Below are positions 1 to 64,000 of a stretch of 64,000 nt of DNA, in pieces. Both the position numbers and the translations under genes were made by a program. The notes under the pieces are model-generated. The model made no database searches and had not been told where the DNA came from. It was given only the letters and a program-made list of their open reading frames with translations. The DNA is taken from positions 258,960-322,959 of the forward strand of contig KE159798.1 of NCBI GenBank assembly GCA_000403475.2. Direction: 5' to 3'. How positions within the stretch are numbered: position 1 is the first letter of the stretch; each line of letters starts with the position of its first letter. The stretch comes from Lachnospiraceae bacterium MD308 (GTDB lineage: Bacteria; Bacillota; Clostridia; Lachnospirales; Lachnospiraceae).

Positions 1-149
1 GTAACACATTTGTAACTGGCTCTACAAACGAGGATATCCACGTAGAGATCTGTTCTAAGTGTCATCCGTTTTATACGGGACAGCAGAAAGCAGCTCAGGC
101 CCGCGGCCGTGTTGATAAGTTCAATAAGAAATACGGAATGGGAAAATAA
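1..149 (+). CDS. rpmE: 50S ribosomal protein L31 (3' part, start outside window)
   Basis: Only the last 48 codons are inside the window; the reading frame begins at base 3 and stops at TAA 147-149. The visible segment [15 protein letters not shown] and the basic tail ending GMGK are typical of bacterial L31, a small protein of the large ribosomal subunit. The visible CxxC pair indicates the zinc-binding form of L31. A clear intrinsic terminator follows 13 bases later, so rpmE is transcribed separately from the next gene. The assignment is firm although the N-terminus is missing. Confidence 0.95.
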
Positions 150-162
150 GCTTACAAGTATC

Positions 163-194
163 GGGTTGAGGTTTTTAAAATCTCAACCCTTTTT
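163..194 (+). terminator. Intrinsic terminator after rpmE
   Basis: An 8-bp perfect stem GGGTTGAG / CTCAACCC is separated by an 11-base A/T-rich loop and followed directly by five T residues. It lies between the rpmE stop and the ribosome binding site of the DUF1385 gene. Confidence 0.85.
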
Positions 195-209
195 GTTAAA
201 GGAGAATTT

Positions 210-1133
210 ATGAAGTCATCAAATATCGGCGGCCAGGCAGTTCTTGAGGGAATTATGATGAAGCACGAGGACGAATATTCTGTTGCCGTGAGGAAACCAG
301 ACGGAGAGATTTTCGTGAAAAAGGATGAGTATCATGGCGTGATCGGATGGAAGCCGCTTAAGAAGGTTCCATTTATCAGGGGAGTGTTTAATTTTATAGA
401 TTCTATGGTACTTGGTATTCAGGCGTTGACATACTCGGCAGATATTTATGAGGAGGAAGATGAGCACGATACAAAAGACAAGAAAAAAAAGTTTATTACG
501 ACATGTGTGACTTTCTTTTCCGTGGCGGCGGCAATTGGTATTTTTGTGGTGCTGCCTTACTTCCTCTCTTCTTTATTATTAAAGCCGGTTGTTTCTTCCT
601 ACACATGGTGTACGGTTTTCGAGGGATTTATGCGAATCGGCATGTTTATTGTCTACGTGCTTTTGATCTCGCGGATGGAAGACATACAGCGTACGTTCAT
701 GTATCACGGCGCGGAGCACAAATGTATTAATTGTATCGAGCATGGACTTCCGCTGACGGTTGACAATGTGAGAAAAAGTTCGAGGCAGCACAAGCGCTGC
801 GGAACCAGCTTTTTGTTTTTTGTGTGTGCAATCGGTATTATTCTGCTGCTGCTTATACAGGTAGAGTCACCGCTTCTCAGAGTGGTGGTGCGGATTGCGC
901 TTCTTCCTGTTATTGCAGGTATTTCGTATGAAATTCTAAAGCTGGCGGGCAGAAGTGAAAATCCGTTGGTGAATTTTTTTAGCAAACCGGGGCTTGCGAT
1001 ACAGAGATTGACAACAAAGGAGCCGGACGACGATATGATTGAGGTGGCAATTCGGGCAGTGGAGGCAGTGTTTGACTGGAAAAAGTATGAGGCAGAAAAC
1101 TTTGGAAATGCAGAAGATTTTTCGGGAAGGTAA
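210..1133 (+). CDS. DUF1385 family membrane protein (YqhQ-like)
   Basis: A 307-residue integral membrane protein of the DUF1385 family, whose biochemical role is not established. The N-terminal GGQAVLEGIMMK segment, the YHGAEHK motif near residue 165 and RCGTSF near residue 196 are the conserved family blocks. Hydrophobic segments are visible around residues 96-120, 137-154, 200-217 and 222-240, with a charged stretch (EEEDEHDTKDKKKK) before the first. AAAGGAG precedes the ATG. The gene sits directly upstream of prmC and prfA, overlapping prmC by 47 bases, an arrangement seen in many Clostridia, which suggests co-transcription with release-factor genes. The link to translation is contextual only. 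Confidence 0.85.
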   Translation: MKSSNIGGQAVLEGIMMKHEDEYSVAVRKPDGEIFVKKDEYHGVIGWKPLKKVPFIRGVFNFIDSMVLGIQALTYSADIYEEEDEHDTKDKKKKFITTCVTFFSVAAAIGIFVVLPYFLSSLLLKPVVSSYTWCTVFEGFMRIGMFIVYVLLISRMEDIQRTFMYHGAEHKCINCIEHGLPLTVDNVRKSSRQHKRCGTSFLFFVCAIGIILLLLIQVESPLLRVVVRIALLPVIAGISYEILKLAGRSENPLVNFFSKPGLAIQRLTTKEPDDDMIEVAIRAVEAVFDWKKYEAENFGNAEDFSGR

Positions 1134-1950
1134 AGCTATTTTGGAAGAGGCGGGAATCGCGGACGCCGAACTGGATGCATGGTATCTGCTTGAGTATGTG
1201 ACGGGAATCAGTCGTGCTTCCTACTATGGGGAGCCGAAAAGAGCGCTGAGCGACGAGGAACAAAAGAAATACTTTACTTATATTGAGGAACGTCGAAAAA
1301 GGATTCCTCTCCAGCATCTTACCGGGGAGCAGATGTTTATGGGGCTGCCATTTTACGTGAATAGACATGTTCTGATCCCCAGGCAGGATACGGAAGTTCT
1401 GGTGGAGTGTGCGATGAAGCGGATGAAGGCAGGTATGAGGATTTTGGATATGTGTACCGGGTCGGGATGTATACTGCTGAGCCTTCTTCGATTGTGCAGG
1501 GAAAAAGGGGTGACAGGAATTGGAGTCGATATTTCCCGGGAAGCACTGAGTGTGGCGGAGGAGAATGCATTGAGACTTGATGTGACGGCAAAGCTTGTGC
1601 AGGGAGATTTGTTCGAGAATCTAAGGCCTGAAAAGAATTTTGATATGATTGTATCGAATCCACCCTATATCCCGACTGCCGTGATTGCTAAGCTTCAGGA
1701 GGAAGTGAAGTTCTATGATCCGTGGATTGCTCTTGACGGCAGGGAGGATGGGCTATTCTTTTACAGAAGGATTATAGAGGAGAGTATTTTGTATCTAAAA
1801 AAAGAAGGCTGGCTGTTATTGGAAATCGGATGTGAACAGAGCCGGGCGGTATGCGGGCTGATGGAAGCAGCCGGTTATGAAGAGATAAAGGTGAAAAAGG
1901 ATTTGGCAGGTCTTGACCGCGTTGTGATGGGCATGTACAATGGAGAATAG
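1087..1950 (+). CDS. prmC: Peptide chain release factor N5-glutamine methyltransferase
   Basis: PrmC uses S-adenosylmethionine to methylate the glutamine of the GGQ motif in release factors RF1 and RF2. The protein has an N-terminal helical domain (about residues 1-85), a Rossmann methyltransferase domain with the SAM loop DMCTGSGC near residue 121, and the catalytic NPPY motif at about 191-194 that holds the substrate glutamine. The start is uncertain: ATG 1087 gives 287 residues, ATG 1108 gives 280, and an in-frame start exists at 1039. I prefer 1087 because family members begin about ten residues before the REG segment. The gene overlaps the end of the DUF1385 gene and is followed at once by prfA, its substrate. 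Confidence 0.93.
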   Translation: MRQKTLEMQKIFREGKAILEEAGIADAELDAWYLLEYVTGISRASYYGEPKRALSDEEQKKYFTYIEERRKRIPLQHLTGEQMFMGLPFYVNRHVLIPRQDTEVLVECAMKRMKAGMRILDMCTGSGCILLSLLRLCREKGVTGIGVDISREALSVAEENALRLDVTAKLVQGDLFENLRPEKNFDMIVSNPPYIPTAVIAKLQEEVKFYDPWIALDGREDGLFFYRRIIEESILYLKKEGWLLLEIGCEQSRAVCGLMEAAGYEEIKVKKDLAGLDRVVMGMYNGE

Positions 1951-1971
1951 TTGTTATTAGGAGGATATAAG

Positions 1972-3042
1972 ATGTTTGACAAGTTAGAAGATTTACTTAT
2001 TCGCTTGGAGGAGATACTCAGCGAGCTTTCTGAGCCGGATGTGGCCAGTGACCAGAACAGGTTCCGCAAACTGATGAAAGAGCAGAACGATCTGACTCCC
2101 ATTGTGGAGACATATAAGGAATATAAAAGCTGTAAGCAGGCCATTGAGGACAGTCTGCAGATGCTTGAGGAAGAAAGCGACGAAGAGATGCGCGAGCTTG
2201 CCAAGGAGGAGCTTAATGATTCCAAGGCCAAGGTGGAGGAGTTAGAGCATGACCTTAAGGTGCTGCTGCTTCCGAAAGATCCCAACGATGACAAGAATGT
2301 CATGGTAGAAATCCGCGCAGGGGCTGGCGGCGACGAGGCAGCGTTGTTTGCGGCGGAGATCTACCGCATGTACATCCATTTTGCGGAGAGCAGGCGTTGG
2401 AAGGTGGAACTTGTGGAGTGTGAGGAGATCGGCATCGGCGGTATGAAGAATGTAACCTTTATGATTAACGGGAGCGGCGCCTACTCTGTGATGAAATATG
2501 AATCCGGTGTTCACCGTGTACAGCGGGTGCCGGAGACAGAGTCCGGCGGGCGTATTCACACATCCACCATTACTGTGGCAGTTATGCCGGAGGCTGAGGA
2601 AGTGGATGTGCAGATTGATGAGAAGGATATCCGCATTGATGTCATGCGTGCGTCCGGAAACGGCGGGCAGTGTGTCAATACAACGGATTCCGCGGTGCGC
2701 CTGACTCACTATCCGACGGGGATTGTTATCTACAGTCAGACGGAGAAATCGCAGCTTCAGAATAAAGACAAGGCATTTGCCCTCCTGCGTGCAAAACTCT
2801 ATGATATAGAATGTCAGAAGCGGCACGATGCGGAGGCAGAGGCAAGAAAGAGCCAGATCGGCACAGGGGACCGCTCAGAAAAGATCCGTACTTATAATTT
2901 CCCCCAGGGACGTGTGACAGATCACCGGATCGGCCTTACTTTGTATAAACTGGATAAGATTATGAACGGAGACATACAGGAGATTGTCGATGCCTGTATT
3001 GCAGCCGACCAGGCGGCGAAGTTAGCGTCCATGAATGATTAA
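1972..3042 (+). CDS. prfA: Peptide chain release factor 1
   Basis: RF1 recognises UAA and UAG stop codons and triggers peptide release on the ribosome. The 356-residue protein shows the catalytic GGQ motif ([11 protein letters not shown], residues 231-233) and a PxT stop-codon reading motif, here PET at about 187-189 within [17 protein letters not shown] 1972 is chosen because TTAGGAGGA lies at the right distance upstream; an in-frame TTG at 1951 would place the ribosome binding site inside the gene. It directly follows prmC, which modifies its GGQ glutamine, so the pair is a functional operon. Confidence 0.97.
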
Positions 3043-3062
3043 TTAATAAAGGACTATTAATA

Positions 3063-4793
3063 ATGAAAGAAAAACTGAAAAAACTGTTTGCATACTACGG
3101 TCCTTATAAATACTTGTTTTACAGTGATCTGTTTTTTGCAATACTTGGAGCGGCGGTGACCTTGGTCATTCCGCTCATTATCAGATATATTACTAATGAG
3201 GTGGTCTATTTTGGGCCTGACGAGGCAAAACAGGCGGTAATTACCATTGGTCTGGTGCTTCTCGGCCTGATTGCTCTGGAGGTTTTTTGTAATTTTTATA
3301 TTGCATATTATGGGCATATCATGGGGGCGAAGATGGAAGCAGATATGCGTAAGGATATTTTTGGACATTACCAGAAGCTAACCTTCGCCTTTTATGACAA
3401 CCAGAAGGTAGGACACCTCCTTTCACGGATTACCAGCGACCTTTTTGATATCAGCGAGCTTTTGCACCACGGGCCGGAAGATCTGGTGATCTCTGTCATC
3501 AAGATCATCGGCTCTTTTGTGATTCTTCTGGCAGTTAATGTAAAACTGGCGCTCATTATGTTTGCGTTTATTCCGGTTATGGTAATATTTGCCTTTTATT
3601 ATAACGGGAAGATGAAGACTGCATTTGTACATAACCGGGAAAAAATAGCGGATATCAATAGCCAGATTGAGGACAGTCTGGCGGGAATCCGCGTGGTGAA
3701 ATCCTTCGCGAATGAAAATGAAGAGATGAAAAAGTTCAAAGCGGGGAATGATAACTTTGTAAATGCAAAAAAAGTCAGCTATAAGTATATGGGAATCTAT
3801 CATTCCGGGCTTGGAGCTATGACGACGCTGGTCACTGTGGCGGTGATCACATCCGGCGTCGGAATGATGCTGTCCGGGGGCGTTGAGCTTACGGATCTGA
3901 TTACATTCCTTCTTTATATCAATAACTTTACAGATCCGGTGAAGAAGCTGGTCTCGTTTACCGAGCAGTTCCAGAACGGATACTCCGGCTTCGTCCGTTT
4001 CCTGGAGATTCTGGCAATTGCGCCGGATATTGCGGATAAGCCGGGTGCAGCCAGTCTGGAACACGTAGAGGGGAATATTGAGTTTGAAAATGTATCCTTC
4101 CACTATGAGGATACGTCTGAGCAGGTATTAAGCTCCATCAACCTTAAAGTCAGGGCAGGAGAGTATATCGCTCTTGTGGGGCCATCCGGTGTGGGAAAAA
4201 CTACGCTTTGCAGCCTGATTCCAAGATTTTACGAGGTGTCGGAGGGAAAGGTCTGTATCGACGGCATGGATATCCGGGATATCCGGCTGGAGAGTTTAAG
4301 AAATCATATCGGTATCGTGCAGCAGGATGTGTATCTGTTTGCGGGGACCATCATGGACAACATCCGCTACGGGAAGCCGGAAGCCTCTGACGAGGAGGTT
4401 GTGCGGGCGGCGAAACGCGCCAATGCCCATGATTTTATTATGAGCTTTCCTGACGGATATGATACAGATATCGGCCAGAGGGGCGTAAAGCTCTCCGGAG
4501 GGCAGAAACAGAGACTCTCGATTGCCAGGGTATTTTTAAAGAATCCGCCGATTCTCATTTTCGATGAAGCGACTTCGGCCCTTGACAATGAGAGCGAGCA
4601 GGTGGTGCAGAAGTCGCTGGAGAGTCTGGCTAAGAACCGGACAACCTTCGTGATCGCACACCGCCTTACAACGATTCGCAATGCGGGGAAGATTCTTGTG
4701 TTGACGGAAAAAGGAATCGCAGAGCAGGGAACCCACGAAGAGCTTTTAAAGCAAAAAGGCATCTACGAATCTTTGTACCATATGCATTTTTAG
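3063..4793 (+). CDS. ABC transporter, fused permease and ATPase
   Basis: A 576-residue half-transporter of the exporter (ABCB/MsbA) type. The N-terminal half carries about six membrane helices (roughly residues 20-300). The C-terminal ATPase domain has a Walker A motif GPSGVGKTT near residue 373, the signature LSGGQ near 477 and Walker B ILIFDEATSALD near 495-506, followed by an H-loop IAHRLTT. The protein probably works as a homodimer because no second half-transporter gene is adjacent. The gene starts 20 bases after prfA with AAAGGA ahead of the ATG. Substrate unknown; multidrug or lipid export is possible. Confidence 0.92.
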   Translation: MKEKLKKLFAYYGPYKYLFYSDLFFAILGAAVTLVIPLIIRYITNEVVYFGPDEAKQAVITIGLVLLGLIALEVFCNFYIAYYGHIMGAKMEADMRKDIFGHYQKLTFAFYDNQKVGHLLSRITSDLFDISELLHHGPEDLVISVIKIIGSFVILLAVNVKLALIMFAFIPVMVIFAFYYNGKMKTAFVHNREKIADINSQIEDSLAGIRVVKSFANENEEMKKFKAGNDNFVNAKKVSYKYMGIYHSGLGAMTTLVTVAVITSGVGMMLSGGVELTDLITFLLYINNFTDPVKKLVSFTEQFQNGYSGFVRFLEILAIAPDIADKPGAASLEHVEGNIEFENVSFHYEDTSEQVLSSINLKVRAGEYIALVGPSGVGKTTLCSLIPRFYEVSEGKVCIDGMDIRDIRLESLRNHIGIVQQDVYLFAGTIMDNIRYGKPEASDEEVVRAAKRANAHDFIMSFPDGYDTDIGQRGVKLSGGQKQRLSIARVFLKNPPILIFDEATSALDNESEQVVQKSLESLAKNRTTFVIAHRLTTIRNAGKILVLTEKGIAEQGTHEELLKQKGIYESLYHMHF

Positions 4794-4882
4794 CTGACAG
4801 TCCGGCTGTGTAGTGCCTTAAAGTTTACCCGGCCGTGTTGCAGATACAGCTAATAACAGACAGAACAGGAAAAGGATAATTT

Positions 4883-5788
4883 ATGGAAGAAATACAATTT
4901 AAACGGGCAGAACTGGAAGACAGGGAGATTATTTCACAGTATTTAAAGCATCACACGAGTAGGAGCTGTGAGCGTACTTTTGTCAATGTATTCTTATGGT
5001 CCAGGCAGTACCCGGTGAAATGGGCAGTCATCGAGGGCGCTCTCGTGTTTAAGAGCGAGGATGAGGAGCATGTGTCTTATGCTTTCCCGGCGGGGGATGA
5101 CGACAGCATAAAAAAGGCACTTGAGGTCATGAAAAGTTACAGCGAAGAGCGGGGCTATCCGTTTACGATGTACAATATCACGCCGGATAATTTCGCGAAG
5201 CTGGAGGAGTGGTATCCGGGCAGGTTTGAGATTGAGTATGACAGAGATTATGCAGATTATGTGTATGAGACCGAGAAGCTTGCTACTTTGTCCGGCAAGA
5301 AGCTTCATGGGAAACGCAACCATATCAACAAATTCAAAGCCATGTATGAAGGGCGTTGGAGCTATGAACCGATGTCTGAGTCAAACCTGGAGGAGTGTTT
5401 TCAGATGGCGCTTAAATGGCGCAATGAGAATGGCTGTGAGGAGGACGAGGAGAAGAACGCCGAGATGTGTGTAACCCTCAATGCCTTGAGGCTGTTTAAG
5501 GAACTGGAGCTTGTGGGAGGCATCCTGAAGATTGACGGGGAGGTGGCAGCCTTTACCCTTGGGGAGCCGGTCTGTTCGGACACTTTTGTGGTTCATATCG
5601 AGAAGGCTTACGCCGAAGTGCAAGGGGCGTATCCTATGATCAACCAGCAGTTTGTGGAGCATGAGTGCATGGACTATCAGTATGTTAACCGGGAGGAAGA
5701 TACGGGAGCCGAGGGCTTAAGAAAAGCGAAGCTTTCTTACCGTCCGGCATTCATGGTGGAAAAAGGCAACGTGAAGGAAAAACAGTAA
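4883..5788 (+). CDS. DUF2156 domain protein
   Basis: A 301-residue cytoplasmic protein that matches the DUF2156 family, which is related in fold to the C-terminal aminoacyl-lipid synthetase region of MprF and to GNAT-like acyltransferases. The N-terminal block with HHTSRSCERTFVNVFLW and the central GKKLHGKRNHINKF are the recognisable family segments. No membrane helices are seen, so it lacks the flippase part of MprF. It heads a run of four same-strand genes, with only 14 bases to the aminotransferase that follows. The reaction is unknown. Confidence 0.8.
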   Translation: MEEIQFKRAELEDREIISQYLKHHTSRSCERTFVNVFLWSRQYPVKWAVIEGALVFKSEDEEHVSYAFPAGDDDSIKKALEVMKSYSEERGYPFTMYNITPDNFAKLEEWYPGRFEIEYDRDYADYVYETEKLATLSGKKLHGKRNHINKFKAMYEGRWSYEPMSESNLEECFQMALKWRNENGCEEDEEKNAEMCVTLNALRLFKELELVGGILKIDGEVAAFTLGEPVCSDTFVVHIEKAYAEVQGAYPMINQQFVEHECMDYQYVNREEDTGAEGLRKAKLSYRPAFMVEKGNVKEKQ

Positions 5789-5802
5789 AGGAGAAGGAAA
5801 AG

Positions 5803-6990
5803 ATGATTGCAGAGAAGATGAAAAATATGGTGGCGAATAGTTCGGCCATACGTGCGATGTTCGAGGAAGGGAACCGACTGGCAAAAATTTACGGTGCTGA
5901 GAACGTGTTTGATTTCAGCCTTGGCAATCCCAATGTCCCGGCTCCGGAAGCAGTAAAAAAAGCAATATTTGAACTGCTTGAGGAGGAGGACCCGGTGGCG
6001 CTCCACGGCTACACTAACAGCAATTGCGGTTACGGGGATGTGCGGGAAGCAGTTGCCGTATCATTAAATGAAAGATTCGGCACTCATTTTGAGGGAAAAA
6101 ATATCGTCATGACGGTGGGCGCGGCGGGAGGACTTAATGTAATCTTAAAGTCGCTGATTAATCCGGGGGATGAAGTGATTGCCTTTGCGCCATATTTTGG
6201 AGAATATCGTTCTTATACGAACAATTATGACGGGGTACTGGTGGAGATTTCACCCAATACAGAAGATTTTCAGCCAAAGCTTGATGAATTTGAGCAAAAG
6301 ATTACGCCGAAGACGAAAGTGGTTATTGTCAATACGCCGAACAACCCGACGGGAGTTGTGTATTCGGAAGAGACGATAAAGAAGCTGGCGGCTGTCATGG
6401 AGGGAAAACAGAAGGAGTTTGGCACAGATATCTTCCTGATTTCGGATGAGCCGTATCGTGAACTTGTGTATGACGGTGTTCAAGTTCCATATCTGACTAA
6501 ATATTATGCCAATACGATTGTAGGATATTCCTACAGCAAGTCTCTTTCACTGCCGGGCGAGCGTATCGGATATCTGGTAATTCCGGACGAGGTGACAGAC
6601 AGCGAAGAGGTTCTTGCAGCGGCGAATGTTGCTACACGTATTTTGGGCTTTGTGAATGCACCGACTCTTCAGCAGAAGATCGTGGCGAAGTGTATGAACG
6701 AAAAGACGGATATTTCCTACTATGACCGTAACCGGGAGGCGCTGTATCAGGGACTTAGGGACTGCGGATTTTCCTGTATTAAACCTCAGGGGGCGTTCTA
6801 TCTTTTTGTGAAATCTCCGGTAGCTGATGAGAAGGAGTTCTGTGCGGCGGCAAAGAAGTATAATCTTCTTATCGTTCCGGGAAGTTCTTTTGCATGTCCG
6901 GGCTATGTTCGGCTAGCTTACTGCGTCTCCTATGAGACGATCATCAATTCCCTGCCCAAATTCCGGGAACTGGCAAAGGAGTATTTTTAG
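5803..6990 (+). CDS. Pyridoxal phosphate-dependent aminotransferase (class I/II)
   Basis: A 395-residue fold-type I aminotransferase. The cofactor lysine is visible in the motif SYSKSLSLPGERIGY at about residue 246, with NNPTG (TPNNPTGVVYS) near 173 and a C-terminal carboxylate-binding arginine region VRLAYC. The substrate cannot be read from the sequence; relatives act on aspartate, aromatic amino acids or alanine. AAGGAGAAGGAAAAG precedes the ATG. The next gene, a HisC-like aminotransferase, starts at the base after the stop codon, so the two are probably co-translated. Confidence 0.9.
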   Translation: MIAEKMKNMVANSSAIRAMFEEGNRLAKIYGAENVFDFSLGNPNVPAPEAVKKAIFELLEEEDPVALHGYTNSNCGYGDVREAVAVSLNERFGTHFEGKNIVMTVGAAGGLNVILKSLINPGDEVIAFAPYFGEYRSYTNNYDGVLVEISPNTEDFQPKLDEFEQKITPKTKVVIVNTPNNPTGVVYSEETIKKLAAVMEGKQKEFGTDIFLISDEPYRELVYDGVQVPYLTKYYANTIVGYSYSKSLSLPGERIGYLVIPDEVTDSEEVLAAANVATRILGFVNAPTLQQKIVAKCMNEKTDISYYDRNREALYQGLRDCGFSCIKPQGAFYLFVKSPVADEKEFCAAAKKYNLLIVPGSSFACPGYVRLAYCVSYETIINSLPKFRELAKEYF

Positions 6991-8049
6991 ATGAAAGCAT
7001 TTGAGAAAAATATCCGAAAGGTAGAGCCTTATGTTCCGGGAGAGCAGCCTTGGCAGACGGTGATAAAGTTAAATACGAATGAGAATCCTTACCCTCCTGC
7101 GCCGGGGGTTGCGCAGGTACTTCACACTATGGATGCAGACAGATTTAAACTATATCCGGACCCGACCGCAGGAGAGCTTGTGAAGGCGCTGGCCGATTAT
7201 TACGATGTGAGCGAGGAGCAGGTGTTTGTGGGCGTTGGCTCTGACGATGTACTGTCCATGTGTTTTCTCACGTTTTTTAATTCGGAAAAACCTGTGCTTT
7301 TTCCGGATATTACGTATTCTTTTTATAAAGTATGGGCGAACCTTTATAGAATACCTTATGAGTGTTGCCCGGTGGATGAGAATTTCCGTATCGTGAAGGA
7401 AGATTATTTTAGGGAAAATGGAGGGATTATCTTCCCAAATCCCAATGCGCCCACGGGACTTTACCTGGAGCTGTGTGAGGTGGAGGAGATTATTGCCCAC
7501 AACCGGGACGTGATTGTGATTGTAGATGAGGCGTATATAGATTTTGCCGGGAAATCAGCGTTAGAGCTTATTGAAAAGTATGATAACCTGATTGTCGTCC
7601 AGACATTTTCTAAAGCGCGCTCTATGGCAGGTATGAGGATTGGATATGCAATCAGCAACCCATTGCTGATTCAGTATCTCAACGATGCGAAGTATTCCTT
7701 CAATTCCTATACCATGAGTCAGGCTGCGATTGCCTGCGGCGTGGAAGCGGTGAAGGATAAGGAATATTTTGAGAACGGAATCCGTAAGATAATTAACACC
7801 AGAGAATGGGCGAAAAAGGAGCTTGGGCGGCTTGGATTTACATGCCTTGATTCTGAGGCGAATTTTATCTTTGCGACCCACCCGAAGTATGATATTAAAA
7901 AGATGTATGAGGCGCTGAAAAACGAGGCGAAGATCTATGTGCGTTATTGGGGCAGTGAGCGGATTGAGCAGTATATCCGCATAACTGTCGGCACAAAGGA
8001 TGAGATGGATGCGCTGCTCGGATTTTTAGAAGGGTATACGCAGAAATAA
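6991..8049 (+). CDS. hisC: Histidinol-phosphate aminotransferase-like protein
   Basis: A 352-residue fold-type I PLP enzyme of the HisC branch. It starts with the family pattern of an N-terminal VEPYVPGEQPW segment, has KLNTNENPYPPAPGV, and its cofactor lysine (TFSKARSMAGMRIGYA) is at about residue 208. HisC transfers an amino group to imidazole-acetol phosphate in histidine synthesis; members of this branch can also act on aromatic or threonine-phosphate substrates. No other his genes are present nearby, so histidine synthesis is not confirmed by context. The start abuts the stop of the preceding aminotransferase. Confidence 0.85.
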   Translation: MKAFEKNIRKVEPYVPGEQPWQTVIKLNTNENPYPPAPGVAQVLHTMDADRFKLYPDPTAGELVKALADYYDVSEEQVFVGVGSDDVLSMCFLTFFNSEKPVLFPDITYSFYKVWANLYRIPYECCPVDENFRIVKEDYFRENGGIIFPNPNAPTGLYLELCEVEEIIAHNRDVIVIVDEAYIDFAGKSALELIEKYDNLIVVQTFSKARSMAGMRIGYAISNPLLIQYLNDAKYSFNSYTMSQAAIACGVEAVKDKEYFENGIRKIINTREWAKKELGRLGFTCLDSEANFIFATHPKYDIKKMYEALKNEAKIYVRYWGSERIEQYIRITVGTKDEMDALLGFLEGYTQK

Positions 8050-8075
8050 ATTAGAACATATAAAGGGAGAATGCT

Positions 8076-8588
8076 ATGACAGAGACATTAATTCAGGGGA
8101 TTATCGATGCACTGGGAGGCAGTGTGGGAAAAGAAGTGATCGTGTTTATTATTTCCATGATTCCGATCCTGGAGCTTAGAGGGGCGCTTTTGGTTGCAGG
8201 GCCTTTGCTTGGCGTTCCGGTATCGGTTGCAGTGCCTATAAGCGTTATCGGAAATATTATTCCTGTGCCGTTTATCCTTCTTTTAATCACTCCTATATTT
8301 CAGTGGATGAAGGGGACGAAACTTTTCCGTCCTATGGTGGAAAAGCTTGAGAGCAAAGCTATGAGTAAAAGCGATCAGATTGAAAAATACGAGTTCTGGG
8401 GACTGGTGCTTTTTGTTGGGATTCCGCTGCCGGGGACTGGGGCGTGGACGGGCTCGCTCATCGCTGCGCTGCTTGGAATTAAGTTTAAGAAGGCATTTCC
8501 GGCGGTGATACTGGGAATTTTGATAGCTACAGTGATTATGTGCTTTATCTCTTATGTGCTGCTTGGAGGAGTGAACCTGATGGGGTAG
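8076..8588 (+). CDS. Small multidrug export protein family (COG2426)
   Basis: A 170-residue hydrophobic protein with the conserved start ELRGALLVAGPLLGVP and the central segment PLPGTGAWTGS, both typical of the COG2426 group annotated as small multidrug export proteins. About four membrane segments are visible, including one near residues 18-35, one near 45-70, one near 110-125 and one near 145-165. The export role in the family name is weakly supported. AAAGGGAG precedes the ATG. It is the last gene of the run that begins at the DUF2156 gene. Confidence 0.85.
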   Translation: MTETLIQGIIDALGGSVGKEVIVFIISMIPILELRGALLVAGPLLGVPVSVAVPISVIGNIIPVPFILLLITPIFQWMKGTKLFRPMVEKLESKAMSKSDQIEKYEFWGLVLFVGIPLPGTGAWTGSLIAALLGIKFKKAFPAVILGILIATVIMCFISYVLLGGVNLMG

Positions 8589-8596
8589 TTTTTTTG

Positions 8597-8625
8597 TTTA
8601 CACAAGTGCCATTTATTGATATAAT
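8597..8625 (+). promoter_or_regulatory. Sigma-A type promoter for the PfkB kinase gene
   Basis: TTTACA and TATAAT are separated by exactly 17 bases. The site lies in the 69-base gap before the kinase start at 8658 and suggests a separate transcript for the kinase and DAHP synthase genes. Confidence 0.75.
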
Positions 8626-8657
8626 ATTAACAGATATAGGAAAAGGAGATTATTAGC

Positions 8658-9626
8658 ATGGACAAATTATATGACATAACCGCGCTTGGAGAACTTTTGA
8701 TTGATTTTGCAATGAACGGGCAGAGCGAACAGGGAAATAATCTGTTTGAGGCGTGTCCTGGAGGAGCGCCTTGCAATGTACTTGCGATGCTGAATAAGCT
8801 AGGCAGGAAGACTGCATTTATTGGAAAGGTTGGCGCTGACCAGTTTGGACGTCTTCTTAAGGAAACGATTTCTGAAGTGGGTATTCATGCAGAAGGGTTA
8901 TGCATGGACGAGGAGATACCGACTACTCTTGCATTTGTACATACATTCCCGGACGGCGACAGGGAGTTTTCCTTTTACCGTAAGCCGGGAGCAGATATGA
9001 TGCTTGATGAGAAGGATGTGAATTATGACATTATCCGGAACTCAAAGGTATTTCATTTCGGAACGTTGTCTATGACAGGAGAACCGGCGAGGACGGCGAC
9101 GAAGAAGGCTCTTGAGACAGCAAAAGAAGCAGGATGCCTCATTACTTTTGATCCTAATCTTCGCCCGCCGCTTTGGAAGACACTGGATGAGGCGAAGGAG
9201 CAGATGGAGTATGGCTTTGGGTACTGTGATGTGTTAAAGATTTCGGACAATGAGATTCAGTTTGTCTCGGGCATGGAAGACTATGACGACGGTATTCGTT
9301 ATTTGCAGGAGAAATACAATATTCCGCTTATTTTCCTCACGATGGGGAAAGAGGGAAGTCGTGCTTACTATAAGGACTTGCGGGTAGAACGCGCAGGATT
9401 CCCGGTGAAGGCCATCGAGACAACCGGAGCGGGAGATACTTTCTGCGGCTGTGCAATTCACGGCGTGTTAAAGTATGGGATTGAGAATCTTGATGAAGAA
9501 AAGTTAGGGGATATCATCAGCTATGCCAATGCGGGAGCTGCCTTGATTACGTTAAAGAAGGGCGCTATTCGCTCTATGCCGGACCCGGAGCAGATTGATG
9601 CTCTGATCAGAGAGCGGAGCGTGTAA
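8658..9626 (+). CDS. PfkB family carbohydrate kinase (fructokinase-like)
   Basis: A 322-residue ribokinase-fold kinase. The first PfkB signature is in GGAPCNVLAMLNKLGRKTAF and the second is the anion hole ETTGAGDTFCG near residue 255, where the aspartate is the catalytic base. The sequence most resembles bacterial fructokinases, but the sugar is not certain. AAAAGGAG lies ahead of the ATG and a consensus-like promoter lies just upstream. Four bases separate it from the DAHP synthase gene, so the two are likely one transcript. Confidence 0.88.
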   Translation: MDKLYDITALGELLIDFAMNGQSEQGNNLFEACPGGAPCNVLAMLNKLGRKTAFIGKVGADQFGRLLKETISEVGIHAEGLCMDEEIPTTLAFVHTFPDGDREFSFYRKPGADMMLDEKDVNYDIIRNSKVFHFGTLSMTGEPARTATKKALETAKEAGCLITFDPNLRPPLWKTLDEAKEQMEYGFGYCDVLKISDNEIQFVSGMEDYDDGIRYLQEKYNIPLIFLTMGKEGSRAYYKDLRVERAGFPVKAIETTGAGDTFCGCAIHGVLKYGIENLDEEKLGDIISYANAGAALITLKKGAIRSMPDPEQIDALIRERSV

Positions 9627-9630
9627 AGCG

Positions 9631-10662
9631 ATGGCGATGAGGATTAATAAGACACTCCCGTCACCTAAGGAACTGAAAGTGGAATACCCGCTGTCAGAGA
9701 AGCTGGCAGTGATGAAAGCACGCCGGGATCAGGAGATTAAGGATGTGTTCACGGGGAAGTCTGATAAATTTCTGGTGATAGTAGGCCCCTGCTCTGCGGA
9801 CAATGAGGAGTCGGTCTGTGAGTACGTGAACCGTCTTTCCCGTATCAATGAAAAGGTGTCTGACCGTCTGATTTTGATACCGAGAATATATACGAATAAA
9901 CCGAGGACTACTGGGGAGGGCTATAAGGGGATGCTTCATCAGCCCGACCCGGACAAGGCTCCGGATTTATATGCAGGAATTCTTGCAATTCGTAAAATGC
10001 ACATACGGGTGATGGAGGAAAGCGGTTTAACAGCGGCAGATGAGATGCTTTATCCAGAGAACAGAAGCTATCTTGACGACATACTTTCCTATGAAGCAAT
10101 CGGCGCAAGATCCGTAGAGAACCAGCAGCATCGACTGACTGCCAGCGGAATGGACATACCCGTCGGAATGAAAAACCCGACCAGTGGCGATTTGGCTGTT
10201 ATGCTGAATTCCGTAGTTGCAGCGCAGATGGGGCACCGATTTATTTACCGGGCTATGGATGTGACTACCAGCGGAAATGAACTTGCCCATGCAATACTGC
10301 GCGGCGGCGTGGATAAATATGGCACTTGTATTCCTAATTACCACTATGAGGACTGCATAAGGCTTCTTGAGCTGTATGAGAAAAAGGAACTTAAAAATCC
10401 GGCAGTTATTATAGATGTCAACCATTCTAATTCTAACAAAGCGTTTAAAGAACAGATTCGGATTGCGAGCGAGGTTTTACACAGCAGAAAGCATTACAGT
10501 GGTGTAAAAAAGCTGGTGAAAGGCGTCATGGTAGAAAGTTATCTGAAAGAAGGAAGACAAGATATAAATGACAATATGGAATATGGGAAATCTATCACTG
10601 ACCCATGTCTTGGATGGGAAGATACCGAAGAGTTGATTAAAAAGATTGCGGAAGAGTGTTAG
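9631..10662 (+). CDS. aroF: 3-deoxy-7-phosphoheptulonate synthase (class I)
   Basis: DAHP synthase condenses phosphoenolpyruvate and erythrose 4-phosphate in the first step of the shikimate pathway. The 343-residue length and the blocks VGPCSADNEESV, RIYTNKPRTTGEGYKG, GARSVENQQHR and IDVNHSNSNK mark a class I (AroFGH) enzyme. The N-terminal extension of about 40 residues is the part that carries feedback control in this class. A second in-frame ATG follows at 9637. The gene is convergent with the XRE regulator, and an inverted repeat spans both stop codons. Confidence 0.93.
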   Translation: MAMRINKTLPSPKELKVEYPLSEKLAVMKARRDQEIKDVFTGKSDKFLVIVGPCSADNEESVCEYVNRLSRINEKVSDRLILIPRIYTNKPRTTGEGYKGMLHQPDPDKAPDLYAGILAIRKMHIRVMEESGLTAADEMLYPENRSYLDDILSYEAIGARSVENQQHRLTASGMDIPVGMKNPTSGDLAVMLNSVVAAQMGHRFIYRAMDVTTSGNELAHAILRGGVDKYGTCIPNYHYEDCIRLLELYEKKELKNPAVIIDVNHSNSNKAFKEQIRIASEVLHSRKHYSGVKKLVKGVMVESYLKEGRQDINDNMEYGKSITDPCLGWEDTEELIKKIAEEC

Positions 10663-10690
10663 GTTATAAAAAATTAAACTTAACGCTCTT
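10652..10690. terminator. Inverted repeat over the convergent aroF / XRE stop codons
   Basis: A 14-base arm (AAGAGTGTTAGGTT) pairs with a second arm 11 bases later with two mismatches. The arms contain the ends of both converging genes, so the same DNA could form a hairpin in either transcript. The loop is A-rich but there is no long T run, so termination is only likely. Confidence 0.5.
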
Positions 10691-11024
10691 CCGTTTCACC
10701 AAGTTCGAGTAGATGTACATATTCTATAATCCGCTTTTTAGAGACAGGTGTAAGCCGACGGTATTTTGAGATTAGTCTCTTTTCTTCTTCTGAGTAGATG
10801 TGATATTGGGAACTATCAAGGTTTATTGTCTCATCATCTAGAAGATAATCAATTGTAACGCGGAAAAGATTTGCAAGCGTCGTCAGCTTTTCATGGGAGG
10901 GCTGACGATTTTTTGTTTCATAGCCTGCAACCGTGGAACGGGCAACATTGAGATGGTCTGCAACATCTTGTTGTGTCATTCTGTTTTCAGTGCGGAGTAT
11001 TTTGAGTTTATTTGCAAAAGACAT
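10680..11024 (-). CDS. XRE-family transcriptional regulator
   Basis: A 114-residue DNA-binding protein. A Cro/C1-type helix-turn-helix covers about residues 5-60 (RMTQQDVADHLNVARSTVAGYE), followed by IDYLLDDE and a charged C-terminal tail. The start at 11024 is chosen because AAGGAGC lies nine bases upstream; a start 14 codons earlier lacks one. A perfect 12-bp palindrome lies 20 bases upstream and may be its autoregulatory operator. Target genes are unknown; the small gene at 11171 is divergent and could be one. Confidence 0.85.
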   Translation of the reverse strand: MSFANKLKILRTENRMTQQDVADHLNVARSTVAGYETKNRQPSHEKLTTLANLFRVTIDYLLDDETINLDSSQYHIYSEEEKRLISKYRRLTPVSKKRIIEYVHLLELGETEER

Positions 11025-11043
11025 TACCGATGCTCCTTTTTTG

Positions 11044-11055
11044 TAACTATAGTTA
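11044..11055. promoter_or_regulatory. Perfect palindrome, candidate operator of the XRE regulator
   Basis: TAACTATAGTTA is its own reverse complement. It lies between the XRE start codon and the divergent gene, which is where an autoregulatory site is expected. Binding is inferred. Confidence 0.45.
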
Positions 11056-11103
11056 TATTTTATCAAGTGTTGTGATAAAGAACATATACTGTGCCGATAA
11101 TTG

Positions 11104-11123
11104 ACATAATATAAACATTATGT
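11104..11123. promoter_or_regulatory. Inverted repeat in the divergent region before the 77-residue protein gene
   Basis: ACATAAT and ATTATGT form a perfect 7-bp inverted repeat around six bases. TTGACA overlaps its left arm, so a bound protein could control transcription of the gene at 11171. No good minus-ten box was found at standard spacing. Confidence 0.35.
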
Positions 11124-11170
11124 TCCGAAATGAAACAAAATATTGGAAAATTGAAAGGGAATAGGACAAA

Positions 11171-11404
11171 ATGAGGCAGGAAAGATTCAAAATGGAAAGA
11201 GAAGGACTTGTAAGGGAAGGACAGGAAGTTGAAATCAGCGAGAGGAGTGCAGTGACCGGGCAGTATACATATCTTGTGGAGCCGTCTATCGCAATGTCAG
11301 GAATTTACCGCACTGGCGAACGTATTATGTCGAGAAAAGGTGTAATAAAAAAGATAGAAAAAACGGAAAAAGGTTTCTATCTTTTGGTAGAGGTGGAAGG
11401 TTAA
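11171..11404 (+). CDS. Small hypothetical protein, 77 residues
   Basis: I do not recognise this protein. It is basic and glutamate-rich (MRQERFKMEREGLVREGQ) with a beta-rich second half (IERTEKGFYLLVEVE-like pattern), no signal peptide and no membrane segment. GAAAGGGAATAGG lies upstream of the ATG. It stands divergent from the XRE regulator with two inverted repeats between them, so it may be under that regulator's control. It could be a small single-domain protein of SH3-like or PilZ-like fold, but nothing in the sequence decides this. Confidence 0.6.
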   Translation: MRQERFKMEREGLVREGQEVEISERSAVTGQYTYLVEPSIAMSGIYRTGERIMSRKGVIKKIEKTEKGFYLLVEVEG

Positions 11405-11423
11405 AGATCAGCTTAGTCACCCG

Positions 11424-11452
11424 TTGACACAGATGAAAAAAGCAAATATAAT
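11424..11452 (+). promoter_or_regulatory. Consensus sigma-A promoter
   Basis: TTGACA and TATAAT, both perfect, are 17 bases apart. The site lies 40 bases upstream of the membrane-anchored protein gene at 11492. Confidence 0.85.
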
Positions 11453-11491
11453 TTAAGAGAGCAGTAAATATGTGAGGGGACAAAAGAGCTT

Positions 11492-11953
11492 ATGATAATT
11501 GCGAAAAACGATGAGAACAAAAGGAGCATGCTGTGGAAAGTGGCAACAATCGGGTCATCGGTGCTGATTGTGTTGATAGCAGTGTACTTGTTGACAAAGC
11601 TTTTTACTTCCAATCCATTAGAAGGGAGTTGGGAGGATGAGGACGGGAACATAGGTATTACAATCAAGAAGAATGGAACTGTGATTGTAAATGTACCGGA
11701 ACTTGGCTCGGATAAAGGTGTAGATGTAAGGATGAATTATGCTCTTGATAAAGAGGAAAAAACGATCTCTATTCATCCGGATGAGAAAGAGTTTGAAAGG
11801 CTTTCCGAAGCGTCAGGCGGCCAATACACAAAAGAGGAGCTTTATCAGGCGGTAACTCCTGTAGTTACGACCTTTAATTATAGTGTTGACAGGAGCTATC
11901 TCACGCTGACAGAGCGAGAATATGGAGAACAGATGATGTTTTTGAAAAAGTAA
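11492..11953 (+). CDS. Membrane-anchored hypothetical protein with lipocalin-like C-terminal region
   Basis: A 153-residue protein with a short basic cytoplasmic N-terminus, one membrane segment at about residues 17-38 (WKVATIGSSVLIVLIAVYLL) and an extracytoplasmic beta-rich domain. The pattern LEGSWEDEDGNIGITIKKNGTVIV followed later by LTLTEREYGEQMMFLKK resembles the small lipocalin-like or DUF5640-type domains common in clostridial membrane proteins; this is a pattern impression, not a verified match. A perfect promoter precedes it and a terminator follows it, so it is a single-gene transcript. Confidence 0.65.
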   Translation: MIIAKNDENKRSMLWKVATIGSSVLIVLIAVYLLTKLFTSNPLEGSWEDEDGNIGITIKKNGTVIVNVPELGSDKGVDVRMNYALDKEEKTISIHPDEKEFERLSEASGGQYTKEELYQAVTPVVTTFNYSVDRSYLTLTEREYGEQMMFLKK

Positions 11954-11965
11954 CATTGGCGGATA

Positions 11966-12014
11966 TCCCTCTATTTGTCATCGGTGGAAGCGGTGGTATA
12001 TAGAGGGAATTTTT
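11966..12014 (+). terminator. Intrinsic terminator immediately before ispG
   Basis: A 9-bp perfect stem TCCCTCTAT / ATAGAGGGA encloses a 25-base loop and is followed by ATTTTT. It ends 15 bases before the ispG start and one base before its ribosome binding site region. Confidence 0.75.
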
Positions 12015-12029
12015 ATGGGAGGTGTTTTG

Positions 12030-13085
12030 ATGTACAGAGAGAATACAAAGAAAATCAACATAGGTGAAAAAGTAATTGGAGGCGGCAGCCCCATTGCCAT
12101 CCAGTCCATGACCAATACAAGGACAGAGGATATTGAGGCGACAGTTGCGCAGATACATAAGCTGGAGACGGCGGGCTGTGAGATTATTCGCTGTGCGGTA
12201 CCTACGATAGAGGCGGCAGGGGCGTTGGCAGAGATAAAAAAGCAAATACACATCCCGCTGGTTGCAGATATTCATTTTGATTATCGTCTTGCGATTGCCG
12301 CAATAGAAAACGGAGCGGATAAAATCCGTATCAATCCGGGGAATATCGGTGATTCTGAGCGCGTGCGGAAAGTAGTGGAGAAAGCGAAAGAATACAGGGT
12401 GCCTATACGGGTAGGAGTAAACAGCGGCTCTCTGGAAAAAGAGCTGATAGATAAATACGGCAAAGTTACGGCGGAGGGCTTAGTGGAAAGTGCTCTTGAC
12501 AAGGTGAGGATGATTGAGGATTTTGGGTATGACAGGATAGTGGTCAGCATCAAATCGTCGGATGTCATGATGTGTGTTAAAGCACATGAAAAGCTTGCAA
12601 AAGAATGTTCGTATCCTCTTCATGTGGGAATTACGGAAGCGGGAACGCTCTTGGCAGGAAATATTAAGTCGTCCATAGGTTTGGGGCTGATTTTGAATCA
12701 GGGAATCGGTGATACAATCCGCGTGTCTTTGACAGGAGATCCGGTAGAAGAGATTAAGTCGGCGAAGATTATTCTGAAAACACTCGGTCTCAGAAAAGGG
12801 GGAATCGAGGTGGTATCTTGCCCGACTTGCGGACGTACAAAGATTGACCTCATTCGTCTGGCAAATCAAGTGGAGCATATGGTGGCGGACATTCCGCTGG
12901 ATATCAAAGTGGCAGTGATGGGCTGTGTGGTTAACGGGCCTGGCGAAGCGAAGGAAGCAGACATCGGGATTGCAGGAGGAGTCGGAGAGGGCCTTTTGAT
13001 CAAGAAAGGTGAAATCGTAAAGAAAGTAAAAGAAGAAGAACTATTGGAGACGTTGAGACAGGAGTTGCTTAACTGGAATGAGTAA
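12030..13085 (+). CDS. ispG: 4-hydroxy-3-methylbut-2-enyl diphosphate synthase (flavodoxin/ferredoxin)
   Basis: IspG (GcpE) carries out the sixth step of the non-mevalonate isoprenoid pathway, converting the cyclic diphosphate MEcPP to HMBPP with a [4Fe-4S] cluster. The 351-residue length is typical of the bacterial short form. The N-terminal IQSMTNTRTED block and the C-terminal cluster ligands in CPTCGRTKIDL and MGCVVNGPGEA are visible. ATG 12030 is chosen because TGGGAGGTG lies just upstream; an in-frame ATG at 12015 has none. Its end overlaps the polC start by eight bases. Confidence 0.95.
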   Translation: MYRENTKKINIGEKVIGGGSPIAIQSMTNTRTEDIEATVAQIHKLETAGCEIIRCAVPTIEAAGALAEIKKQIHIPLVADIHFDYRLAIAAIENGADKIRINPGNIGDSERVRKVVEKAKEYRVPIRVGVNSGSLEKELIDKYGKVTAEGLVESALDKVRMIEDFGYDRIVVSIKSSDVMMCVKAHEKLAKECSYPLHVGITEAGTLLAGNIKSSIGLGLILNQGIGDTIRVSLTGDPVEEIKSAKIILKTLGLRKGGIEVVSCPTCGRTKIDLIRLANQVEHMVADIPLDIKVAVMGCVVNGPGEAKEADIGIAGGVGEGLLIKKGEIVKKVKEEELLETLRQELLNWNE

Positions 13086-16000
13086 AAGATTTTTTGAAGT
13101 GTTTCCGACACTTAAGGTAAATCAGAATATAGAGATGTTATTTCAGGAGATTGAGGTTACAAAGGTTGCGACAAATACAAATCGTGACTTTATTCGTGTA
13201 CACATTTTAGGGCGTCATCTTTTGCATAAAAAAACGGTTTGTGAAGTAGAGCGAATGCTCAAGGAACAGCTTTTTTTAAGGAGTAATGTCCAGGTAGAGA
13301 TTGTGGAGCGCTATGAACTTTCCGGTCAGTATACGCCAGAGAATCTAATGGAGGAGTATAAGGACAGCTTAATCTTTGAGTTGGGACAGATAAGTGCTGT
13401 AGAGCGCAGCATGTTAAAGGGAGCAGATTGTTCTTTTAAGGAGGGAAATGTACTTTGCCTAAAGCTGAGTGATACCATCGTATCTCAGGGGAAAAAAGAG
13501 TCGCTGACCGGATATTTGAAAGAAGTGTATGAGAATCGTTTTGGGGTCGATATCGATATACGGGTTTCATATGATAAACCGAAGGAAAGCAAATTAAAGT
13601 ACAATGACCTTAAGGTGCGTCAGGAGGTGGATGAAATCTTAAAGGCATCGGCCCAGGCGCATAAAGAAAAGAAAGATGAACAGGTGAAAGAGCCTTCCGC
13701 TGTTAAACTGCCGGAAAAGAAGGAGAGTGGTGTCTCAAGGATTACCGGGCAGAGAAAGCGGGAGAATTCTGTGAGTGTAAGGCGTTCTGGGAACCCGAAT
13801 ATAGTGTATGGGCGGGATTTTGACGACGAGCCGATTAAGCTCAATCAAGTAGTAGGCGAGATGGGCGAAATTACTTTTCGGGGAAAAGTCATCAGTTTTG
13901 ATATGCGTGAAATCCGTAATGAAAAGTCGATTCTTATGTTTGCGATTACAGATTTTACGGATACAATTATGGTCAAGATGTTCGTAAGGAATGACCAGCT
14001 TGCAGAGATTTTAGGGGAAGTGAAAAAGGGAGCATTCCTCAAGGTGAAAGGCGTTACGACCATTGACAGATATGATGGAGAGCTTACGATAGGCTCTGTG
14101 TATGGTATCCGGAAGATTCCCGATTTTACAGAAAGCCGGCAGGATACGGCGCCGGAAAAGCGTGTAGAGCTTCACTGCCATACGAAGATGAGTGATATGG
14201 ATGGCGTGTCTAAAGTAGAGGATATCTTAAAGCGCGTCCATGACTGGGGACATAAGGCTGTAGCCATCACAGACCATGGTGTTGTCCAGGGATTTACAGA
14301 GGCGCATCATTATCTGCAGGGATTGGATAAGTCAGATCCTTTTAAGGTTATCTATGGAGTGGAGGGATATCTGGTAGATGATCTCCAGGATGTTGCTGTT
14401 AATGAAAAGGGCCAGTCGCTTTCCGATACATATGTAGTGTTCGATCTGGAGACGACAGGCTTTAGCTCTGTGAAGGATAAGATTATTGAAATCGGCGCTG
14501 TAAAGGTGGTTGACGGGAGGATTACGGAACGGTTTAGTACCTTTGTCAATCCCAGAAGGCCGATTCCTTTTGAGATAACGCAGCTTACAGGAATCAGTGA
14601 CCAGATGGTGTTAGACGCTCCGGATATAGAGAGTGTGCTGCCTGATTTTTTGAAGTTTGTCGGCGACGCAGTACTTGTGGCGCATAATGCAGGATTTGAT
14701 GTGGGCTTTGTTGAGCAGAATTGCAGGTATCAGGATATCATGCCGGACTTTACATCGGTAGATACAGTCGCGATGGCGAGGATACTTCTTCCTACGCTGT
14801 CTAAATTTAAGCTGAACATTGTGGCAAATGCACTTCATATTTCTTTGGAAAACCATCACCGGGCGGTAGACGATGCGGGAGCAACTGCAGAGATTTTTGT
14901 GAAATTTATAGAGATGCTTAGAGAAAGAGGTATCTATACTCTGGAAAAGCTGAATTTGTTTGGAGCGCAGAGTAAGGAGATGGTAAAAAAGCTTCCTTCT
15001 TACCATGTGATCATACTTGCGAAGAATCAGGTGGGGCGGGCCAATCTGTACACCCTTGTATCTAAGTCACATCTGGAATTTTATGCGAGGCGTCCAAGGA
15101 TTCCGAAAAGTGAATTGTCAAAATACAGGGAAGGGCTGATTGTCGGGAGTGCCTGCGAGGCGGGAGAGCTCTATCAGGCTATTTTGAATGATAAGTCAGA
15201 GGAGCGAATTTCAAAGATTGTCAGTTTTTATGATTATCTGGAAATACAGCCTCTTGGAAATAACCACTTTATGATAGAGAGCGAGCGTATCAGCAAGGTA
15301 AACAGTGAAGAGGATTTAAAAGAGATTAACCGTCAGATTGTGCGGCTGGGCGAGCGATTCAATAAGCCGGTGGTAGCTACCTGCGACGTGCATTTTTTAG
15401 AGCCGGAGGATGAGGTGTACCGTCGGATTATAATGGCGGGGAAGGGCTTTGGCGACGCAGACAAGCAGGCACCGTTATATTTGCACACGACGGACGAGAT
15501 GCTGTCAGAGTTCGAGTATCTCGGCTCGGAAAAGGCAAGGGAGATTGTTGTTGAGAATCCGGGACGAATTGCGGATATGGTGGAGAGAATCTCTCCGGTT
15601 CGTCCGGACAAATGCCCGCCGGTGATTCCGGATTCAGATAAGCAGCTCCGGGAAATCTGTTACCGGAAGGCACACAGCATGTACGGGGAAGAGCTGCCGG
15701 AGATTGTGACAGAGCGTCTGGAGCGAGAGCTTCACTCGATTATCTCCAACGGATTTGCCGTGATGTATATCATTGCCCAAAAGTTGGTATGGAAATCTAA
15801 CGAGGATGGATATCTGGTGGGCTCAAGAGGGTCTGTAGGATCTTCCTTTGTAGCAACTATGGCCGGGATTACAGAAGTAAACCCTCTGAGTCCCCATTAC
15901 TATTGTGAAAAATGCCATTACAGTGATTTTACCTCTCAGGAGGTACGTGCGTACGCGGGGGGCTGCGGATGGGATATGCCGGATAAAAAGTGCCCTGTCT

Positions 16001-17547
16001 GTGGTGAGCCGCTAATTAAGGATGGCTTTGACATACCTTTTGAGACATTTCTGGGATTTAAGGGAAATAAGGAGCCGGATATCGATCTTAACTTTTCCGG
16101 CGATTACCAAAGCAATGCGCACAAATACACAGAAGTAATCTTTGGGGCGGGACAGACTTACCGCGCAGGTACAATCGGTACATTGGCGGATAAGACTGCT
16201 TTTGGATATGTAAAGAATTATTATGCGGAGCGGGGACAGGGAAAACGAGTCTGCGAGATTAACCGGATTGTGCAGGGATGTACAGGGATTCGCAGAAGTA
16301 CAGGGCAGCATCCGGGCGGTATCATCGTGCTTCCCCTGGGGGAGGATATCAACTCATTTACTCCTGTGCAGCACCCGGCCAATGATGTGAATACGGATAT
16401 AGTTACGACGCATTTCGATTATCATTCTATCGACCACAACTTGTTAAAGCTTGATATTCTCGGCCATGATGACCCGACCATGATAAAGACACTGGAGGAG
16501 TATATCAGTTCTCCTGCAATGGAGAATGAATATAACGAATCAGACCATAAGTTTGTAGCCACAGAAATTCCCTTGGATGATAAAGGAGTAATGTCTTTGT
16601 TTCATGATACTTCGGCGCTTGGTATTACACCGGATGATATTGGGGGATGCCCGGTAGGGTGTCTTGGAATTCCAGAGTTTGGAACAGATTTTGTTATTCA
16701 GATGGTGGTGGATACAAAGCCTCAGTCATTGTCTGATCTAATCCGGATTTCCGGTCTGTCGCATGGGACGGATGTGTGGCTTAATAATGCCCAGGAGCTT
16801 ATAAAGAGCGGCAAGGCAACGATATCCACCGCAATCTGCACCCGTGACGACATTATGACATATCTTATCAATAAGGGGATGGACAGTGAATTATCTTTTA
16901 CCATTATGGAAAAGGTAAGGAAAGGGAAAGGCTTGACTCCGGAGTTTGAGGAAGCTATGAAAGCTGCCGATGTACCTGACTGGTATATATGGTCCTGCAA
17001 ACAGATTAAATATATGTTCCCCAAGGCTCATGCAGCGGCATATGTTATGATGGCTTACCGGATTGCCTATTGCAAGATTCATTATCCGTTAGCGTATTAT
17101 GGGGCTTACTTTGGAATCCGTGCAGATGCGTTTTCTTATGAGCTGATGTGCAGGGGAAAGGAGAAGCTTAAGCAGTACATTGACGATTATAACAGGCGTT
17201 CGGCGAGTCTTTCTCAGAAGGAGCAGGCCACGCTTAAGGATATGCACATCGTGCAGGAAATGTATGCGAGGGGCTTAGAGTTTGAACCGATTGATGTTTA
17301 TAAGGCGAAGGCAACGAAGTTCTTAATTGTGAATGGAAAACTGATGCCTCCATTTACCAGTATTGAAGGAATGGGAGAGAAGGCGGCGGAGGCTGTCGCG
17401 GAGGCTGCAAAAGATGGTCCGTATCTGTCTAAAGATGACTTCAGGCAGAGAACAAAGGCGAGTAAGACAGTTATTGATTATATGGCGGGAATGGGTCTGC
17501 TTGGCGATTTGCCGGAATCAAACCAGTTGTCGCTCTTTGATTTATAG
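13078..17547 (+). CDS. polC: DNA polymerase III alpha subunit, PolC type
   Basis: The replicative polymerase of low-GC Gram-positive bacteria, 1489 residues. Order of domains: N-terminal region and OB fold (about 235-345), PHP domain starting with VELHCHTKMSDMDGV near 361, an inserted DEDD 3'-5' proofreading exonuclease with FDLETTGFSS near 453, a four-cysteine zinc site (CEKCHYSDF and CPVCGEPL) near 942-976, and the palm with DIDLNFSGDYQ near 1000. A helix-hairpin-helix region lies near the C-terminus. The exonuclease inserted within the PHP domain distinguishes PolC from DnaE. It overlaps ispG by eight bases. Confidence 0.97.
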   Translation: MSKRFFEVFPTLKVNQNIEMLFQEIEVTKVATNTNRDFIRVHILGRHLLHKKTVCEVERMLKEQLFLRSNVQVEIVERYELSGQYTPENLMEEYKDSLIFELGQISAVERSMLKGADCSFKEGNVLCLKLSDTIVSQGKKESLTGYLKEVYENRFGVDIDIRVSYDKPKESKLKYNDLKVRQEVDEILKASAQAHKEKKDEQVKEPSAVKLPEKKESGVSRITGQRKRENSVSVRRSGNPNIVYGRDFDDEPIKLNQVVGEMGEITFRGKVISFDMREIRNEKSILMFAITDFTDTIMVKMFVRNDQLAEILGEVKKGAFLKVKGVTTIDRYDGELTIGSVYGIRKIPDFTESRQDTAPEKRVELHCHTKMSDMDGVSKVEDILKRVHDWGHKAVAITDHGVVQGFTEAHHYLQGLDKSDPFKVIYGVEGYLVDDLQDVAVNEKGQSLSDTYVVFDLETTGFSSVKDKIIEIGAVKVVDGRITERFSTFVNPRRPIPFEITQLTGISDQMVLDAPDIESVLPDFLKFVGDAVLVAHNAGFDVGFVEQNCRYQDIMPDFTSVDTVAMARILLPTLSKFKLNIVANALHISLENHHRAVDDAGATAEIFVKFIEMLRERGIYTLEKLNLFGAQSKEMVKKLPSYHVIILAKNQVGRANLYTLVSKSHLEFYARRPRIPKSELSKYREGLIVGSACEAGELYQAILNDKSEERISKIVSFYDYLEIQPLGNNHFMIESERISKVNSEEDLKEINRQIVRLGERFNKPVVATCDVHFLEPEDEVYRRIIMAGKGFGDADKQAPLYLHTTDEMLSEFEYLGSEKAREIVVENPGRIADMVERISPVRPDKCPPVIPDSDKQLREICYRKAHSMYGEELPEIVTERLERELHSIISNGFAVMYIIAQKLVWKSNEDGYLVGSRGSVGSSFVATMAGITEVNPLSPHYYCEKCHYSDFTSQEVRAYAGGCGWDMPDKKCPVCGEPLIKDGFDIPFETFLGFKGNKEPDIDLNFSGDYQSNAHKYTEVIFGAGQTYRAGTIGTLADKTAFGYVKNYYAERGQGKRVCEINRIVQGCTGIRRSTGQHPGGIIVLPLGEDINSFTPVQHPANDVNTDIVTTHFDYHSIDHNLLKLDILGHDDPTMIKTLEEYISSPAMENEYNESDHKFVATEIPLDDKGVMSLFHDTSALGITPDDIGGCPVGCLGIPEFGTDFVIQMVVDTKPQSLSDLIRISGLSHGTDVWLNNAQELIKSGKATISTAICTRDDIMTYLINKGMDSELSFTIMEKVRKGKGLTPEFEEAMKAADVPDWYIWSCKQIKYMFPKAHAAAYVMMAYRIAYCKIHYPLAYYGAYFGIRADAFSYELMCRGKEKLKQYIDDYNRRSASLSQKEQATLKDMHIVQEMYARGLEFEPIDVYKAKATKFLIVNGKLMPPFTSIEGMGEKAAEAVAEAAKDGPYLSKDDFRQRTKASKTVIDYMAGMGLLGDLPESNQLSLFDL

Positions 17548-17563
17548 GAAGGAATGACAGAGT

Positions 17564-18442
17564 ATGAGTAAAAAATATAGAGGGATTATCTATATCGTTC
17601 TGTCTGCATTTTGTTTTGCATTTATGAACATGTTTGTCCGTCTGGCAGGGGAACTGCCTTCTATACAGAAAAGTTTTTTCCGCAATTTTGTGGCGGCGGT
17701 ATTTGCAGGGGCGATACTTATAAAGGACAGAGTGCCCCTTCGGTGCAAAAGGGGAAACTTAAGTTACCTTTTGCTGCGGGCGGGATTTGGAACGATGGGA
17801 ATTCTCTGCAATTTTTATGCAATCGATCATCTGGTGCTTGCAGATGCGTCGATGTTAAATAAGATGTCCCCCTTTTTTGCAGTGTTGTTTAGCTTTTTCG
17901 TCTTGAAGGAAAAGGTGACGGCGCCGCAGGCTCTTATTGTGGCAGGTGCTTTTATAGGTAGTATGTTTGTTGTAAAACCGACTTTTACGAATATGGCGCT
18001 TGTACCGTCTGTTATAGGTCTGTTTGGCGGAGTCTGTGCAGGGGCGGCTTATACGATGGTGAGACGGCTTGGGGAAAATGGAGAGAAGGGCTCTTTTATT
18101 GTATTTTTCTTTTCCGTTTTTTCCTGTATGGTAACTCTGCCGTGGCTGATTTTAGATTATCATGCCATGACCGGCGGCCAGCTTGCTGTGCTGCTTTTGG
18201 CGGGGTTAAGCGCAGCGGGCGGTCAGTTTGCGATTACAGCGGCATATACTTGTGCACCGGCGCGAGAGATATCAGTGTATGACTATTCCCAGATTATATT
18301 TGCGGCATTTCTCGGATTTGTTATATTTGGACAGATTCCGGATATGTTTAGCTGGCTTGGGTATGGAATTATCTGCACAATGGCGGTTGTTATGTTTCTT
18401 TACAATGGATATAATCACAAGAAAGAGGAGATACAGTCATGA
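17564..18442 (+). CDS. EamA/DMT superfamily permease
   Basis: A 292-residue membrane protein with about ten hydrophobic segments in two repeated halves, the EamA (drug/metabolite transporter) architecture. FCFAFMNMFVRLAGELPSIQ at the start and the segment VLADASMLNKMSPFFAVLFS in helix 3-4 are characteristic. The substrate cannot be predicted. GGAAGGAATG lies upstream and the gene follows polC by 16 bases. The 157 bases downstream hold no recognisable gene. Confidence 0.88.
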   Translation: MSKKYRGIIYIVLSAFCFAFMNMFVRLAGELPSIQKSFFRNFVAAVFAGAILIKDRVPLRCKRGNLSYLLLRAGFGTMGILCNFYAIDHLVLADASMLNKMSPFFAVLFSFFVLKEKVTAPQALIVAGAFIGSMFVVKPTFTNMALVPSVIGLFGGVCAGAAYTMVRRLGENGEKGSFIVFFFSVFSCMVTLPWLILDYHAMTGGQLAVLLLAGLSAAGGQFAITAAYTCAPAREISVYDYSQIIFAAFLGFVIFGQIPDMFSWLGYGIICTMAVVMFLYNGYNHKKEEIQS

Positions 18443-18599
18443 AGCAGTCGCAGATTACATCTTTCCAGCCAAAGAATTCACGGTGATCGTAAATCAATAC
18501 TGGAATCGGGGGAACTGCCCGCCGGTACCGGTATTTGTGTTTAAAAAGGGGTAGACCGGAAATTCCCCCGATGTTAGAGATGGAAGGAGATGAAAGCTG

Positions 18600-19082
18600 A
18601 TGAGAAGAAAAGAAAGGGAAGTAACAGATTCAGAAGAAATTCGAAAGGTGCTCGGGGAATGTAAAGTATGCCGGCTTGGAATGATAGCTGACGGAAAACC
18701 GTATATTGTTCCGATGAACATGGGCTGTGATTACGACGGGGAAAAGCTGATTATTTATTTTCACTGCGCGAGGGAAGGCAAGAAGCTAGAACTGCTCCGC
18801 GAGAGTGCTAAGGTGGGCTTTGAGATGGACCGTGAAATTGCGCTGGCAAAAGGGAGTACGCCTTGCCAGTACAGTTACTATTTTGCCAGCATAATCGGAA
18901 CCGGACAGGCAGAGCTTGTGGAGGAAGAAGAAAAAGCGAAGGCGCTTGCGAAGATTATGAAGCATCAGACAGGAAAGGATTTTAGTGATTTTGAAAAGAA
19001 TCCTAAGCTTTTGCAGGCGGTCATGATCATAAAAGTCACGGCAGAAGAGTTTTCGTGTAAGCAGAATTTGCCTGTAAATTAG
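18600..19082 (+). CDS. Pyridoxamine 5'-phosphate oxidase-family flavoprotein (NimA-like)
   Basis: A 160-residue protein with the split-barrel flavin-binding pattern seen in the PNPOx-like group that includes 5-nitroimidazole reductases (Nim). The opening MRRKEREVTDSEEIRKVL, followed by CRLGMIADGKPYIVPMNMG and FHCAREGKKLELL, is the usual family series. FMN or FAD binding and reduction of nitro compounds are known for relatives; the physiological substrate is not known. GATGGAAGGAG precedes the ATG. It lies between the permease gene and the ior operon. Confidence 0.85.
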   Translation: MRRKEREVTDSEEIRKVLGECKVCRLGMIADGKPYIVPMNMGCDYDGEKLIIYFHCAREGKKLELLRESAKVGFEMDREIALAKGSTPCQYSYYFASIIGTGQAELVEEEEKAKALAKIMKHQTGKDFSDFEKNPKLLQAVMIIKVTAEEFSCKQNLPVN

Positions 19083-19085
19083 CAC

Positions 19086-19114
19086 TTTAAATAGGAAAAG
19101 TATTATGCTATACT
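19086..19114 (+). promoter_or_regulatory. Promoter for the iorA operon
   Basis: TTTAAA and TATACT are spaced by 17 bases, and TGC immediately before the minus-ten box gives an extended minus-ten. It lies 33 bases before the iorA start. Confidence 0.6.
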
Positions 19115-19147
19115 TAAGATTATTTGTACGAAAGGATGGACCAAAGA

Positions 19148-20902
19148 ATGGCAGAAACGAATAAAGTGATCATGCTCGGCAACGAGGCGATTGCCAGAGG
19201 AGCCTATGAGGCGGGAGTGAAAGTATCCGCAGCATATCCGGGAACACCGAGCACAGAGATCAGCGAGTATTTAGTACAGTATAAAGATTTCCTGTATTGC
19301 GAGTGGTCGCCCAATGAGAAAGTGGCGACAGAAGTGGCGGTGGGCGCCTCTCTTGCAGGTACAAGAGCTATGGCGTGCATGAAGCATGTAGGTTTCAATG
19401 TTGCGGCTGATCCCGCATACAGCGTTTCTTATATGGGCGTGAATGGAGGACTGGTCATCGTCGTTGCGGATGATCCGGGTCTTTACAGCTCTCAGAATGA
19501 ACAGGATACAAGGATGGTAGCCCGGGCGGCACAGCTTCCTGTTCTGGAGCCTTCGGACAGTTCGGAGGCGAAAGAATATATGAAGATGGCTTTTGAACTC
19601 AGTGAGAAGTTCGACCGTCCCTTTGTCTACCGTACTACTACGAGACTTGCCCATTCCCAGGGGATTGTAGAGCTTGCAGACAGGCAGGAGCTTCCTGATA
19701 AAGAGTACATAAAGAATATCCAGAAAACGGTTATGATGCCGGTCAATGCCAAGATGCGCCATGTAGAGATTGAGAAGCGCAACAACGAATTGGCGCAGGC
19801 AGCTAACGAGCTGCCGATCAATAGAGTAGAGATGAATGATACGAAGATTGGAGTTATCACCAGCGGTATTCCGTATCAGTATGTGAAAGAAGCGCTGCCG
19901 GAGGCTTCTGTGCTGAAACTTGGAATGGTGAATCCGCTGCCGAGGAAGCTGATTGAGGAGTTTGCTTCTAAAGTTGAGAAGCTCTTTATCGTAGAAGAGC
20001 TTGACCCTGTGATTGAAGAACAGGTAAGATCCTGGGGAATTCAGGTGATTGGAAAAGAGATATTTACTGTGCAGGGTGAGTACAGCGCGAATATGCTTAG
20101 AACGGCTATTTTAAAGGAAGAGTTATCTATCGCGGAGCCGGCCAAGGCACCGGGAAGACCGCCGATTTTATGTCCTGGATGTCCCCACAGGAGTGTTTAC
20201 CATGTGTTGAATAAGTTAAAACTTCACGCGGCAGGAGATATCGGGTGCTATACTCTTGGCGCGGTGGCGCCTTTAAGTGTAGTGGATACGACGATGTGCA
20301 TGGGTTCTAGTATCTCCACGCTTCATGGCATGGAAAAGGCAAAAGGGACGGCATACATCAAAGACTGGGTGGCGGTTATCGGTGATTCAACATTCCTGCA
20401 CACCGGAGTTAATTCATTGATGAATATGGTCTATAACCACGCGACAGGAACGGTTTTGATTCTTGATAACTCCACGACCGGGATGACCGGGCATCAGGAT
20501 CACGCGGCTACCGGGAAGACTCTCCAGGGAGATTCGACCTACGCTATCGATATCCCGGCGCTTTGCCATGCCATTGGCGTAAAGAATGTGGTGGAAGTCA
20601 ATGCATTTGACATCGAAACGTTAGAAAAAAACGTGAAGGAAGAGCTTAAAAAGGACGAGGTGTCGGTTATTATCACTAAGAGCCCGTGTGTGCTTTTAAG
20701 TAAGGCAAAGAAGCCGCTTTACATTGCTCATGCGGATAAATGTAAAAAATGCGGCATGTGCATGAAGCCGGGCTGTCCTGCTATGACTAAGAATGAAGAT
20801 GGAACAATACATATTGACGATACGATATGTACGGGCTGCGGTCTTTGCGATAATCTATGCAAATTTGGCGCGATTGAACTGGTAAAGGAGGGGGACAGAT
20901 AA
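19148..20902 (+). CDS. iorA: Indolepyruvate ferredoxin oxidoreductase, alpha subunit
   Basis: IorA is the thiamine diphosphate and iron-sulfur subunit that oxidatively decarboxylates aryl pyruvates to aryl-acetyl-CoA and passes electrons to ferredoxin. The 584-residue protein has the pyruvate-binding N-terminal region (SAAYPGTPSTEISEYL), a central ThDP site (DIGCYTLG and GDSTFLHTG), and two C-terminal 4Fe-4S motifs (CKKCGMCMKPGCP, CTGCGLCDNLCK). ATG 19148 is chosen because AAAGGATGG precedes it; ATGs at 19124 and 19136 lie in or ahead of that site. The stop overlaps the iorB start by one base. Confidence 0.94.
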   Translation: MAETNKVIMLGNEAIARGAYEAGVKVSAAYPGTPSTEISEYLVQYKDFLYCEWSPNEKVATEVAVGASLAGTRAMACMKHVGFNVAADPAYSVSYMGVNGGLVIVVADDPGLYSSQNEQDTRMVARAAQLPVLEPSDSSEAKEYMKMAFELSEKFDRPFVYRTTTRLAHSQGIVELADRQELPDKEYIKNIQKTVMMPVNAKMRHVEIEKRNNELAQAANELPINRVEMNDTKIGVITSGIPYQYVKEALPEASVLKLGMVNPLPRKLIEEFASKVEKLFIVEELDPVIEEQVRSWGIQVIGKEIFTVQGEYSANMLRTAILKEELSIAEPAKAPGRPPILCPGCPHRSVYHVLNKLKLHAAGDIGCYTLGAVAPLSVVDTTMCMGSSISTLHGMEKAKGTAYIKDWVAVIGDSTFLHTGVNSLMNMVYNHATGTVLILDNSTTGMTGHQDHAATGKTLQGDSTYAIDIPALCHAIGVKNVVEVNAFDIETLEKNVKEELKKDEVSVIITKSPCVLLSKAKKPLYIAHADKCKKCGMCMKPGCPAMTKNEDGTIHIDDTICTGCGLCDNLCKFGAIELVKEGDR

Positions 20903-21471
20903 TGGCAGCAAAGAATATTATGATCGTCGGTGTGGGCGGCCAGGGGACACTCCTCACCAGCAGGATTTTAGGAGGGCTGGCTACGCTGGGTGGCTATGAC
21001 GTGAAGCTATCAGAGGTACACGGCATGGCTCAACGAGGCGGAAGTGTTGTGACTTTTGTCCGTTATGGCGCGAAAGTGGCGGAGCCTATCGTAGAGGAGG
21101 GGCAGGCGGATGTGGTTATCGCTTTTGAGCGCCTTGAAGCATTAAGATACGCCCATTTCCTGAAAAAAGACGGCGCGCTTATCGTCAATGACTGGCGGAT
21201 TGACCCTATGCCGGTTGTAATCGGTGCGGCAGAGTATCCGGAAGGGATTCTTAAGACTCTTGAAAAGGAGCACAAGGTCTATGCCGTAAATGCTACAGAG
21301 GAATCAAAAAAGCTTGGCAATCCGAGAGTATTCAATCTGATTGTGCTGGGAGTTGCGGCGCAGCACATGGATTTCACTAAGGAACAGTGGTATGAAGTGA
21401 TAGAAAAGACCGTACCGCCAAAGACTGTGGAGATCAACAAGAAGGCATTTGATGTGGGATATCATCTGTAA
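20902..21471 (+). CDS. iorB: Indolepyruvate ferredoxin oxidoreductase, beta subunit
   Basis: IorB is the gamma-type 2-oxoacid oxidoreductase subunit that pairs with IorA. The 189-residue protein opens with VGVGGQGTLLTSRIL, the glycine-rich segment of the family, followed by EVHGMAQRGGSVVTFVR. It starts on the last base of the iorA stop codon, so the two subunits are translationally coupled. Together they supply aryl-acetyl-CoA, which fits the aryl-CoA ligase and ACT regulator downstream. Confidence 0.94.
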   Translation: MAAKNIMIVGVGGQGTLLTSRILGGLATLGGYDVKLSEVHGMAQRGGSVVTFVRYGAKVAEPIVEEGQADVVIAFERLEALRYAHFLKKDGALIVNDWRIDPMPVVIGAAEYPEGILKTLEKEHKVYAVNATEESKKLGNPRVFNLIVLGVAAQHMDFTKEQWYEVIEKTVPPKTVEINKKAFDVGYHL

Positions 21472-21494
21472 ACAGGAAAGGAAGGAATTAAGAC

Positions 21495-22826
21495 ATGGCA
21501 AAAGTGAAATTGGCTGATTGGAAGGAGCAGATCAGAACTCCTGAGATTGAGTGCATGAGCAGGGATGAGATGGCTGCACTCCAGAGTGAGAGACTGGTAA
21601 AACAGGTAAAAAATGTATATGAAAATGTTGAGTTCTACAGAAAGAAGATGGATGCTCTGGGTGTGCTGCCGGGAGATATCAAAGGTATTGAGGATATCGG
21701 AAAGCTTCCCTTTACGACGAAAGAGGATTTGAGAGATAACTATCCGTTTGGCCTTCTGGCAGTTCCGCAGAATAAGATTGCCAGAGTTCAGGGGACTTCC
21801 GGCACGACTGGCAAGATTACGCTGGCATCTTATACTCAGAAGGACGTTGATGTGTGGGGAGAATGTGTGGCAAGAGGACTTACAATGGCAGGTCTTTCTG
21901 CTGCGGACCGGATTCATGTGTGTTACGGTTACGGACTATTTACAGGAGGAATGGGTCTGGATCTTGGCACTCAGGCCCTCGGCGCTATGGCGATTCCTAT
22001 GTCCTCCGGAAACACGAAGCGTCAGCTTATGTGTATGGAGGACTTTGGGGCGACAGCATTCGCATGTACGCCGTCCTATGCGCTGTATCTTGCAGAGGCG
22101 GCAGAGGAAGCAGGGGTTGTGGACCGTCTTCAGATTAGAGCGAGTATCAACGGTGCAGAGCCGTGGACAGAGGAGATGCGAAAGAAGATTGAGAGCATCT
22201 TAAACATCAATAGTTTTGACATCTACGGGCTTTGTGAGATTACTGGCCCGGGTGTGGCTATGGATTGTATTCATCATAAAGGTCTTCATGTATACGAGGA
22301 TTATTTCTATCCGGAGCTTCTTAATCCGGCTGACCAGAGTGCATGTGCAGACGGGGAGACGGGAGAGCTTGTATTTACCACCCTCGCCAAAGAAGGCATG
22401 CCGCTGATTCGTTATCGGACAAAGGATTTGACCAGCATTGAACATGGTACTTGCGAGTGTGGAAGAACTTTGCCGAGGATACAGAAGTTCACCGGACGTA
22501 CCGATGATATGAAGGTTATTCGCGGCGTGAATGTATTCCCGACGCAGGTTGAGACTGCACTTCTGTCTATGGGCGGCGGAGTTGCACCGCATTATATGAT
22601 GATCGTGGACCGTGAGAATAATCTGGATGTTCTTACTGTTATGGTAGAAGTGGACGAGAAATATTTCTCCGACGAGATTCGTAAGCTGGATCAGTTGAAA
22701 GCGAGAGTGGGCGCGGTTCTTAAACAGGCCCTCGGAGTATCGGTAAGAGTGAAGCTTGTTGAGCCAAAGACAATCCAGAGAAGCGAAGGGAAAGCGAAAC
22801 GTGTCATTGATAACAGAGAGTTATAG
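21495..22826 (+). CDS. paaK: Phenylacetate-CoA ligase
   Basis: PaaK activates phenylacetate and related aryl acetates with CoA and ATP; in reverse it can conserve the thioester as ATP. The 443-residue size is right for the short adenylate-forming family. The phosphate loop is QGTSGTTGK near residue 99, and the hinge region GRTDDMKVIRGVNVFP near 335 with the C-terminal swivel domain is visible. GGAAAGGAAGG precedes the ATG. Paired with iorAB this gene suggests that aromatic amino acids are fermented to aryl acetates through aryl-acetyl-CoA; that direction is inferred from context. Confidence 0.93.
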   Translation: MAKVKLADWKEQIRTPEIECMSRDEMAALQSERLVKQVKNVYENVEFYRKKMDALGVLPGDIKGIEDIGKLPFTTKEDLRDNYPFGLLAVPQNKIARVQGTSGTTGKITLASYTQKDVDVWGECVARGLTMAGLSAADRIHVCYGYGLFTGGMGLDLGTQALGAMAIPMSSGNTKRQLMCMEDFGATAFACTPSYALYLAEAAEEAGVVDRLQIRASINGAEPWTEEMRKKIESILNINSFDIYGLCEITGPGVAMDCIHHKGLHVYEDYFYPELLNPADQSACADGETGELVFTTLAKEGMPLIRYRTKDLTSIEHGTCECGRTLPRIQKFTGRTDDMKVIRGVNVFPTQVETALLSMGGGVAPHYMMIVDRENNLDVLTVMVEVDEKYFSDEIRKLDQLKARVGAVLKQALGVSVRVKLVEPKTIQRSEGKAKRVIDNREL

Positions 22827-22852
22827 AAAAGGTTGGAAAAAGGAGGATAACC

Positions 22853-23296
22853 ATGAGTGTAAGTAATACGATACAGCAATTATCAGTATTTTTGGAAAAC
22901 AGAGAAGGACGTCTTGACGAGGTGCTGAAGGTGCTTTCCTTGGCAGAGGTAAATATTGTTGCACTTAGCCTGGCAGATACGTCCGATTATGGGATGCTTC
23001 GCATGATTGTGTCGGACCCTGATAAGGGGCGTTCTGCTCTCAAGGAAGCGGGTATTACAGCGATGCTTACGGAAGTGGTTGCGCTTAGAGTTCCCCACGC
23101 TACAGGGTCTTTGTGCAAGGCAATGCACCAGATTGTAAAAGGGGAGGTCAATGTAGAATACATGTATGCATTTGCTAATGGAAGCGATGCGGCGGCGGTA
23201 CTTAAGAGTGATGATGCGGCAAGAGTAGTTGACATTCTGAAAGGAAGCGGTTTTGACGTGTATTCGGCAGATGAAGCATACCGCGCAAATCAATAA
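22853..23296 (+). CDS. ACT domain-containing protein
   Basis: A 147-residue protein formed by two ACT-type repeats (about 8-75 and 75-143), small ligand-binding modules that usually sense amino acids. The N-terminal IQQLSVFLENREGRLDEVLKV is the classic first strand and helix. Such tandem ACT proteins regularly follow paaK and ior genes in anaerobes, and here the gene starts 26 bases after paaK with AAAGGAGG. It probably senses an aromatic amino acid or aryl acid and adjusts the operon's enzymes. That role is inferred. Confidence 0.88.
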   Translation: MSVSNTIQQLSVFLENREGRLDEVLKVLSLAEVNIVALSLADTSDYGMLRMIVSDPDKGRSALKEAGITAMLTEVVALRVPHATGSLCKAMHQIVKGEVNVEYMYAFANGSDAAAVLKSDDAARVVDILKGSGFDVYSADEAYRANQ

Positions 23297-23297
23297 A

Positions 23298-24044
23298 ATG
23301 AGTGATTCGGTAAAAAAGATGATAAATCAGCAGGAAGTGATGCAAAAAATAAGAAACGGGGAGGAACTCTATGCGGTGATGTCCCCGTGTACGCGTATGC
23401 CTTTTGTTTATTGTAACCCGGAGACTTATGACGATGAAGTGTTTATCTATTTTGATAAGGATGGTGCGAATAAGGGAGCGAGGTGGCTCCTTGAGGGGAA
23501 GAACCCCATTCAGCTTGCCAGTATAGACAAGAACAGCCGTCTGGATTTTTTTACAAGCCTGTTTCCTATGGGAGTAAATGCTGTTTCAGTAGATAAAGGA
23601 CTTATGTATGAGACAGGCTTTCAGTTAGAACATCTGGTCCGCAGGCATGATGCAGAGCAGACGCCTGAGGGAAAGGTGCGTATAGAGAACCCTGAACTTC
23701 ATCTGACTTCCCTTTATTTTGCACAGGAATTCAGGAAAAATATGGGTGCAAAAACAGAATTGCCAGAGGAATTGAAAGAACTGAATGAGGAGATGGTTGT
23801 ACATTTCTGTAAGGGAAAATATATTATTGCGGTTGAAGAGGAAAAAGGGTTTCCGATGCTTCAGAAGAACAAAGAAGTTTATCAGCCGGTTTTTACAGAC
23901 ATTCGTGAGTTCTGGAAATTCAACCGGGAAAAAAAGTATGGCATGGTGGTGGTAGAATATGACAAGATCAGGAATATTTTTACGCCAGAAACAAAAGGGG
24001 TAGTATTAAATCCATTTGGAGTAGATATCATATTAAAGATTTAG
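23298..24044 (+). CDS. SseB-like family protein
   Basis: A 248-residue soluble protein. The N-terminal part (EELYAVMSPCTRMPFVYCNPETYDDEVFIYFD) has the pattern of the SseB N-terminal domain, a fold of unclear function in many Clostridia. A second, weaker copy may follow after residue 120. ATG 23298 is chosen since it comes one base after the upstream stop; the longer frame would overlap the ACT gene by 44 bases. The gene ends just before a strong terminator, so it is the last member of the ior operon. Confidence 0.7.
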   Translation: MSDSVKKMINQQEVMQKIRNGEELYAVMSPCTRMPFVYCNPETYDDEVFIYFDKDGANKGARWLLEGKNPIQLASIDKNSRLDFFTSLFPMGVNAVSVDKGLMYETGFQLEHLVRRHDAEQTPEGKVRIENPELHLTSLYFAQEFRKNMGAKTELPEELKELNEEMVVHFCKGKYIIAVEEEKGFPMLQKNKEVYQPVFTDIREFWKFNREKKYGMVVVEYDKIRNIFTPETKGVVLNPFGVDIILKI

Positions 24045-24049
24045 ATGAA

Positions 24050-24086
24050 AAAAAGATGCGGCATGAATTATCTGCTGCATCTTTTT
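24050..24086 (+). terminator. Terminator of the ior-paaK operon
   Basis: Arms of 14 bases (AAAAAGATGCGGCA and TGCTGCATCTTTTT) pair with a single mismatch around a nine-base loop. The A-rich left arm and T-rich right arm make it usable in both directions, and it lies between converging genes. Confidence 0.85.
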
Positions 24087-24176
24087 GTGAAATCTCATTT
24101 TGTGTATTGCTTTTTAATATTAAAAATACCATATAAAAAAAAGGTACATCGCAATTTTGATTTACATTCTGTAGGT

Positions 24177-24374
24177 TTAAAGCTTTGTTACGTTAACTGC
24201 CTGTGGTCCCTTAGCACCTTCTGTAACATCATACTCTACTGCCTGTCCCTCCTCCAGGGACTTGAAGCCTTCCATATTAAGTCCTGAGTAATGTACGAAT
24301 ACATCATTCCCAGCTTCGTCAGAAATGAAGCCGTATCCTTTTTGGTTGTTAAACCATTTAACTGTACCTTTCAT
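24177..24374 (-). CDS. Cold-shock protein, CspA family
   Basis: A 65-residue single-domain OB-fold RNA chaperone. Both RNA-binding motifs are intact: RNP1 as KGYGFISDE and RNP2 as DVFVHYS. The length and the start [13 protein letters not shown] are standard for CspA/CspB proteins that bind single-stranded RNA and melt structure at low temperature. TATGGAGGT lies before the ATG. It is transcribed from a clear promoter with a leader of about 57 bases that contains an inverted repeat, as is usual for cold-shock genes. Confidence 0.95.
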
Positions 24375-24437
24375 TACGATACCTCCATAAAAAATTAATC
24401 ATGTGTCACATGTTTTGTGTGCAAATGACACTCCGTC

Positions 24438-24466
24438 AGATTACCATAAACTGAATGAAAAGTCAA
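24438..24466 (-). promoter_or_regulatory. Promoter of the cold-shock gene
   Basis: On the reverse strand TTGACT and TAATCT are separated by 17 bases. The predicted transcript starts near 24431. Its leader contains the inverted repeat GTGTCA / TGACAC (bases about 24402-24432). Confidence 0.7.
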
Positions 24467-24508
24467 TGGATTTATGGATATTTTTGATGTGTTGTGAGCC
24501 GGAATTGC

Positions 24509-24542
24509 TTGACGAAAGGGCTGGAAAAGTGTAAAGTATAAT
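24509..24542 (+). promoter_or_regulatory. Possible promoter of ptsI
   Basis: TTGACG lies 17 bases before TAAAGT and 22 bases before a perfect TATAAT at 24537-24542. Either minus-ten could be used, so the exact promoter is not fixed. Confidence 0.4.
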
Positions 24543-24570
24543 TGGTATTAAACAGTAAAGGAAGTGCACT

Positions 24571-26178
24571 ATGATCACACTGACCGGGAAAAAAGTTTCC
24601 GAGGGTATTGCCATCGGAAAACTATCATTTTATAAAAGAGATATAAAGGAAGTACGTCATATCTATGTAAAAGATGTAGAGAAAGAGATTTCGCGGCTTC
24701 AGAAAGCAAAAGAAAGGGCATTGTTCGAGCTCCAGGAATTGTATGAGATCTCTATTCGGGAAGTTGGAAAAGCGAATGCGGCTATTTTTGAAATGCAGCA
24801 GGATATATTGGATGATGACAGACTGTGGAACAGGATTACCAGCATTATTCTGGATGAGAAACTGAATGCCGAATATGCCGTAAAAACAGCGACAGAAGAG
24901 TATTTGAAAGAATTTAGGGACAGAGGAAATGAACCGGATGTGCGTGATGCGGCGATTCGTATGATACGGATTCTTTCAAGAAGCTGGAAAGATAAATTAT
25001 ATGTAGATGAACCGTTTATTATGGCTGCCGGAGATTTGTATCCGAGTGAGGCCGTACAGCTTGATAAGGAGAGAGTGCTGGGATTTGTCACAAAATACGG
25101 GACAGTTAATTCTCACACAGCGATTATTGCCCGCACAAAAGGAATACCTTCAGTAATCGGACTCGGAGAATCGTTAAAAGCAGAGTACGAAGGGAAGATG
25201 ATTATTGTAGACGGCTATGAGGGCAGAATATACATTGAGCCGGATTATACGCTGCTTACAAGGATGAAGCGAAGACAGGACGAGAATAAAGTACATATTA
25301 CGAATCTGGAAAGATTAAAGGGGAAAGAGAATATTACACAGAGTGGACAAAAGATTGATATCTGTGCGAATATCGGGATGCGGGAGGACATCGAGCGGGT
25401 GATCAGAAGTGATGCCGGAGGTGTCGGCCTGTTCCGAAGCGAGTTCCTTTTTATGGAGAATGGAAATAAAGCACCGACGGAGGAGCAGCAGTTTCAGGCA
25501 TATAAGCTCGCGGCGGAATCTATGGGCATGAATAGAGTTGTTATCCGTACTGCCGATTTAGGAGGAGATAAAAGGGCAGATTTCCTGGAAATGGAAAAGG
25601 AGCACAATCCGGCCATGGGACTTCGGGGAATCCGTATGTCTCTTGAGAAAGAGGAGATGTTCAAGACGCAGCTTCGGGCTATCCTCAGAGCTTCCATTTA
25701 TGGAAATGTGCAGGTGATGTTTCCGATGATAACGACTGTGGAGGAGGTAATAAAGGCAAAAGAATACCTTGAAATTGTAAAACAAGAGCTGAAAGCGGAA
25801 AAAGCATTCTTTGATGAGAATATTAAGGTGGGTGTCATGATAGAGACACCGGCGGCGGTTATGCTTAGCGGGGAATTGGCGCGTGAGGTGGATTTCTTTA
25901 GTATCGGAACAAATGACCTGACGCAGTTTACTCTTGGCATGGATCGGACGAATCAATCGGTTATGAGTCATTATGATACAAAGCATCCGGCATTGCTTAA
26001 AATGATACGAATTGTCACGAATAATGTTCATTTGGAAGGTAAGACTATCAGCGTGTGCGGGGATTTGGCGGCAGATTTGTCTATGACAGAATTTTTTGTC
26101 CAGATTGGAGTAGATGAGTTGTCAGTCGCCCCGGACCAGGTGTTGGGCCTTAGAAAGAAAATCAGGGAAATTCAATAG
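24571..26178 (+). CDS. ptsI: Phosphoenolpyruvate-protein phosphotransferase (Enzyme I)
   Basis: Enzyme I of the sugar phosphotransferase system takes a phosphate from phosphoenolpyruvate and passes it to HPr. The 535-residue protein has the N-terminal HPr-binding and phosphohistidine domain with the active His in NSHTAIIARTKGIPSV (residue about 182), and the C-terminal TIM barrel with GGVGLFRSEFLFM and SIGTNDLTQFTLGMDR. No ptsH gene is adjacent, so HPr must be encoded elsewhere. The small DUF975 gene follows by 21 bases. Confidence 0.95.
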   Translation: MITLTGKKVSEGIAIGKLSFYKRDIKEVRHIYVKDVEKEISRLQKAKERALFELQELYEISIREVGKANAAIFEMQQDILDDDRLWNRITSIILDEKLNAEYAVKTATEEYLKEFRDRGNEPDVRDAAIRMIRILSRSWKDKLYVDEPFIMAAGDLYPSEAVQLDKERVLGFVTKYGTVNSHTAIIARTKGIPSVIGLGESLKAEYEGKMIIVDGYEGRIYIEPDYTLLTRMKRRQDENKVHITNLERLKGKENITQSGQKIDICANIGMREDIERVIRSDAGGVGLFRSEFLFMENGNKAPTEEQQFQAYKLAAESMGMNRVVIRTADLGGDKRADFLEMEKEHNPAMGLRGIRMSLEKEEMFKTQLRAILRASIYGNVQVMFPMITTVEEVIKAKEYLEIVKQELKAEKAFFDENIKVGVMIETPAAVMLSGELAREVDFFSIGTNDLTQFTLGMDRTNQSVMSHYDTKHPALLKMIRIVTNNVHLEGKTISVCGDLAADLSMTEFFVQIGVDELSVAPDQVLGLRKKIREIQ

Positions 26179-26199
26179 ATTGAGACATGGAGGAAGATT

Positions 26200-26928
26200 A
26201 TGTGGACGAGAGGACAATTAAAAAGTAATGCAAGAATTAGTATGAAGAGAAATTATTGGAGCTGTGTGGCAGTTGCGTTTATTATGTCTATATTGGAAGG
26301 TGCCGGTGCTATAGGGGGAGCGAGGAACGGCTCTCAGAGCGCCATATCGGAAGATGGACACAGTTTTGAAAGCTATCATAGTATGGAAATCGCTGTTCCG
26401 GCTGTGGCAACTGCTATAATCGCTATAGTTGCAGTGCTGCTTGTATTTGGGATATTGCTGAATATCTTCATAGGAAATGTTCTGCGTATCGGCGCAAATA
26501 AATTCTTTGTCCAGAATCGGACGGAGATAGTGCGGACCGGGACGATATTCGACGGCTTCCGTTCCGGACATTATGGGAATCTTGTTCTTACTATGTTTCT
26601 GAAGGATCTGTATGTTACTTTGTGGACACTTGTACTTATTATTCCGGGAATCATCAAAGAGCTGGAATATATGATGGTGCCGTATATCCTTGCGGAAAAT
26701 CCCGGGATGGGGCAAAGAGAAGCTTTTGAAATCAGCAGGCGGATGATGGATGGAGAAAAATGGAATGCTTTTGTACTTCAACTTTCATTTATTGGCTGGT
26801 ATCTGCTGTCAGGGGTTACTTGCGGAATCGTGGGAATCTTTTATGTGAATCCGTATGTGGAAGCAACGATGGCAGAGCTTTACGCGTATAATAAAGGAAA
26901 AGCTTTTCATGAGGGGTATATCCATTAG
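26200..26928 (+). CDS. DUF975 family integral membrane protein
   Basis: A 242-residue protein with about five membrane segments. The N-terminal LKSNARISMKRNYWSCVAVAF, the central FVQNRTEIVRTGTIFDGFRS and the loop EDNPGMGQREAFEISRRMMDGEKW-like segment near residues 160-185 are the recognised DUF975 pattern. The family's function is unknown; members lie next to diverse genes. It probably shares the ptsI transcript, though nothing indicates a link to sugar uptake. Confidence 0.85.
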   Translation: MWTRGQLKSNARISMKRNYWSCVAVAFIMSILEGAGAIGGARNGSQSAISEDGHSFESYHSMEIAVPAVATAIIAIVAVLLVFGILLNIFIGNVLRIGANKFFVQNRTEIVRTGTIFDGFRSGHYGNLVLTMFLKDLYVTLWTLVLIIPGIIKELEYMMVPYILAENPGMGQREAFEISRRMMDGEKWNAFVLQLSFIGWYLLSGVTCGIVGIFYVNPYVEATMAELYAYNKGKAFHEGYIH

Positions 26929-26995
26929 GAAGATTTAAGAAATGTGTGAATAATGATTTATATTTAAAGAAAATAAAGAATTTTTGAAAAATACC

Positions 26996-27024
26996 TTACA
27001 TTTAGTGGATTTGTGTGATATAAT
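26996..27024 (+). promoter_or_regulatory. Promoter of the carD-like gene
   Basis: TTACAT and a perfect TATAAT are 17 bases apart, with TGTGA before the minus-ten. The transcript would begin near 27031 and carry a leader of about 200 bases before the CarD start codon. Confidence 0.7.
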
Positions 27025-27086
27025 GCAAGATAGAAAGGATTATGTCGGCAAATGAAGAACTTCATAGATGATATACCAGATGCAGC

Positions 27087-27129
27087 TGGCGTACGATCTA
27101 TAAGCGAAATATGCTTAGATTGTGCGCCA
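27087..27129 (+). promoter_or_regulatory. Long leader hairpin upstream of the carD-like gene
   Basis: TGGCG at the left pairs with CGCCA at the right, and ATCTA/AAGC pairs with GCTT/AGAT inside, giving an interrupted stem of about 16 pairs with a GAAATAT loop. No T run follows, so it is not a terminator. The stretch from 26929 to 27230 otherwise holds only the promoter and a possible 29-codon ORF at 27052-27141. Confidence 0.45.
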
Positions 27130-27230
27130 TTTCTACTATAGAGAAGGTGTCCGGCAGATTCCTTTTATGAATAAATGGGGGATGTCAAGTAGGAAGCAGG
27201 AAAACGTCAGTGAATGAACAGGAGGTAAAT

Positions 27231-27731
27231 ATGTTCAAAATTGGTGATCAAGTAGTACACTATAAAGAAGGCGTCTGTGAAGTGATGAATATTGGCAGGC
27301 TAGATATTAGATGCTCTGACAGGAAGAAGGAATACTATACATTAAAACCTTTATATAATGCAGGAGGAATCCTTTATATGCCGGTGGATGGAGAGGAGAA
27401 ACAACTGCGGAGAGTAATATCGCAGCATGAAGCAAAAGAATTAATTGATGATATGCCCAACATTGATATTTTAAATGTAAGTGATGAGAAGCGCAGAGAG
27501 GTTATGTATAAGGAAGCCTTGTTTAAAAATCAGTGCAGGTCGTGGGTTGCGCTGATGAAGACATCGTATATCAGAAAGCAGGAGCGGATAGCGGTCGGAA
27601 AGAAGGTCATTAATGTAGATGACAGGTATTTGAGCAGTGCAGAGAAGTTTTTGTACGGAGAGCTTGCAGTTGCGTTGGACATGCCAAAAGAAGAGGTGCG
27701 ACAGTACATTGCAGAAAAGATGGAACCTTAA
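27231..27731 (+). CDS. CarD family transcriptional regulator
   Basis: A 166-residue protein with the CarD/TRCF RNA-polymerase interaction domain at the N-terminus (MFKIGDQVVHYKEGVCEV, KKEYYTLKPLY, LYMPVD) and a helical C-terminal part that binds DNA in relatives. CarD proteins bind the polymerase beta subunit and alter promoter opening. ATG 27231 is chosen because AGGAGG lies five bases upstream; the in-frame ATG at 27210 is inside the leader. The gene has its own promoter, a structured leader and a terminator. Confidence 0.9.
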   Translation: MFKIGDQVVHYKEGVCEVMNIGRLDIRCSDRKKEYYTLKPLYNAGGILYMPVDGEEKQLRRVISQHEAKELIDDMPNIDILNVSDEKRREVMYKEALFKNQCRSWVALMKTSYIRKQERIAVGKKVINVDDRYLSSAEKFLYGELAVALDMPKEEVRQYIAEKMEP

Positions 27732-27734
27732 GAG

Positions 27735-27774
27735 AAAAGTGCTTTGGCGGCGGGGAGCGACCAGAGCACTTTTT
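27735..27774. terminator. Bidirectional terminator between the CarD gene and the tail-anchored protein gene
   Basis: AAAAGTGCT and AGCACTTTTT form the stem around a 21-base loop. The A run on the left and T run on the right would serve both converging transcripts. Confidence 0.8.
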
Positions 27775-27785
27775 ATATAAATATT

Positions 27786-29441
27786 TTAAGGAGAAAACAG
27801 AGCCATTAAAAACAGACAGATAATAATACTGATGACGAGTATACCGAGTCGTACAACAAATTGCAGTGTCTTTTTCTTCCGGCCTTTCCCATGGTGAGGT
27901 GATTTTTCCTGAGACATGAGAAATGCCATATAATAATCGCGGCTTAGGGAGTAGTCGAACTTTAGTGCCTTGTTTTTCGACAACTGCGTATACTGAAGAA
28001 ATCCGTTCCAGTCTTTACAGATGGATTTCCAGCCATTTATAATTTCGTTTTTCCAGTCGCTAATCGGAGAGCGGGAAAAGAACCCGATGTCCGAGCGGTA
28101 GCGGTTCATATTCTGGTAGACGGGGTCCGTCTGCTTTTCATAGTAACTTTCCAGAGATTTTTTGAAACCTGCCAGCACAGCGCTTTGAGCATCATGTTTT
28201 TGGCTGTAGGTATCAATCATATATCTGTATATTTTTTGAAAACTGTCAGCCTGATAAGCAGGGCAAGAGCTTTTGTCGCGAAATTCAGGTGTTTGTTTTA
28301 AGTTCTGGCCGTTTTGAAAAAAATATTCTTGTGCAAAAGTTCCCATAGCATATTTTAAAGCAGAGGCGGTTCCCTCTGAGAGACCTGTCTGCTCAATAAA
28401 AGCCTGAGCTTTAAGAGACGATACTCCGGCAGAAAAACCAAGGTATTCCTCGCTGGTATAAGGAAGCTTTTCCGGTTTTATCTGAGGAAGGTTCTGGTTT
28501 AAATAGTGGATGAAATTTTGTACCTGCCTGATATCCCGCAAGTTAAATGCTTTGTTCCCGGTAAGATACCCGCCGCGTTGCATAAGTTCCAGCGCTTTTG
28601 TTCCGCTTCGCTCTGATTTCCCGACATGATTTTGATATTCGGTGTTAATACGGGCCTTGGAATCTTTCTGGTAAATTATTCCCTGTTCCAATTGCTGTCC
28701 TCCGGTGCCTTTTTGTGTCATGTTTTGTGACGCATAGCCTGTTCCGCCAAAGAAAGAATTACCTTCTGAAAGGGTTAGTGGCTTTCGCTCGGACAGGTTT
28801 TCGAATAATCCGTTAATAAGAGCTTCCCCGGAATTAGGCCGACCGTATTGTCCAAGAAAATCCAACAATTCCTGGAATCTTTCAGTTATCAACTGCCGGA
28901 TGGCATTTAAAGTAAAAGCATCAAGCTGGGCCATCAATTGAACCTGCAAAGCGCCTTTGGAGTTTGAAAGAAGTTCGTTCAGCAAAGCTTGAAATATGCT
29001 TTGTATCTGATTGAAATTAGCAGCTACAGACTGGTGGGAATCCTGTTTCCAGTGGAGCATTTCTAAAAGTTTGCGGTTCAATATCCTTTCGTTTGTTGCG
29101 TCATCCGCTGAACTTGTGCGGTCAGGTTCTTTTGTAGATTCCAGTTCGGCACGATCTTCTTTTTTTTGATATTTTTCCAGTTCCGCTTCTTTTGCAAGTG
29201 CCGCATTCAAAATCATTTCCCCGGCGCGGATTTCTTCTAAGGAAGCTTCCAGCTCTGCTAACGCGCCGTCGGCTATCGCACCCTGCACAGGAGCTTCTGT
29301 ATTCCCTGTACCTTGCTCTGAAGAAGGCAGTGGAATCAGAGGTTTCGATGGGGGCTGCGCACCGGTGAAGGGATTTGAAATCAGGGGTTTCCCTTGGTTT
29401 GGAGTTATTGCGTGTTGAGTTGTCGTGTTTTTAATATCCAT
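27786..29441 (-). CDS. Large tail-anchored hypothetical protein
   Basis: I do not recognise this 551-residue protein. Its first 65 residues are rich in proline, threonine and glycine and look disordered. Residues about 75-120 are a charged helical stretch (EEIRAGEMILNAALAKEAE). The middle is helical and Gln/Asn/Tyr-rich. A basic patch (GKGRKKK) is followed by one strongly hydrophobic segment at about 527-549 and almost no tail, which makes a C-terminal membrane anchor with most of the protein inside the cell. Start ATG 29441 is preceded by AAGGATGTGAGGA. Function unknown. Confidence 0.7.
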   Translation of the reverse strand: MDIKNTTTQHAITPNQGKPLISNPFTGAQPPSKPLIPLPSSEQGTGNTEAPVQGAIADGALAELEASLEEIRAGEMILNAALAKEAELEKYQKKEDRAELESTKEPDRTSSADDATNERILNRKLLEMLHWKQDSHQSVAANFNQIQSIFQALLNELLSNSKGALQVQLMAQLDAFTLNAIRQLITERFQELLDFLGQYGRPNSGEALINGLFENLSERKPLTLSEGNSFFGGTGYASQNMTQKGTGGQQLEQGIIYQKDSKARINTEYQNHVGKSERSGTKALELMQRGGYLTGNKAFNLRDIRQVQNFIHYLNQNLPQIKPEKLPYTSEEYLGFSAGVSSLKAQAFIEQTGLSEGTASALKYAMGTFAQEYFFQNGQNLKQTPEFRDKSSCPAYQADSFQKIYRYMIDTYSQKHDAQSAVLAGFKKSLESYYEKQTDPVYQNMNRYRSDIGFFSRSPISDWKNEIINGWKSICKDWNGFLQYTQLSKNKALKFDYSLSRDYYMAFLMSQEKSPHHGKGRKKKTLQFVVRLGILVISIIICLFLMALFSP

Positions 29442-29507
29442 ATATCCTCACATCCTTATATATATTATCGGCAGAAGATAGCGAAACTTGAAAATCACAA
29501 TCCTTTT

Positions 29508-29535
29508 TTGTGCGCATACAATATATTGTTATAAT
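29508..29535 (+). promoter_or_regulatory. Promoter with a perfect palindrome in its spacer
   Basis: TTGTGC and TATAAT are 16 bases apart, ahead of the interrupted lipoprotein gene. The spacer contains ACAATATATTGT (29518-29529), a perfect 12-bp palindrome that a regulator could occupy to block or aid transcription. Confidence 0.6.
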
Positions 29536-29552
29536 TTTCAAGGAGGGTATTT

Positions 29553-29858
29553 ATGAAGAAGAGAGTATTTGCGGTTCTGCTGACTGCGGTTATGATGGTT
29601 GCAGCTTTGACGGCATGCTCCGGCAAAGAGGAGACAGAAAATACTTCCGAGAACACTGTGGAGGATACAAAAGAGGAAGCTTCCGAAGAAGGAATGCTTC
29701 CCGCAACTACGAAAGTAGTGCTGAATGAAGTGGCACATTCGATATTTTACGCGCCTATGTATGTGGCGATAGAAGAGGGGTATTTTGATGAAGAAGGAGT
29801 AGACCTTGAATTAGTTACTGGATTTGGGGCTAATATGTTAGTACAAGACAGATTATAA
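29553..29858 (+). pseudogene. ABC transporter substrate-binding lipoprotein, truncated by prophage insertion
   Basis: The frame encodes 101 residues. A lipoprotein signal (lipobox LTAC, lipidated Cys about residue 22) is followed by an acidic linker and the beginning of an NMT1/SsuA-like binding domain (NEVAHSIFYAPMYVAIEEGY). Members of this family are normally over 300 residues. After about codon 93 (GFGA) homology stops, and the last eight residues (NMLVQDRL) and the stop at 29856-29858 come from prophage DNA, overlapping the end of the recombinase gene. The rest of the gene should lie beyond the right end of the prophage, outside the window. Promoter and AAGGAGGG site are intact, so a short lipoprotein fragment may still be made. 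Confidence 0.9.
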
Positions 29859-29860
29859 AA
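29826..29860. other. Left prophage attachment site (attL) region
   Basis: The junction lies where the lipoprotein frame leaves its family pattern, close to GGGGCT at 29826-29831, and the recombinase stop codon is 23 bases further in. A serine recombinase core is only two or three bases and cannot be fixed from one junction. The matching attR is outside the window. Confidence 0.65.
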
Positions 29861-31244
29861 AATCAACGCATTTAATTGTAAAATCTTCGTTCAGATATAT
29901 CTGCGCGATGGTAGAGCGCCAGAAAGCGCGGCGGTTTTCGGGCGTCAGCTCCAGATACATGCTTTTAAAATCTGTGCACAGTAGTTCTTCGAGATGGGAA
30001 AAATCCCTGTGTGATTCTGATACGGCTTCATGGAGATTTTGAAGCTCCTGCTCAATGCGGTCATATTCTTTACTGTAATACTCCCAGTCTATACGGTCCT
30101 TCTGAAAAAGGAGGTTCAGCCGGTCTAATTCTTTTCTGAGTTTTTCAGGAGACTTTGACTTTTTTTGTTTCCGCATCTGTTCTTGTATTTCTCCATAACG
30201 AATCTGATATCTTTTATATTCTTCGGACAGGTTGTCGAGGAGGTATTGCTCTACCAGGTTCTGGCTCATCCGGTGGCGGTTCTGACAGACATGGTCGATC
30301 ATGGCTTTGTTACAGCGATAATAGCAGTAGGTGCGCTTTTCCCGGGTCTTTCGGTTAATAATGGAGGAACACCCGGTAGCGGCAAGCTTTTGGCCGCAGA
30401 GCGGACAACGCATCATGCCGGAAAAGAGATACAATCTACCGGAAGGAGTGAGCTTGACATTGTTGTGTGATATTTTCTGGAGCTTATCCCATTGTGCCCC
30501 TGTGAGATATGCAGGGCAGTAGGGGAATCCGCGATAAGTGCCTTTATAAAATTCGCTTGAGAGCATAGTACGCAGCATGCTATAAGAAAAATCTATTCCA
30601 TAAGTATCCTGCATGTAACGTACAGTAGCGGATTTGTTCTGGTGCGTGAAAAAATATTGAAAAACGTCATTTACCATGTGTTCTGTCTCAGGGTCCTTTA
30701 CCATGCACTTGCGCCCGTCTATAACACCGGATTTATAGCCTAACGGCATGTTGGAATCACCGAAGATCAGCTTCCCCTGGCGGATGGATGCCTCATTGAC
30801 GAAACGGATACGCTCTGATGTGGTGTCTACTTCGTTCTGGCCGATGGACAAGACAACATTGAGCTGCAGCCTGCCGTCGCGGGTCTCCATGTTGATGCCC
30901 GGCTCGGATACAGAAATCCAGCGGACACCGTATTCATCCAGAACATCCTGGACTTTGTAAAAGTCCGAGAGATTACGGAACCACCGATCCAGCCTCCAGA
31001 AGATGATAACGTCTATTTTGCCGGCCTTTACATCTTCAAGCAGGGCATGTATGGCTTTTCTCTTTTTCAACTCTTTGCGGGCGGTTTTGCCCTCATCAGC
31101 GTACACTCCCACAAGGTTCATGTCGTGCTCGGCGGCAAAGCGTTCCAGATATTCCCGCTGTGCCTGGAGGGATTTGCCGTGTACCATCTGCTCTGCGGTG
31201 GAGACTCTTATGTAAGCAGCGCAGCGTTTGATTTTTTCAGACAT
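29853..31244 (-). CDS. Large serine recombinase (phage integrase)
   Basis: A 463-residue site-specific recombinase. The N-terminal resolvase domain contains the nucleophilic serine in YIRVSTAEQ (Ser15) and RLDRWFRN near residue 90. The recombinase domain follows (about 165-270), then a zinc-ribbon-like region with CPLCGQKL near 285 and a later Cys pair, and a coiled coil at about 345-415. It catalyses integration and, with a directionality factor, excision. It reads toward the attachment site, ending a few bases from it. The start is preceded by AAAGGATGGTG. The length is at the short end for large serine recombinases but all domains are present. Confidence 0.95.
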   Translation of the reverse strand: MSEKIKRCAAYIRVSTAEQMVHGKSLQAQREYLERFAAEHDMNLVGVYADEGKTARKELKKRKAIHALLEDVKAGKIDVIIFWRLDRWFRNLSDFYKVQDVLDEYGVRWISVSEPGINMETRDGRLQLNVVLSIGQNEVDTTSERIRFVNEASIRQGKLIFGDSNMPLGYKSGVIDGRKCMVKDPETEHMVNDVFQYFFTHQNKSATVRYMQDTYGIDFSYSMLRTMLSSEFYKGTYRGFPYCPAYLTGAQWDKLQKISHNNVKLTPSGRLYLFSGMMRCPLCGQKLAATGCSSIINRKTREKRTYCYYRCNKAMIDHVCQNRHRMSQNLVEQYLLDNLSEEYKRYQIRYGEIQEQMRKQKKSKSPEKLRKELDRLNLLFQKDRIDWEYYSKEYDRIEQELQNLHEAVSESHRDFSHLEELLCTDFKSMYLELTPENRRAFWRSTIAQIYLNEDFTIKCVDFL

Positions 31245-31261
31245 TATATATCACCATCCTT

Positions 31262-31417
31262 TTGTAAATATATGTAAAAATGAGTATAAAAATAACAGCC
31301 TGAGAGCAGATGCTCTCTTGCAAAGGCTGTCCGAAGATGATACAATGGTTTTGCGAAAAGGTATATCTTCGGATATATATCTTAAGGCCGTTCCTGTTGG
31401 CGCAGGAGCGGTTTTTT
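31262..31417 (+). ncRNA. Candidate small structured RNA between recombinase and Uma2 genes
   Basis: A plus-strand promoter TTGTAA-17-TATAAA (31262-31290) predicts a transcript from about 31297. The transcript starts within a long stem: ACAGCCT (31295-31301) and GAGAGCA pair with TGCTCTC and AGGCTGT (31324-31330), with a six-base bulge. A second hairpin TATATC-TTCG-GATATA has a UUCG tetraloop. A third, CCGTTCCTG / CAGGAGCGG (31388-31411), is followed by TTTTTT and acts as terminator. A second possible promoter, TTGCAA-17-TACAAT, lies at 31318-31346. Both neighbours are on the other strand and no reading frame fits, so an RNA of about 120 bases is the simplest reading. Confidence 0.55.
31388..31417 (+). 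terminator. Intrinsic terminator of the candidate small RNA
   Basis: CCGTTCCTG and CAGGAGCGG pair with one mismatch around TTGGCG, followed by six T residues. The orientation serves plus-strand transcription, against both flanking genes. Confidence 0.8.
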
Positions 31418-31419
31418 AT
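31395..31419 (+). repeat. Direct repeat, left copy, flanking the Uma2 gene
   Basis: This 25-base segment (TGTTGGCGCAGG then AGCGGTTTTTTAT) recurs at 32035-32059 with three differences. The two copies enclose the Uma2 gene. The left copy is the right half of the terminator. Confidence 0.7.
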
Positions 31420-31961
31420 TATAAAACCAACTCTGCAACATTGATGCTTAAATCTTTATAAAGGCATACAGGAATCAAGTCATCGAAAGAATATTGCGTC
31501 CCTTCATCGTGTGCAAAGTCATAGACCATTACAGTATGTTTTAAGGGATTCACGATCCAGTATTCATGAACACCAGCAGTACGGTATTTAAAAAGCTTTA
31601 CGCCATAGTCTATCTGCTGGGTAGACGGGGACACAATCTCGATGACCCAGTCGGGAGCGCCGTTACATCCTTTTTCATCCAGTTTGCTTTTATCACAGAT
31701 AACCGAGATATCCGGTTCAACATAGTTGTGGTTGTCTTCATTTAAGAATACAGCGAAAGGAGCCGGGAAGACCTCGCAGTTACCATGATGTTTTTTTATG
31801 TGTTCTCGGATTTCGCCAGACAGATTCATAAGAATACGCTGGTGGGTTGTATTTGGCGGCGCCATATTATAGAGCTGACCATCAATCAGTTCTGCACGTT
31901 TGCCGTCCGGAAGAGCGTAGATGTCATCGATTGTATAAAGTTTTTCCTGTGGTAATGCCAT
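31419..31961 (-). CDS. Uma2 family (DUF820) endonuclease-like protein
   Basis: A 180-residue protein of the Uma2 family, which has a PD-(D/E)XK nuclease fold. YVEPDISVICD (about residues 87-97) and DWVIEIVSPSTQ (about 111-122) hold the usual D...ExV catalytic pattern, and YRTAGVHEYWIVNP follows. Its biological role is not settled; copies are common in cyanobacteria, clostridia and mobile elements. AAAAAAGGAGG precedes the start. It is an accessory gene between the recombinase and the immunity region, bracketed by direct repeats. Confidence 0.9.
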   Translation of the reverse strand: MALPQEKLYTIDDIYALPDGKRAELIDGQLYNMAPPNTTHQRILMNLSGEIREHIKKHHGNCEVFPAPFAVFLNEDNHNYVEPDISVICDKSKLDEKGCNGAPDWVIEIVSPSTQQIDYGVKLFKYRTAGVHEYWIVNPLKHTVMVYDFAHDEGTQYSFDDLIPVCLYKDLSINVAELVL

Positions 31962-32034
31962 TATGTGAACCTCCTTTTTTCTTAGATTGTTACTTATAAG
32001 TGATGTGTTTTTTAAATCCCAATTAATAGCGTCA

Positions 32035-32059
32035 TGCTGGCGCAGGGACGGTTTTTTAT
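32035..32059 (+). repeat. Direct repeat, right copy, flanking the Uma2 gene
   Basis: Near-identical to 31395-31419 (TGCTGGCGCAGG then GACGGTTTTTTAT). Unlike the left copy it cannot form the full terminator stem, so it looks like a duplicated part. Confidence 0.7.
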
Positions 32060-32084
32060 GATTGTTAAAATAATTTAATTACTG

Positions 32085-32720
32085 TTAATAACATAGTTTA
32101 CATGGGCGGCTCTTTGGGCAGTCAGTCTTAGATCCGCTGCTAATATATTTAGAGCGCTTGAGGGAAGAGCAGTCTTTAGTGCTGTGATAAACCTCACCAT
32201 TTGGGACCCAATAAACAGTACCATTATTGGAAGAAACAGAGGTGGAGTTGCCAGAAGAATTCTTTCCGGATGTCTTCTTCTTGGCAGTGACCTTTACAGT
32301 ACATGTTGCTTTCTTGCCGGATTTCATAGTGACAGTGACTTTAGCAACTCCGTTTTTCTTAGCTGTCACTTTACCACTTTTGGATACGGTGACTATTTTT
32401 TTATTATTTGTCTTCCATTTTTTTACGGAATCGCCTTTTGCATATTTAATCTTAAGTTTTTGGGTTTTGGATATTTTTAATTCGATTTTCTTCTTTGTAA
32501 ACTTAACAAAAGGCTTTAATTTTGAAATTCTCTGATTTTCGGTTTTTCCGCAATTTATGCATTCATGAGATTGCAGCCCTTTTTTGGTAACAGTTGCGTT
32601 TTTTACAGTATTCCATCCACTCCATTGATGGGTGCAGGAGGTATCTGTTGCGGCAGCAGTTATCGATATAGATAACATGGATATTATGGCAATAAGTAAT
32701 CTTGTTACGTTTTTTTTCAT
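32085..32720 (-). CDS. Secreted protein with bacterial Ig-like (BIG2) domain and Cys-rich C-terminus
   Basis: A 211-residue exported protein. A signal peptide covers residues 1-24, ending in ITAAATDTS. A short CxxC segment (HECINCGKTENQ) follows. Residues about 70-150 are a very lysine-rich Ig-like BIG2 repeat (KWKTNNKKIVTVSKSGKVTAKKNG). After a Ser/Asn linker, the end has the pattern VYWVPNGEVYHSTKDCSSL...CKLC, a small metal-binding-like module often appended to clostridial surface or nuclease proteins. It has no phage role and is a candidate lysogenic conversion gene. AAGAGGATAAG lies upstream. Confidence 0.75.
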   Translation of the reverse strand: MKKNVTRLLIAIISMLSISITAAATDTSCTHQWSGWNTVKNATVTKKGLQSHECINCGKTENQRISKLKPFVKFTKKKIELKISKTQKLKIKYAKGDSVKKWKTNNKKIVTVSKSGKVTAKKNGVAKVTVTMKSGKKATCTVKVTAKKKTSGKNSSGNSTSVSSNNGTVYWVPNGEVYHSTKDCSSLKRSKYISSGSKTDCPKSRPCKLCY

Positions 32721-32797
32721 GATCTTATCCTCTTTTTTATGATTTTATAACAGCATTTTAGGTATTCATTATTTATCTGGTAGACAAAATAAAAATT

Positions 32798-33820
32798 TTA
32801 TTCTTGTAGGCTAGGAAGAATCCATAACTCGTCAGCATAATTACCTAGTTGGTTTTCAACAATATTTTCATTATAAAGATTATCAATAATTTTTTTGTTA
32901 AGATCAAAAGATATGCATTTTGCCTCTTCCCCATCTTCCATGTCAGCGACTGCCCAGTACGAGAGTTTTTCACAAGTATTAAAACCGTGGTTTTTGACAA
33001 GATCAGCAACAGTAAAATAATTTTGGTCAATAGTCGCTTTGTTATTGAAACTTGGTTCAATTTTGGTTTTTACAGTTACAGTCCCATCACTATAAATAAC
33101 ACTAAGCAATTCCCCATGTTTAATTGATAAATTGCTGATATCAATTTCTTTGTATGGTGTATCGTAAGTAGAAAAATCAAATGTACTTATATTGTCGTCT
33201 GCGGATTCAGTATTATCCTCAATGGGTTCCGTTTCATCCTCGTTTTGCACGATGTTTTCGTTAAATTCGTCTTCAATAGCATCAGTGCTTTTTACAGATG
33301 AAATGATTTTGTCAAAATATGAATCATAATTGCTTTCGGAAAATGAGGAGAAAGCTATCATTACAATTCCTTCATAACAGTTAAAGACGACTCCTTGAGT
33401 TTTATATTTTGTCTGCTCAATCTCCATATTATAATTAAATTTTTTCATCTTTATATTGTTCGATTCGAAATCTTCTGATTGAAAGCCATCTGTATCATAA
33501 CCGGAATTCAGTAATCCGTCAGCAAATTCATTAAATGATGTTTCGGTTAGGATATCACCGTCTATTTCCTGATAGATTATGTATAACATGCCATCACCGG
33601 AACCAATTTCTTTTTTATAGTGATATATTTCAGTATCGCTGTTAGTATCAGGAGTTTTCCAGGAATCAGGTATTTCGTAAGATAATCCAAAAGTTGTTTC
33701 ATGTTGTGAATAAGCTTCTTGTGAAACGTCTTCAGAAGTTGATTGTTCATGTGAAGATGAACAGCCAAAGGAGAATATTATTGTAAATAATAATATCATC
33801 CCCAAAAGTTTCTTTTTCAT
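32798..33820 (-). CDS. Hypothetical lipoprotein
   Basis: A 340-residue protein with a lipoprotein signal peptide (lipobox FSFGC, Cys about residue 20). The next part, about residues 40-190, alternates strand and helix (TFGLSYEIPDSWKTP, MLYIIYQEIDGD) like the PsbP/DUF4367-type domains of clostridial lipoproteins. An acidic linker rich in E and D separates it from a C-terminal domain of about 120 residues. Function unknown. The A+T-rich codon use differs from the host genes to the left. With its secreted neighbour it would alter the lysogen's surface. Confidence 0.7.
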   Translation of the reverse strand: MKKKLLGMILLFTIIFSFGCSSSHEQSTSEDVSQEAYSQHETTFGLSYEIPDSWKTPDTNSDTEIYHYKKEIGSGDGMLYIIYQEIDGDILTETSFNEFADGLLNSGYDTDGFQSEDFESNNIKMKKFNYNMEIEQTKYKTQGVVFNCYEGIVMIAFSSFSESNYDSYFDKIISSVKSTDAIEDEFNENIVQNEDETEPIEDNTESADDNISTFDFSTYDTPYKEIDISNLSIKHGELLSVIYSDGTVTVKTKIEPSFNNKATIDQNYFTVADLVKNHGFNTCEKLSYWAVADMEDGEEAKCISFDLNKKIIDNLYNENIVENQLGNYADELWILPSLQE

Positions 33821-33870
33821 AAATTTTTCCTCTTTTCTTTTGTTTTTATAGTAATAGCGCTCCAGTCTAC

Positions 33871-33898
33871 ACTATTATTACCATTATTTACTAATAGT
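33871..33898. promoter_or_regulatory. Inverted repeat over the promoter of the small HTH gene
   Basis: ACTATTA and TAATAGT form a perfect 7-bp inverted repeat with 14 bases between them, overlapping the minus-35 box. It may be an autoregulatory operator. Confidence 0.35.
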
Positions 33899-33915
33899 TT
33901 CCCGAACATTATATT
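33887..33915 (+). promoter_or_regulatory. Promoter of the small HTH gene
   Basis: TTTACT and TATATT are 17 bases apart. The predicted start site is about seven bases before the ATG at 33929, leaving no room for a ribosome binding site. Confidence 0.55.
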
Positions 33916-33928
33916 GTAAAATGGTTAT

Positions 33929-34126
33929 ATGAGAATACTATTGGACAAAATCATGTATGACAGAAAACTGTCAGTACGTCAAGTATCAAAAATGACCGGA
34001 ATATCCAAATCTACAGTAGGCAGAATTGCTAATGGGGAAATATCTCCTACAGCAGATATGTTAGAAATTCTAGCTAAAAATCTGAAAGTTCGTATTTCAG
34101 ATTTAATCGACTCCCCTTACAAATGA
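33929..34126 (+). CDS. Small XRE-type helix-turn-helix protein
   Basis: A 65-residue protein made almost entirely of a Cro/C1 helix-turn-helix (RKLSVRQVSKMTGISKSTVGRIANGE) with a short LDSP-like tail. It resembles the SinR/Xre group of stand-alone repressors. The ATG lies about seven bases after the predicted transcription start and no Shine-Dalgarno sequence is visible, so it may be translated from a leaderless message. It lies between two reverse-strand blocks and may regulate the toxin-antitoxin-like pair or the lipoprotein gene. Confidence 0.85.
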   Translation: MRILLDKIMYDRKLSVRQVSKMTGISKSTVGRIANGEISPTADMLEILAKNLKVRISDLIDSPYK

Positions 34127-34145
34127 AGGCACTAGTGGTTGTTTA

Positions 34146-34382
34146 TTATGCAACCTTTGAATAGTCAATAATGGAAATCTTACTCACAATTTTTTCTAAA
34201 TTATCGAGAATATCGTCAATTTTTTCCACAACAGAACCTCTGAAAACTTCATCTCCGCATTGAGTGCATTTCAAACAAGGTACATTTTCAATAATTACAT
34301 AACATGATTTAAGTTGAGCAAAATATGATGTTTTACTTTCTTGCATTTCTCCGCTTTTACAACTCGTGCATCTCATAATCAT
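34146..34382 (-). CDS. YgiT/MqsA-type zinc-finger antitoxin-like protein
   Basis: A 78-residue protein with two CxxC pairs (CTSCKSG and CLKCTQCGDE) that form the zinc-binding domain of MqsA/YgiT antitoxins. It lacks the C-terminal helix-turn-helix of full MqsA and instead ends in a helical tail. It overlaps the end of the upstream DUF4258 gene by four bases (ATGA), the usual layout of toxin first and antitoxin second. It is expected to bind and neutralise the DUF4258 protein. Confidence 0.85.
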   Translation of the reverse strand: MIMRCTSCKSGEMQESKTSYFAQLKSCYVIIENVPCLKCTQCGDEVFRGSVVEKIDDILDNLEKIVSKISIIDYSKVA

Positions 34383-34693
34383 CGCTCCTTTCTGGTTTTC
34401 AAATCATTTTCAAATATATTTGTATTGGGGATATAAGCAGTAATAATGCGGCCGCATTCTCCTTCACTGCTGATTACGGCATGTATAATCTTATTATCTG
34501 TCGCATATCCAAAAACTAGACAGCTTGGAAACGGGAAATCCTCTGGATATTGTTCAATGATTTCACCTGTCATAATACAATTTTTAACATCCTTTTGCTT
34601 TATATTGCGTTCCCGGCATCTGTTCTTAGCATGTTCTGAGATAATTATTGTATCACGATTAAAGTATTCTCTTAATGTTTCAATATCTATCAC
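34379..34693 (-). CDS. DUF4258 protein, candidate RelE-like toxin
   Basis: A 104-residue protein with the DUF4258 pattern: IISEHAKNRCRERNIKQKDVKNCI, then GEIIEQYPEDFPFPSCLVFG and a C-terminal strand pair. The family has a RelE-like or barnase-like fold and is predicted to be an RNase toxin; catalytic activity is not proven here. I chose the GTG start at 34693, preceded by AAAGGTGAG. A longer frame to 34849 exists but crosses an inverted repeat that looks like an operator, and its extra residues do not match the family. It pairs with the zinc-finger protein downstream. Confidence 0.75.
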   Translation of the reverse strand: MIDIETLREYFNRDTIIISEHAKNRCRERNIKQKDVKNCIMTGEIIEQYPEDFPFPSCLVFGYATDNKIIHAVISSEGECGRIITAYIPNTNIFENDLKTRKER

Positions 34694-34746
34694 TTTCTCA
34701 CCTTTGTTTATTGATTTTATTGAAAATAAATTAGTTACAAATAAGT

Positions 34747-34762
34747 GTCCCATATCTGGGAC
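34747..34762. promoter_or_regulatory. Inverted repeat upstream of the DUF4258/zinc-finger pair
   Basis: GTCCCA-TATC-TGGGAC is a perfect 6-bp inverted repeat 54 bases upstream of the GTG start. It is a plausible autoregulatory site. Confidence 0.45.
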
Positions 34763-34842
34763 GATTTCAGTATCTTCCGTCAGTTTTTCCCTGCTCATGT
34801 GTCTTATATAGCAGATAAGGAAATATCTTACAAATATGTACG

Positions 34843-34856
34843 AGAACATTTGTTTG
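34843..34856. promoter_or_regulatory. LexA-box-like site, second copy
   Basis: AGAACATTTGTTTG matches the core GAAC-N4-GTT of Gram-positive LexA boxes but has a G at the last position and one flanking mismatch. It lies 54 bases from the better site. Confidence 0.4.
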
Positions 34857-34865
34857 AATTCACAA

Positions 34866-34894
34866 TTGATATTTTACGCAAATAGTAGTATTAT
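34866..34894 (+). promoter_or_regulatory. Promoter of the 41-residue protein gene
   Basis: TTGATA and TATTAT are separated by 17 bases. The predicted start near 34901 is directly before the LexA-box-like site. Confidence 0.65.
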
Positions 34895-34909
34895 ATTTAT
34901 AAAGATTTC

Positions 34910-34923
34910 CGAACACACGTTCT
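34910..34923. promoter_or_regulatory. LexA (SOS) box-like operator
   Basis: CGAACACACGTTCT fits the Firmicutes LexA/DinR consensus CGAACRNRYGTTYC at every position except the last. It covers the region just after the predicted transcription start of the small gene, where bound LexA would block the promoter. Confidence 0.7.
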
Positions 34924-34950
34924 AAAATAAAGTGCGGGGAGGTATTACAT

Positions 34951-35076
34951 ATGGATGCTGAAGAATACAAAAAGTTGATTATCGACATTGTCGCGGTAAG
35001 CCAAGATATTGAATACTTGATAGCAGTTTACACATTTGCATTGCATTATCCAAATCAGGGCGAGAAAAGGGAATAG
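34951..35076 (+). CDS. 41-residue protein under a LexA-type operator
   Basis: ATG 34951 follows GGGGAGG at eight bases. The product is a small, mostly helical acidic protein (MDAEEYKKLIIDIVAVSQ, DIEYLIAVYTFALHYPNQ). A promoter, a LexA-like box and a terminator enclose it as a single-gene unit. Short proteins of this style often sit beside phage repressors in Clostridia, but their function is not known to me. Being SOS-controlled and next to the repressor, it could be an antirepressor that starts prophage induction. This is inference from position and control sites. Confidence 0.75.
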   Translation: MDAEEYKKLIIDIVAVSQDIEYLIAVYTFALHYPNQGEKRE

Positions 35077-35094
35077 CTGAGGCTATTCTTTTTT
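35071..35094 (+). terminator. Terminator of the 41-residue protein gene
   Basis: GAATAGC-TGAG-GCTATTC is a perfect 7-bp stem with a four-base loop followed by six T residues. It includes the gene's own stop codon and overlaps the last codons of the converging repressor gene. Confidence 0.85.
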
Positions 35095-35481
35095 CTTGGA
35101 CAAATTGCTTGAAAAGTCTTTAAAAAAGTCTAATAATACCTTTTTGTTTTCAGATGTCAGCTTACTGTATGTAACAACCAATGTTTCAAAAAGCTGATCT
35201 TTTTCTCCAAGTAAGGAAGCGGCCTGAGCTATCAAATCATTTTCTTCTGGATGAAGAAACATATTTTCTGAGCCGCCTTCTCCTGTTCTTAACCATTCTA
35301 TATTTACTTTTCGTTCATGCCAGTTTGAGAGCATAATTAAGTGCTTTTCAGTAACATTCCTTCTTCCAGATTCTATATCAGCAACTCCAGAAGAGGATAT
35401 TCCAAGAATTATACCCCAGTCACTTTGTGTTTTTTTACATTCTTTGCGTAACTGTTTGAATCTGTCGTTTATGGTTTCCAT
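35083..35481 (-). CDS. Phage repressor (CI-like, XRE helix-turn-helix)
   Basis: A 132-residue protein with an N-terminal helix-turn-helix (about residues 5-62, TQSDWGIILGISSSGVADIESGRRNVTE) and a helical C-terminal part (about 80-130) without a LexA-like peptidase domain. It should keep the early promoter off. Because it lacks a self-cleaving domain it cannot respond to RecA directly, which fits an antirepressor route of induction. It is divergent from the early operon, and its start ATG is preceded by AAGGGGGTG. Confidence 0.85.
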   Translation of the reverse strand: METINDRFKQLRKECKKTQSDWGIILGISSSGVADIESGRRNVTEKHLIMLSNWHERKVNIEWLRTGEGGSENMFLHPEENDLIAQAASLLGEKDQLFETLVVTYSKLTSENKKVLLDFFKDFSSNLSKKKE

Positions 35482-35503
35482 ATTTCACCCCCTTAACAAA
35501 TCT

Positions 35504-35532
35504 AATATAACACACTGAAAAGAAAAAGTAAA
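35504..35532 (-). promoter_or_regulatory. Promoter of the repressor gene
   Basis: On the reverse strand TTTACT and TATATT are 17 bases apart, with TGTG before the minus-ten. An operator half-site lies just upstream at 35544-35552. Confidence 0.6.
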
Positions 35533-35543
35533 TACAAAAACTT

Positions 35544-35607
35544 CGCAAACAGAGTAGAAATGTATTGACATATACCTGTTAGCGATATATAATGTACGCA
35601 AACAGGT
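35544..35607. promoter_or_regulatory. Repressor operator sites of the immunity switch
   Basis: ACCTGTTAGCG (35574-35584) and CGCAAACAGGT (35597-35607) are inverted copies with a single mismatch that bracket the minus-ten box of the early promoter. A further half copy CGCAAACAG is at 35544-35552 near the repressor promoter. Confidence 0.7.
35565..35593 (+). promoter_or_regulatory. Early lytic promoter of the prophage
   Basis: TTGACA and TATAAT, both perfect, are 17 bases apart. The operators overlap it, so the divergent repressor would shut it off in the lysogen. Confidence 0.85.
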
Positions 35608-35627
35608 AATAGAAAAGAGGTGGAAAG

Positions 35628-35810
35628 ATGCTAGAGCTAAAGACAAGTTTTGGAACATTTGGAAATTTTAAAGATATGTCAAGATACATGGAAGAAGAAA
35701 ACATTAGAGAGGTAATGGTAGAAGCTCATTATGTATTCACAAAGATAGTGAAGCTGGTCTTTACTCTAAAAGAAATCAAAGAAAAGATTGCATCAGGTGA
35801 ACTGGCATAG
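35628..35810 (+). CDS. First early gene, small hypothetical protein (60 residues)
   Basis: A 60-residue soluble protein (FGTFGNFKDMSRYMEEE, then a C-terminal helix LVFTLKEIKEKIASGELA). It is the first gene after the early promoter, in the position of Cro, but no helix-turn-helix is evident. AAAGAGGTGG precedes the ATG. Function unknown; a role in the early switch is possible by position alone. Confidence 0.65.
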   Translation: MLELKTSFGTFGNFKDMSRYMEEENIREVMVEAHYVFTKIVKLVFTLKEIKEKIASGELA

Positions 35811-35847
35811 GCAGTACAGAACAACAAGGCAGGAAGGAGGAAAGAAA

Positions 35848-36018
35848 ATGCAGGAAGTAAAAGGAGAAAACGAAGTAAAAGAGAAAGAGATTTTAGAGTT
35901 GGCAGAGATGTACAGAAAAATGACGCCTTCAAACAGGTTTTTCATGGTATCTGCATCAGGGCTGTTGTTGGCCAGTCAGAGCAATGCGGCGCAGGAACCG
36001 GAAAGGGCAGCAGGATAG
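35848..36018 (+). CDS. Small hypothetical early protein (56 residues)
   Basis: A 56-residue protein with an acidic helical start (MQEVKGENEVKEKEILEL), the segment YRKMTPSNRFFMVSASGLLLAS and the tail EPERAAG. ATG 35848 is chosen since AAGGAGG lies seven bases upstream. The segment after TPSNRF is widely seen in small phage proteins of Clostridia next to repressors. A partial second copy of its last third appears at 36833-36913, after the reverse-strand gene. Confidence 0.65.
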   Translation: MQEVKGENEVKEKEILELAEMYRKMTPSNRFFMVSASGLLLASQSNAAQEPERAAG

Positions 36019-36033
36019 GGAGGAGGTGTGAGG

Positions 36034-36243
36034 ATGAAGGTAAACTCTATAAAAATTAGTAGATTAGATTCGGTTTTTGATGTGGAGATAAACGGAATAC
36101 TACTGGAAAATGTTTCGGATTATAGAGTGAAAAGCTCCGCAGATGGAACCACAGAGCTTGAACTAAAGCTGAATATTTCTGGAGCATTTATGGAATTTGG
36201 GACGTCAGCCAACCAAACAAAGCAGACATCATCGGATCAGTAA
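36034..36243 (+). CDS. Small hypothetical early protein (69 residues)
   Basis: A 69-residue beta-rich protein (VNSIKISRLDSVFDVEINGILLENVSDYRV). ATG 36034 is chosen because AGGAGG is seven bases upstream; a GTG at 36028 is too close to that site. The last 56 bases overlap the end of the converging reverse-strand gene, and the tail SANQTKQTSSDQ looks like read-through into inserted DNA, so the natural C-terminus may have been replaced. Confidence 0.55.
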   Translation: MKVNSIKISRLDSVFDVEINGILLENVSDYRVKSSADGTTELELKLNISGAFMEFGTSANQTKQTSSDQ

Positions 36244-36781
36244 ACCAAGTATTGCGTTTAAGAACATCGGCAAATTTAGAAAACATGCCTTTTTGGGGAG
36301 GAAGTTCATCATTTATCATCATTTCCAGAAGATTTGTTATTTTTTCTAATTCATTTTTATCAGGCGAATCAGAGGAATCAACTTGGTCTTTTAATTCTGA
36401 AATAGTGTTTGTGTAACTGAAGTTTACGATAGACTGAGTTCCGATAACAGAGCCTGTGGCTGAACCAATATTGAAAACTGTCGATGTGTTTGGAACATTA
36501 AGTTTTTTGTATTCAATTTCTGTCAGGTAAAATGCTTTGTATTGTTGTAATTCTCCAAAATGATATGAGGGTTGCACATCTTCAACGAAAAGCCGGTTGC
36601 CATTAGGGTTGATCACCCAGTCGTTTGGCAATACATCGTTTTCGGGTAAAAAGCCGATGTATTGCTTGCTAGTAGATTTTTCATGATTTGGTAAGCCTTT
36701 GATGGTGTCGATTATGGTTCCGTTTCGTTCGATTTGAAATAAAATACCGCGGGATTCAATAAAAGTTCTTGCCGTATTCAT
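36188..36781 (-). CDS. Reverse-strand cargo protein of unknown function (197 residues)
   Basis: A 197-residue protein that I cannot place. The first 95 residues look like a compact beta-rich domain (GILFQIERNGTIIDTIKGLP, IGFLPENDVLPNDWVINPNG). A middle helical part (SELKDQVDSSDSPDKNELEK) leads to the segment MFSKFADVLKRNTWFTDPMM and SALFGWL, an aromatic-rich C-terminal helix. It is AT-rich, faces against every gene around it, has GAAAGGAAGG ahead of its ATG and interrupts a series of tiny early genes. That is how phage cargo, often anti-phage, is placed; the function is open. Confidence 0.65.
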   Translation of the reverse strand: MNTARTFIESRGILFQIERNGTIIDTIKGLPNHEKSTSKQYIGFLPENDVLPNDWVINPNGNRLFVEDVQPSYHFGELQQYKAFYLTEIEYKKLNVPNTSTVFNIGSATGSVIGTQSIVNFSYTNTISELKDQVDSSDSPDKNELEKITNLLEMMINDELPPQKGMFSKFADVLKRNTWFTDPMMSALFGWLTSQIP

Positions 36782-36832
36782 GTTTTATCCTTCCTTTCAT
36801 CATTTGATAGGAAGATTATACCAGATGATTAA

Positions 36833-36913
36833 AGTGAAAGAAAGTATTTTGTGCTGGTAAAGGGATTTAAGCTGGGGATTGAAAGTGAAGAGCCGAAAGC
36901 GGCAGCAGGATAG
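36833..36913 (+). pseudogene. 3' remnant paralogous to the 56-residue early gene
   Basis: The frame RKYFVLVKGFKLGIESEEPKAAAG, ending at TAG 36911-36913, lines up with NRFFMVSASGLLLAS...EPERAAG of the gene at 35848. The DNA that follows (GGCAGCAGGATAG then AGGAGGTG) also repeats the end of that gene. No start codon or ribosome binding site is left; a stop lies right upstream. It appears to be what remains of a gene broken by insertion of the reverse-strand cargo gene. Confidence 0.6.
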
Positions 36914-36930
36914 AGAGGAGGTGACAAAGA

Positions 36931-37065
36931 GTGAGTAACATGATTCAGTTAGGTAATAGCATTGAGTTATCAAAGAGTAGTAAGGCGATGCGAAAGCAGA
37001 GAATGACTGCTTACGTAAGAAAACATAGGCATGGATGTAAAGCGCGGCAACCTGTGAAAAAGTAA
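36931..37065 (+). CDS. Small basic early protein (44 residues)
   Basis: GTG 36931 follows AGAGGAGGTGACAAAGA; ATG 36940 is an alternative. The product is short and strongly basic (SKSSKAMRKQRMTAYVRKH, HGCKARQPVKK), suggesting nucleic-acid binding. No known family recognised. Confidence 0.55.
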   Translation: MSNMIQLGNSIELSKSSKAMRKQRMTAYVRKHRHGCKARQPVKK

Positions 37066-37112
37066 GCAACAAGTACAAACAGTGGTTCATACATATTAGA
37101 GAGGTGGTGCAA

Positions 37113-37220
37113 GTGGCTGAAAATGAAATCAACATGGAGAAGATCATACAAGTACTGATCTCCTTATTGGAGGAGCAGGAAGGGGTAAAGATTCCATATA
37201 CTTTGGAGAAAACCGCCTGA
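37113..37220 (+). CDS. Small early protein (35 residues)
   Basis: GTG 37113 follows GAGAGGTGG. The product is one long amphipathic helix (INMEKIIQVLISLLEEQEGV) with a short tail KIPYTLEKTA. This composition is common for tiny phage proteins near replication modules. Its last codons and following bases form a small GC hairpin (CCGCC-TGA-GGCGG). Confidence 0.5.
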   Translation: MAENEINMEKIIQVLISLLEEQEGVKIPYTLEKTA

Positions 37221-37244
37221 GGCGGTAAAGAGGAGGACAAGCTA

Positions 37245-37403
37245 TTGAAAGTAAATAGTATGAAAGAAGCGAAGCAGCGTGTGGACAGAAGGCGGCAAAG
37301 AGCAATCCGGCTCATGCTTATTCTGATCGGTGTATTCCTGATAGGAGTTACGACGGGAGCGACAGCATGCATGGTAGCTGTGCTGGGGTTCGGGTTGGCA
37401 TAG
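37245..37403 (+). CDS. Small membrane protein (52 residues)
   Basis: TTG 37245 follows AGGAGG at eight bases; ATG 37260 is an alternative start. A basic head (KEAKQRVDRRRQRAIR) is followed by one hydrophobic segment of about 25 residues (LMLILIGVFLIGVTTGATA), so it is a single-pass inner membrane protein with its N-terminus inside. Function unknown. Confidence 0.55.
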   Translation: MKVNSMKEAKQRVDRRRQRAIRLMLILIGVFLIGVTTGATACMVAVLGFGLA

Positions 37404-37414
37404 GAGGTGAAGGG

Positions 37415-37606
37415 ATGTCCAAGATGAAAGAGCTAAGAGAAAGGGCGGAGGAGTATGCCAGAGAGCACAAGAAAGCCTGTGAAGGATGGACGCATGGAGA
37501 GGTGGAGAAAGCGTGGCTTGATGATGATGGCAACATTTGCGTTCAGTATGAGGATGGGTGTTGGTGGCATTACCGGGAAACAGAAGAAAGCCTGGTATGG
37601 TGGTAA
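37415..37606 (+). CDS. Small hypothetical early protein (63 residues)
   Basis: ATG 37415 follows TAGGAGGTGAAGGG. The 63-residue product has a charged helical start (MSKMKELRERAEEYARE) and a Trp-rich beta-like end (ICVQYEDGCWWHYRETEESL). It resembles small phage proteins with a Trp/Tyr-rich end often found ahead of replication genes; no function is known. Confidence 0.6.
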   Translation: MSKMKELRERAEEYAREHKKACEGWTHGEVEKAWLDDDGNICVQYEDGCWWHYRETEESLVWW

Positions 37607-37612
37607 GAAAAA

Positions 37613-37649
37613 GAGCGCTTACCAAAGCCCGGAAAGGCGGTAGGCGCTC
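37613..37649 (+). promoter_or_regulatory. Strong nested hairpin in the early transcript
   Basis: GAGCGC / GCGCTC, ACC / GGT and GCC / GGC stack into one nested stem with small internal loops and a CGGAAA apical loop. No T run follows, so it is an RNA structure or processing site rather than a terminator. The stretch 37607-37784 otherwise holds only a possible 25-codon ORF at 37700-37777. Confidence 0.45.
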
Positions 37650-37784
37650 ACGCATAAACATTCAATTACATTTTATGAAAAGAAGGGGAATTAGTCAAGA
37701 TGAAAGAAATAGAATTTAAGGTTTTGGGGTTTACAAGGTTGAGTCTGCAATATAGCGGTAAAAATCAAAGGAGGTAAGAGATAA

Positions 37785-38273
37785 ATGGATTTACACGTAT
37801 GTATTAAGATTGATGATGATGCAGTAAACAAGATTGCAAAGATTATTACCGAAACAGTAAAAAAGGTAACAGAAATTCAACAAGCAGGAGAGGGGCAACA
37901 GCCGTCCGTTACGGCACAGCCGGTATTGGAGCCGTCAAGCGTACCAGTTCCTACAGCACCAACAACAACTCCCTACAGTGCACAGATTGCGCAGGCGACA
38001 CAGCAGCCTGTACCAACACAGCAGCCTGTACCAGTACAAGCGGAAGCACAACAGCCGCCTGTTACAGCGATACCGCCAACCGTTCCAACTGCATCCCGTA
38101 CATACACATTGGACGAGCTCGCAAGTGCAGCGATGGTTCTAATGGATCGTGGGATGCAGGCGCAACTGCAGGAGCTCTTAGCAGGTTATGGTGTGGAGGC
38201 TTTGCCGATGCTTCCGCAAGAGCAGTACGGAAACTTTGCAACGTCACTTCGGGGAATGGGGGCGCAGATCTAA
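37785..38273 (+). CDS. Phage protein with Pro/Gln-rich linker (162 residues)
   Basis: The N-terminal 30 residues form a strand-helix unit (LHVCIKIDDDAVNKIAKI). Residues about 35-100 are a Pro/Thr/Gln/Val-rich flexible linker with repeats of QQPVP. The last 55 residues (YTLDELASAAMVLMDRGMQ, LQELLAGYGVEALPMLPQE) are helical. Proteins of this layout precede DUF2800 genes in many clostridial phages. It overlaps that gene by one base. The domain arrangement resembles proteins that hold single-stranded DNA-binding partners, but this is a guess. Confidence 0.65.
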   Translation: MDLHVCIKIDDDAVNKIAKIITETVKKVTEIQQAGEGQQPSVTAQPVLEPSSVPVPTAPTTTPYSAQIAQATQQPVPTQQPVPVQAEAQQPPVTAIPPTVPTASRTYTLDELASAAMVLMDRGMQAQLQELLAGYGVEALPMLPQEQYGNFATSLRGMGAQI

Positions 38274-39469
38274 TGGGACATGTTGAAAGACAACATGCAC
38301 TGTTAAGTGCATCCGGTGCTGGGCGATGGCTGGCGTGTCCGCCCAGCGCAAAGCTGGAAGAGCAGTTTCCGGATACAGAGTCGGAAGCGGCTGCGGAAGG
38401 AACTCTGGCGCATGAACTGGCAGAGATGAAGGTTCGGAATTACTTTTTTACGAAGGAATTCGGGAAACGGAAACTGAACAATGCAGTCAAGAAACTTCAG
38501 GAGGGTAAGCTTTGGCAGGATGAGATGCAGGGATATACGGATGAATATCTGGACTATATAAAGAATACGGCACTTTCATTAAAGTCTGCCCCGAGTGTCC
38601 GGATTGAGCAGAGGGTATACTTTAAGGAATATACCTTTGCTGATCCAGACGATGCGGTTGAAGGCAGCGGGATTGCAGACTGTATCCTGTTGTATGAAGA
38701 TACTGTCCACGTAATTGATTTTAAATACGGTAAAGGTGTTCCGGTCAGCGCGGAAAACAATCCACAGCTGATGCTATATGCGTTGGGGGCGTATCAGACA
38801 TATCGGATGTTGTACCCGATCAGTAAGGTGAAGCTGACGATAGTGCAGCCAAGGCTTGATTCCATTTCTGAATGGGAGTGCGCATCCGAAGACATACTTA
38901 AGTTCGGGGAATATGTAAAGGAGCGTGCAGCGCTTGCGGTCAAAGGAGGAGGAGACTTTGCCCCTGGGTTGGACACTTGTCGCTTCTGCAGGGCGAAAGC
39001 GCAATGTGCGGCCAGGGCAAAGGAAAATGTCCGTCTTGCATTCTTTACTGATAAACACCCTCCGTTGCTTAGCAATGAAGAAGTAGGAGAGTACCTGAAG
39101 AAGGGAGAAGATGTAGCGAAATGGCTGGAAGATTTGAGGGCGTATGCGCTGAATGAGTGCCTGGCCGGAAAAGAAGTGCCGGGCTGGAAGGCCGTTGAAG
39201 GCCGTGGATCACGTGAATGGACAGATATGGACAGAGCCTTTGATGTACTGATGAAAGGCGGGATTGCTCCAAAAGAGATGCTGTGGGAGAGGAAACCGTT
39301 AACGCTTGCACAGGTTGAAAAGCTGGTAGGGAAAACGGATTTCCAGAAGGCAGTTGGTGAATACGTTATCAAAAAGCCAGGGAAACCAACGCTGGCAAAA
39401 GAATCTGATAAGAGATCTGCAATTACAAACAAGGTAACTGCTGCAGATGCATTCCGAACAGAGGAATAA
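38273..39469 (+). CDS. DUF2800 protein (PD-(D/E)XK nuclease, Cas4/RecB-like)
   Basis: A 398-residue phage protein. The core DDAVEGSGIADCILL and VHVIDFKYGKG (about residues 120-150) holds the D...D/ExK pattern of RecB-like nucleases, and a cysteine cluster (CRFCRAKAQC near 239) recalls the Cas4/AddB iron-sulfur site. It probably acts in recombination with the DUF2815 protein that follows, like an exonuclease with its ssDNA-binding partner. The role is inferred from family and position. The start overlaps the previous gene by one base. Confidence 0.88.
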   Translation: MGHVERQHALLSASGAGRWLACPPSAKLEEQFPDTESEAAAEGTLAHELAEMKVRNYFFTKEFGKRKLNNAVKKLQEGKLWQDEMQGYTDEYLDYIKNTALSLKSAPSVRIEQRVYFKEYTFADPDDAVEGSGIADCILLYEDTVHVIDFKYGKGVPVSAENNPQLMLYALGAYQTYRMLYPISKVKLTIVQPRLDSISEWECASEDILKFGEYVKERAALAVKGGGDFAPGLDTCRFCRAKAQCAARAKENVRLAFFTDKHPPLLSNEEVGEYLKKGEDVAKWLEDLRAYALNECLAGKEVPGWKAVEGRGSREWTDMDRAFDVLMKGGIAPKEMLWERKPLTLAQVEKLVGKTDFQKAVGEYVIKKPGKPTLAKESDKRSAITNKVTAADAFRTEE

Positions 39470-39491
39470 ATAGGAAGGATGGATAATCGAT

Positions 39492-40127
39492 ATGAATGAT
39501 TTGACAAATGTAACAACGGGAGAAGTGAGGTTATCATATGCCCATTTATTTAAGCCTTATGCTGCGATGGTGGGGCAGGAGGAAAAATATAGTGTTACGG
39601 TATTGGTTCCAAAGACGGATGTGGATACTATGAATCGTATCAATGCCGCGATTGAAGCGGCTAAACAAAGGGGAATCTCTGAAAAATGGAATGGGCAATG
39701 CCCGCCGATTGTGCCGACCCCAGTACATGACGGAGACGGTGTCCGCCCGTCAGACGGAATGGAATTTGGTGCAGAGTGCAAAGGGCATTGGGTGTTTACC
39801 GCAAGTGCAAGGGTGGATTATCCGCCGGAGGTTGTAGATTCCCAAGGAAATCCGATTATTAACCAATCAGAAGTATACAGCGGCGTGTACGGAAGAGTAA
39901 ATGTTAATTTCTTTCCGTATTCCTTTGGGGGTAAAAAGGGGATAGGCTGCGGATTAGGCCCGGTTATGAAAACACGGGATGGCGAGGCCCTCAGCGGGAG
40001 TTCGCCGACAGCGGCGCAGGCCTTTGGTTTTACGCAGCAACAAACAGTGTTTAATGCATATCAGGCATCACCAGCACCAGTACCAACAGAGACACGGCGC
40101 CATCCTGTTACAGGTGCGCTGATGTAG
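39492..40127 (+). CDS. DUF2815 protein, probable single-stranded DNA-binding protein
   Basis: A 211-residue protein of the DUF2815 family. The start (VTTGEVRLSYAHLFKPYA) and the OB-like strand pattern (KYSVTVLVPKTDVDTMN, GVYGRVNVNFFPYS) are typical. The C-terminal 50 residues are flexible and Gln/Pro-rich. Family members are placed beside phage polymerases and nucleases and are predicted to bind single-stranded DNA. GGAAGGATGG lies before the ATG. Confidence 0.85.
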   Translation: MNDLTNVTTGEVRLSYAHLFKPYAAMVGQEEKYSVTVLVPKTDVDTMNRINAAIEAAKQRGISEKWNGQCPPIVPTPVHDGDGVRPSDGMEFGAECKGHWVFTASARVDYPPEVVDSQGNPIINQSEVYSGVYGRVNVNFFPYSFGGKKGIGCGLGPVMKTRDGEALSGSSPTAAQAFGFTQQQTVFNAYQASPAPVPTETRRHPVTGALM

Positions 40128-40170
40128 GGAAAGGGCTTTATAGTCCTTTCTGTAGAAAGAGGTTGGTATT

Positions 40171-42141
40171 ATGCGTCATTTGAGCATAGATATAGAAACA
40201 AAAAGCAGTGTAGATATTGGAAAAGCGGGATTGTACAAATATGCACAGTCCCCGGATTTTGTTGTTCTCCTGTTTGCATATAAAGTAGATGAAGAAAAAG
40301 TTGAAATTGTTGATCTGGCACAGGGAGAAAAGCTGCCCCCGTATATTTTGAAGGCCTTGCAGTCTCCAGATGTTGTGAAACATGCTTATAATGCAGCTTT
40401 TGAATGGTACTGCTTGAACCAAGCAGGATATTCTACTCCGATTGACCAATGGCAGTGTACGATGGTACATGGGCTATACTGCGGATATCCGGCGGGCTTG
40501 GGAAAGATAAGCGAAGCAGTTGGATTGCCGCAGGACAAAAGAAAAATGTCTATAGGAAAGGCTTTGATCAGATATTTCTGTGTGCCGTGTAAACCAACGA
40601 AGGCCAACGGAGGCAGACTTTGGAATCTCCCGGGGCATGCTCCTGAAAAGTGGGGGCTATTTAAGGAGTATTGTAAGCAGGATGTTGTGGCTGAGAGTGA
40701 GATATTAAGAAGGCTGCACTTGTTCCCTATGCCAGAAGAGGAAGAGCGTCTCTGGCAGATGGATGTCCTTATGAATGCATTTGGCGTCAGGGTGGATATG
40801 GAGTTGATGGAGGGGGCTCTCTTTATTAATGCAATTAGTGAGCAAAAGCTGATGGACGAAGCGGTCGGATTGACCGGTCTTGTGAATCCAAACAGTGAAA
40901 AACAGTTGTCAGCCTGGATATATGGACAGACAGGTGACAAAGTGCCGGACATGCAGAAGGCGACCATATCCGAAATGCTTAAAAGGGATTACCCTGAAAA
41001 CGTACGCCGGATGCTGGAGATTCGCCAGCAATTGAAAAAAACATCGGTTGAAAAATATGTCACAATGAAGATTTCAAAATGTGAAGATGATCGGATTCGT
41101 GGCGTGACGCAGTTTTACGGCGCCGGCCGTACTGGAAGGTGGGCAGGGCGTATGGTACAGATGCAGAACCTGCCGCGGAATTATATCAAGACCTTGGACT
41201 ACGCCAGGGAGATTGTGAAGAAAAAGAATTACAATGGGCTGCAACTTTTATATGGAAATGTGAAAGACACGCTTTCACAACTGCTCCGGACAGCGTTCAT
41301 CCCGTCAGAAGGAAACCGGTTCGTGGTTGCAGATTTCTCAGCTATTGAAGCAAGAGTGATTGCCTGGCTAGCAGGAGAACAGTGGGTTAATGAAGTATTT
41401 GCAACTCACGGAAAGATTTATGAGGCGACAGCTTCGCAGATGTTTCATGTTCCGATTGAAAAGATTGTGAAAGGGAACCCGGAATACAGCTTGCGGCAGA
41501 AGGGGAAAGTGGCAACGCTTGCGTTGGGGTACCAGGGCAGTACGGCAGCCCTGATCCAGATGGGTGCGTTGGATATGGGATTATCGGAAGATGAATTGCC
41601 GGATATCGTACAGCGATGGAGAGATGCGAATCCGCGGATTAGAGATCTGTGGTGGAAAGTGCAGCAAGCTTCAGTGAACTGTGTGCAGACAGCACGTTCC
41701 CAGGCAATTCCACACCTTATTTTTGCACTGGAAGGGGATTTGGTTTATGGCCAGTCATTCCTTACGGTACAACTCCCAAGTGGGCGGAAGCTGTTCTACC
41801 CGAAGCCTTTTATCAGTGAGAATCAGTTTGGGCGCCCGGCCGTACATTATTACGGCGTTGGAAATAATAAAAAGTGGGGGATATTATCCACTTATGGCGG
41901 AAAAATGACTGAGAACATTGTCCAGGCAATTGCGAGGGACTGTCTGGCAGAAACCTTGAGGCGGATTGAGGCAAAAGGCCTCCGAGTAGTGTTCCACGTA
42001 CATGATGAAGTGATCATAGATGCGCCGCCAGATGTGACATCTGACCGGATATGCATGCTGATGGCGGAGCCAATCGCATGGGCTCCGGGGTTAACACTGA
42101 AAGGTGCCGGCTTTGAGACCAGATATTACATGAAGGATTAG
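40171..42141 (+). CDS. Phage DNA polymerase, family A, with 3'-5' exonuclease
   Basis: A 656-residue polymerase. The N-terminal exonuclease has the DxE motif in LSIDIETKSSVD (residues 5-16). The polymerase half has motif A VADFSAIEARVIAW near 386, motif B RQKGKVATLALGYQG near 442, and motif C HVHDEVIIDAP near 610. It lacks the 5'-3' nuclease domain of cellular PolI and is the usual replicative enzyme in this phage group. It stands between the DUF2815 and primase-helicase genes. Confidence 0.93.
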   Translation: MRHLSIDIETKSSVDIGKAGLYKYAQSPDFVVLLFAYKVDEEKVEIVDLAQGEKLPPYILKALQSPDVVKHAYNAAFEWYCLNQAGYSTPIDQWQCTMVHGLYCGYPAGLGKISEAVGLPQDKRKMSIGKALIRYFCVPCKPTKANGGRLWNLPGHAPEKWGLFKEYCKQDVVAESEILRRLHLFPMPEEEERLWQMDVLMNAFGVRVDMELMEGALFINAISEQKLMDEAVGLTGLVNPNSEKQLSAWIYGQTGDKVPDMQKATISEMLKRDYPENVRRMLEIRQQLKKTSVEKYVTMKISKCEDDRIRGVTQFYGAGRTGRWAGRMVQMQNLPRNYIKTLDYAREIVKKKNYNGLQLLYGNVKDTLSQLLRTAFIPSEGNRFVVADFSAIEARVIAWLAGEQWVNEVFATHGKIYEATASQMFHVPIEKIVKGNPEYSLRQKGKVATLALGYQGSTAALIQMGALDMGLSEDELPDIVQRWRDANPRIRDLWWKVQQASVNCVQTARSQAIPHLIFALEGDLVYGQSFLTVQLPSGRKLFYPKPFISENQFGRPAVHYYGVGNNKKWGILSTYGGKMTENIVQAIARDCLAETLRRIEAKGLRVVFHVHDEVIIDAPPDVTSDRICMLMAEPIAWAPGLTLKGAGFETRYYMKD

Positions 42142-42154
42142 GAGGACCAGAAAT

Positions 42155-44569
42155 ATGCAAAATAACAGGAAGGTTTTGGTCAGCATGGCTGGTACTAGAA
42201 AGACCAGACACTGGCCGAGGTCGGAGATTTTCTGGTCTGAATTTGTTGACAGGCTAAAGACTCCGGCCAGGAGTACGGAGACAATGGAAGAATATCTAGC
42301 GATGCCGAAAGCAAAGCAGGATGAATTAAAAGATGTCGGCGGGTTTGTCGGCGGTACGTTTGTGCATGATATCCGAAAGTCCGCCTATGCTGAAGGGCGG
42401 GATCTAGTTACATTGGATATGGATCAGCTTAAGCCGGGGCAGACGGAAGAAATCTTAAAAAGAGTCCGTGCGTTAGGCTGTGCTGCCGTTGTCTATAGTA
42501 CCCGGAAACATACTGGGTATGCGCCGAGGCTTCGTATCGTGATTCCTTTTGACCGGACAGCTACAGCAGATGAATATGAACCGGCAGCAAGGAAGATTGC
42601 GTCCTTGATTGGAATTGAATTTTGTGATCCGACTACGTTTGATGTGTCACGGCTGATGTACTGGCCGAGCTGTTGCAGGGACAGTGATTACATACATGAT
42701 GTATCAGATGGCGGCTTCTGCAGCGTGGACGGGGTTCTGGGCATGTACGGGGACTGGAAGGACGTACAGCAGTGGCCGCAGGTGCCGGGGACAGATGCAA
42801 TAGAAAGGCGGAGGCTGGCAAAGCAGGAGGACCCGACTGCGAAAAGAGGTATCATAGGGGCATTCTGCCGTACTTATAATATTGTGCAGGCAATGGAGAA
42901 ATTTATTCCGGGTATGTATGAAGAGACTGCCGTATCCGGCAGATATACTTATACAGGAGGCTCTACTGTGGGCGGTGCTGTGGTATATGACGGGGATATG
43001 TTCCTGTATTCCCATCACGCTACCGATCCATGTTCTGGCCTTCTGGTGAATGCGTTTGACTTGGTGCGGCATCATATGTACGGGGATAAGGATCAAGGAG
43101 CGAAGGAAGGGACACCAAACAATAAACTGCCTTCGTTCGTGCTTATGAGCCAGATGGCTGCTGCGGACCCCGCAGTTGCAGATCTGATTACAAGGGAAAA
43201 ATTTGAAGAGGCGCAGAGAGCATTTAACTTACAAGGGAATATGGATGGCCCTGAAAATGACCGGGATCTGGATTGGATTAAATGCATGAAACATGATGGG
43301 AATGGAAATATTGCCAAGACTATCAATAATGCGGTCTTGATTCTTGAAAATGATCCCTTATTGAAGGGGAAAATTGTAACAGATGAATTTGCAAACTGTG
43401 GGCTCATTATCGGAAAGGTACCGTGGAGCGCGGAGACAGGACGGCGTAGGTGGAGAGATTCTGACGATGCGGGATATTATAATTATATGGAGCTGTTTTA
43501 CGGAATCACGGGAAAGGAAAAGCTGGATAACGCGCTGTTGCTTGTCGGTAGCCAGAACCGGATCAATGACGTGAAAGAGTATCTCAAGAGATTAAAGTGG
43601 GACGGCACTAAAAGGCTGGATACATTGCTTATAGACTATCTCGGAGCAGAAGACAGTGCATATGTGCGTGCGGTCACGCGGAAGTCATTGTGCGCGGCTG
43701 TGGCAAGGGCCGTTACGGGTGCTGTGAAGTATGACTATATGCCAATCTTTGCCGGGCCTCAGGGGCTCGGCAAGAGCACATTTCTTTCCATTCTGGGGAG
43801 AGACTGGTTTTCAGATTCCCTGACAACGTTTGAAGGGAAGGAAGCCGCAGAGCTGATACAAGGAACCTGGATTAATGAAGTCGGGGAGCTTACGGCTATG
43901 TCAAAGCAAGAGACTAATGCTGTGAAGCAATTCTTAAGCAAGACTCACGATATCTACCGTGCGGCATATGGCAAGAGGACGGATAAATATCCGCGGAGGT
44001 GTGTTTTTTTCGGCACTAGCAATGAAGCGGAATTTCTAAAAGATGTAACCGGAAACCGGAGATTTTGGCCGGTGGATGTCGGTGTATGCAAGGCGCGCAA
44101 ATCCGTGTGGGGGGATTTGCCACATGAGGTGGATCAGATCTGGGCAGAAGCATATCTGTACTGGATGCTGGGCGAGACGTTATATCTGCCAAAGAAGTTG
44201 GAACAGGCTGCAGAAGAGATGCAGGAAAGCCACAGGGAATTGTCAGGGAAAGAAGGGCTCATACATGAATTTATTGAAAGAGAGATTCCATTTAATTGGG
44301 ATTCCATGGGCCTGATGGCCAGAAGGCAGTTCTTTAGCGGGAATATGAAGCTGCCAGAGGGTGAAACACTGATGAAACGGGATAAGGTATGTGCAATGGA
44401 GGTATGGGTAGAATGCCTGAACAGCGAGGCAAAGTATATGAGCAAGAAAGATAGCATGGAGATTAATTCTATTTTAGCTTCTATTCCAGGATGGAAACGA
44501 AACAAATCCAAAAGAAGGTATGGCCCACACGGTATTCAGAGAGGTTTTGAGCGTGGACAAACTACGTAA
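42155..44569 (+). CDS. Primase-helicase (VapE/D5-like, virulence-associated E family)
   Basis: An 804-residue replication protein. The N-terminal 250 residues look like a primase-polymerase domain (LVTLDMDQLKPGQTEE, VYSTRKHTG, APRLRIVIPFDR). The C-terminal part is a VapE superfamily 3-like helicase with Walker A GPQGLGKSTF near 533, a Walker B region WINEVGELTAMSKQE and the following FFGTSNEAEFLKDVTGNRRF. It should open the origin and prime synthesis for the phage polymerase. GGAGG lies before the ATG. Confidence 0.92.
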   Translation: MQNNRKVLVSMAGTRKTRHWPRSEIFWSEFVDRLKTPARSTETMEEYLAMPKAKQDELKDVGGFVGGTFVHDIRKSAYAEGRDLVTLDMDQLKPGQTEEILKRVRALGCAAVVYSTRKHTGYAPRLRIVIPFDRTATADEYEPAARKIASLIGIEFCDPTTFDVSRLMYWPSCCRDSDYIHDVSDGGFCSVDGVLGMYGDWKDVQQWPQVPGTDAIERRRLAKQEDPTAKRGIIGAFCRTYNIVQAMEKFIPGMYEETAVSGRYTYTGGSTVGGAVVYDGDMFLYSHHATDPCSGLLVNAFDLVRHHMYGDKDQGAKEGTPNNKLPSFVLMSQMAAADPAVADLITREKFEEAQRAFNLQGNMDGPENDRDLDWIKCMKHDGNGNIAKTINNAVLILENDPLLKGKIVTDEFANCGLIIGKVPWSAETGRRRWRDSDDAGYYNYMELFYGITGKEKLDNALLLVGSQNRINDVKEYLKRLKWDGTKRLDTLLIDYLGAEDSAYVRAVTRKSLCAAVARAVTGAVKYDYMPIFAGPQGLGKSTFLSILGRDWFSDSLTTFEGKEAAELIQGTWINEVGELTAMSKQETNAVKQFLSKTHDIYRAAYGKRTDKYPRRCVFFGTSNEAEFLKDVTGNRRFWPVDVGVCKARKSVWGDLPHEVDQIWAEAYLYWMLGETLYLPKKLEQAAEEMQESHRELSGKEGLIHEFIEREIPFNWDSMGLMARRQFFSGNMKLPEGETLMKRDKVCAMEVWVECLNSEAKYMSKKDSMEINSILASIPGWKRNKSKRRYGPHGIQRGFERGQTT

Positions 44570-44875
44570 CCCTATTTGGGATTAGAGGAACAAAGTAGAA
44601 TCTACATATTTTTGGTAACGTTGCCGTGTTGCAATAAAAATTTATAAATGTCTACGTGTACAGCAACGGCAAAAAACCCGAAAACACAATAAAATATATT
44701 ATATGTTACCAATGTTACCAAACTATCTAATAGAAAGAAAAAATAAATAAAATAGGGGAATATATAATACCGCCTAAATTACCTAAATCGCCTAATAGAA
44801 ATACACGCATATACGCGTAAGGGGAAACGGCACTTTGGGTACGGTGACAGTAACGGAGATTGGAGTGGATGTGGA
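44570..44875. other. AT-rich non-coding stretch in the replication module, possible origin
   Basis: No gene is visible in these 306 bases. The stretch contains repeated short units: GTTACCAA / TGTTACCAA in tandem, an inverted GGTAAC copy, three CCTAAAT-like units (CGCCTAAATTACC, TAAATCGCCTAA), and GTTGCCGTGTTGC facing GCAACGGC. It lies between the primase-helicase and nuclease genes. Repeats plus high A+T are what a phage replication origin looks like, but nothing proves it. Confidence 0.4.
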
Positions 44876-45193
44876 ATGAAAGAATCGGAGATAGAGAAGG
44901 TATTGGTGAGGGAAGTGAAGAGAATTGGTGGGGCTGCATATAAGTGGGTGAGCCCCGGTAATAACGGAGTACCTGACAGAATCGTAATCTTTCCCGGCAG
45001 GCGGCCAGTATTTGTGGAATTGAAGACCTGTAAGGGAAGGATGACGGTTCTGCAGGAGGCGCAGATTGAGAAACTTGAGAAATTGGGACAGGAGGTGGCG
45101 GTCGTTTACGGGATTGACGGTCTGAGCCAGTTTTTTCAGGATCAGGGATATGAGGAAACTAGCAAAGCGTTGGACTGTAAATACAGGTTGTAA
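44876..45193 (+). CDS. VRR-NUC domain nuclease
   Basis: A 105-residue protein that is a single VRR-NUC domain, a PD-(D/E)XK nuclease related to Holliday-junction and flap nucleases. PGNNGVPDRIVIFPGRRPVFVELK is the catalytic block, with D at GVPD and E/K at FVELK. Phage VRR-NUC proteins process replication or packaging intermediates. It is followed by the SNF2 helicase gene, its usual partner. GGAG lies about 10 bases upstream of ATG 44876. Confidence 0.93.
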   Translation: MKESEIEKVLVREVKRIGGAAYKWVSPGNNGVPDRIVIFPGRRPVFVELKTCKGRMTVLQEAQIEKLEKLGQEVAVVYGIDGLSQFFQDQGYEETSKALDCKYRL

Positions 45194-45226
45194 GGAGTTG
45201 GAGAAAACATGAGGAGGTGACGGCTG

Positions 45227-46615
45227 ATGGTATTCCAGCCGCATGCGTATCAGCAGCACTGTATTGACAAGATTATTGAGCTCAAGAAGATAGGGTTGTT
45301 TCTGGATATGGGACTTGGAAAGACAGTGACAACGTTAACAGCGGTCAAGGATCTTAAGTACAATCGATTCCTGGTACGGAAGGTGCTTGTGATTGCACCC
45401 AAAAAGGTTGCGGAAGGTACTTGGACTAGGGAGAAGGATAAATGGGATCACACGAGGATGTTAAGAGTGTCGGCTGTACTTGGCAGTCGGTCGAAACGGA
45501 TTCGGGCACTGAATACACCAGCAGATATTTATATCGTCAACCGGGAAAATGTGGTGTGGCTGGTAGATTACTACCGGAATTCTTGGCCGTTCGATATGGT
45601 AATCGTGGATGAGTCTAGCAGTTTCAAAAGCCATAAGGCGAAACGGTTTAAGGCGTTGGCCAGCATGAGACCCCATATTGAGCGTATGGTTGAGCTGACG
45701 GGCACGCCTTCACCAAATGGCTTGGATGACCTTTGGAGTCAGGTATACCTGTTGGATGGCGGTGAACGCTTGGGGAAGAGATATACACAGTTCAGGGAAC
45801 GGTATTTTGATCCGGGAGACCGCGGGCAGAATGTGGTATATAACTACAGGGCCAAGCCAGGGAGTGAAGGAAGTATTCTGGGGAAGATTTCAGACATCTG
45901 TATTTCCATGAAGGCGGAGGATTATCTTCAGCTTCCAGAAGTTATCTACCATCAGGTTCCCGTTGTTTTGGATGTGAAAGCGGGAAAGGCATACCATGAA
46001 TTGGAACGCAAAATGGTGCTGGAACTTCCGGGAGATGAAGATAACATCAGCGTGACTAGTGCTGCTGCATTGAGCAACAAGCTTCTACAGCTTGCAAACG
46101 GTGCCATTTATGACGATGATCACAGTGTGCATGAAGTACACGGATGCAAGGTCGAAGCCTTTTTGGAACTTGTGGAATCATTGCGGGGGAAACCAGTATT
46201 GGTTTTTTATAATTTTCAGCACGACCGTGAGAGGATATTGAAAGCATTGGAGAAATCAGGGCTCCGAATCCGGGAGTTAAAGACGTCCCAAGACGAGGAT
46301 TCCTGGAACCGAAGGGAGATTGATATCCTGTTGACGCATCCGGCAAGCAGTGCTTATGGGCTGAATTTGCAGCAAGGAGGAAACCACGTAGTCTGGTTCG
46401 GCCTTACATGGAATTATGAGCTTTACACCCAGGCCAATAAGAGACTTCATCGGCAGGGGCAGAACGAACGCGTGATCATCCATCATCTGGTTTGCAATGG
46501 GACACGGGACGAGGATGTCATGAAAGCGCTGGATAGGAAAGACAATATGCAAGAATGGGTGATGAAAAGCCTGAAGGCTAGGATAAAAGCAATCAGGGGG
46601 GGAATGATTTCATGA
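45227..46615 (+). CDS. SNF2-type DEAD/DEAH helicase
   Basis: A 462-residue superfamily 2 helicase. Motif I is LDMGLGKTVTTL near residue 27, motif II VIVDESSSFKSH near 126 (DESS instead of DEAH), motif III LTGTPSPNG near 164, and motif VI HRQGQNERV near 410. It probably remodels DNA-protein complexes or drives branch migration with the adjacent VRR-NUC nuclease. GAGGAGGTGACGG precedes the ATG. Confidence 0.93.
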   Translation: MVFQPHAYQQHCIDKIIELKKIGLFLDMGLGKTVTTLTAVKDLKYNRFLVRKVLVIAPKKVAEGTWTREKDKWDHTRMLRVSAVLGSRSKRIRALNTPADIYIVNRENVVWLVDYYRNSWPFDMVIVDESSSFKSHKAKRFKALASMRPHIERMVELTGTPSPNGLDDLWSQVYLLDGGERLGKRYTQFRERYFDPGDRGQNVVYNYRAKPGSEGSILGKISDICISMKAEDYLQLPEVIYHQVPVVLDVKAGKAYHELERKMVLELPGDEDNISVTSAAALSNKLLQLANGAIYDDDHSVHEVHGCKVEAFLELVESLRGKPVLVFYNFQHDRERILKALEKSGLRIRELKTSQDEDSWNRREIDILLTHPASSAYGLNLQQGGNHVVWFGLTWNYELYTQANKRLHRQGQNERVIIHHLVCNGTRDEDVMKALDRKDNMQEWVMKSLKARIKAIRGGMIS

Positions 46616-46680
46616 GATACATAGAAACAGGGGTTCAAAACAAACAAATATATTTTTAGGATTGTTGGAAGGAGAAAAGA

Positions 46681-47088
46681 ATGGAATGCAGCAAAACATA
46701 TGCAGTAGATTTTGATAAGACGCTGAACTTGGCGGAAAAGTATCCGCAGCTAGGGGAGCCAAACATGAGGCTGATCGGTTACCTGAGTGCGCGGCAGCAG
46801 GCAGGGGATAAGATCATATTGTGGACATGCAGGGAAGGGGATTTGCTGAATTCGGCGGTGAAGTTTTGCAAAAGATATGGCTTGGAGTTCGATGCCGTCA
46901 ATGATAATCTGCGGGAGAATATCGAACACTTTAACCATAATTCCCGGAAGGTGTGCGCAGATTACTACATAGATGATAGGAATATGGGTTTCTGGAATCT
47001 GCCGTTAACTGCTCCGCCTAAGCTACAGGTGGAAGAGAGGATGGGCATTGCGGAGTATATCATGAGGAGGCTTGCTAAGACAGAATAG
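46681..47088 (+). CDS. HAD-like hydrolase
   Basis: A 135-residue protein with the HAD nucleophile motif VDFDKTLN (Asp at residues 9 and 11), motif II IILWTCREG and an acidic motif DYYIDDRNMG near 97-106. It is short, without a cap domain, like the small HAD phosphatases or nucleotidases of phages that act on nucleotides. TTGGAAGGAG lies upstream. Exact substrate unknown. Confidence 0.8.
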   Translation: MECSKTYAVDFDKTLNLAEKYPQLGEPNMRLIGYLSARQQAGDKIILWTCREGDLLNSAVKFCKRYGLEFDAVNDNLRENIEHFNHNSRKVCADYYIDDRNMGFWNLPLTAPPKLQVEERMGIAEYIMRRLAKTE

Positions 47089-47120
47089 GCGTTTAAAACA
47101 AATAGAGAGCCCTAAGCCCT

Positions 47121-47276
47121 CTATTTCCCATCGCTATTACTCTGATCCGGGCGCTTTGCCGGCGGCAGTGATGTATCGTCCTGGTAGCTCGCTGTCTCGC
47201 GGTTGCCGTCGTAAGCGTCCTTGGATTCAGTATAATCAATGGGTTTTTCTGTTGTAAATGATGATTTCTCTTTCAT
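47121..47276 (-). CDS. Small reverse-strand protein (51 residues)
   Basis: On the reverse strand ATG 47276 follows GAAAGGAG, and an open frame of 51 codons ends at 47121. The product is hydrophilic and disordered-looking (KEKSSFTTEKPIDYTESK, YDGNRETASYQDDTSLPP). It is the only reverse-strand gene in the replication and accessory region. A short stem (AGAGGGC / GCTCTCT) follows its stop. A plus-strand frame over the same bases lacks a ribosome binding site, so I prefer this one. The 318-base gap between the HAD gene and the zinc-ribbon gene holds nothing else. Confidence 0.5.
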   Translation of the reverse strand: MKEKSSFTTEKPIDYTESKDAYDGNRETASYQDDTSLPPAKRPDQSNSDGK

Positions 47277-47406
47277 GTGCATGCACTCCTTTCAGATATA
47301 GGATGCCGATGGGAAGTTCTTTATTATCTATCACACTATCACCCCGAAGGTAGGATGTGCGGAATGAATGGGAAATATACAGAGAGTTTAAAAAGGAGGT
47401 TTGGAG

Positions 47407-47658
47407 ATGTATGGATATATAGGTGGTGTATCAGATACGGATGAAATCAATTTTTGCCCGTATTGCGGAGAGGAAATAGTGATTATGCATGCGGGCGGGA
47501 CTGCGACGTGTAATTCATGTAAAAGAAGATTTGGCGTCGTAGAAATGGATGAAGAGGGGATGTCCGAACCACTGCAGGTGGTGTGTGGTCCCGGAAAAAG
47601 AAGGAAATATAAGGCCTTACAGGACATGGAGGGAGCTTGTGCGTGCGGATACAGATAA
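47407..47658 (+). CDS. Zinc-ribbon protein with an out-of-frame C-terminal tail
   Basis: ATG 47407 follows AAGGAGG. The first 50 residues form a zinc ribbon (FCPYCGEEIVI and CNSCKRRFGVVEMDEE), a common small phage protein that would normally stop near here. The remaining 33 residues (from GMSEPLQVV on) read the start of the radical SAM gene in the wrong frame. A deletion or recombination appears to have joined the zinc-ribbon gene to the middle of the radical SAM gene. The ribbon itself should still fold. Confidence 0.65.
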   Translation: MYGYIGGVSDTDEINFCPYCGEEIVIMHAGGTATCNSCKRRFGVVEMDEEGMSEPLQVVCGPGKRRKYKALQDMEGACACGYR

Positions 47659-48157
47659 ACTGGTTTTGATGGATAATAATATTCTTGCCTGTGAACACGG
47701 AATAATACAGTTGATCAGCATGATTGGGAGCGGATACAGGATTGACATCAACCAGGGGATGGATGCCCGGCTGGTTGATGATGAAATAGCGGATATATTA
47801 TCCCGGCTGAAATGGAGCCGGTTCATACGCTTCTCATGTGATCAGAAATCCCAGATAGAACCAATCAGGAATACGATTGAACTGTTGGGGAAGTATGGCG
47901 TAAAGCCTTACAGAATTTTTATTTATCTGTTAGTAACGGCAGATATCAAGGATGCTTCGGATAGGGTAGAGGCATTGAAGAAATATAAAGCAATCAATCT
48001 GTACGCCCAGGCAGAACGTAATGAAAGGCTGGGGATTATTCCTGATAGAATGCAGCTGGAATTCCAACAGAGGTACATATATGGTGGCTGCTACCGGAAT
48101 GAGACATGGGAAGAATATTGTAAAAGAAAAGGTCTGAAAAACGGGGTGGTATTTTGA
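47549..48157 (+). pseudogene. Radical SAM protein, N-terminally truncated
   Basis: The frame encodes 202 residues and begins nearly at the cluster motif CPNHCRWC (CX3CX2C, residues 5-12), followed by VVPEKEGN, LMDNNILACEHGI and INQGMDARLVDDEI. Phage radical SAM proteins of this kind usually have about 100 residues before the cysteine motif. Here a stop codon lies nine bases upstream of the first ATG and no ribosome binding site is present, so the N-terminal region is lost. The gene overlaps the zinc-ribbon gene in another frame by 110 bases. It may be non-functional. Confidence 0.7.
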
Positions 48158-49776
48158 AAAACGGATTAATCATAGACTGCTTCGCCGGTGGCGGCGGGGC
48201 AAGCGTAGGGATAGAAATGGCATTAGGCAGGCAGGTGGATATAGCCATCAACCATGATCCGGACGCCATCCGGATGCATAAGACCAATCATCCGGACACA
48301 CTGCATCTGACAGAGGATATCTTTAAGGTTGACTTGCAGAAATACGTAAGAGGTCGGCATGTGTCCTTGATGTGGGCGAGTCCCGACTGCACAAGCCACA
48401 GTAAGGCAAAGGGCGGGCAGCCCAGAAAACGGGGATTACGAATATTGCCATGGGCAGTATATAAGCATGCGAAAGTGATTCTGCCGTACGTGATCATCAT
48501 GGAAAATGTGGAGGAAATTCAGCAGTGGGGGCCGTTGGACTCAGGCGGTCACCCGATACCAGAGAGGAAAGGCGAAGATTATAAGAAATTTGTCACAGCT
48601 ATGAAGTCATTGGGATATACTTTTGATAGCCGGGAACTGGTGGCAGCAGATTACGGAGCGCCTACGACACGTAAGCGCTGGTATGCAATATTCCGGAGAG
48701 ATGATAAGGAGATAGTTTGGCCGGAGCAGACACACAGCAAAGGCGGTGTGAATGGTTTGAAAGCATGGGAGCCAATCTGTAAATATCTGGATTTAGGGGA
48801 TATGGGGAAATCCATTTTTGGAAGGAAAAAGCCGCTGGCCGAAAATACCATGAAGAGGATTGCAAGAGGGCTGGAGAAGTTCGTGTTTGGAAATCCGGAG
48901 CCGTTTATCATCAAGGTTACGCACAAGTATGACCAGTTCCGGGGGCATTCCATGCATGAGCCGTTACAGACAATCACGTCAAAGAATGACACTGCACTAG
49001 TGACACCGTATATCATGCAGATCGGGCAGACCGGATTTACAAAAGACCGTAATAGGGCGGTAGATGAAGCTTTGAGTACTATTGTCACGAAAAATGAGCA
49101 CTGCCTGGTTAGTCCGCTTCTGATCCAGTACCATTCCGAAACTACGAAGAACGGGGTTCGGGGACAGCTGGTTACAGAACCGGTTCAAACGATAGATACA
49201 AGCAACCGCTATGGGCTCGTAATATCCTATCTGACAAAATTCTATAAAAGCGGTACCGGACAAATGATGTCTGAGCCGGTACATACGATCACCACATCAC
49301 CCGGGCATTTCGGTACCGTATCTGTTCTGACTGTGGACTGGAAAGAGCTGCGGGAAACAGGGATTGATGAAGAGACAGCACAAAAATGTACATGGGTATC
49401 ACAATTCATTATGGAATATTACGGATGTGGTACCGGGCAGGCGTTAACAAAACCGATGCATACCGTGGTGACGAAAGACAGGTTCGCGTTGATCACAGTT
49501 CTGGGAAATGAGTATGTAATAATGGATATCTTCCTGCGTATGCTAAATCCGGAGGAGCTGAAATTAGGGCAGGGATTTCCGAAGGATTACATCATTGAAC
49601 ATGATTATAATGGAAACAGATACCCGGTCAGTAAGCAAGTGGCGCGGATCGGCAATAGTGTGGTTCCGATCATGGCGCGAAAGTTGGTAGAAGCGAACTG
49701 CAGCTATCTAAAGGTTGGGGAGCGGATGCCAAACATGAGGATAGATGACAGTGGGGAGCAGTTAAGGTTTGCGTGA
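48154..49776 (+). CDS. DNA cytosine-5 methyltransferase
   Basis: A 540-residue enzyme that transfers a methyl group from S-adenosylmethionine to cytosine C5. Motif I is IDCFAGGGGASVGIEMALG (residues 6-24); the catalytic Cys lies in WASPDCTSHSKAKGG (about 75-89), an SPDC variant of the usual PPC; IMENVEE is motif VI; and QVARIGNSVVP near 505 is motif X. Between about residues 250 and 460 the target-recognition region has several repeats built around EP-TI-T units. The TTG start at 48154 overlaps the preceding stop. No partner restriction gene is seen, so it probably protects phage DNA. Confidence 0.9.
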   Translation: MKNGLIIDCFAGGGGASVGIEMALGRQVDIAINHDPDAIRMHKTNHPDTLHLTEDIFKVDLQKYVRGRHVSLMWASPDCTSHSKAKGGQPRKRGLRILPWAVYKHAKVILPYVIIMENVEEIQQWGPLDSGGHPIPERKGEDYKKFVTAMKSLGYTFDSRELVAADYGAPTTRKRWYAIFRRDDKEIVWPEQTHSKGGVNGLKAWEPICKYLDLGDMGKSIFGRKKPLAENTMKRIARGLEKFVFGNPEPFIIKVTHKYDQFRGHSMHEPLQTITSKNDTALVTPYIMQIGQTGFTKDRNRAVDEALSTIVTKNEHCLVSPLLIQYHSETTKNGVRGQLVTEPVQTIDTSNRYGLVISYLTKFYKSGTGQMMSEPVHTITTSPGHFGTVSVLTVDWKELRETGIDEETAQKCTWVSQFIMEYYGCGTGQALTKPMHTVVTKDRFALITVLGNEYVIMDIFLRMLNPEELKLGQGFPKDYIIEHDYNGNRYPVSKQVARIGNSVVPIMARKLVEANCSYLKVGERMPNMRIDDSGEQLRFA

Positions 49777-49816
49777 AGCCGAGCAAGGAAGAGCAGGAAG
49801 ATTGTGGGAGAAACAG

Positions 49817-50098
49817 GTGAAAGAAAACAGGAAGATGAAATTTAGCAAGGCGAAGTTCCTGAAAAATGCGCCAATAGGAATAAGGCGGCAGTTAAAGGGA
49901 CATGAGAATGCTTTGGACGGGGTAGAGGTTATTTTTGACGGAAGGTTCGGCAGGGATGGTTATATACCGCGGTATCTTGCAAACGGGAAGGAGTATTATT
50001 TATACCCGGTATATAGAAGCTGGTGCCACAAATCTGATGATATGGGAGATAACGGAAGTATAGAGGAGGTTCAAGGAAATGAAATGGTCATGGAATGA
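49817..50098 (+). CDS. Hypothetical phage protein (93 residues)
   Basis: GTG 49817 follows GGGAG at six bases and gives 93 residues; ATG 49835 is possible. The protein has a basic start (KFSKAKFLKNAPIGIRRQL) and a beta-rich end (DGYIPRYLANGKEYYLYPVY). It has no recognisable domain. Short proteins with this W/Y-rich end are frequent in clostridial phage accessory regions. The last 20 bases overlap the next gene. Confidence 0.6.
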   Translation: MKENRKMKFSKAKFLKNAPIGIRRQLKGHENALDGVEVIFDGRFGRDGYIPRYLANGKEYYLYPVYRSWCHKSDDMGDNGSIEEVQGNEMVME

Positions 50099-50474
50099 AA
50101 GAGATAGTGAATGCTGGACGCATGGTACATTCGATACAAAAGAAGAAGCCATAGAAGATGCTTATGGGTGTAAAGAGATGATAAAGAGAGATGGATTTTA
50201 TAGTGATGACGAGGATCCAATGATTTACATTGGTCAGTGCGAATATATACCACTACGGACAGATTTGGATGCAGATCGGGAACTTGAGTATCTGGCTGAA
50301 CTGTATTGTGACGAATCTGGATGTGATTACTATATCTATGAAGGTGTTTCAGATGAAGATAAGAAATGGCTTGAACAAAAGTTATCCTCAGTAATGGAAG
50401 AATTTCACGAAAGAGTCGGTATGAAACCAAACTGGTTCAGAATTGTGAATATGGAAAGTTTTGTGCTTCACTAA
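50079..50474 (+). CDS. Hypothetical phage protein (131 residues)
   Basis: An acidic 131-residue protein (KWSWNERDSECWTHGTFDTK, then EEAIEDAYGCKEMIKRDG, later VSDEDKKWLEQKLSSVMEEF). The Trp-rich start and helical end are seen in phage proteins of unknown function in this group. AGGAGGTTCAAGG precedes the ATG. No domain recognised. Confidence 0.6.
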   Translation: MKWSWNERDSECWTHGTFDTKEEAIEDAYGCKEMIKRDGFYSDDEDPMIYIGQCEYIPLRTDLDADRELEYLAELYCDESGCDYYIYEGVSDEDKKWLEQKLSSVMEEFHERVGMKPNWFRIVNMESFVLH

Positions 50475-50553
50475 GTGGAGGGAAAGGGAACTATGAACAA
50501 ACAAGAATGGAGAAAGGAAAAGGAGACAAGTTTTTGTTAGGAGGTTAATAACC

Positions 50554-50847
50554 ATGCAATATGAGGTAATAAGCAGAGATTATATATCAAATTGCTTGAT
50601 AGAAGCTGTAAGGGCAAAGTTGAGAAAAAATCAAGTTAAAATCTACATCTGCAGGCCGAGGATAACAGAAAACGGGCATTTTCAGATGTTTCACTGCATG
50701 TGGGAGGATGAAAAGGGAAGCTATGATTTTTCTGAACCTGAAGCAGTAGGGCTTCCACCGTGGAAGCAGCTTTTATTCAAAGGGCATATTAGAAAATTCG
50801 AAAAAGGATTTGCAGAAAAGTATTCATCATATAGAAACGGTAATTGA
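50554..50847 (+). CDS. Hypothetical phage protein (97 residues)
   Basis: A 97-residue protein with a helical first part (YISNCLIEAVRAKLRKNQV) and a beta-rich second part (KIYICRPRITENGHFQMFHC). GTTAGGAGG precedes the ATG. No known family recognised. The end comes shortly before the next gene's start. Confidence 0.55.
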   Translation: MQYEVISRDYISNCLIEAVRAKLRKNQVKIYICRPRITENGHFQMFHCMWEDEKGSYDFSEPEAVGLPPWKQLLFKGHIRKFEKGFAEKYSSYRNGN

Positions 50848-50878
50848 ATTTCAAGGAAATATGGAGGGAAAGAGAAAT

Positions 50879-51487
50879 ATGGAGAGATTAACAGAACGCA
50901 CCGGGGAAGGACAGGCTATTCCACGGATGGACTTAAAGAATAACGGGCATCAGAGATGTATGGAACGTCTGGCAGAATACGAGGACTTAGAGGAGCGAGG
51001 GAAACTTCCTTGTAAGTGGATATCGGAAGAAAGGCCTCCGGAAGCCCCATGCTATGTATTGCTGTCGTTTGACAACTTTTCAATGCCATTGATAGGGAGA
51101 TACGAAGAGGATGAAGAGGGTGGAGCATTTTACATAGGCGACGATGAAGAAAGCTGCATCAGCCAGGATCTTATAGTCAATGGTTGGATGCCATTGCCAG
51201 AACCATACAGTGAAGACGCGGGAAAAGAGCTTAGGCAGGGCCATCCGACAGAAAAAAGAAAAGTTGCCACACAGGATGCAAAGATGGCAGCAGACATCGA
51301 GCAGGCAATCAAATATTTTGAAGACGAGCTGTCACAGATAAAGGTATTCTCCGGCATCGTTTCTTTTCAAGAAAGGGAGAGGAAGAGTATAGAAACGGCC
51401 TTGAAGGTCTTGTATGAAGCACAGAAAGAAAGCCCGAAGGGGCAGCAGGACGGCCCAATGTGCGACATCGCACAGGTAAAGGAGTAA
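50879..51487 (+). CDS. Phage protein with DUF551-like domain
   Basis: A 202-residue protein. ATG 50879 is chosen as it follows ATGGAGGG and begins the frequent phage opening MERLTERTGEGQA, with a helical CMERLAEYEDLEE segment. Residues about 45-115 resemble the DUF551 domain, with the paired signatures KWISEERPPEAPCYVLLSF and GWMPLPEPY. The C-terminal part is helical. DUF551 proteins are widespread in phages and their function is unknown. Confidence 0.75.
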   Translation: MERLTERTGEGQAIPRMDLKNNGHQRCMERLAEYEDLEERGKLPCKWISEERPPEAPCYVLLSFDNFSMPLIGRYEEDEEGGAFYIGDDEESCISQDLIVNGWMPLPEPYSEDAGKELRQGHPTEKRKVATQDAKMAADIEQAIKYFEDELSQIKVFSGIVSFQERERKSIETALKVLYEAQKESPKGQQDGPMCDIAQVKE

Positions 51488-51515
51488 CGGATGGCAGCGG
51501 CTAAGGAGGAATTAT

Positions 51516-51785
51516 ATGGAAGAAGCAAAGATATGCCCTGTTTGCGGCGGGAAAGTTACTGCTAAAAATAGAAAATATTGTAGCCCGAAGTGTTCAAAGG
51601 AAGGATACCGGAGAAGGCAGGCAAAATACAGTATTGAAAAATACCATAAAGATAAACGGATAAAAGAAGATGGGAAGCCAAAGGAAGAAAGGCCGATAGA
51701 GGCGCTTGCCAGGAAGGCGAGGGAGGCGGGAATGTCTTACGGGCAGTATGTTGCTTTAGAATATGCAAAGATAAGAAGGGGTTGA
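51516..51785 (+). CDS. Small zinc-ribbon phage protein (89 residues)
   Basis: An 89-residue basic protein with an N-terminal zinc site formed by CPVCGGKV and CSPKCSKEGYRRRQ (residues 7-31), followed by a lysine-rich linker and a C-terminal helix (ALARKAREAGMSYGQYVALE). It lies just before the late regulator and may bind nucleic acid. CTAAGGAGG precedes the ATG. Confidence 0.7.
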   Translation: MEEAKICPVCGGKVTAKNRKYCSPKCSKEGYRRRQAKYSIEKYHKDKRIKEDGKPKEERPIEALARKAREAGMSYGQYVALEYAKIRRG

Positions 51786-51791
51786 TAACAT

Positions 51792-52244
51792 ATGCAGACA
51801 GTGCAGACGGAGAATGAACAGAAAAAACGGTACCTGAGAGGCTACCGAACCCACGTCCGGAGGATTAACCGGATAAAGGCGGAGCTTGAAGAACTAAGGG
51901 AAATGCGGCTGTCAATGACAATGAACAATGATGGGATGCCGCATGGCTCCGGCCAGTCGGATCTGTCTGGATATGCGGCGGAACTGGACAGGAAGGAGCG
52001 GGATCTCGAAAGGGAACGTTGTGAGAGGATGCAGACCTACGAGGACATAGCAGAGAGGATTGAAAAGTTAAAAAGCGAGAATGAGAAAGATGTGCTGTTC
52101 TATCGGTATATGTCGGGGCTTGCCTGGTGGGAGATTGCGGAGAAGATGACGTTCTCTGAAAGGCATGTGACAAGGTTACATGGGAAGGCCTTAGCACATC
52201 TTGAAATTCCGAAAGATGTCCTAGAATGTCCTATTGACATATGA
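51792..52244 (+). CDS. Sigma-70 region 4-like late gene regulator (RinA/ArpU type)
   Basis: A 150-residue protein with a long coiled coil (about residues 20-100) and a C-terminal helix-turn-helix (EIAEKMTFSERHVTRLHGKALAHL) of the sigma region 4 kind. Proteins of this layout stand directly before the terminase genes in many Gram-positive phages and switch on late transcription. It is the last gene before the hairpins and terminator at 52259-52335. Confidence 0.8.
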   Translation: MQTVQTENEQKKRYLRGYRTHVRRINRIKAELEELREMRLSMTMNNDGMPHGSGQSDLSGYAAELDRKERDLERERCERMQTYEDIAERIEKLKSENEKDVLFYRYMSGLAWWEIAEKMTFSERHVTRLHGKALAHLEIPKDVLECPIDI

Positions 52245-52258
52245 TATTATGGTATCAT

Positions 52259-52287
52259 CGAGAAACGCAAGGAAATTAAGTTTCTCG
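52259..52287 (+). other. Hairpin downstream of the late regulator
   Basis: CGAGAAAC pairs perfectly with GTTTCTCG across a 13-base loop. A 6-bp inverted repeat ATGATA / TATCAT and a TTGACA lie just upstream (52234-52258). The terminator follows 15 bases later. Confidence 0.5.
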
Positions 52288-52301
52288 CCCACACAATATG
52301 G

Positions 52302-52335
52302 AAAAGGCGTTCTGTAGAAAACAGGGCGTCTTTTT
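52302..52335 (+). terminator. Intrinsic terminator after the late regulator
   Basis: Arms of 14 bases (AAAAGGCGTTCTGT and ACAGGGCGTCTTTT, three wobble pairs) close on a five-base loop, and the T run continues. It ends the early transcript before the two-gene cassette. Confidence 0.8.
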
Positions 52336-52336
52336 A

Positions 52337-52365
52337 TTGAAAACATATACTTAATATGCTAATAT
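52337..52365 (+). promoter_or_regulatory. Promoter of the two-gene cassette
   Basis: TTGAAA and TAATAT are 17 bases apart, directly after the terminator and 34 bases before the first cassette gene. It gives the cassette independent expression, probably also in the lysogen. Confidence 0.65.
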
Positions 52366-52398
52366 AAATGCGTACTTAAGCAGAACGAGGATAATTGT

Positions 52399-52890
52399 AT
52401 GATATTTATTTGTATAATTTTGGGGATTATAGCTCTTGGAGAGAGTATATTTATATTGTGGGTAGTAAAATGGAATGATGAAGAGAGAACGATTGGAGAT
52501 AAAATAAATTTTTTTAGAAATTTATGGGGGAAATTTCTTTTTTATGTGTTGGCAACAAGTATTATAGGATTATTTTTGGGAAGTGTGTATTTCAAAAAAG
52601 TAATTGGCTTGGATGTAATTAATACGTGGGTAGGGATAGTACTTGGACTTGTTGCTTTAATAATTGGCATCATTTCCTTGTTTTTGAGTTTTTATAATGT
52701 AGATCAGGCAAACAAAACTCAAGAAAAAACAATTGAAATTATAACTAATTTACAAAGAGATATTGAAAGAAAGATAGATGAGAATTATGAAAAAACGAGA
52801 CAGGAGATAAAAGGAAATTACAATAATTCTACTGCTAATTTTAGAAATTACAATTCGGAAAGTTCACAGTGGGAGGATAATAATGAGTAA
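52399..52890 (+). CDS. Cassette gene 1: membrane protein with C-terminal coiled coil
   Basis: A 163-residue protein of no recognised family. Three hydrophobic segments lie at about residues 2-22, 45-66 and 78-101, followed by a charged coiled-coil region (about 102-145, ANKTQEKTIEIITNLQRDI) and an Asn/Ser-rich tail. It is very AT-rich compared with the phage genes on both sides. The start lies after AACGAGGATAATTG. It overlaps the next gene by eight bases, so the two proteins are probably made together and may interact. Position and own promoter suggest a moron with a role in the lysogen, such as superinfection exclusion. Confidence 0.7.
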   Translation: MIFICIILGIIALGESIFILWVVKWNDEERTIGDKINFFRNLWGKFLFYVLATSIIGLFLGSVYFKKVIGLDVINTWVGIVLGLVALIIGIISLFLSFYNVDQANKTQEKTIEIITNLQRDIERKIDENYEKTRQEIKGNYNNSTANFRNYNSESSQWEDNNE

Positions 52891-53374
52891 TATTAACATT
52901 TGTGCGTTTATTTGTAAAAATGCAGATGAACAAGAGCAAACAATTAAAAATATAATGAATGAAATTGAAAAGGTAGATGAGGAAAAGCTTTCTTTGTTCA
53001 TAGCTACCATTATAAATGGAGTTGAGGTTGAGAGAGATAAATTTTATTTGGATTATTTCATTCGGTATGTATGTGATTTTGAGCAGAATAATAAAAAGGG
53101 GCCATTTACTCATCTTTTCTCATTAATTATACAAAAAGATGAAATGCAAAAGTTAGGTAATAAAGGAAGTCAGGAATTAAAAGCGGCCTATAAAAATGCA
53201 TTTTTCAGTACGTCATATGATGCGATAAAGATTAAGTTTCCCCAAAAAGGATTTTATGAATTGGAAGTGTTTGAAGATGAAAAAGAAATAAAAGGAGACT
53301 GGCGTAAAAGATATAGAAGATACGAAAAAGATAATCATAAACCTGTTTCAGTATATAGTTTTGTAGTTAAATGA
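52883..53374 (+). CDS. Cassette gene 2: soluble partner protein
   Basis: A 163-residue soluble protein of no recognised family. It starts with a beta strand and acidic helix (INICAFICKNADEQEQTIKN), continues with FLDYFIRYV-like aromatic helices (FYLDYFIRYVCDFEQNNKKG) and ends in a basic region (GDWRKRYRRYEKDNHK). GGGAGGATAATA lies before ATG 52883, inside the previous gene. Like its partner it is AT-rich. A strong terminator follows 23 bases after the stop, closing the cassette. Confidence 0.7.
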   Translation: MSNINICAFICKNADEQEQTIKNIMNEIEKVDEEKLSLFIATIINGVEVERDKFYLDYFIRYVCDFEQNNKKGPFTHLFSLIIQKDEMQKLGNKGSQELKAAYKNAFFSTSYDAIKIKFPQKGFYELEVFEDEKEIKGDWRKRYRRYEKDNHKPVSVYSFVVK

Positions 53375-53396
53375 TTTGTATAAGATTTTCCAACAT

Positions 53397-53433
53397 AAAA
53401 AGAGCATCCGAAATAATTCCGGGTGCTCTTTTT
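53397..53433 (+). terminator. Terminator closing the two-gene cassette
   Basis: Arms of 14 bases (AAAAAGAGCATCCG and CGGGTGCTCTTTTT) pair with one wobble across a nine-base loop, ending in a T run. It separates the cassette from the terminase operon. Confidence 0.9.
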
Positions 53434-53477
53434 ATACAAGAAAATGTGTGGCATTGCACAGGAGAGAGGTGGTGGGA

Positions 53478-54398
53478 TTGCCAAAATGCAGAAGTAAAAA
53501 TAGAGATAAAGCTTTTGAGATATACAAAGAACACAATGGAGAGATTACCAACAGAAAGATTGCAGAGCTTCTCGGAGAGAAAGAGAACACGATCAGCAAT
53601 TGGAAATGTAGAGATAAATGGAATGTAGTACTACAAAAGAATGATTGTAGTACTACGAAAAAAAGAAGAGGCGTTTTGCCCAAAAACAAAAAGGTAATTA
53701 CTGAGGAAGTTGAACAGGTAACTGAAAACAGTGAATTGACTGATAAACAACAGCTTTTTTGCTGCATTTACATTCGTTGTTTTAACGCTACAAAGGCATA
53801 TCAGAAAGCTTATGGAGTGAATTATAATACAGCGATGGCAGCAGGTCCAAGGATGTTAGGGAATGCTAGAATAAAAAAGGAGATACAGAAGCTAAAACAA
53901 GCAAGATTAAACCGCGAAATGCTAGAGGAATCAGACATCTTCCAAAAGTATATGGACATTGCTTTCGCTGATATGAATGATTATGTACAATTCGGCCGGG
54001 AAAACATCCCGGTCATGGGTCCATACGGGCCGATAGAAGTAAAGGATAAAGCGACAGGGAAAAAGAAAATGCTCACAAAAGAGGTCAATGTTGTTAAGTT
54101 CCGGGAATCTTTGGAAGTAGACGGAACCTTGATTAGTGAAGTGAAGCAGGGGAAGGATGGAGCCAGTATTAAGTTGGCAGACCGCATGAGAGCTCTTGAT
54201 TGGTTAGCGTCTCATATGGATCTTGCCACCGAGGAGCAGAAGGCCAGGATAGAGCAGCTGAAAGCGAACACAGAACGAATCCAGAGGGATTCCAACATTG
54301 ATGAAGACGAAGGAGTTGAGATATACAATGATGCGCCGCAAAAACCAGGTGAAGATATCGGAAATCATCATCCCGAAGTATCTTCCGATATTCAATGA
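53478..54398 (+). CDS. Terminase small subunit
   Basis: A 306-residue DNA-binding packaging protein. The opening LPKCRSKNRDKAFEIYKEH followed by a helix-turn-helix (TNRKIAELLGEKENTISNWK) is the typical start of PBSX-type small terminases. The central ELTDKQQLFCCIYIRCFNATKAYQ is the Terminase_2 core, and a long helical C-terminal part follows. The TTG start at 53478 fits the family; GTG 53472 is an alternative and the purine-rich GGAGAGAGGTGG lies just ahead. It recognises the packaging site and recruits the large subunit, whose gene overlaps its end by 71 bases. Confidence 0.9.
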   Translation: MPKCRSKNRDKAFEIYKEHNGEITNRKIAELLGEKENTISNWKCRDKWNVVLQKNDCSTTKKRRGVLPKNKKVITEEVEQVTENSELTDKQQLFCCIYIRCFNATKAYQKAYGVNYNTAMAAGPRMLGNARIKKEIQKLKQARLNREMLEESDIFQKYMDIAFADMNDYVQFGRENIPVMGPYGPIEVKDKATGKKKMLTKEVNVVKFRESLEVDGTLISEVKQGKDGASIKLADRMRALDWLASHMDLATEEQKARIEQLKANTERIQRDSNIDEDEGVEIYNDAPQKPGEDIGNHHPEVSSDIQ

Positions 54399-55686
54399 CA
54401 CAAAAATCAAGCATATCATTCTGACTTCAGGACGCGCGGGAACCAAATCCAGCTATGCGGCTATCCGTTCTAACTACCAGATAGTTGCCGATGCACATGG
54501 TTCTGTGGTGGTGCTGAGAAAGCATCATAATAAGCTGAGGAAGACGGTGTACAAAGAGATGCTCCGGGGCATTGGACGGCTCAAGATACCGAAGAGCAAG
54601 TTTCGCATTATGAAGTCACCGATGGAGATTACCTATAAGAAGAACGGCTCTACAATCTATTTCTCTGGGTCAGACGGAATTGATGATACAAAGGGCATCA
54701 TTGACGAGGACAAGCCGATCAAGCTGGTTGTCATTGACGAGCTCACGGAGTTCTTTGAGGATGGGGAAGGAGAGGATGAGCTGTCAAACATTGAGGCTAC
54801 GTTCGTCCGCGGCAACAGCAGCGGATTCCAGATGATTTACCTGTATAACCCACCAAAGAATCCTAATGCGCCGGTAAACCAGTGGTGCAAAAAGATGGAA
54901 GAGAGGGAGGATTGCCTGCACATCCATACGGATTACAGGGATGTTCCGGAAAGCTGGCTGGGGCGTGACCTCATAGAGTCGGCGGAAGAGATGAAAAAAT
55001 CTGACCCGAAATTATACCGCTGGATCTGGCTAGGGGAATCTATTGGGGTGGATGATCTGATCTACTATATGTTCGATGCCAAAGCACATATCTATGATTC
55101 GGAAATATTTACAGGGGAATCCAAAGAGGCGATAGGAGAGATTGGGATTGGAGTGGATTACGGGCAGCAGAACCCGACAGTGTTCGAGGCATTCGGCATT
55201 GATTATGAGAAACAATTATTCCGGGGTTTAAAGGAATATTATCATTCTGGGCGCGAGACCGGGAAACAGAAGTCTCCTTCAGAATACGCTAAGGATCTGA
55301 AACAGTTTTGCGATGCGATTGAAAAGGAATATAAGCGGGTGGTCAGCGGTATCTATATAGACCCGTCGGCAGCAGGACTGATTGAAGAAGTCAGGAGGCA
55401 GCTCCCCCATATAGATATTATTCCTGCGAGGAATGATGTCAAGCTCGGAATCAGCAGGGTGCAGAAATTCCTGTCTTTCAACAGGATGGCAGTCAGCACG
55501 TCGCAGAAATGGCTGATCCGGGAGATGGGGCTGTACCAGTACGATCCTAAGAGCATTGAAAAGGGCAAGGAGGAGCCAGTGAAAGTTTCAGATCACTGCA
55601 TGGATGCCTGCCGCTATGTCCTAGTTGGGATGTGGCGTCAGATTGTCTATATGCTGCCGGTATCAGAAAGGGGTGATGAGGATTGA
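54328..55686 (+). CDS. Terminase large subunit (PBSX family)
   Basis: The ATPase-nuclease motor that packs DNA into the prohead. In 452 residues it shows the family start SEIIIPKYLPIFND, a deviant Walker A LTSGRAGTKSS near residue 28, Walker B KLVVIDELTEFFED near 133, and the nuclease aspartate segment IGIGVDYGQQNPT near 272. The tandem ATG at 54328/54331 is preceded by GAAGGAG; a start at 54298 is possible but not supported by the family. The end overlaps the portal gene by four bases. Confidence 0.93.
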   Translation: MMRRKNQVKISEIIIPKYLPIFNDTKIKHIILTSGRAGTKSSYAAIRSNYQIVADAHGSVVVLRKHHNKLRKTVYKEMLRGIGRLKIPKSKFRIMKSPMEITYKKNGSTIYFSGSDGIDDTKGIIDEDKPIKLVVIDELTEFFEDGEGEDELSNIEATFVRGNSSGFQMIYLYNPPKNPNAPVNQWCKKMEEREDCLHIHTDYRDVPESWLGRDLIESAEEMKKSDPKLYRWIWLGESIGVDDLIYYMFDAKAHIYDSEIFTGESKEAIGEIGIGVDYGQQNPTVFEAFGIDYEKQLFRGLKEYYHSGRETGKQKSPSEYAKDLKQFCDAIEKEYKRVVSGIYIDPSAAGLIEEVRRQLPHIDIIPARNDVKLGISRVQKFLSFNRMAVSTSQKWLIREMGLYQYDPKSIEKGKEEPVKVSDHCMDACRYVLVGMWRQIVYMLPVSERGDED

Positions 55687-57047
55687 TACAATATGAAAAT
55701 ATTCAGAAGGCGATGGGCGTGGACATTGCGGTTTCGGGCAGCATGTCGAACGCTATCCACCGATGGAGCAATATGTACACGAACCGCGCCCCGTGGCTGA
55801 AGGACGGGGTGAAGAGCTTAAACCTTCCTGCTGCGATATGTACGGAGATGGCCCGGCTTGTGACGATGGAATCAGAGGTCAGCGTTACAGGGAGCCAGAG
55901 GGCAGATATGATAGCCAGATGCCTGATACCCTTCCTGGAAAAACTTTCGGTGTACGTAGAGTATGCATGCAGTACGGGAGGAATTCTGTTCAAACCTTAT
56001 GTGTCAGGCGGGCGGGTGTTCATAGATGTGGCCAAGACAGGGTATTTCTATCCGGTTGAATTTGACAGCTCCGGTGCGATAACCGGTGCCATTTCCCCGG
56101 AGTTTAAGCGGAAGGGGAAGAAACTGTACACCAGGCTTGAATACCAGCATCTTTCAGGCAGCAGGTATGTTGTTGTCAATAAAGCGTTTATGAGCCGGAA
56201 GGCGCAGGTGAGGAATGACGATATCATCAACATCGGCCAGGAAATCCGGCTGGAGGAAGTGCCGGAATGGGCAGACATCGAGCCATATGTAGAATTTGGC
56301 AATGCGGACAGGACGCTGTTTTCTTATTTCAGCATCCCGATAGCGAATAATACGGATCCGGAATCGCCTCTTGGTGTGTCGGTGTATGCAAGGGCGGAGG
56401 AGCAGATTAAGGACGCAGATGAGCAATATGGGGCAACGATTTGGGAGTTCCGCTCCAAAGAGACGGCGGTTCAGGCGGCAAGGGAGTTTTTTAAGAAGGA
56501 CAGGCAGGGCAATGCAGTTCTCCCGAAAGGGAAAGAAAGGCTTTATCATGATATGGGTGCAAATATCTCCGATATCACGGGCAAGCCTTTTTTTAATGTA
56601 TATTCGCCGGAAATCCGGGATGTAAGCTTTTTCAACGGGTATAACCGGATTATTCAGAAGGTGGAGTTTAACAGCGGTCTTGCTTATGGAACTCTTTCTG
56701 ACCCGCAGACGGTGGAAAAGACAGCGGAGGAGATTAAGGTCAGCAAGCAGCGTTCCTATGCTACCGTCAAATCCATACAGAACAGTCTGGAAAATGCCAT
56801 TCATGACCTTGTAGGAGCTATTGACGCATGGATGACAATAGAGGGGCTTGCGCCTCCCGGGGTGGTGGACGTATCGGTTTCCTGGGATGATTCCCTTGTC
56901 ACTGACAAGGAGACCGAGCGGCAGCAGGACAGGCAGGATGTAGCCATAGGCGCCATGGGGGTAGACGAGTATCGGGCGAAATGGTACGGGGAGACAATCG
57001 AACAGGCGAGGCGCAATCTCCCGAAGCAGAATACGGTAATGGAGTGA
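55683..57047 (+). CDS. Phage portal protein
   Basis: A 454-residue protein of the A118/SPP1-like portal group. It opens with the segment AIHRWSNMYTNRAPWLKDGV, continues with SLNLPAAICTEMARLVTMES, and ends in a helical part (SKQRSYATVKSIQNSLENAI). Twelve copies form the ring through which DNA enters and leaves the head. The TTG start at 55683 overlaps the terminase stop and is preceded by GGGGTGATGAGG. Confidence 0.9.
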   Translation: MIQYENIQKAMGVDIAVSGSMSNAIHRWSNMYTNRAPWLKDGVKSLNLPAAICTEMARLVTMESEVSVTGSQRADMIARCLIPFLEKLSVYVEYACSTGGILFKPYVSGGRVFIDVAKTGYFYPVEFDSSGAITGAISPEFKRKGKKLYTRLEYQHLSGSRYVVVNKAFMSRKAQVRNDDIINIGQEIRLEEVPEWADIEPYVEFGNADRTLFSYFSIPIANNTDPESPLGVSVYARAEEQIKDADEQYGATIWEFRSKETAVQAAREFFKKDRQGNAVLPKGKERLYHDMGANISDITGKPFFNVYSPEIRDVSFFNGYNRIIQKVEFNSGLAYGTLSDPQTVEKTAEEIKVSKQRSYATVKSIQNSLENAIHDLVGAIDAWMTIEGLAPPGVVDVSVSWDDSLVTDKETERQQDRQDVAIGAMGVDEYRAKWYGETIEQARRNLPKQNTVME

Positions 57048-57051
57048 TGGC

Positions 57052-58566
57052 ATGGGTAGACCGGATATTGAAGGCATCTCTCTGCGGATGGAGAACATCT
57101 GGCGCGCTGCAGGACTTCGGACAATGCAGGATATTGTGCGCCGGATTAAGAAGGAAGGCAGGATTACTTCCACGGCAGATTACCAAATAAACCGCCTGCT
57201 GGAGCTAGGGAAGTCAACGGAAGAAGTGGAACGAATCCTGAAAGATGCGCTCAATGCAACTTACCCGGAGATGTTCGAGCTGTATGATGAAGTGGCCAAC
57301 TGGCAGTATGTACGCAACAGAGATGTATATGAGCAGATAAACGGCAACTTCATCCCTCCAGAGGAAAACGAATGGCTGCAAAAGATGTCAGAGGCGGTGA
57401 AACGTCAGACAAAGGACGAGCTTGTGAACCTGGCACAGTCCTATGGATTCTCCGTCATGATAGGGAACCGGAGGGCATTTACGCCCTTTTCCATGTATTA
57501 CCATCAGTATGTTGACGCGGCTATTATGGATATCATCAGCGGTTCTTTTGATTATAATACGGTCATACGGCGGGTGGTCAGGCAGATGACGGACAGCGGG
57601 CTCAGGACGGTAGATTACGCTACTGGGAGGAGCAATCGGGTGGATGTGGCAGTAAGGCGGGCGGTCATGACGGGAGTTTCCCAGATTATGGGGAAAATTA
57701 ACGAGCGGACGGCAAAGGAACTGGGAACAGGTTACTTTGAGGTGGATTGGCATGCCAATGCGCGTCCGTCACACCGGGAATGGCAGGGGAAGGTATACAG
57801 CAAAGAAGAGTTGGAGACTGTCTGCGGATTGCATACTGTCACAGGCCTGTGCGGTGCGAACTGCCGGCACACCTACTATGCGTTTGTGCCGGGAGCATCA
57901 AAGCGGATGTATCCGGATGAATGGCTGGAGGAGCAGAACCGCAAAGAGGCAGAGACAAAGACCTGGCAGGGGAAGGAGTATGATGCTTACGGGCGCACCC
58001 AGAAACAAAGGCAGATGGAAACCGCCATGCGGGCGCAGCGTGAAAAGGTTCAGCTTTTAAAGGATTCCGGGGCGGGTGAAGATGAAGTCATGCTTGCAAG
58101 GTGCAAGTATCAGGCGCAGTTGAATGAGTATTCCCGGTACTGTAAGAAGATGAATCTGCCGGAGCAGAGGCAGCGTATTTATTACGATATGAGGGGAAGA
58201 GTAGCGCCTTCAAATGTTGCACGGAAAAGCAAAATACGGTATAATCAAAATAGTACAACAAAGATAACTGATGATTGGAAAGACAAAACCCATGCACGGA
58301 TTCCAAAGAACTATTTTAAGAATGCGGTTATTGAGACCCGTGAGAAAAAAGGAAATAGCGTTCAGATTAACAGAACATTTTATGATGAAAAGGGGCAGAT
58401 GCGCAAACAGATTCATTCAGGGAATCATAAGAACCCAAAACAACATCCATATGGCATAAATGGTGAACATGCGCATGATTATGAGTGGAAAGATGATAAA
58501 ATTGTAAACAGAACAACTAGAGAACTAGATGAGGGAGAGAGAAGGGAGAATAATGATATTATATGA
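57052..58566 (+). CDS. Phage minor capsid protein with His-rich C-terminal extension
   Basis: A 504-residue protein. The first 385 residues are a minor capsid protein 2-like head protein (MENIWRAAGLRTMQDIVRRI, then RAFTPFSMYYHQYVDAA, WHANARPSHREWQGKVYS, and CGANCRHTYYAFVPG). Such proteins sit at the portal end of the head. The final 120 residues are unlike the usual end: ITDDWKDKTHARIPKNYFKN, INRTFYDEKGQMRKQIHSG, NHKNPKQHPYGINGEHAHDY and EWKDDKIVNRTTRELDEGER. The His-rich region resembles the C-terminal domains of polymorphic toxins, and the next gene overlaps it by four bases like an immunity gene. The toxin reading is inference. Confidence 0.85.
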   Translation: MGRPDIEGISLRMENIWRAAGLRTMQDIVRRIKKEGRITSTADYQINRLLELGKSTEEVERILKDALNATYPEMFELYDEVANWQYVRNRDVYEQINGNFIPPEENEWLQKMSEAVKRQTKDELVNLAQSYGFSVMIGNRRAFTPFSMYYHQYVDAAIMDIISGSFDYNTVIRRVVRQMTDSGLRTVDYATGRSNRVDVAVRRAVMTGVSQIMGKINERTAKELGTGYFEVDWHANARPSHREWQGKVYSKEELETVCGLHTVTGLCGANCRHTYYAFVPGASKRMYPDEWLEEQNRKEAETKTWQGKEYDAYGRTQKQRQMETAMRAQREKVQLLKDSGAGEDEVMLARCKYQAQLNEYSRYCKKMNLPEQRQRIYYDMRGRVAPSNVARKSKIRYNQNSTTKITDDWKDKTHARIPKNYFKNAVIETREKKGNSVQINRTFYDEKGQMRKQIHSGNHKNPKQHPYGINGEHAHDYEWKDDKIVNRTTRELDEGERRENNDII

Positions 58567-58787
58567 AACCTGATGATTTAAGACAACTGATATTGTCATT
58601 GACACAGGATGTCACCTTTGAGTTTGAGGGAGGATACGCCTGTATTAATCCTTATAATTCAAGGAAAATAGAGGTTGGCTATGAAGAGAAAGTCAAGACA
58701 TACAGTGACATTGATGAGGTTATGAGTGATAAGTTTTATCATGGAAAATCCCTGAAAGATATTTGCAGTCAATTACAGATTGATTAG
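58563..58787 (+). CDS. Small acidic protein overlapping the capsid extension (candidate immunity partner)
   Basis: A 74-residue acidic protein (KPDDLRQLILSLTQDVTFEF, GYACINPYNSRKIEVGYEEK, TYSDIDEVMSDKFYHGKSLK). It starts with an ATGA overlap at the stop of the minor capsid gene, so both are made from the same ribosomes. I do not recognise it as a structural protein. Its small size, negative charge and coupling to the His-rich extension fit an immunity or chaperone partner. No database support is available here. Confidence 0.65.
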   Translation: MKPDDLRQLILSLTQDVTFEFEGGYACINPYNSRKIEVGYEEKVKTYSDIDEVMSDKFYHGKSLKDICSQLQID

Positions 58788-58817
58788 ATACCACCCATTC
58801 TTCAAAGTGAGTGGTAT
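58788..58817 (+). terminator. Hairpin after the small acidic gene
   Basis: ATACCAC and GTGGTAT form a 7-bp perfect stem around 16 bases, followed by TTATATAT. With few T residues it may only slow or partly stop transcription within the late operon. Confidence 0.45.
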
Positions 58818-58848
58818 TTATATATATTACGCAAAAAGGAGGCGTAAC

Positions 58849-59163
58849 ATGGACAATTTTAAAATTATCTATAAAATTCTCTCAGCTTTGGAAAAATCTA
58901 TGGATATGGGAGGGATTGATGTAAATTGCATCAGTGCAGAACAGTTGAAAGTTTCTCAGGAACGTTGGAACAGGTACATGGAAATGCTTACAGATGCCGG
59001 TTATATCAAGGGTGTTTCTATAAAGAAATATGTGACGGGAGATATTGTGATAAATATTGATGAAATAAGGATTACTTTGAAAGGACTGGAATATCTCAGT
59101 GAAAATTCGATTATGCAGCGTATGTATAAGGCGGCAAAGGGATTTACGGATTTGATTCCGTAG
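58849..59163 (+). CDS. YjcQ family protein
   Basis: A 104-residue winged-helix-like protein. The start MDNFKIIYKILSALEKSMDM and the segment LKVSQERWNRYMEMLTDAGYIKGV are characteristic of the YjcQ family of phage and Bacillus proteins. ATG 58849 follows AAAAGGAGG; an in-frame ATG at 58780 lies within the preceding gene. Its role is unknown, and it is not a virion component by sequence. It stands between two hairpins inside the head-gene operon. Confidence 0.85.
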   Translation: MDNFKIIYKILSALEKSMDMGGIDVNCISAEQLKVSQERWNRYMEMLTDAGYIKGVSIKKYVTGDIVINIDEIRITLKGLEYLSENSIMQRMYKAAKGFTDLIP

Positions 59164-59178
59164 GGTGTTGCGTTTTAA

Positions 59179-59209
59179 ACCACTTTCCATTTATGGGAGT
59201 GGTATTTTT
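59179..59209 (+). terminator. Intrinsic terminator after the YjcQ gene
   Basis: ACCACT and AGTGGT (with partial pairing of TTCCAT / ATGGGA inside) form a stem followed by ATTTTTAT. It resembles the hairpin at 58788-58817 in sequence (ACCAC and GTGGTATTT). Confidence 0.6.
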
Positions 59210-59233
59210 ATACCTATTTTTAAGGAGGTGAAC

Positions 59234-59320
59234 ATGTTCCGGAGCTGTCTGTCAGGCAGCATGAAAGGCATTGCGGTTACGCAGTGCTATTTTTTCGCCC
59301 AAAATGGTTATGGCGCTTAA
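59234..59320 (+). CDS. Possible 28-residue peptide before the scaffold gene
   Basis: ATG 59234 follows TTAAGGAGGTGAAC, one of the best ribosome binding sites in the region, and the frame reads MFRSCLSGSMKGIAVTQCYF followed by FAQNGYGA and a stop. I see no family. It may be a leader peptide, or the strong site may only aid the message. The gap 59164-59412 holds nothing else besides the terminator. Confidence 0.4.
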   Translation: MFRSCLSGSMKGIAVTQCYFFAQNGYGA

Positions 59321-59412
59321 ACTATTCCTAAATTATGCCCGGCATGGCATTTAAACTGTACAGCCCCCGGGAGACACCGGCTATAAAAACGCAGGCGGAA
59401 AGGAGAAGACAT

Positions 59413-60051
59413 ATGGAATTAAGAGAGGCTTTAGGAGAAGAGCTGTTTTCTAAGGTGGAGGCAAGGCTGACGGAGATTAACGGGGCGGACGACAGGAGAG
59501 AAAATCCCGTCCGGTATGTGGATCTGTCAGAAGGCAGTTATGTGGGAAAGGAAAAGTACAGCCGCATGCAGACAGAATCGGAAGGGTACAAAAAGCAGCT
59601 GGAGGATGCGAATGAGCTTATCAAGTCTTATAAGGATACTAAGGATAAGGATATCGAGGGGCTCAAGCAGTCTGCAAAAGACTGGGAGACGAAGTACGCC
59701 GAGGAGACGAAGGCCCTCCAGGAGAAACTTACGGTTCAGGAAAGGACTTTTGCCGCAGAAAGATACCTGGACGGCCAGAAGATCAAGTCGCCTCTGTCAA
59801 GGAAGACGATCCTGAATGATTTCATGGCTCAGAACATGGAATTCAAGGATGGGAAGTTCATCGGCGCGGACGAGTATATGAAGGGTGTTCGTGAGCAGTA
59901 CCCGGATGAGTTCCAGGCAGACGAAGGCGCGAAACCCGAAAAGAAAATCTTCGTGCGGGGAACAAGCAACACGTATAAGCCGGCCACGAAGTCAGAGGAA
60001 GAGGCTTATCTTAAGAAAAAGTACGGAAACAACAAATATTCAAAACAGTAA
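59413..60051 (+). CDS. Phage scaffolding protein
   Basis: A 212-residue, highly charged helical protein placed directly before the major capsid gene, as scaffolds are. It starts MELREALGEELFSKVEARL, has a long coiled coil at about residues 50-115 (SYKDTKDKDIEGLKQSAKDW) and a basic C-terminus. It guides capsid assembly and leaves the head afterwards. ATG 59413 is chosen because GGAAAGGAG precedes it; an in-frame ATG at 59335 lacks one. Confidence 0.85.
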   Translation: MELREALGEELFSKVEARLTEINGADDRRENPVRYVDLSEGSYVGKEKYSRMQTESEGYKKQLEDANELIKSYKDTKDKDIEGLKQSAKDWETKYAEETKALQEKLTVQERTFAAERYLDGQKIKSPLSRKTILNDFMAQNMEFKDGKFIGADEYMKGVREQYPDEFQADEGAKPEKKIFVRGTSNTYKPATKSEEEAYLKKKYGNNKYSKQ

Positions 60052-60066
60052 AGGAGAGTAAAAACT

Positions 60067-60942
60067 ATGGAATATGGTGGATACAACGTAAATGAAAAAT
60101 ACAGCCCGATTATTGCGCCAAATTTTTATTTTGACGCGGTTTTCCAGCCGGGGCTTACTTACAGCGACCAGTTTCAGGGGGACGCAACGGGAGCCGGCTC
60201 GGTAAAGGTGTTCCGCTTGGCGGCGAAGTCGGCAAAAGACCCGAAACCGCCCGCATCTGATTTCGACCACAGCAAGGCGAATAATGAGCTGATTCCGATT
60301 CAGCTCAATAACCTGCAGCAGGAATCCACAAAGATTTACAACGTGCAGGCGGAGGCAGTTCCCTACGATGCGGCGGATGCCCATCTGTCGCAGTCTACGC
60401 TGGTGTGCCGGGAAGGCTGGCAGCTGTCAGGTCTTGCATGCCTTGTCCATGAAGGCACTGCGATGGAGGATACGGCGGCGATTACGAAAACAAACATCAT
60501 CAATAAGATCATTGCCGGGAGGAAAGCTATCCGCAAGCAGAAAGCGTCTGCAAATGTGGTCATGGCATCCGTGGAGACATACAGCACCATGCTGGAGGTT
60601 GCCGGGGATAAGTTCATTCCGGTGAAGAATGACGAGATTATCCGCACCGGGCAGATGGGTTATTACCTGGGGATGCTCTGGGTGGAATGCAACATGCTTG
60701 ACCTCTCCACGGCGGCAAAGTATTACGATTATACGGGAACACTCCAGACAGAAGATTTATCCAAGGTAGAGTACATCATGTACGACTGGCGGGGGCTGCA
60801 TATCGTAGACCTTCTTGACATGGCGAGGCTCAAGGATTCCGAGAACTTCAACGGAACGTTGGCACAGGTGGAAATCTGTACGGGTTACCGCCTTGGCGAT
60901 GCTAATTATGCTGTTGTAAAAAAACAGGAAGCAGCAAAATAG
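60067..60942 (+). CDS. Major capsid protein
   Basis: A 291-residue protein by position and pattern the main head protein. It starts MEYGGYNVNEKYSPIIAPNF, has a beta-rich core (YSDQFQGDATGAGSVKVFRL), a helical segment (INKIIAGRKAIRKQKASAN) and VVMASVETYSTMLEVAGDKF typical of HK97-fold capsid proteins of this phage group. GTAAAGGAGAG lies upstream and high expression is expected. Confidence 0.85.
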   Translation: MEYGGYNVNEKYSPIIAPNFYFDAVFQPGLTYSDQFQGDATGAGSVKVFRLAAKSAKDPKPPASDFDHSKANNELIPIQLNNLQQESTKIYNVQAEAVPYDAADAHLSQSTLVCREGWQLSGLACLVHEGTAMEDTAAITKTNIINKIIAGRKAIRKQKASANVVMASVETYSTMLEVAGDKFIPVKNDEIIRTGQMGYYLGMLWVECNMLDLSTAAKYYDYTGTLQTEDLSKVEYIMYDWRGLHIVDLLDMARLKDSENFNGTLAQVEICTGYRLGDANYAVVKKQEAAK

Positions 60943-60955
60943 GCGGTGATAACTG

Positions 60956-61354
60956 ATGATGGAATATGTAGATTACGCATACTACAAGGAGAGGGCTCAC
61001 GGAAAAGACATTCCGGAGGAGGAGTTCCCGAAAGCAGCTCTGAAGGCGAGCATCTTCATTAAGTGTATCACCCATGGCCGAGTATCGGATTCATTCGAGG
61101 CGGATTATCCGCAGTATACAGATGAGGTCAGGCTGGCAGCATGCGCGGCGGCAGAGGTGTTTTATGCGGCGGAGAAACGTTTGCGGGAACACGGCGGCCG
61201 GGAAGTCCAGTCTGAGAATAATGACGGGTATTCCGTGACCTATGCGGATGCTGCGGAACCGGGAACGTCTTTAGGGGAGCAAAAGGCTCTCCAGGCAGTC
61301 CGGCCATATCTGATAGACACGGGGCTCATGTATTGCGGAGGGATGACGGGATGA
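60956..61354 (+). CDS. Head-tail connector protein
   Basis: A 132-residue helical protein (MEYVDYAYYKERAHGKDIP, AALKASIFIKCITHGRVSDS, VRLAACAAAEVFYAAEKRLR). The pattern of helices and place right after the major capsid gene match gp6-like connector proteins that close the head. ATG 60956 or 60959 may be the start. It overlaps the next gene by four bases. Confidence 0.75.
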   Translation: MMEYVDYAYYKERAHGKDIPEEEFPKAALKASIFIKCITHGRVSDSFEADYPQYTDEVRLAACAAAEVFYAAEKRLREHGGREVQSENNDGYSVTYADAAEPGTSLGEQKALQAVRPYLIDTGLMYCGGMTG

Positions 61355-61764
61355 TTACTAATGCAGACCTCACCATTTTCAATAAGCGTCGCATAGAAAA
61401 GGCCACAGGCCGCCCGGTCTACTTCCGTACCTGGATTAAGGGTGTGAGTTTTTATACGGATCAGAAAGTAAGGGTGACGGAAGATGCGGGGGTTATATCC
61501 AAGGACATATATAAGGTCCGGATTCCGGAAGATGCGGATACAGAGGGAAAACCGTATGTTGACGCTGAGAAATACAAGTCTATGACGGATGAGGAGGCAG
61601 CAGGATGCTGGACGATTGACAATGACGACCTGTTCGGGAAAGGGCTGCTCCCGGAGTTTGAGAAGGAGGCGGATTTTTTAAGACGCCAGTATACCGGGAA
61701 GGTGGTTTCCTTTTCCGACAACCAGAGGGGCGGCCTGCCCCACTTCAGGATTGGGGGCGTATAG
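61351..61764 (+). CDS. Minor capsid protein / head closure protein
   Basis: A 137-residue beta-rich protein. ATG 61351 overlaps the stop of the connector gene (ATGA). The start ITNADLTIFNKRRIEKATGR and RPVYFRTWIKGVSFYTDQ are typical of the putative minor capsid proteins in this position of the Listeria A118-like module. It probably acts as head closure or stopper protein. Confidence 0.75.
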   Translation: MITNADLTIFNKRRIEKATGRPVYFRTWIKGVSFYTDQKVRVTEDAGVISKDIYKVRIPEDADTEGKPYVDAEKYKSMTDEEAAGCWTIDNDDLFGKGLLPEFEKEADFLRRQYTGKVVSFSDNQRGGLPHFRIGGV

Positions 61765-61765
61765 C

Positions 61766-62119
61766 ATGGGAAAGGTAAGGATTAAGATGGACCCAACACA
61801 GAAGATACTGCTGAAACGGTCGCTGAATGAGAGCGGGGGCGCCCAGAGGTTCTTTACCAGCGAAATGCAAAGAGTGATGCACCCGTATGTGCCGGTTCTG
61901 GAAAGTAAGTTGAGGGATTCATCTGTTATTAAGGGAACATGCATTGAGTACAATACCCCCTATGCCCGCCGACAGTTCTACGAGAACCAGGGAAACGGGA
62001 TCGAGGGCATGAACAACGGCGGCAGGGCAGGCTCACAATGGGCGCAGAGGGCATGGGCGGACAATGGGGATGCAGTAGTGGAATCCGTAGCGGATTATGT
62101 AGGAGGAAGAGCAAGGTGA
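61766..62119 (+). CDS. Minor capsid protein (head-tail joining, gp10-like)
   Basis: A 117-residue protein that opens with GKVRIKMDPTQKILLKRSLN and has YNTPYARRQFYENQGNG followed by GSQWAQRAWADN, the recognisable segment of minor capsid proteins in this cluster. ATG 61766 comes one base after the previous stop; the frame extends 15 bases further up but without a better site. It overlaps the next gene by four bases. Confidence 0.78.
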   Translation: MGKVRIKMDPTQKILLKRSLNESGGAQRFFTSEMQRVMHPYVPVLESKLRDSSVIKGTCIEYNTPYARRQFYENQGNGIEGMNNGGRAGSQWAQRAWADNGDAVVESVADYVGGRAR

Positions 62120-62556
62120 GCGTGATAGAAAGCATACGGGCATTCATTAACGGATGCCCGTATTTAGATGAGTTTGATGCGGCTGTAGGGGTGGAATATC
62201 TCCCGGAGGACGAGAAGTCCTATATCATCGGGGCATCCATCACCGATAAGCCGGTGGTAAAAAGCTATATGAACGGCGATAAGGTCAAGCGGTCCAACTT
62301 TGTGTTCGCAAGCCGGGAATATTTCGGCGCAGACAATGTTGAGAATATGGATGTGGCGGGCTTTTACGAGCATTTCTCGGAATGGCTTGAGGAGTGTGAG
62401 GCGAACGGGAAACTTCCCCAATTGCCGGAAGGGAAAGAGGCACGGCATATCCGGGCGCTGACAAACGGTTATGTCTATAACCAGACGGAAACAAAGGCAC
62501 AGTACCAGATACAGTGCCAGTTGATTTATTACCAGAAAAGAACAGGAGGAATATAA
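62116..62556 (+). CDS. Minor capsid / tail terminator protein
   Basis: A 146-residue protein that starts at GTG 62116, overlapping the previous stop (GTGA). It has SVIESIRAFINGCPYLDEFD, then VEYLPEDEKSYIIGASITDK, and ends VYNQTETKAQYQIQCQLIYY, which has the strand-rich end of tail terminator proteins. It follows the connector proteins and precedes the tail tube gene, where the tail terminator is usually encoded. Confidence 0.72.
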   Translation: MSVIESIRAFINGCPYLDEFDAAVGVEYLPEDEKSYIIGASITDKPVVKSYMNGDKVKRSNFVFASREYFGADNVENMDVAGFYEHFSEWLEECEANGKLPQLPEGKEARHIRALTNGYVYNQTETKAQYQIQCQLIYYQKRTGGI

Positions 62557-62558
62557 AA

Positions 62559-63074
62559 ATGGGTGGAATTACAGGAAGGCATATGATAGGTGAGTATCTG
62601 AATACGACGCCGAAAGAGGAAAACCCTACATGGGGAGTGATGGGAACCGGCTTTACCGAGGCAAATGAGGAGGTAAATGCGCAGACGGACTCCAAGAAGT
62701 ACATCAATGATGCATCGGCTACCGGCTCCGTGAAGAGTTATGAGTGGACGAAACCGATTGTGGCGGATCTTATTGAGGATGAGGGGGTCATTGCATACCT
62801 GACGGATATCGGGCGCCTCATGAAGACGGGCGGAGATTGTGAGACGGAACATGTATCTGTGCATTTCAACAAGCCGGTAACTGGGAAGGAAAATACATTC
62901 TATGCCAGAAAGATTGGAGTGTCTGTTGCAATCTCTTCCTTCTCTGATAATGATGGGGAGATGCAGATTGAAGGTGATCTGTTAGGGCGCGGAGATATTG
63001 TGGAGGGAGAGTTTGACACTACTTCCAGAACCTTTACAAAGAGAATAAGCATTGCAGTGTTGCCGGAAAACTAA
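62559..63074 (+). CDS. Major tail tube protein
   Basis: A 171-residue protein. ATG 62559 follows ACAGGAGG; the frame extends upstream without support. It has GVMGTGFTEANEEVNAQTDS, TGSVKSYEWTKPIVADLIED and ends in TRTFTKRISIAVLPEN-like strands, the pattern of small tail tube proteins. A long noncontractile or contractile tail cannot be separated from this protein alone, but no sheath gene is seen before it, which favours a siphovirus. Confidence 0.82.
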   Translation: MGGITGRHMIGEYLNTTPKEENPTWGVMGTGFTEANEEVNAQTDSKKYINDASATGSVKSYEWTKPIVADLIEDEGVIAYLTDIGRLMKTGGDCETEHVSVHFNKPVTGKENTFYARKIGVSVAISSFSDNDGEMQIEGDLLGRGDIVEGEFDTTSRTFTKRISIAVLPEN

Positions 63075-63123
63075 AGAATTAATGGATATATAAAATCAGA
63101 AATTGAGGAAGAGGAGATCAGAT

Positions 63124-63480
63124 ATGTTTATATGGGAAAATAAGAAGTATCCGTTTGACATTATGGATGCGGATACGATGGCGGTGTTCGGTGAGGCGGA
63201 GCAGGAGCTTTGGGATTCACTTAGCAGCTATGAAGAGGAGCATGCGAAGAACGGGAGGATTGATGCAGAGGGCGTAAAGGCGGAATGCCGGATTATAGAT
63301 GCATTTTTTGAAAATGTGTTCGGCGAGGGAAAGGCTGAGGAAATGTTTTGCGCGAAGTATAACTTAGCGGAGCGGACCAAGGCAGTGAAAAAGCTCTATA
63401 ACTTAAGGAAGAGTCAGATGGAAGAGCACAATTCGAGGATTAAGGCGCTGAGCAGTCTCGTTTCCAAAGGTGATGCGTGA
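63124..63480 (+). CDS. Tail assembly chaperone-like protein (DUF6673-type)
   Basis: A 118-residue acidic helical protein (MFIWENKKYPFDIMDADTM, FFENVFGEGKAEEMFCAKYN). ATG 63124 follows GAGGAAGAGGAG. Its place between the tail tube gene and a Gp15-like gene is that of the first tail assembly chaperone in Listeria phage-like tails. Its stop shares one base with the next start. Confidence 0.78.
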   Translation: MFIWENKKYPFDIMDADTMAVFGEAEQELWDSLSSYEEEHAKNGRIDAEGVKAECRIIDAFFENVFGEGKAEEMFCAKYNLAERTKAVKKLYNLRKSQMEEHNSRIKALSSLVSKGDA

Positions 63481-64000
63481 TGATGATTGAAAAGCCCCCG
63501 GCATCTGTGGAAGTCGGGGGCATATTTTACGAGGTTAATACAGATTTTCGCACGATGGTAGAAATAGAGAATCTAATCGTAGATAAAAGTGTCACAGAGG
63601 AGCAGAGGGCATTTGCAAAAGAAATCATGCAGTATAACCCGGACTTTTCCTTTGAGGAAGCATGTGCCAACGCAAAGTACCATGAGGCGCTGACTCTTTT
63701 CTATAAGGGAGGCATCCCGGAAGACCTGGAAGGGGCGATAGAAAAGCTGGTCTGGTTCTACGGGTGCGGAAAACCCGGGATCAATGGGAATCAGGAGAAA
63801 CCAGGGAAAAAGCCGCTTTATTCATATCGGCATGACTTTGACTATATCAATGCGGGGTTCATCCAAGATTATAAGCTGGATTTGCTTGAGGTGGAATCTC
63901 TGCACTGGTGGAAATTCGTAAGCCTGTTTAGCGCACTGCGGGATGACTGCAAGATCAGGGAGATCATGGGCTACCGTGGGGCGGACACGAAAGGCATGGA
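63480..64000 (+). CDS. Gp15-family tail protein (3' end outside window)
   Basis: The first 173 codons are visible. The protein reads MMIEKPPASVEVGGIFYEVN, TDFRTMVEIENLIVD, then SYRHDFDYINAGFIQDYKLD and LEVESLHWWKFVSLFSALRD, which matches the bacteriophage Gp15 family that pairs with the preceding small protein as tail assembly chaperones. It starts on the last base of the previous stop codon (a second ATG follows at 63483). The bases CCCCCGGCATCTGTGG and the following GTCGGGGGC can pair near the start. The tape measure gene is expected next, outside the window. Confidence 0.88.
   Translation, partial: MMIEKPPASVEVGGIFYEVNTDFRTMVEIENLIVDKSVTEEQRAFAKEIMQYNPDFSFEEACANAKYHEALTLFYKGGIPEDLEGAIEKLVWFYGCGKPGINGNQEKPGKKPLYSYRHDFDYINAGFIQDYKLDLLEVESLHWWKFVSLFSALRDDCKIREIMGYRGADTKGM

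Follow-up and report, generated by a model that had tools for sequence, protein, structure and literature searches.

Two overlapping genes, designated A and B, form in a prophage of Lachnospiraceae bacterium MD308 a mobile cargo unit that occupies the space between the gene of a late transcriptional regulator and the terminase genes, a conclusion that is well supported. The anatomy of the pair, the co-occurrence of its two members, their position in this slot, and their mobility are shown by the 64,000-nucleotide stretch analyzed here (the window) and by related loci. By analogy with described systems, A and B may constitute a mobile two-component exclusion or abortive-infection system of prophages, a reading whose probability we place just short of even. 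If it is correct, the known prophage defenses would gain a SLATT-like effector that has a protein partner of its own and no messenger-making enzyme, and the regulator–terminase gap of these Lachnospiraceae phages would be a cargo slot in which further candidate defenses could be found. A candidate function would then also exist for the gene pairs of known phages that include a DUF6941 gene.

Anatomy of the gene pair and its prophage

All features of the slot lie on the forward strand. Its left boundary is the gene of a late transcriptional regulator with sigma-70 region 4 (51792..52244; PHROG 36, 2.1e-24; Pfam Sigma70_r4, 2.3e-5), which we take to be ArpU-like, and its right boundary is the gene of the terminase small subunit, TerS (53478..54398; PHROG 2606, 2.4e-100), with that of the large subunit, TerL, beyond it (54298..55686; Pfam Terminase_3, 6.7e-27). 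The slot contains the terminator of the upstream operon (52301..52335; −18.8 kcal/mol, z −5.85), a promoter-like site (52337..52365; TTGAAA-17-TAATAT, with TG before the second hexamer), gene A (52399..52890; 163 aa), gene B (52883..53374; 163 aa), which overlaps A by 8 nt, and the closing terminator of the cassette (53395..53435), which is able to fold on either strand (−22.1 kcal/mol, z −8.83 on the plus strand; −21.5 kcal/mol, z −7.03 on the minus strand). The two overlapping reading frames and both strong hairpins are as described in the initial annotation, none of 200 shuffles being equally good for either hairpin. A scanner for consensus terminators listed neither of them on the plus strand, and the second one only as a minus-strand reading.

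The cassette had also been described as bounded by terminators and as having its own promoter, and each of these claims stands in part. The closing hairpin belongs to the cassette, but the first terminator is a feature of the slot, since it is present after the regulator in 15 of the 19 slots scanned, including all nine empty ones. The promoter-like site is present and recurs in slots bearing the pair, but alone it is not above chance, with a score of 9 out of 12 and 17 such sites found in positions 50001–56000 versus 13.7 expected. With a looser score, in which TG is worth one extra point and the threshold is 9 or more, a site located 3' of the terminator is found in all four pair-bearing slots (the window, L018, L020, and L021, the last with a poor first hexamer) versus two of the nine empty slots. 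The A+T-richness that had been noted for the pair is evident in its GC content, which is 0.283 in A and 0.287 in B, compared with 0.492 in the regulator, 0.405 in TerS, and 0.477 in TerL; the value for the pair ties for the lowest among 540 segments of 976 nt each taken from 36–64 kb of the window (mean 0.461, sd 0.048).

The source genome (G000) comprises 4.46 Mb in four contigs, and the same DNA is present in an IMG/VR contig (44,268 nt); judging by the coordinates of that contig, the start of the prophage would be at about 35.8 kb of the window. Its holin gene (G000:C4:334276-334638; PF05105, 2.3e-29) is directly followed by a gene for a GH25 endolysin (PF01183, 6.2e-19), both of them within G000:C4:334276-335273, approximately 22 kb downstream of A and B. 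The prophage also encodes a C5 cytosine DNA methylase (48154-49776; Pfam, 4.5e-24).

The position of the pair next to late genes, together with a methylase found in the same slot of another phage (L035), would suit counter-defense or anti-exclusion genes that act on infection of a new host and not in the lysogen. However, the promoter-like site upstream and the terminator downstream insulate A and B from late transcription, and we give such a role only a slim chance.

Relatives of the pair and cargo of the slot

Nine distinct loci with gene A were found, namely the window, L018 (also numbered L004 and L007), L019 (L008), L020, L021 (L009), L010, L011, L054, and L061. L018 belongs to Mediterraneibacter glycyrrhizinilyticus (Lachnospiraceae), L020 to [Ruminococcus] faecis, L021 to a Hespellia MAG (the hosts of the last two are presumably Lachnospiraceae as well), and L019 to Lachnoclostridium An14. 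A B-type gene directly follows A in eight of these loci, that is, in all except L019, where the next gene is not B-like and has a homolog (blastp, 1e-11) in viral contig L047, within the slot next to the regulator gene. By hhalign, the probability of a link is 97.5% between the A subgroups, of which there are two, and just 62.5% between the two B subgroups. The homologous soluble proteins of L047 (4568-5059) and L019 (4674-5201) are without a Pfam match; the former is encoded in a phage slot beside a 75-aa gene, and the latter on a chromosome beside an A gene.

Among 397 genomes of the bacterial family, 12 gave A matches at E ≤ 0.001, six of them with real relatives (the source genome, G322, which is a member of the same bacterial family, G369, G353, G288, and G143); the remaining six matches are weak (1e-5 to 1e-3), and at two of these (L012 and L013) ordinary chromosomal genes were seen by eye; the weak matches were set aside. 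B was found in three of the 397, the third of which (L005) was discounted as a 51-residue stretch with two stops. At the level of the order, A matched in seven of 392 genomes, the real relatives being those of the source genome and G604, and L055, L058, and L060 were set aside, no B being seen there by eye; at the level of the class, the six matches among 391 genomes comprise the source genome and five weak ones (1.8e-4 to 9.5e-4). A scan of 84,980 species genomes yielded four loci. In 50,697 phage records, tblastn with A or B produced nothing beyond partial matches with E values from 0.5 to 9. Scans of viral contigs with A or B of the window or with query A3 returned only the window's own contig, those with queries A4 and A7 added one further contig (L061/L062), and that with query A12 added nothing further.

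Four prophages (those of the window, L018, L021, and L020) have the pair between the regulator and TerS, preceded by a terminator and a promoter-like site, and the closing terminator was detected by the scan in three of these four slots, L020 being the exception. The A proteins of these prophages are 35–62% identical, whereas in the same comparisons identity between the B proteins is 23–30%; such faster divergence of B is what a sensor might show. The regulators of the window and L018 are 58% identical and those of L021 and L020 23% (z 8.4), while the cross pairs between the two groups reach 19–27% with a z of 2.6–3.7, a marginal likeness. TerS of the window is 31–41% identical to each of its three counterparts (z 10–21), which are not alike among themselves (15–21%, z −1.1 to 1.2). 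Since A is similar where the regulators and TerS are partly unrelated, the distribution of the pair goes beyond what the relatedness of its flanks would account for, although part of the sharing could reflect common descent of the flank, as the identities of the window's TerS with the other three and of its regulator with that of L018 suggest.

The regulator has relatives in 19 loci among viral contigs, the window's own included, and seven of them carry cargo. Apart from A and B, this cargo consists of a D12 methylase accompanied by a 71-aa ORF (L035), HicAB (L040 and its near-twin L041), HicB (L051), an uncharacterized pair of 163 and 75 aa (L047), and another uncharacterized pair, of a 326-aa soluble protein (4548-5528) and a 154-aa protein with four TM helices (5550-6014), in L052. 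The L052 pair matches nothing in Pfam over cut-off or in PADLOC at E ≤ 0.05; its layout is likewise RexAB-like. Ten of the 19 loci begin, by eye, straight with TerS or an HNH gene, and L048 and L050 were placed neither with cargo nor with empty slots. No copy of A and B was seen by eye in the 18 other regulator loci or in eight of the 11 TerS-relative loci, the own locus (L023) and the near-duplicates L025 and L029 having been left out. The expectation that the slot would hold different gene pairs in relatives is thus borne out by HicAB, the D12 methylase, and the L047 and L052 pairs, with other slots empty, and A and B are not a conserved presence in all related phages. The earlier view of the pair as a moron gains support from its promoter-like site, terminators, odd composition, and the lack of a copy in the relatives inspected by eye, as well as from the other cargo in the slot and the recurrence of the same pair amid partly unrelated flanks.

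HicAB in the slot of L040 and L041, and HicB in that of L051, favor the chief rival of the exclusion reading, which is built from the same parts: a toxin–antitoxin (addiction) module, with a membrane toxin A restrained by B, that would make the cell retain the prophage. Toxin–antitoxin modules typically consist of overlapping genes under a promoter of their own, and this too counts for the rival. In L020, however, A is intact and B (4410-4900) is divided between two frames, with the break close to six consecutive G residues, which speaks against such a module because a toxin without its antitoxin should not be allowed, unless the split is an assembly error or a fragment of B still works; assembly error, decay, and phase variation are all possible causes of the break. 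The partner of A can, moreover, be an unrelated protein, as in L019, and we consider a toxin–antitoxin module unlikely.

Outside the slot, relatives were seen by eye next to phage tail genes (L065), in a viral contig (L061), on chromosomes (L063 and L019), and in a probable conjugative element (L064). The copies not located in phages (L063, L019, and L064) could point to lysogenic-conversion genes that aid the envelope or fitness of the host and have nothing to do with phages, yet the four loci with the closest pairs all belong to one phage slot that elsewhere holds HicAB or a methylase, making such a function distinctly unlikely. An ORF beside the distant pair of L061 (2844-3725, minus strand) presumably resembles class III nucleotidyl cyclase-like proteins, judging by eye.

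Predicted features of proteins A and B

The initial description of A as a membrane protein with three helices agrees with its hydropathy, which places TM helices at residues 2–20, 46–64, and 78–96, and a coiled coil can be discerned by eye; some relatives of A have two TM helices. The predicted model, of low confidence (pLDDT 62.5), comprises helices 2–25, 32–64, and 71–162. According to both hydropathy and this model, the second and third TM helices are followed by a helix that would extend to the end of the chain, an arrangement that may be comparable to the two TM helices plus helical extension of SLATT proteins. The charges favor a cytoplasmic location of the C-terminal tail. The A-type protein of L019 (3878-4627) carries choline-binding repeats after its last helix, in a part that charges predict to be cytoplasmic, and such repeats are a misfit with a cytoplasmic tail.

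The TM part of A matches no Pfam or NCBIfam model over cut-off, whereas the choline-binding repeats of L019 do pass. The best matches of A are at 0.0015 in PHROGs and at 2.5e-5 in PADLOC (LeoBC), with further weak PADLOC matches in the A family to RT-SLATT (3.5e-5, L009) and LeoB. All nine A proteins match one or more SLATT models of NCBIfam at E ≤ 1 (weakest 0.24), and none of the nine reversed sequences does. The curated SLATT cut-offs are reached by no A protein, the best being that of L021 with 26.9 bits of 55 (SLATT_4, 3.7e-6), and A of the window scores 20.1 bits of the 60 needed for SLATT_5. Single SLATT matches of such size mean little, since reversed sequences reach 6.6e-5 on unrelated models, and the nine matches are not independent, as the proteins are homologous; the mob_CxxC_CxxC model also recurs, in six of the nine. 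With the cut-offs missed, formal membership of A in SLATT was rejected, and prediction supports describing A as weakly SLATT-like. A sequence search of solved structures with A returned nothing at E ≤ 1.

Three TM helices and a charged tail, as well as weak matches to Pfam Phage_holin_3_6 (0.02) and spanin PHROG 739 (0.021), might be taken as signs of a late structural or lysis function, with a holin-like A and a helper. However, the prophage has the separate holin and endolysin described above, and none of the other related phages examined showed the pair, so that this role is very improbable. The identity of A as a holin or spanin was rejected in view of the weakness of the matches and the location of the lysis cassette elsewhere, and neither A nor B clearly matches any tail, packaging, or lysis protein.

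Protein B is soluble, as had been proposed, with no TM helix by hydropathy. Its best match in PHROGs is at 0.14, with none in PADLOC and no Pfam or NCBIfam model over cut-off, and the earlier statement that A and B belong to no known family holds within these four collections. A sequence search of solved structures with B gave four matches of 0.38–0.85, which were taken as noise. The fold of B is supported by prediction: its model, from four sequences, is an eight-strand sandwich (pLDDT 78.6, pTM 0.75); alignment A8, which included B of L061, was visibly misaligned and was left out of the folding. The matches of this model among solved structures are of a general Ig type, with a query-normalized TM below 0.5, and mostly are not immune proteins. 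The AGS-C domain of the Pycsar cyclase ranks 13th (E 3.3e-3) and is preceded by several Ig-like proteins that are unrelated.

The viral model closest to that of B is of a 165-aa siphovirus protein (1e-10, TM 0.71); second, as found with Foldseek, comes one from Anoxybacillus phage A403, of a protein with 134 aa (3.7e-6, TM 0.50/0.59). The sole 134-aa CDS in positions 1–8,000 and 17,000–40,847 of A403 belongs to DUF6941 (29.3 bits) and, as far as these two regions go, is presumably the protein modeled. The DUF6941 cut-off (PF22091) is 27 bits; B of the window has no match and that of L021 reaches 17.1 bits, while hhalign comparisons of B with four DUF6941 proteins gave 3.2%, 3.5%, and 0.5%. On these grounds, B was rejected as a formal member of DUF6941. 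As sequence profiles do not join the two, the link between them relies on predicted fold and layout, and B is best described as a predicted Ig-like β-sandwich akin to DUF6941 phage proteins by predicted fold only.

Six phages with DUF6941-like genes were examined (Leuconostoc phiMH1, Lactococcus 38502, Aeribacillus AP45, Anoxybacillus A403, and Staphylococcus StB12 and 71). The cut-off is passed in five, phage 71 being below it at 15.1 bits, and in all six a second gene, encoding a helical partner, immediately follows. Four of the five partners scored have one TM helix near the C terminus and that of phiMH1 has none; the partner in A403 is similar by eye. In five of the six, the annotation places the pairs next to lysin, holin, integrase, or recombinase genes, and that of phage 71 gives only ORF numbers. 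These pairs resemble A and B in combining a protein that is sandwich-like by predicted fold with a helical one, but the gene order is reversed, and the partner mostly has a single C-terminal TM helix, unlike A by eye. DUF6941 exceeds the cut-off in one of 150 genomes of the family and in none of 14 controls. Such pairs of a DUF6941 gene and a helical, mostly membrane-anchored partner in known Firmicute phages (L069–L073 and L075) are apparently unnamed cargo modules; no mention of DUF6941 was found among 5.39 million papers.

Comparison with known systems and possible mechanism

RexAB-type systems are found in lambda, the P1 prophage of Pseudomonas putida, mycobacteriophages Sbash and Butters, and Gordonia phage CarolAnn. 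In the available text on these systems, damage to the membrane upon infection is caused by a membrane protein under the control of a cytoplasmic one (PMC7542560, PMC12894663), and membrane damage or depolarization with abortive infection is described for RexAB-type systems (PMC12894663) and for lambda and Sbash in particular (PMC7542560). The soluble part of the Butters system is described there as protecting by itself (PMC7542560, PMC12894663), so parts of such systems can work otherwise. The pair resembles them in consisting of two prophage-borne genes for one soluble and one multi-pass membrane protein. RexB and the membrane parts of Sbash, CarolAnn, and Butters are given four TM helices (in the text available from PMC7542560), whereas A has two or three and a long helix, and B is a predicted β-sandwich, in contrast to the DNA-binding RexA. 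No match named RexA or RexB was found for A or B in Pfam, PHROGs, PADLOC, or NCBIfam.

SLATT effectors with two TM helices associate with CBASS/SMODS, TIR, and reverse transcriptases. Passages of the literature predict SLATT to be a pore-forming effector (PMC7159879) and report it with TIR genes in Firmicute phages (PMC9503650). Protein A resembles these effectors in its recurrent weak profile matches and, as predicted, in a TM pair followed by a helical tail, but it remains below every curated cut-off. No nucleotide-making, SLOG, TIR, or RT gene is located beside the pair among the window neighbors searched (regulator and terminase); in L018, L020, and L021, where the neighbors were read as ORFs, no SLATT-type enzyme partner was seen beside the pair either. 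Another membrane-anchored prophage protein, PdpSau of Staphylococcus aureus, causes abortive infection; in the available text (PMC10127798) it is a single 278-aa protein encoded downstream of an amidase, and we claim no homology to A or B. The text available from PMC11087260, on Tha of S. aureus prophages, contains nothing bearing on the regulator–terminase slot, and titles and abstract openings of the literature on prophage defense hotspots, superinfection exclusion, and AGS-C revealed no paper on A and B.

An anti-phage or exclusion function is plausible by analogy, given the SLATT-like membrane protein, the RexAB-like layout, and the occupation of this slot by HicAB or a methylase in other phages, although two of the supports of this reading are weakened by the reversed-sequence controls and the shared TerS. 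In the exclusion mechanism that we propose, A and B would be transcribed in the lysogen from their own promoter, insulated by the terminators from the late operon. Cytoplasmic B would recognize or relay a sign of infection and engage the cytoplasmic helix of A, which would then depolarize or permeabilize the membrane, so that the rival phage would fail and the host would be protected. This would be the logic of Rex with other parts, B acting as sensor or adaptor and A as the SLATT-like membrane effector.

A broader proposal, which we consider unlikely, is that the pair represents a single branch of an extensive, as yet undescribed class of immunity systems that consist of two genes and are carried by prophages of Firmicutes. 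In such a class, a cytoplasmic Ig-like sandwich, either B-type or DUF6941, would serve as a sensor that can be exchanged. The effector would be a helical protein tethered to the membrane, either the SLATT-like A or, in phages of Staphylococcus, Lactococcus, and Bacillaceae, one of the partners that mostly have a single TM helix, and the two components would communicate without a nucleotide messenger. With the AGS-C domain of the Pycsar cyclase among the solved folds near that of B, the latter may be a free-standing protein related to a known immune sensor.

A minor observation concerns the slot itself: of 28 loci scanned, seven have tRNA genes (Met CAT or Ile TAT) that separate the regulator gene from the genes for terminase or HNH proteins (L020, 4969-5040; L021, 1902-1975; L047, 5493-5564; L052, 6063-6134; the near-twins L040, 2354-2425, and L041, 5302-5373; and L049, 4535-4607).
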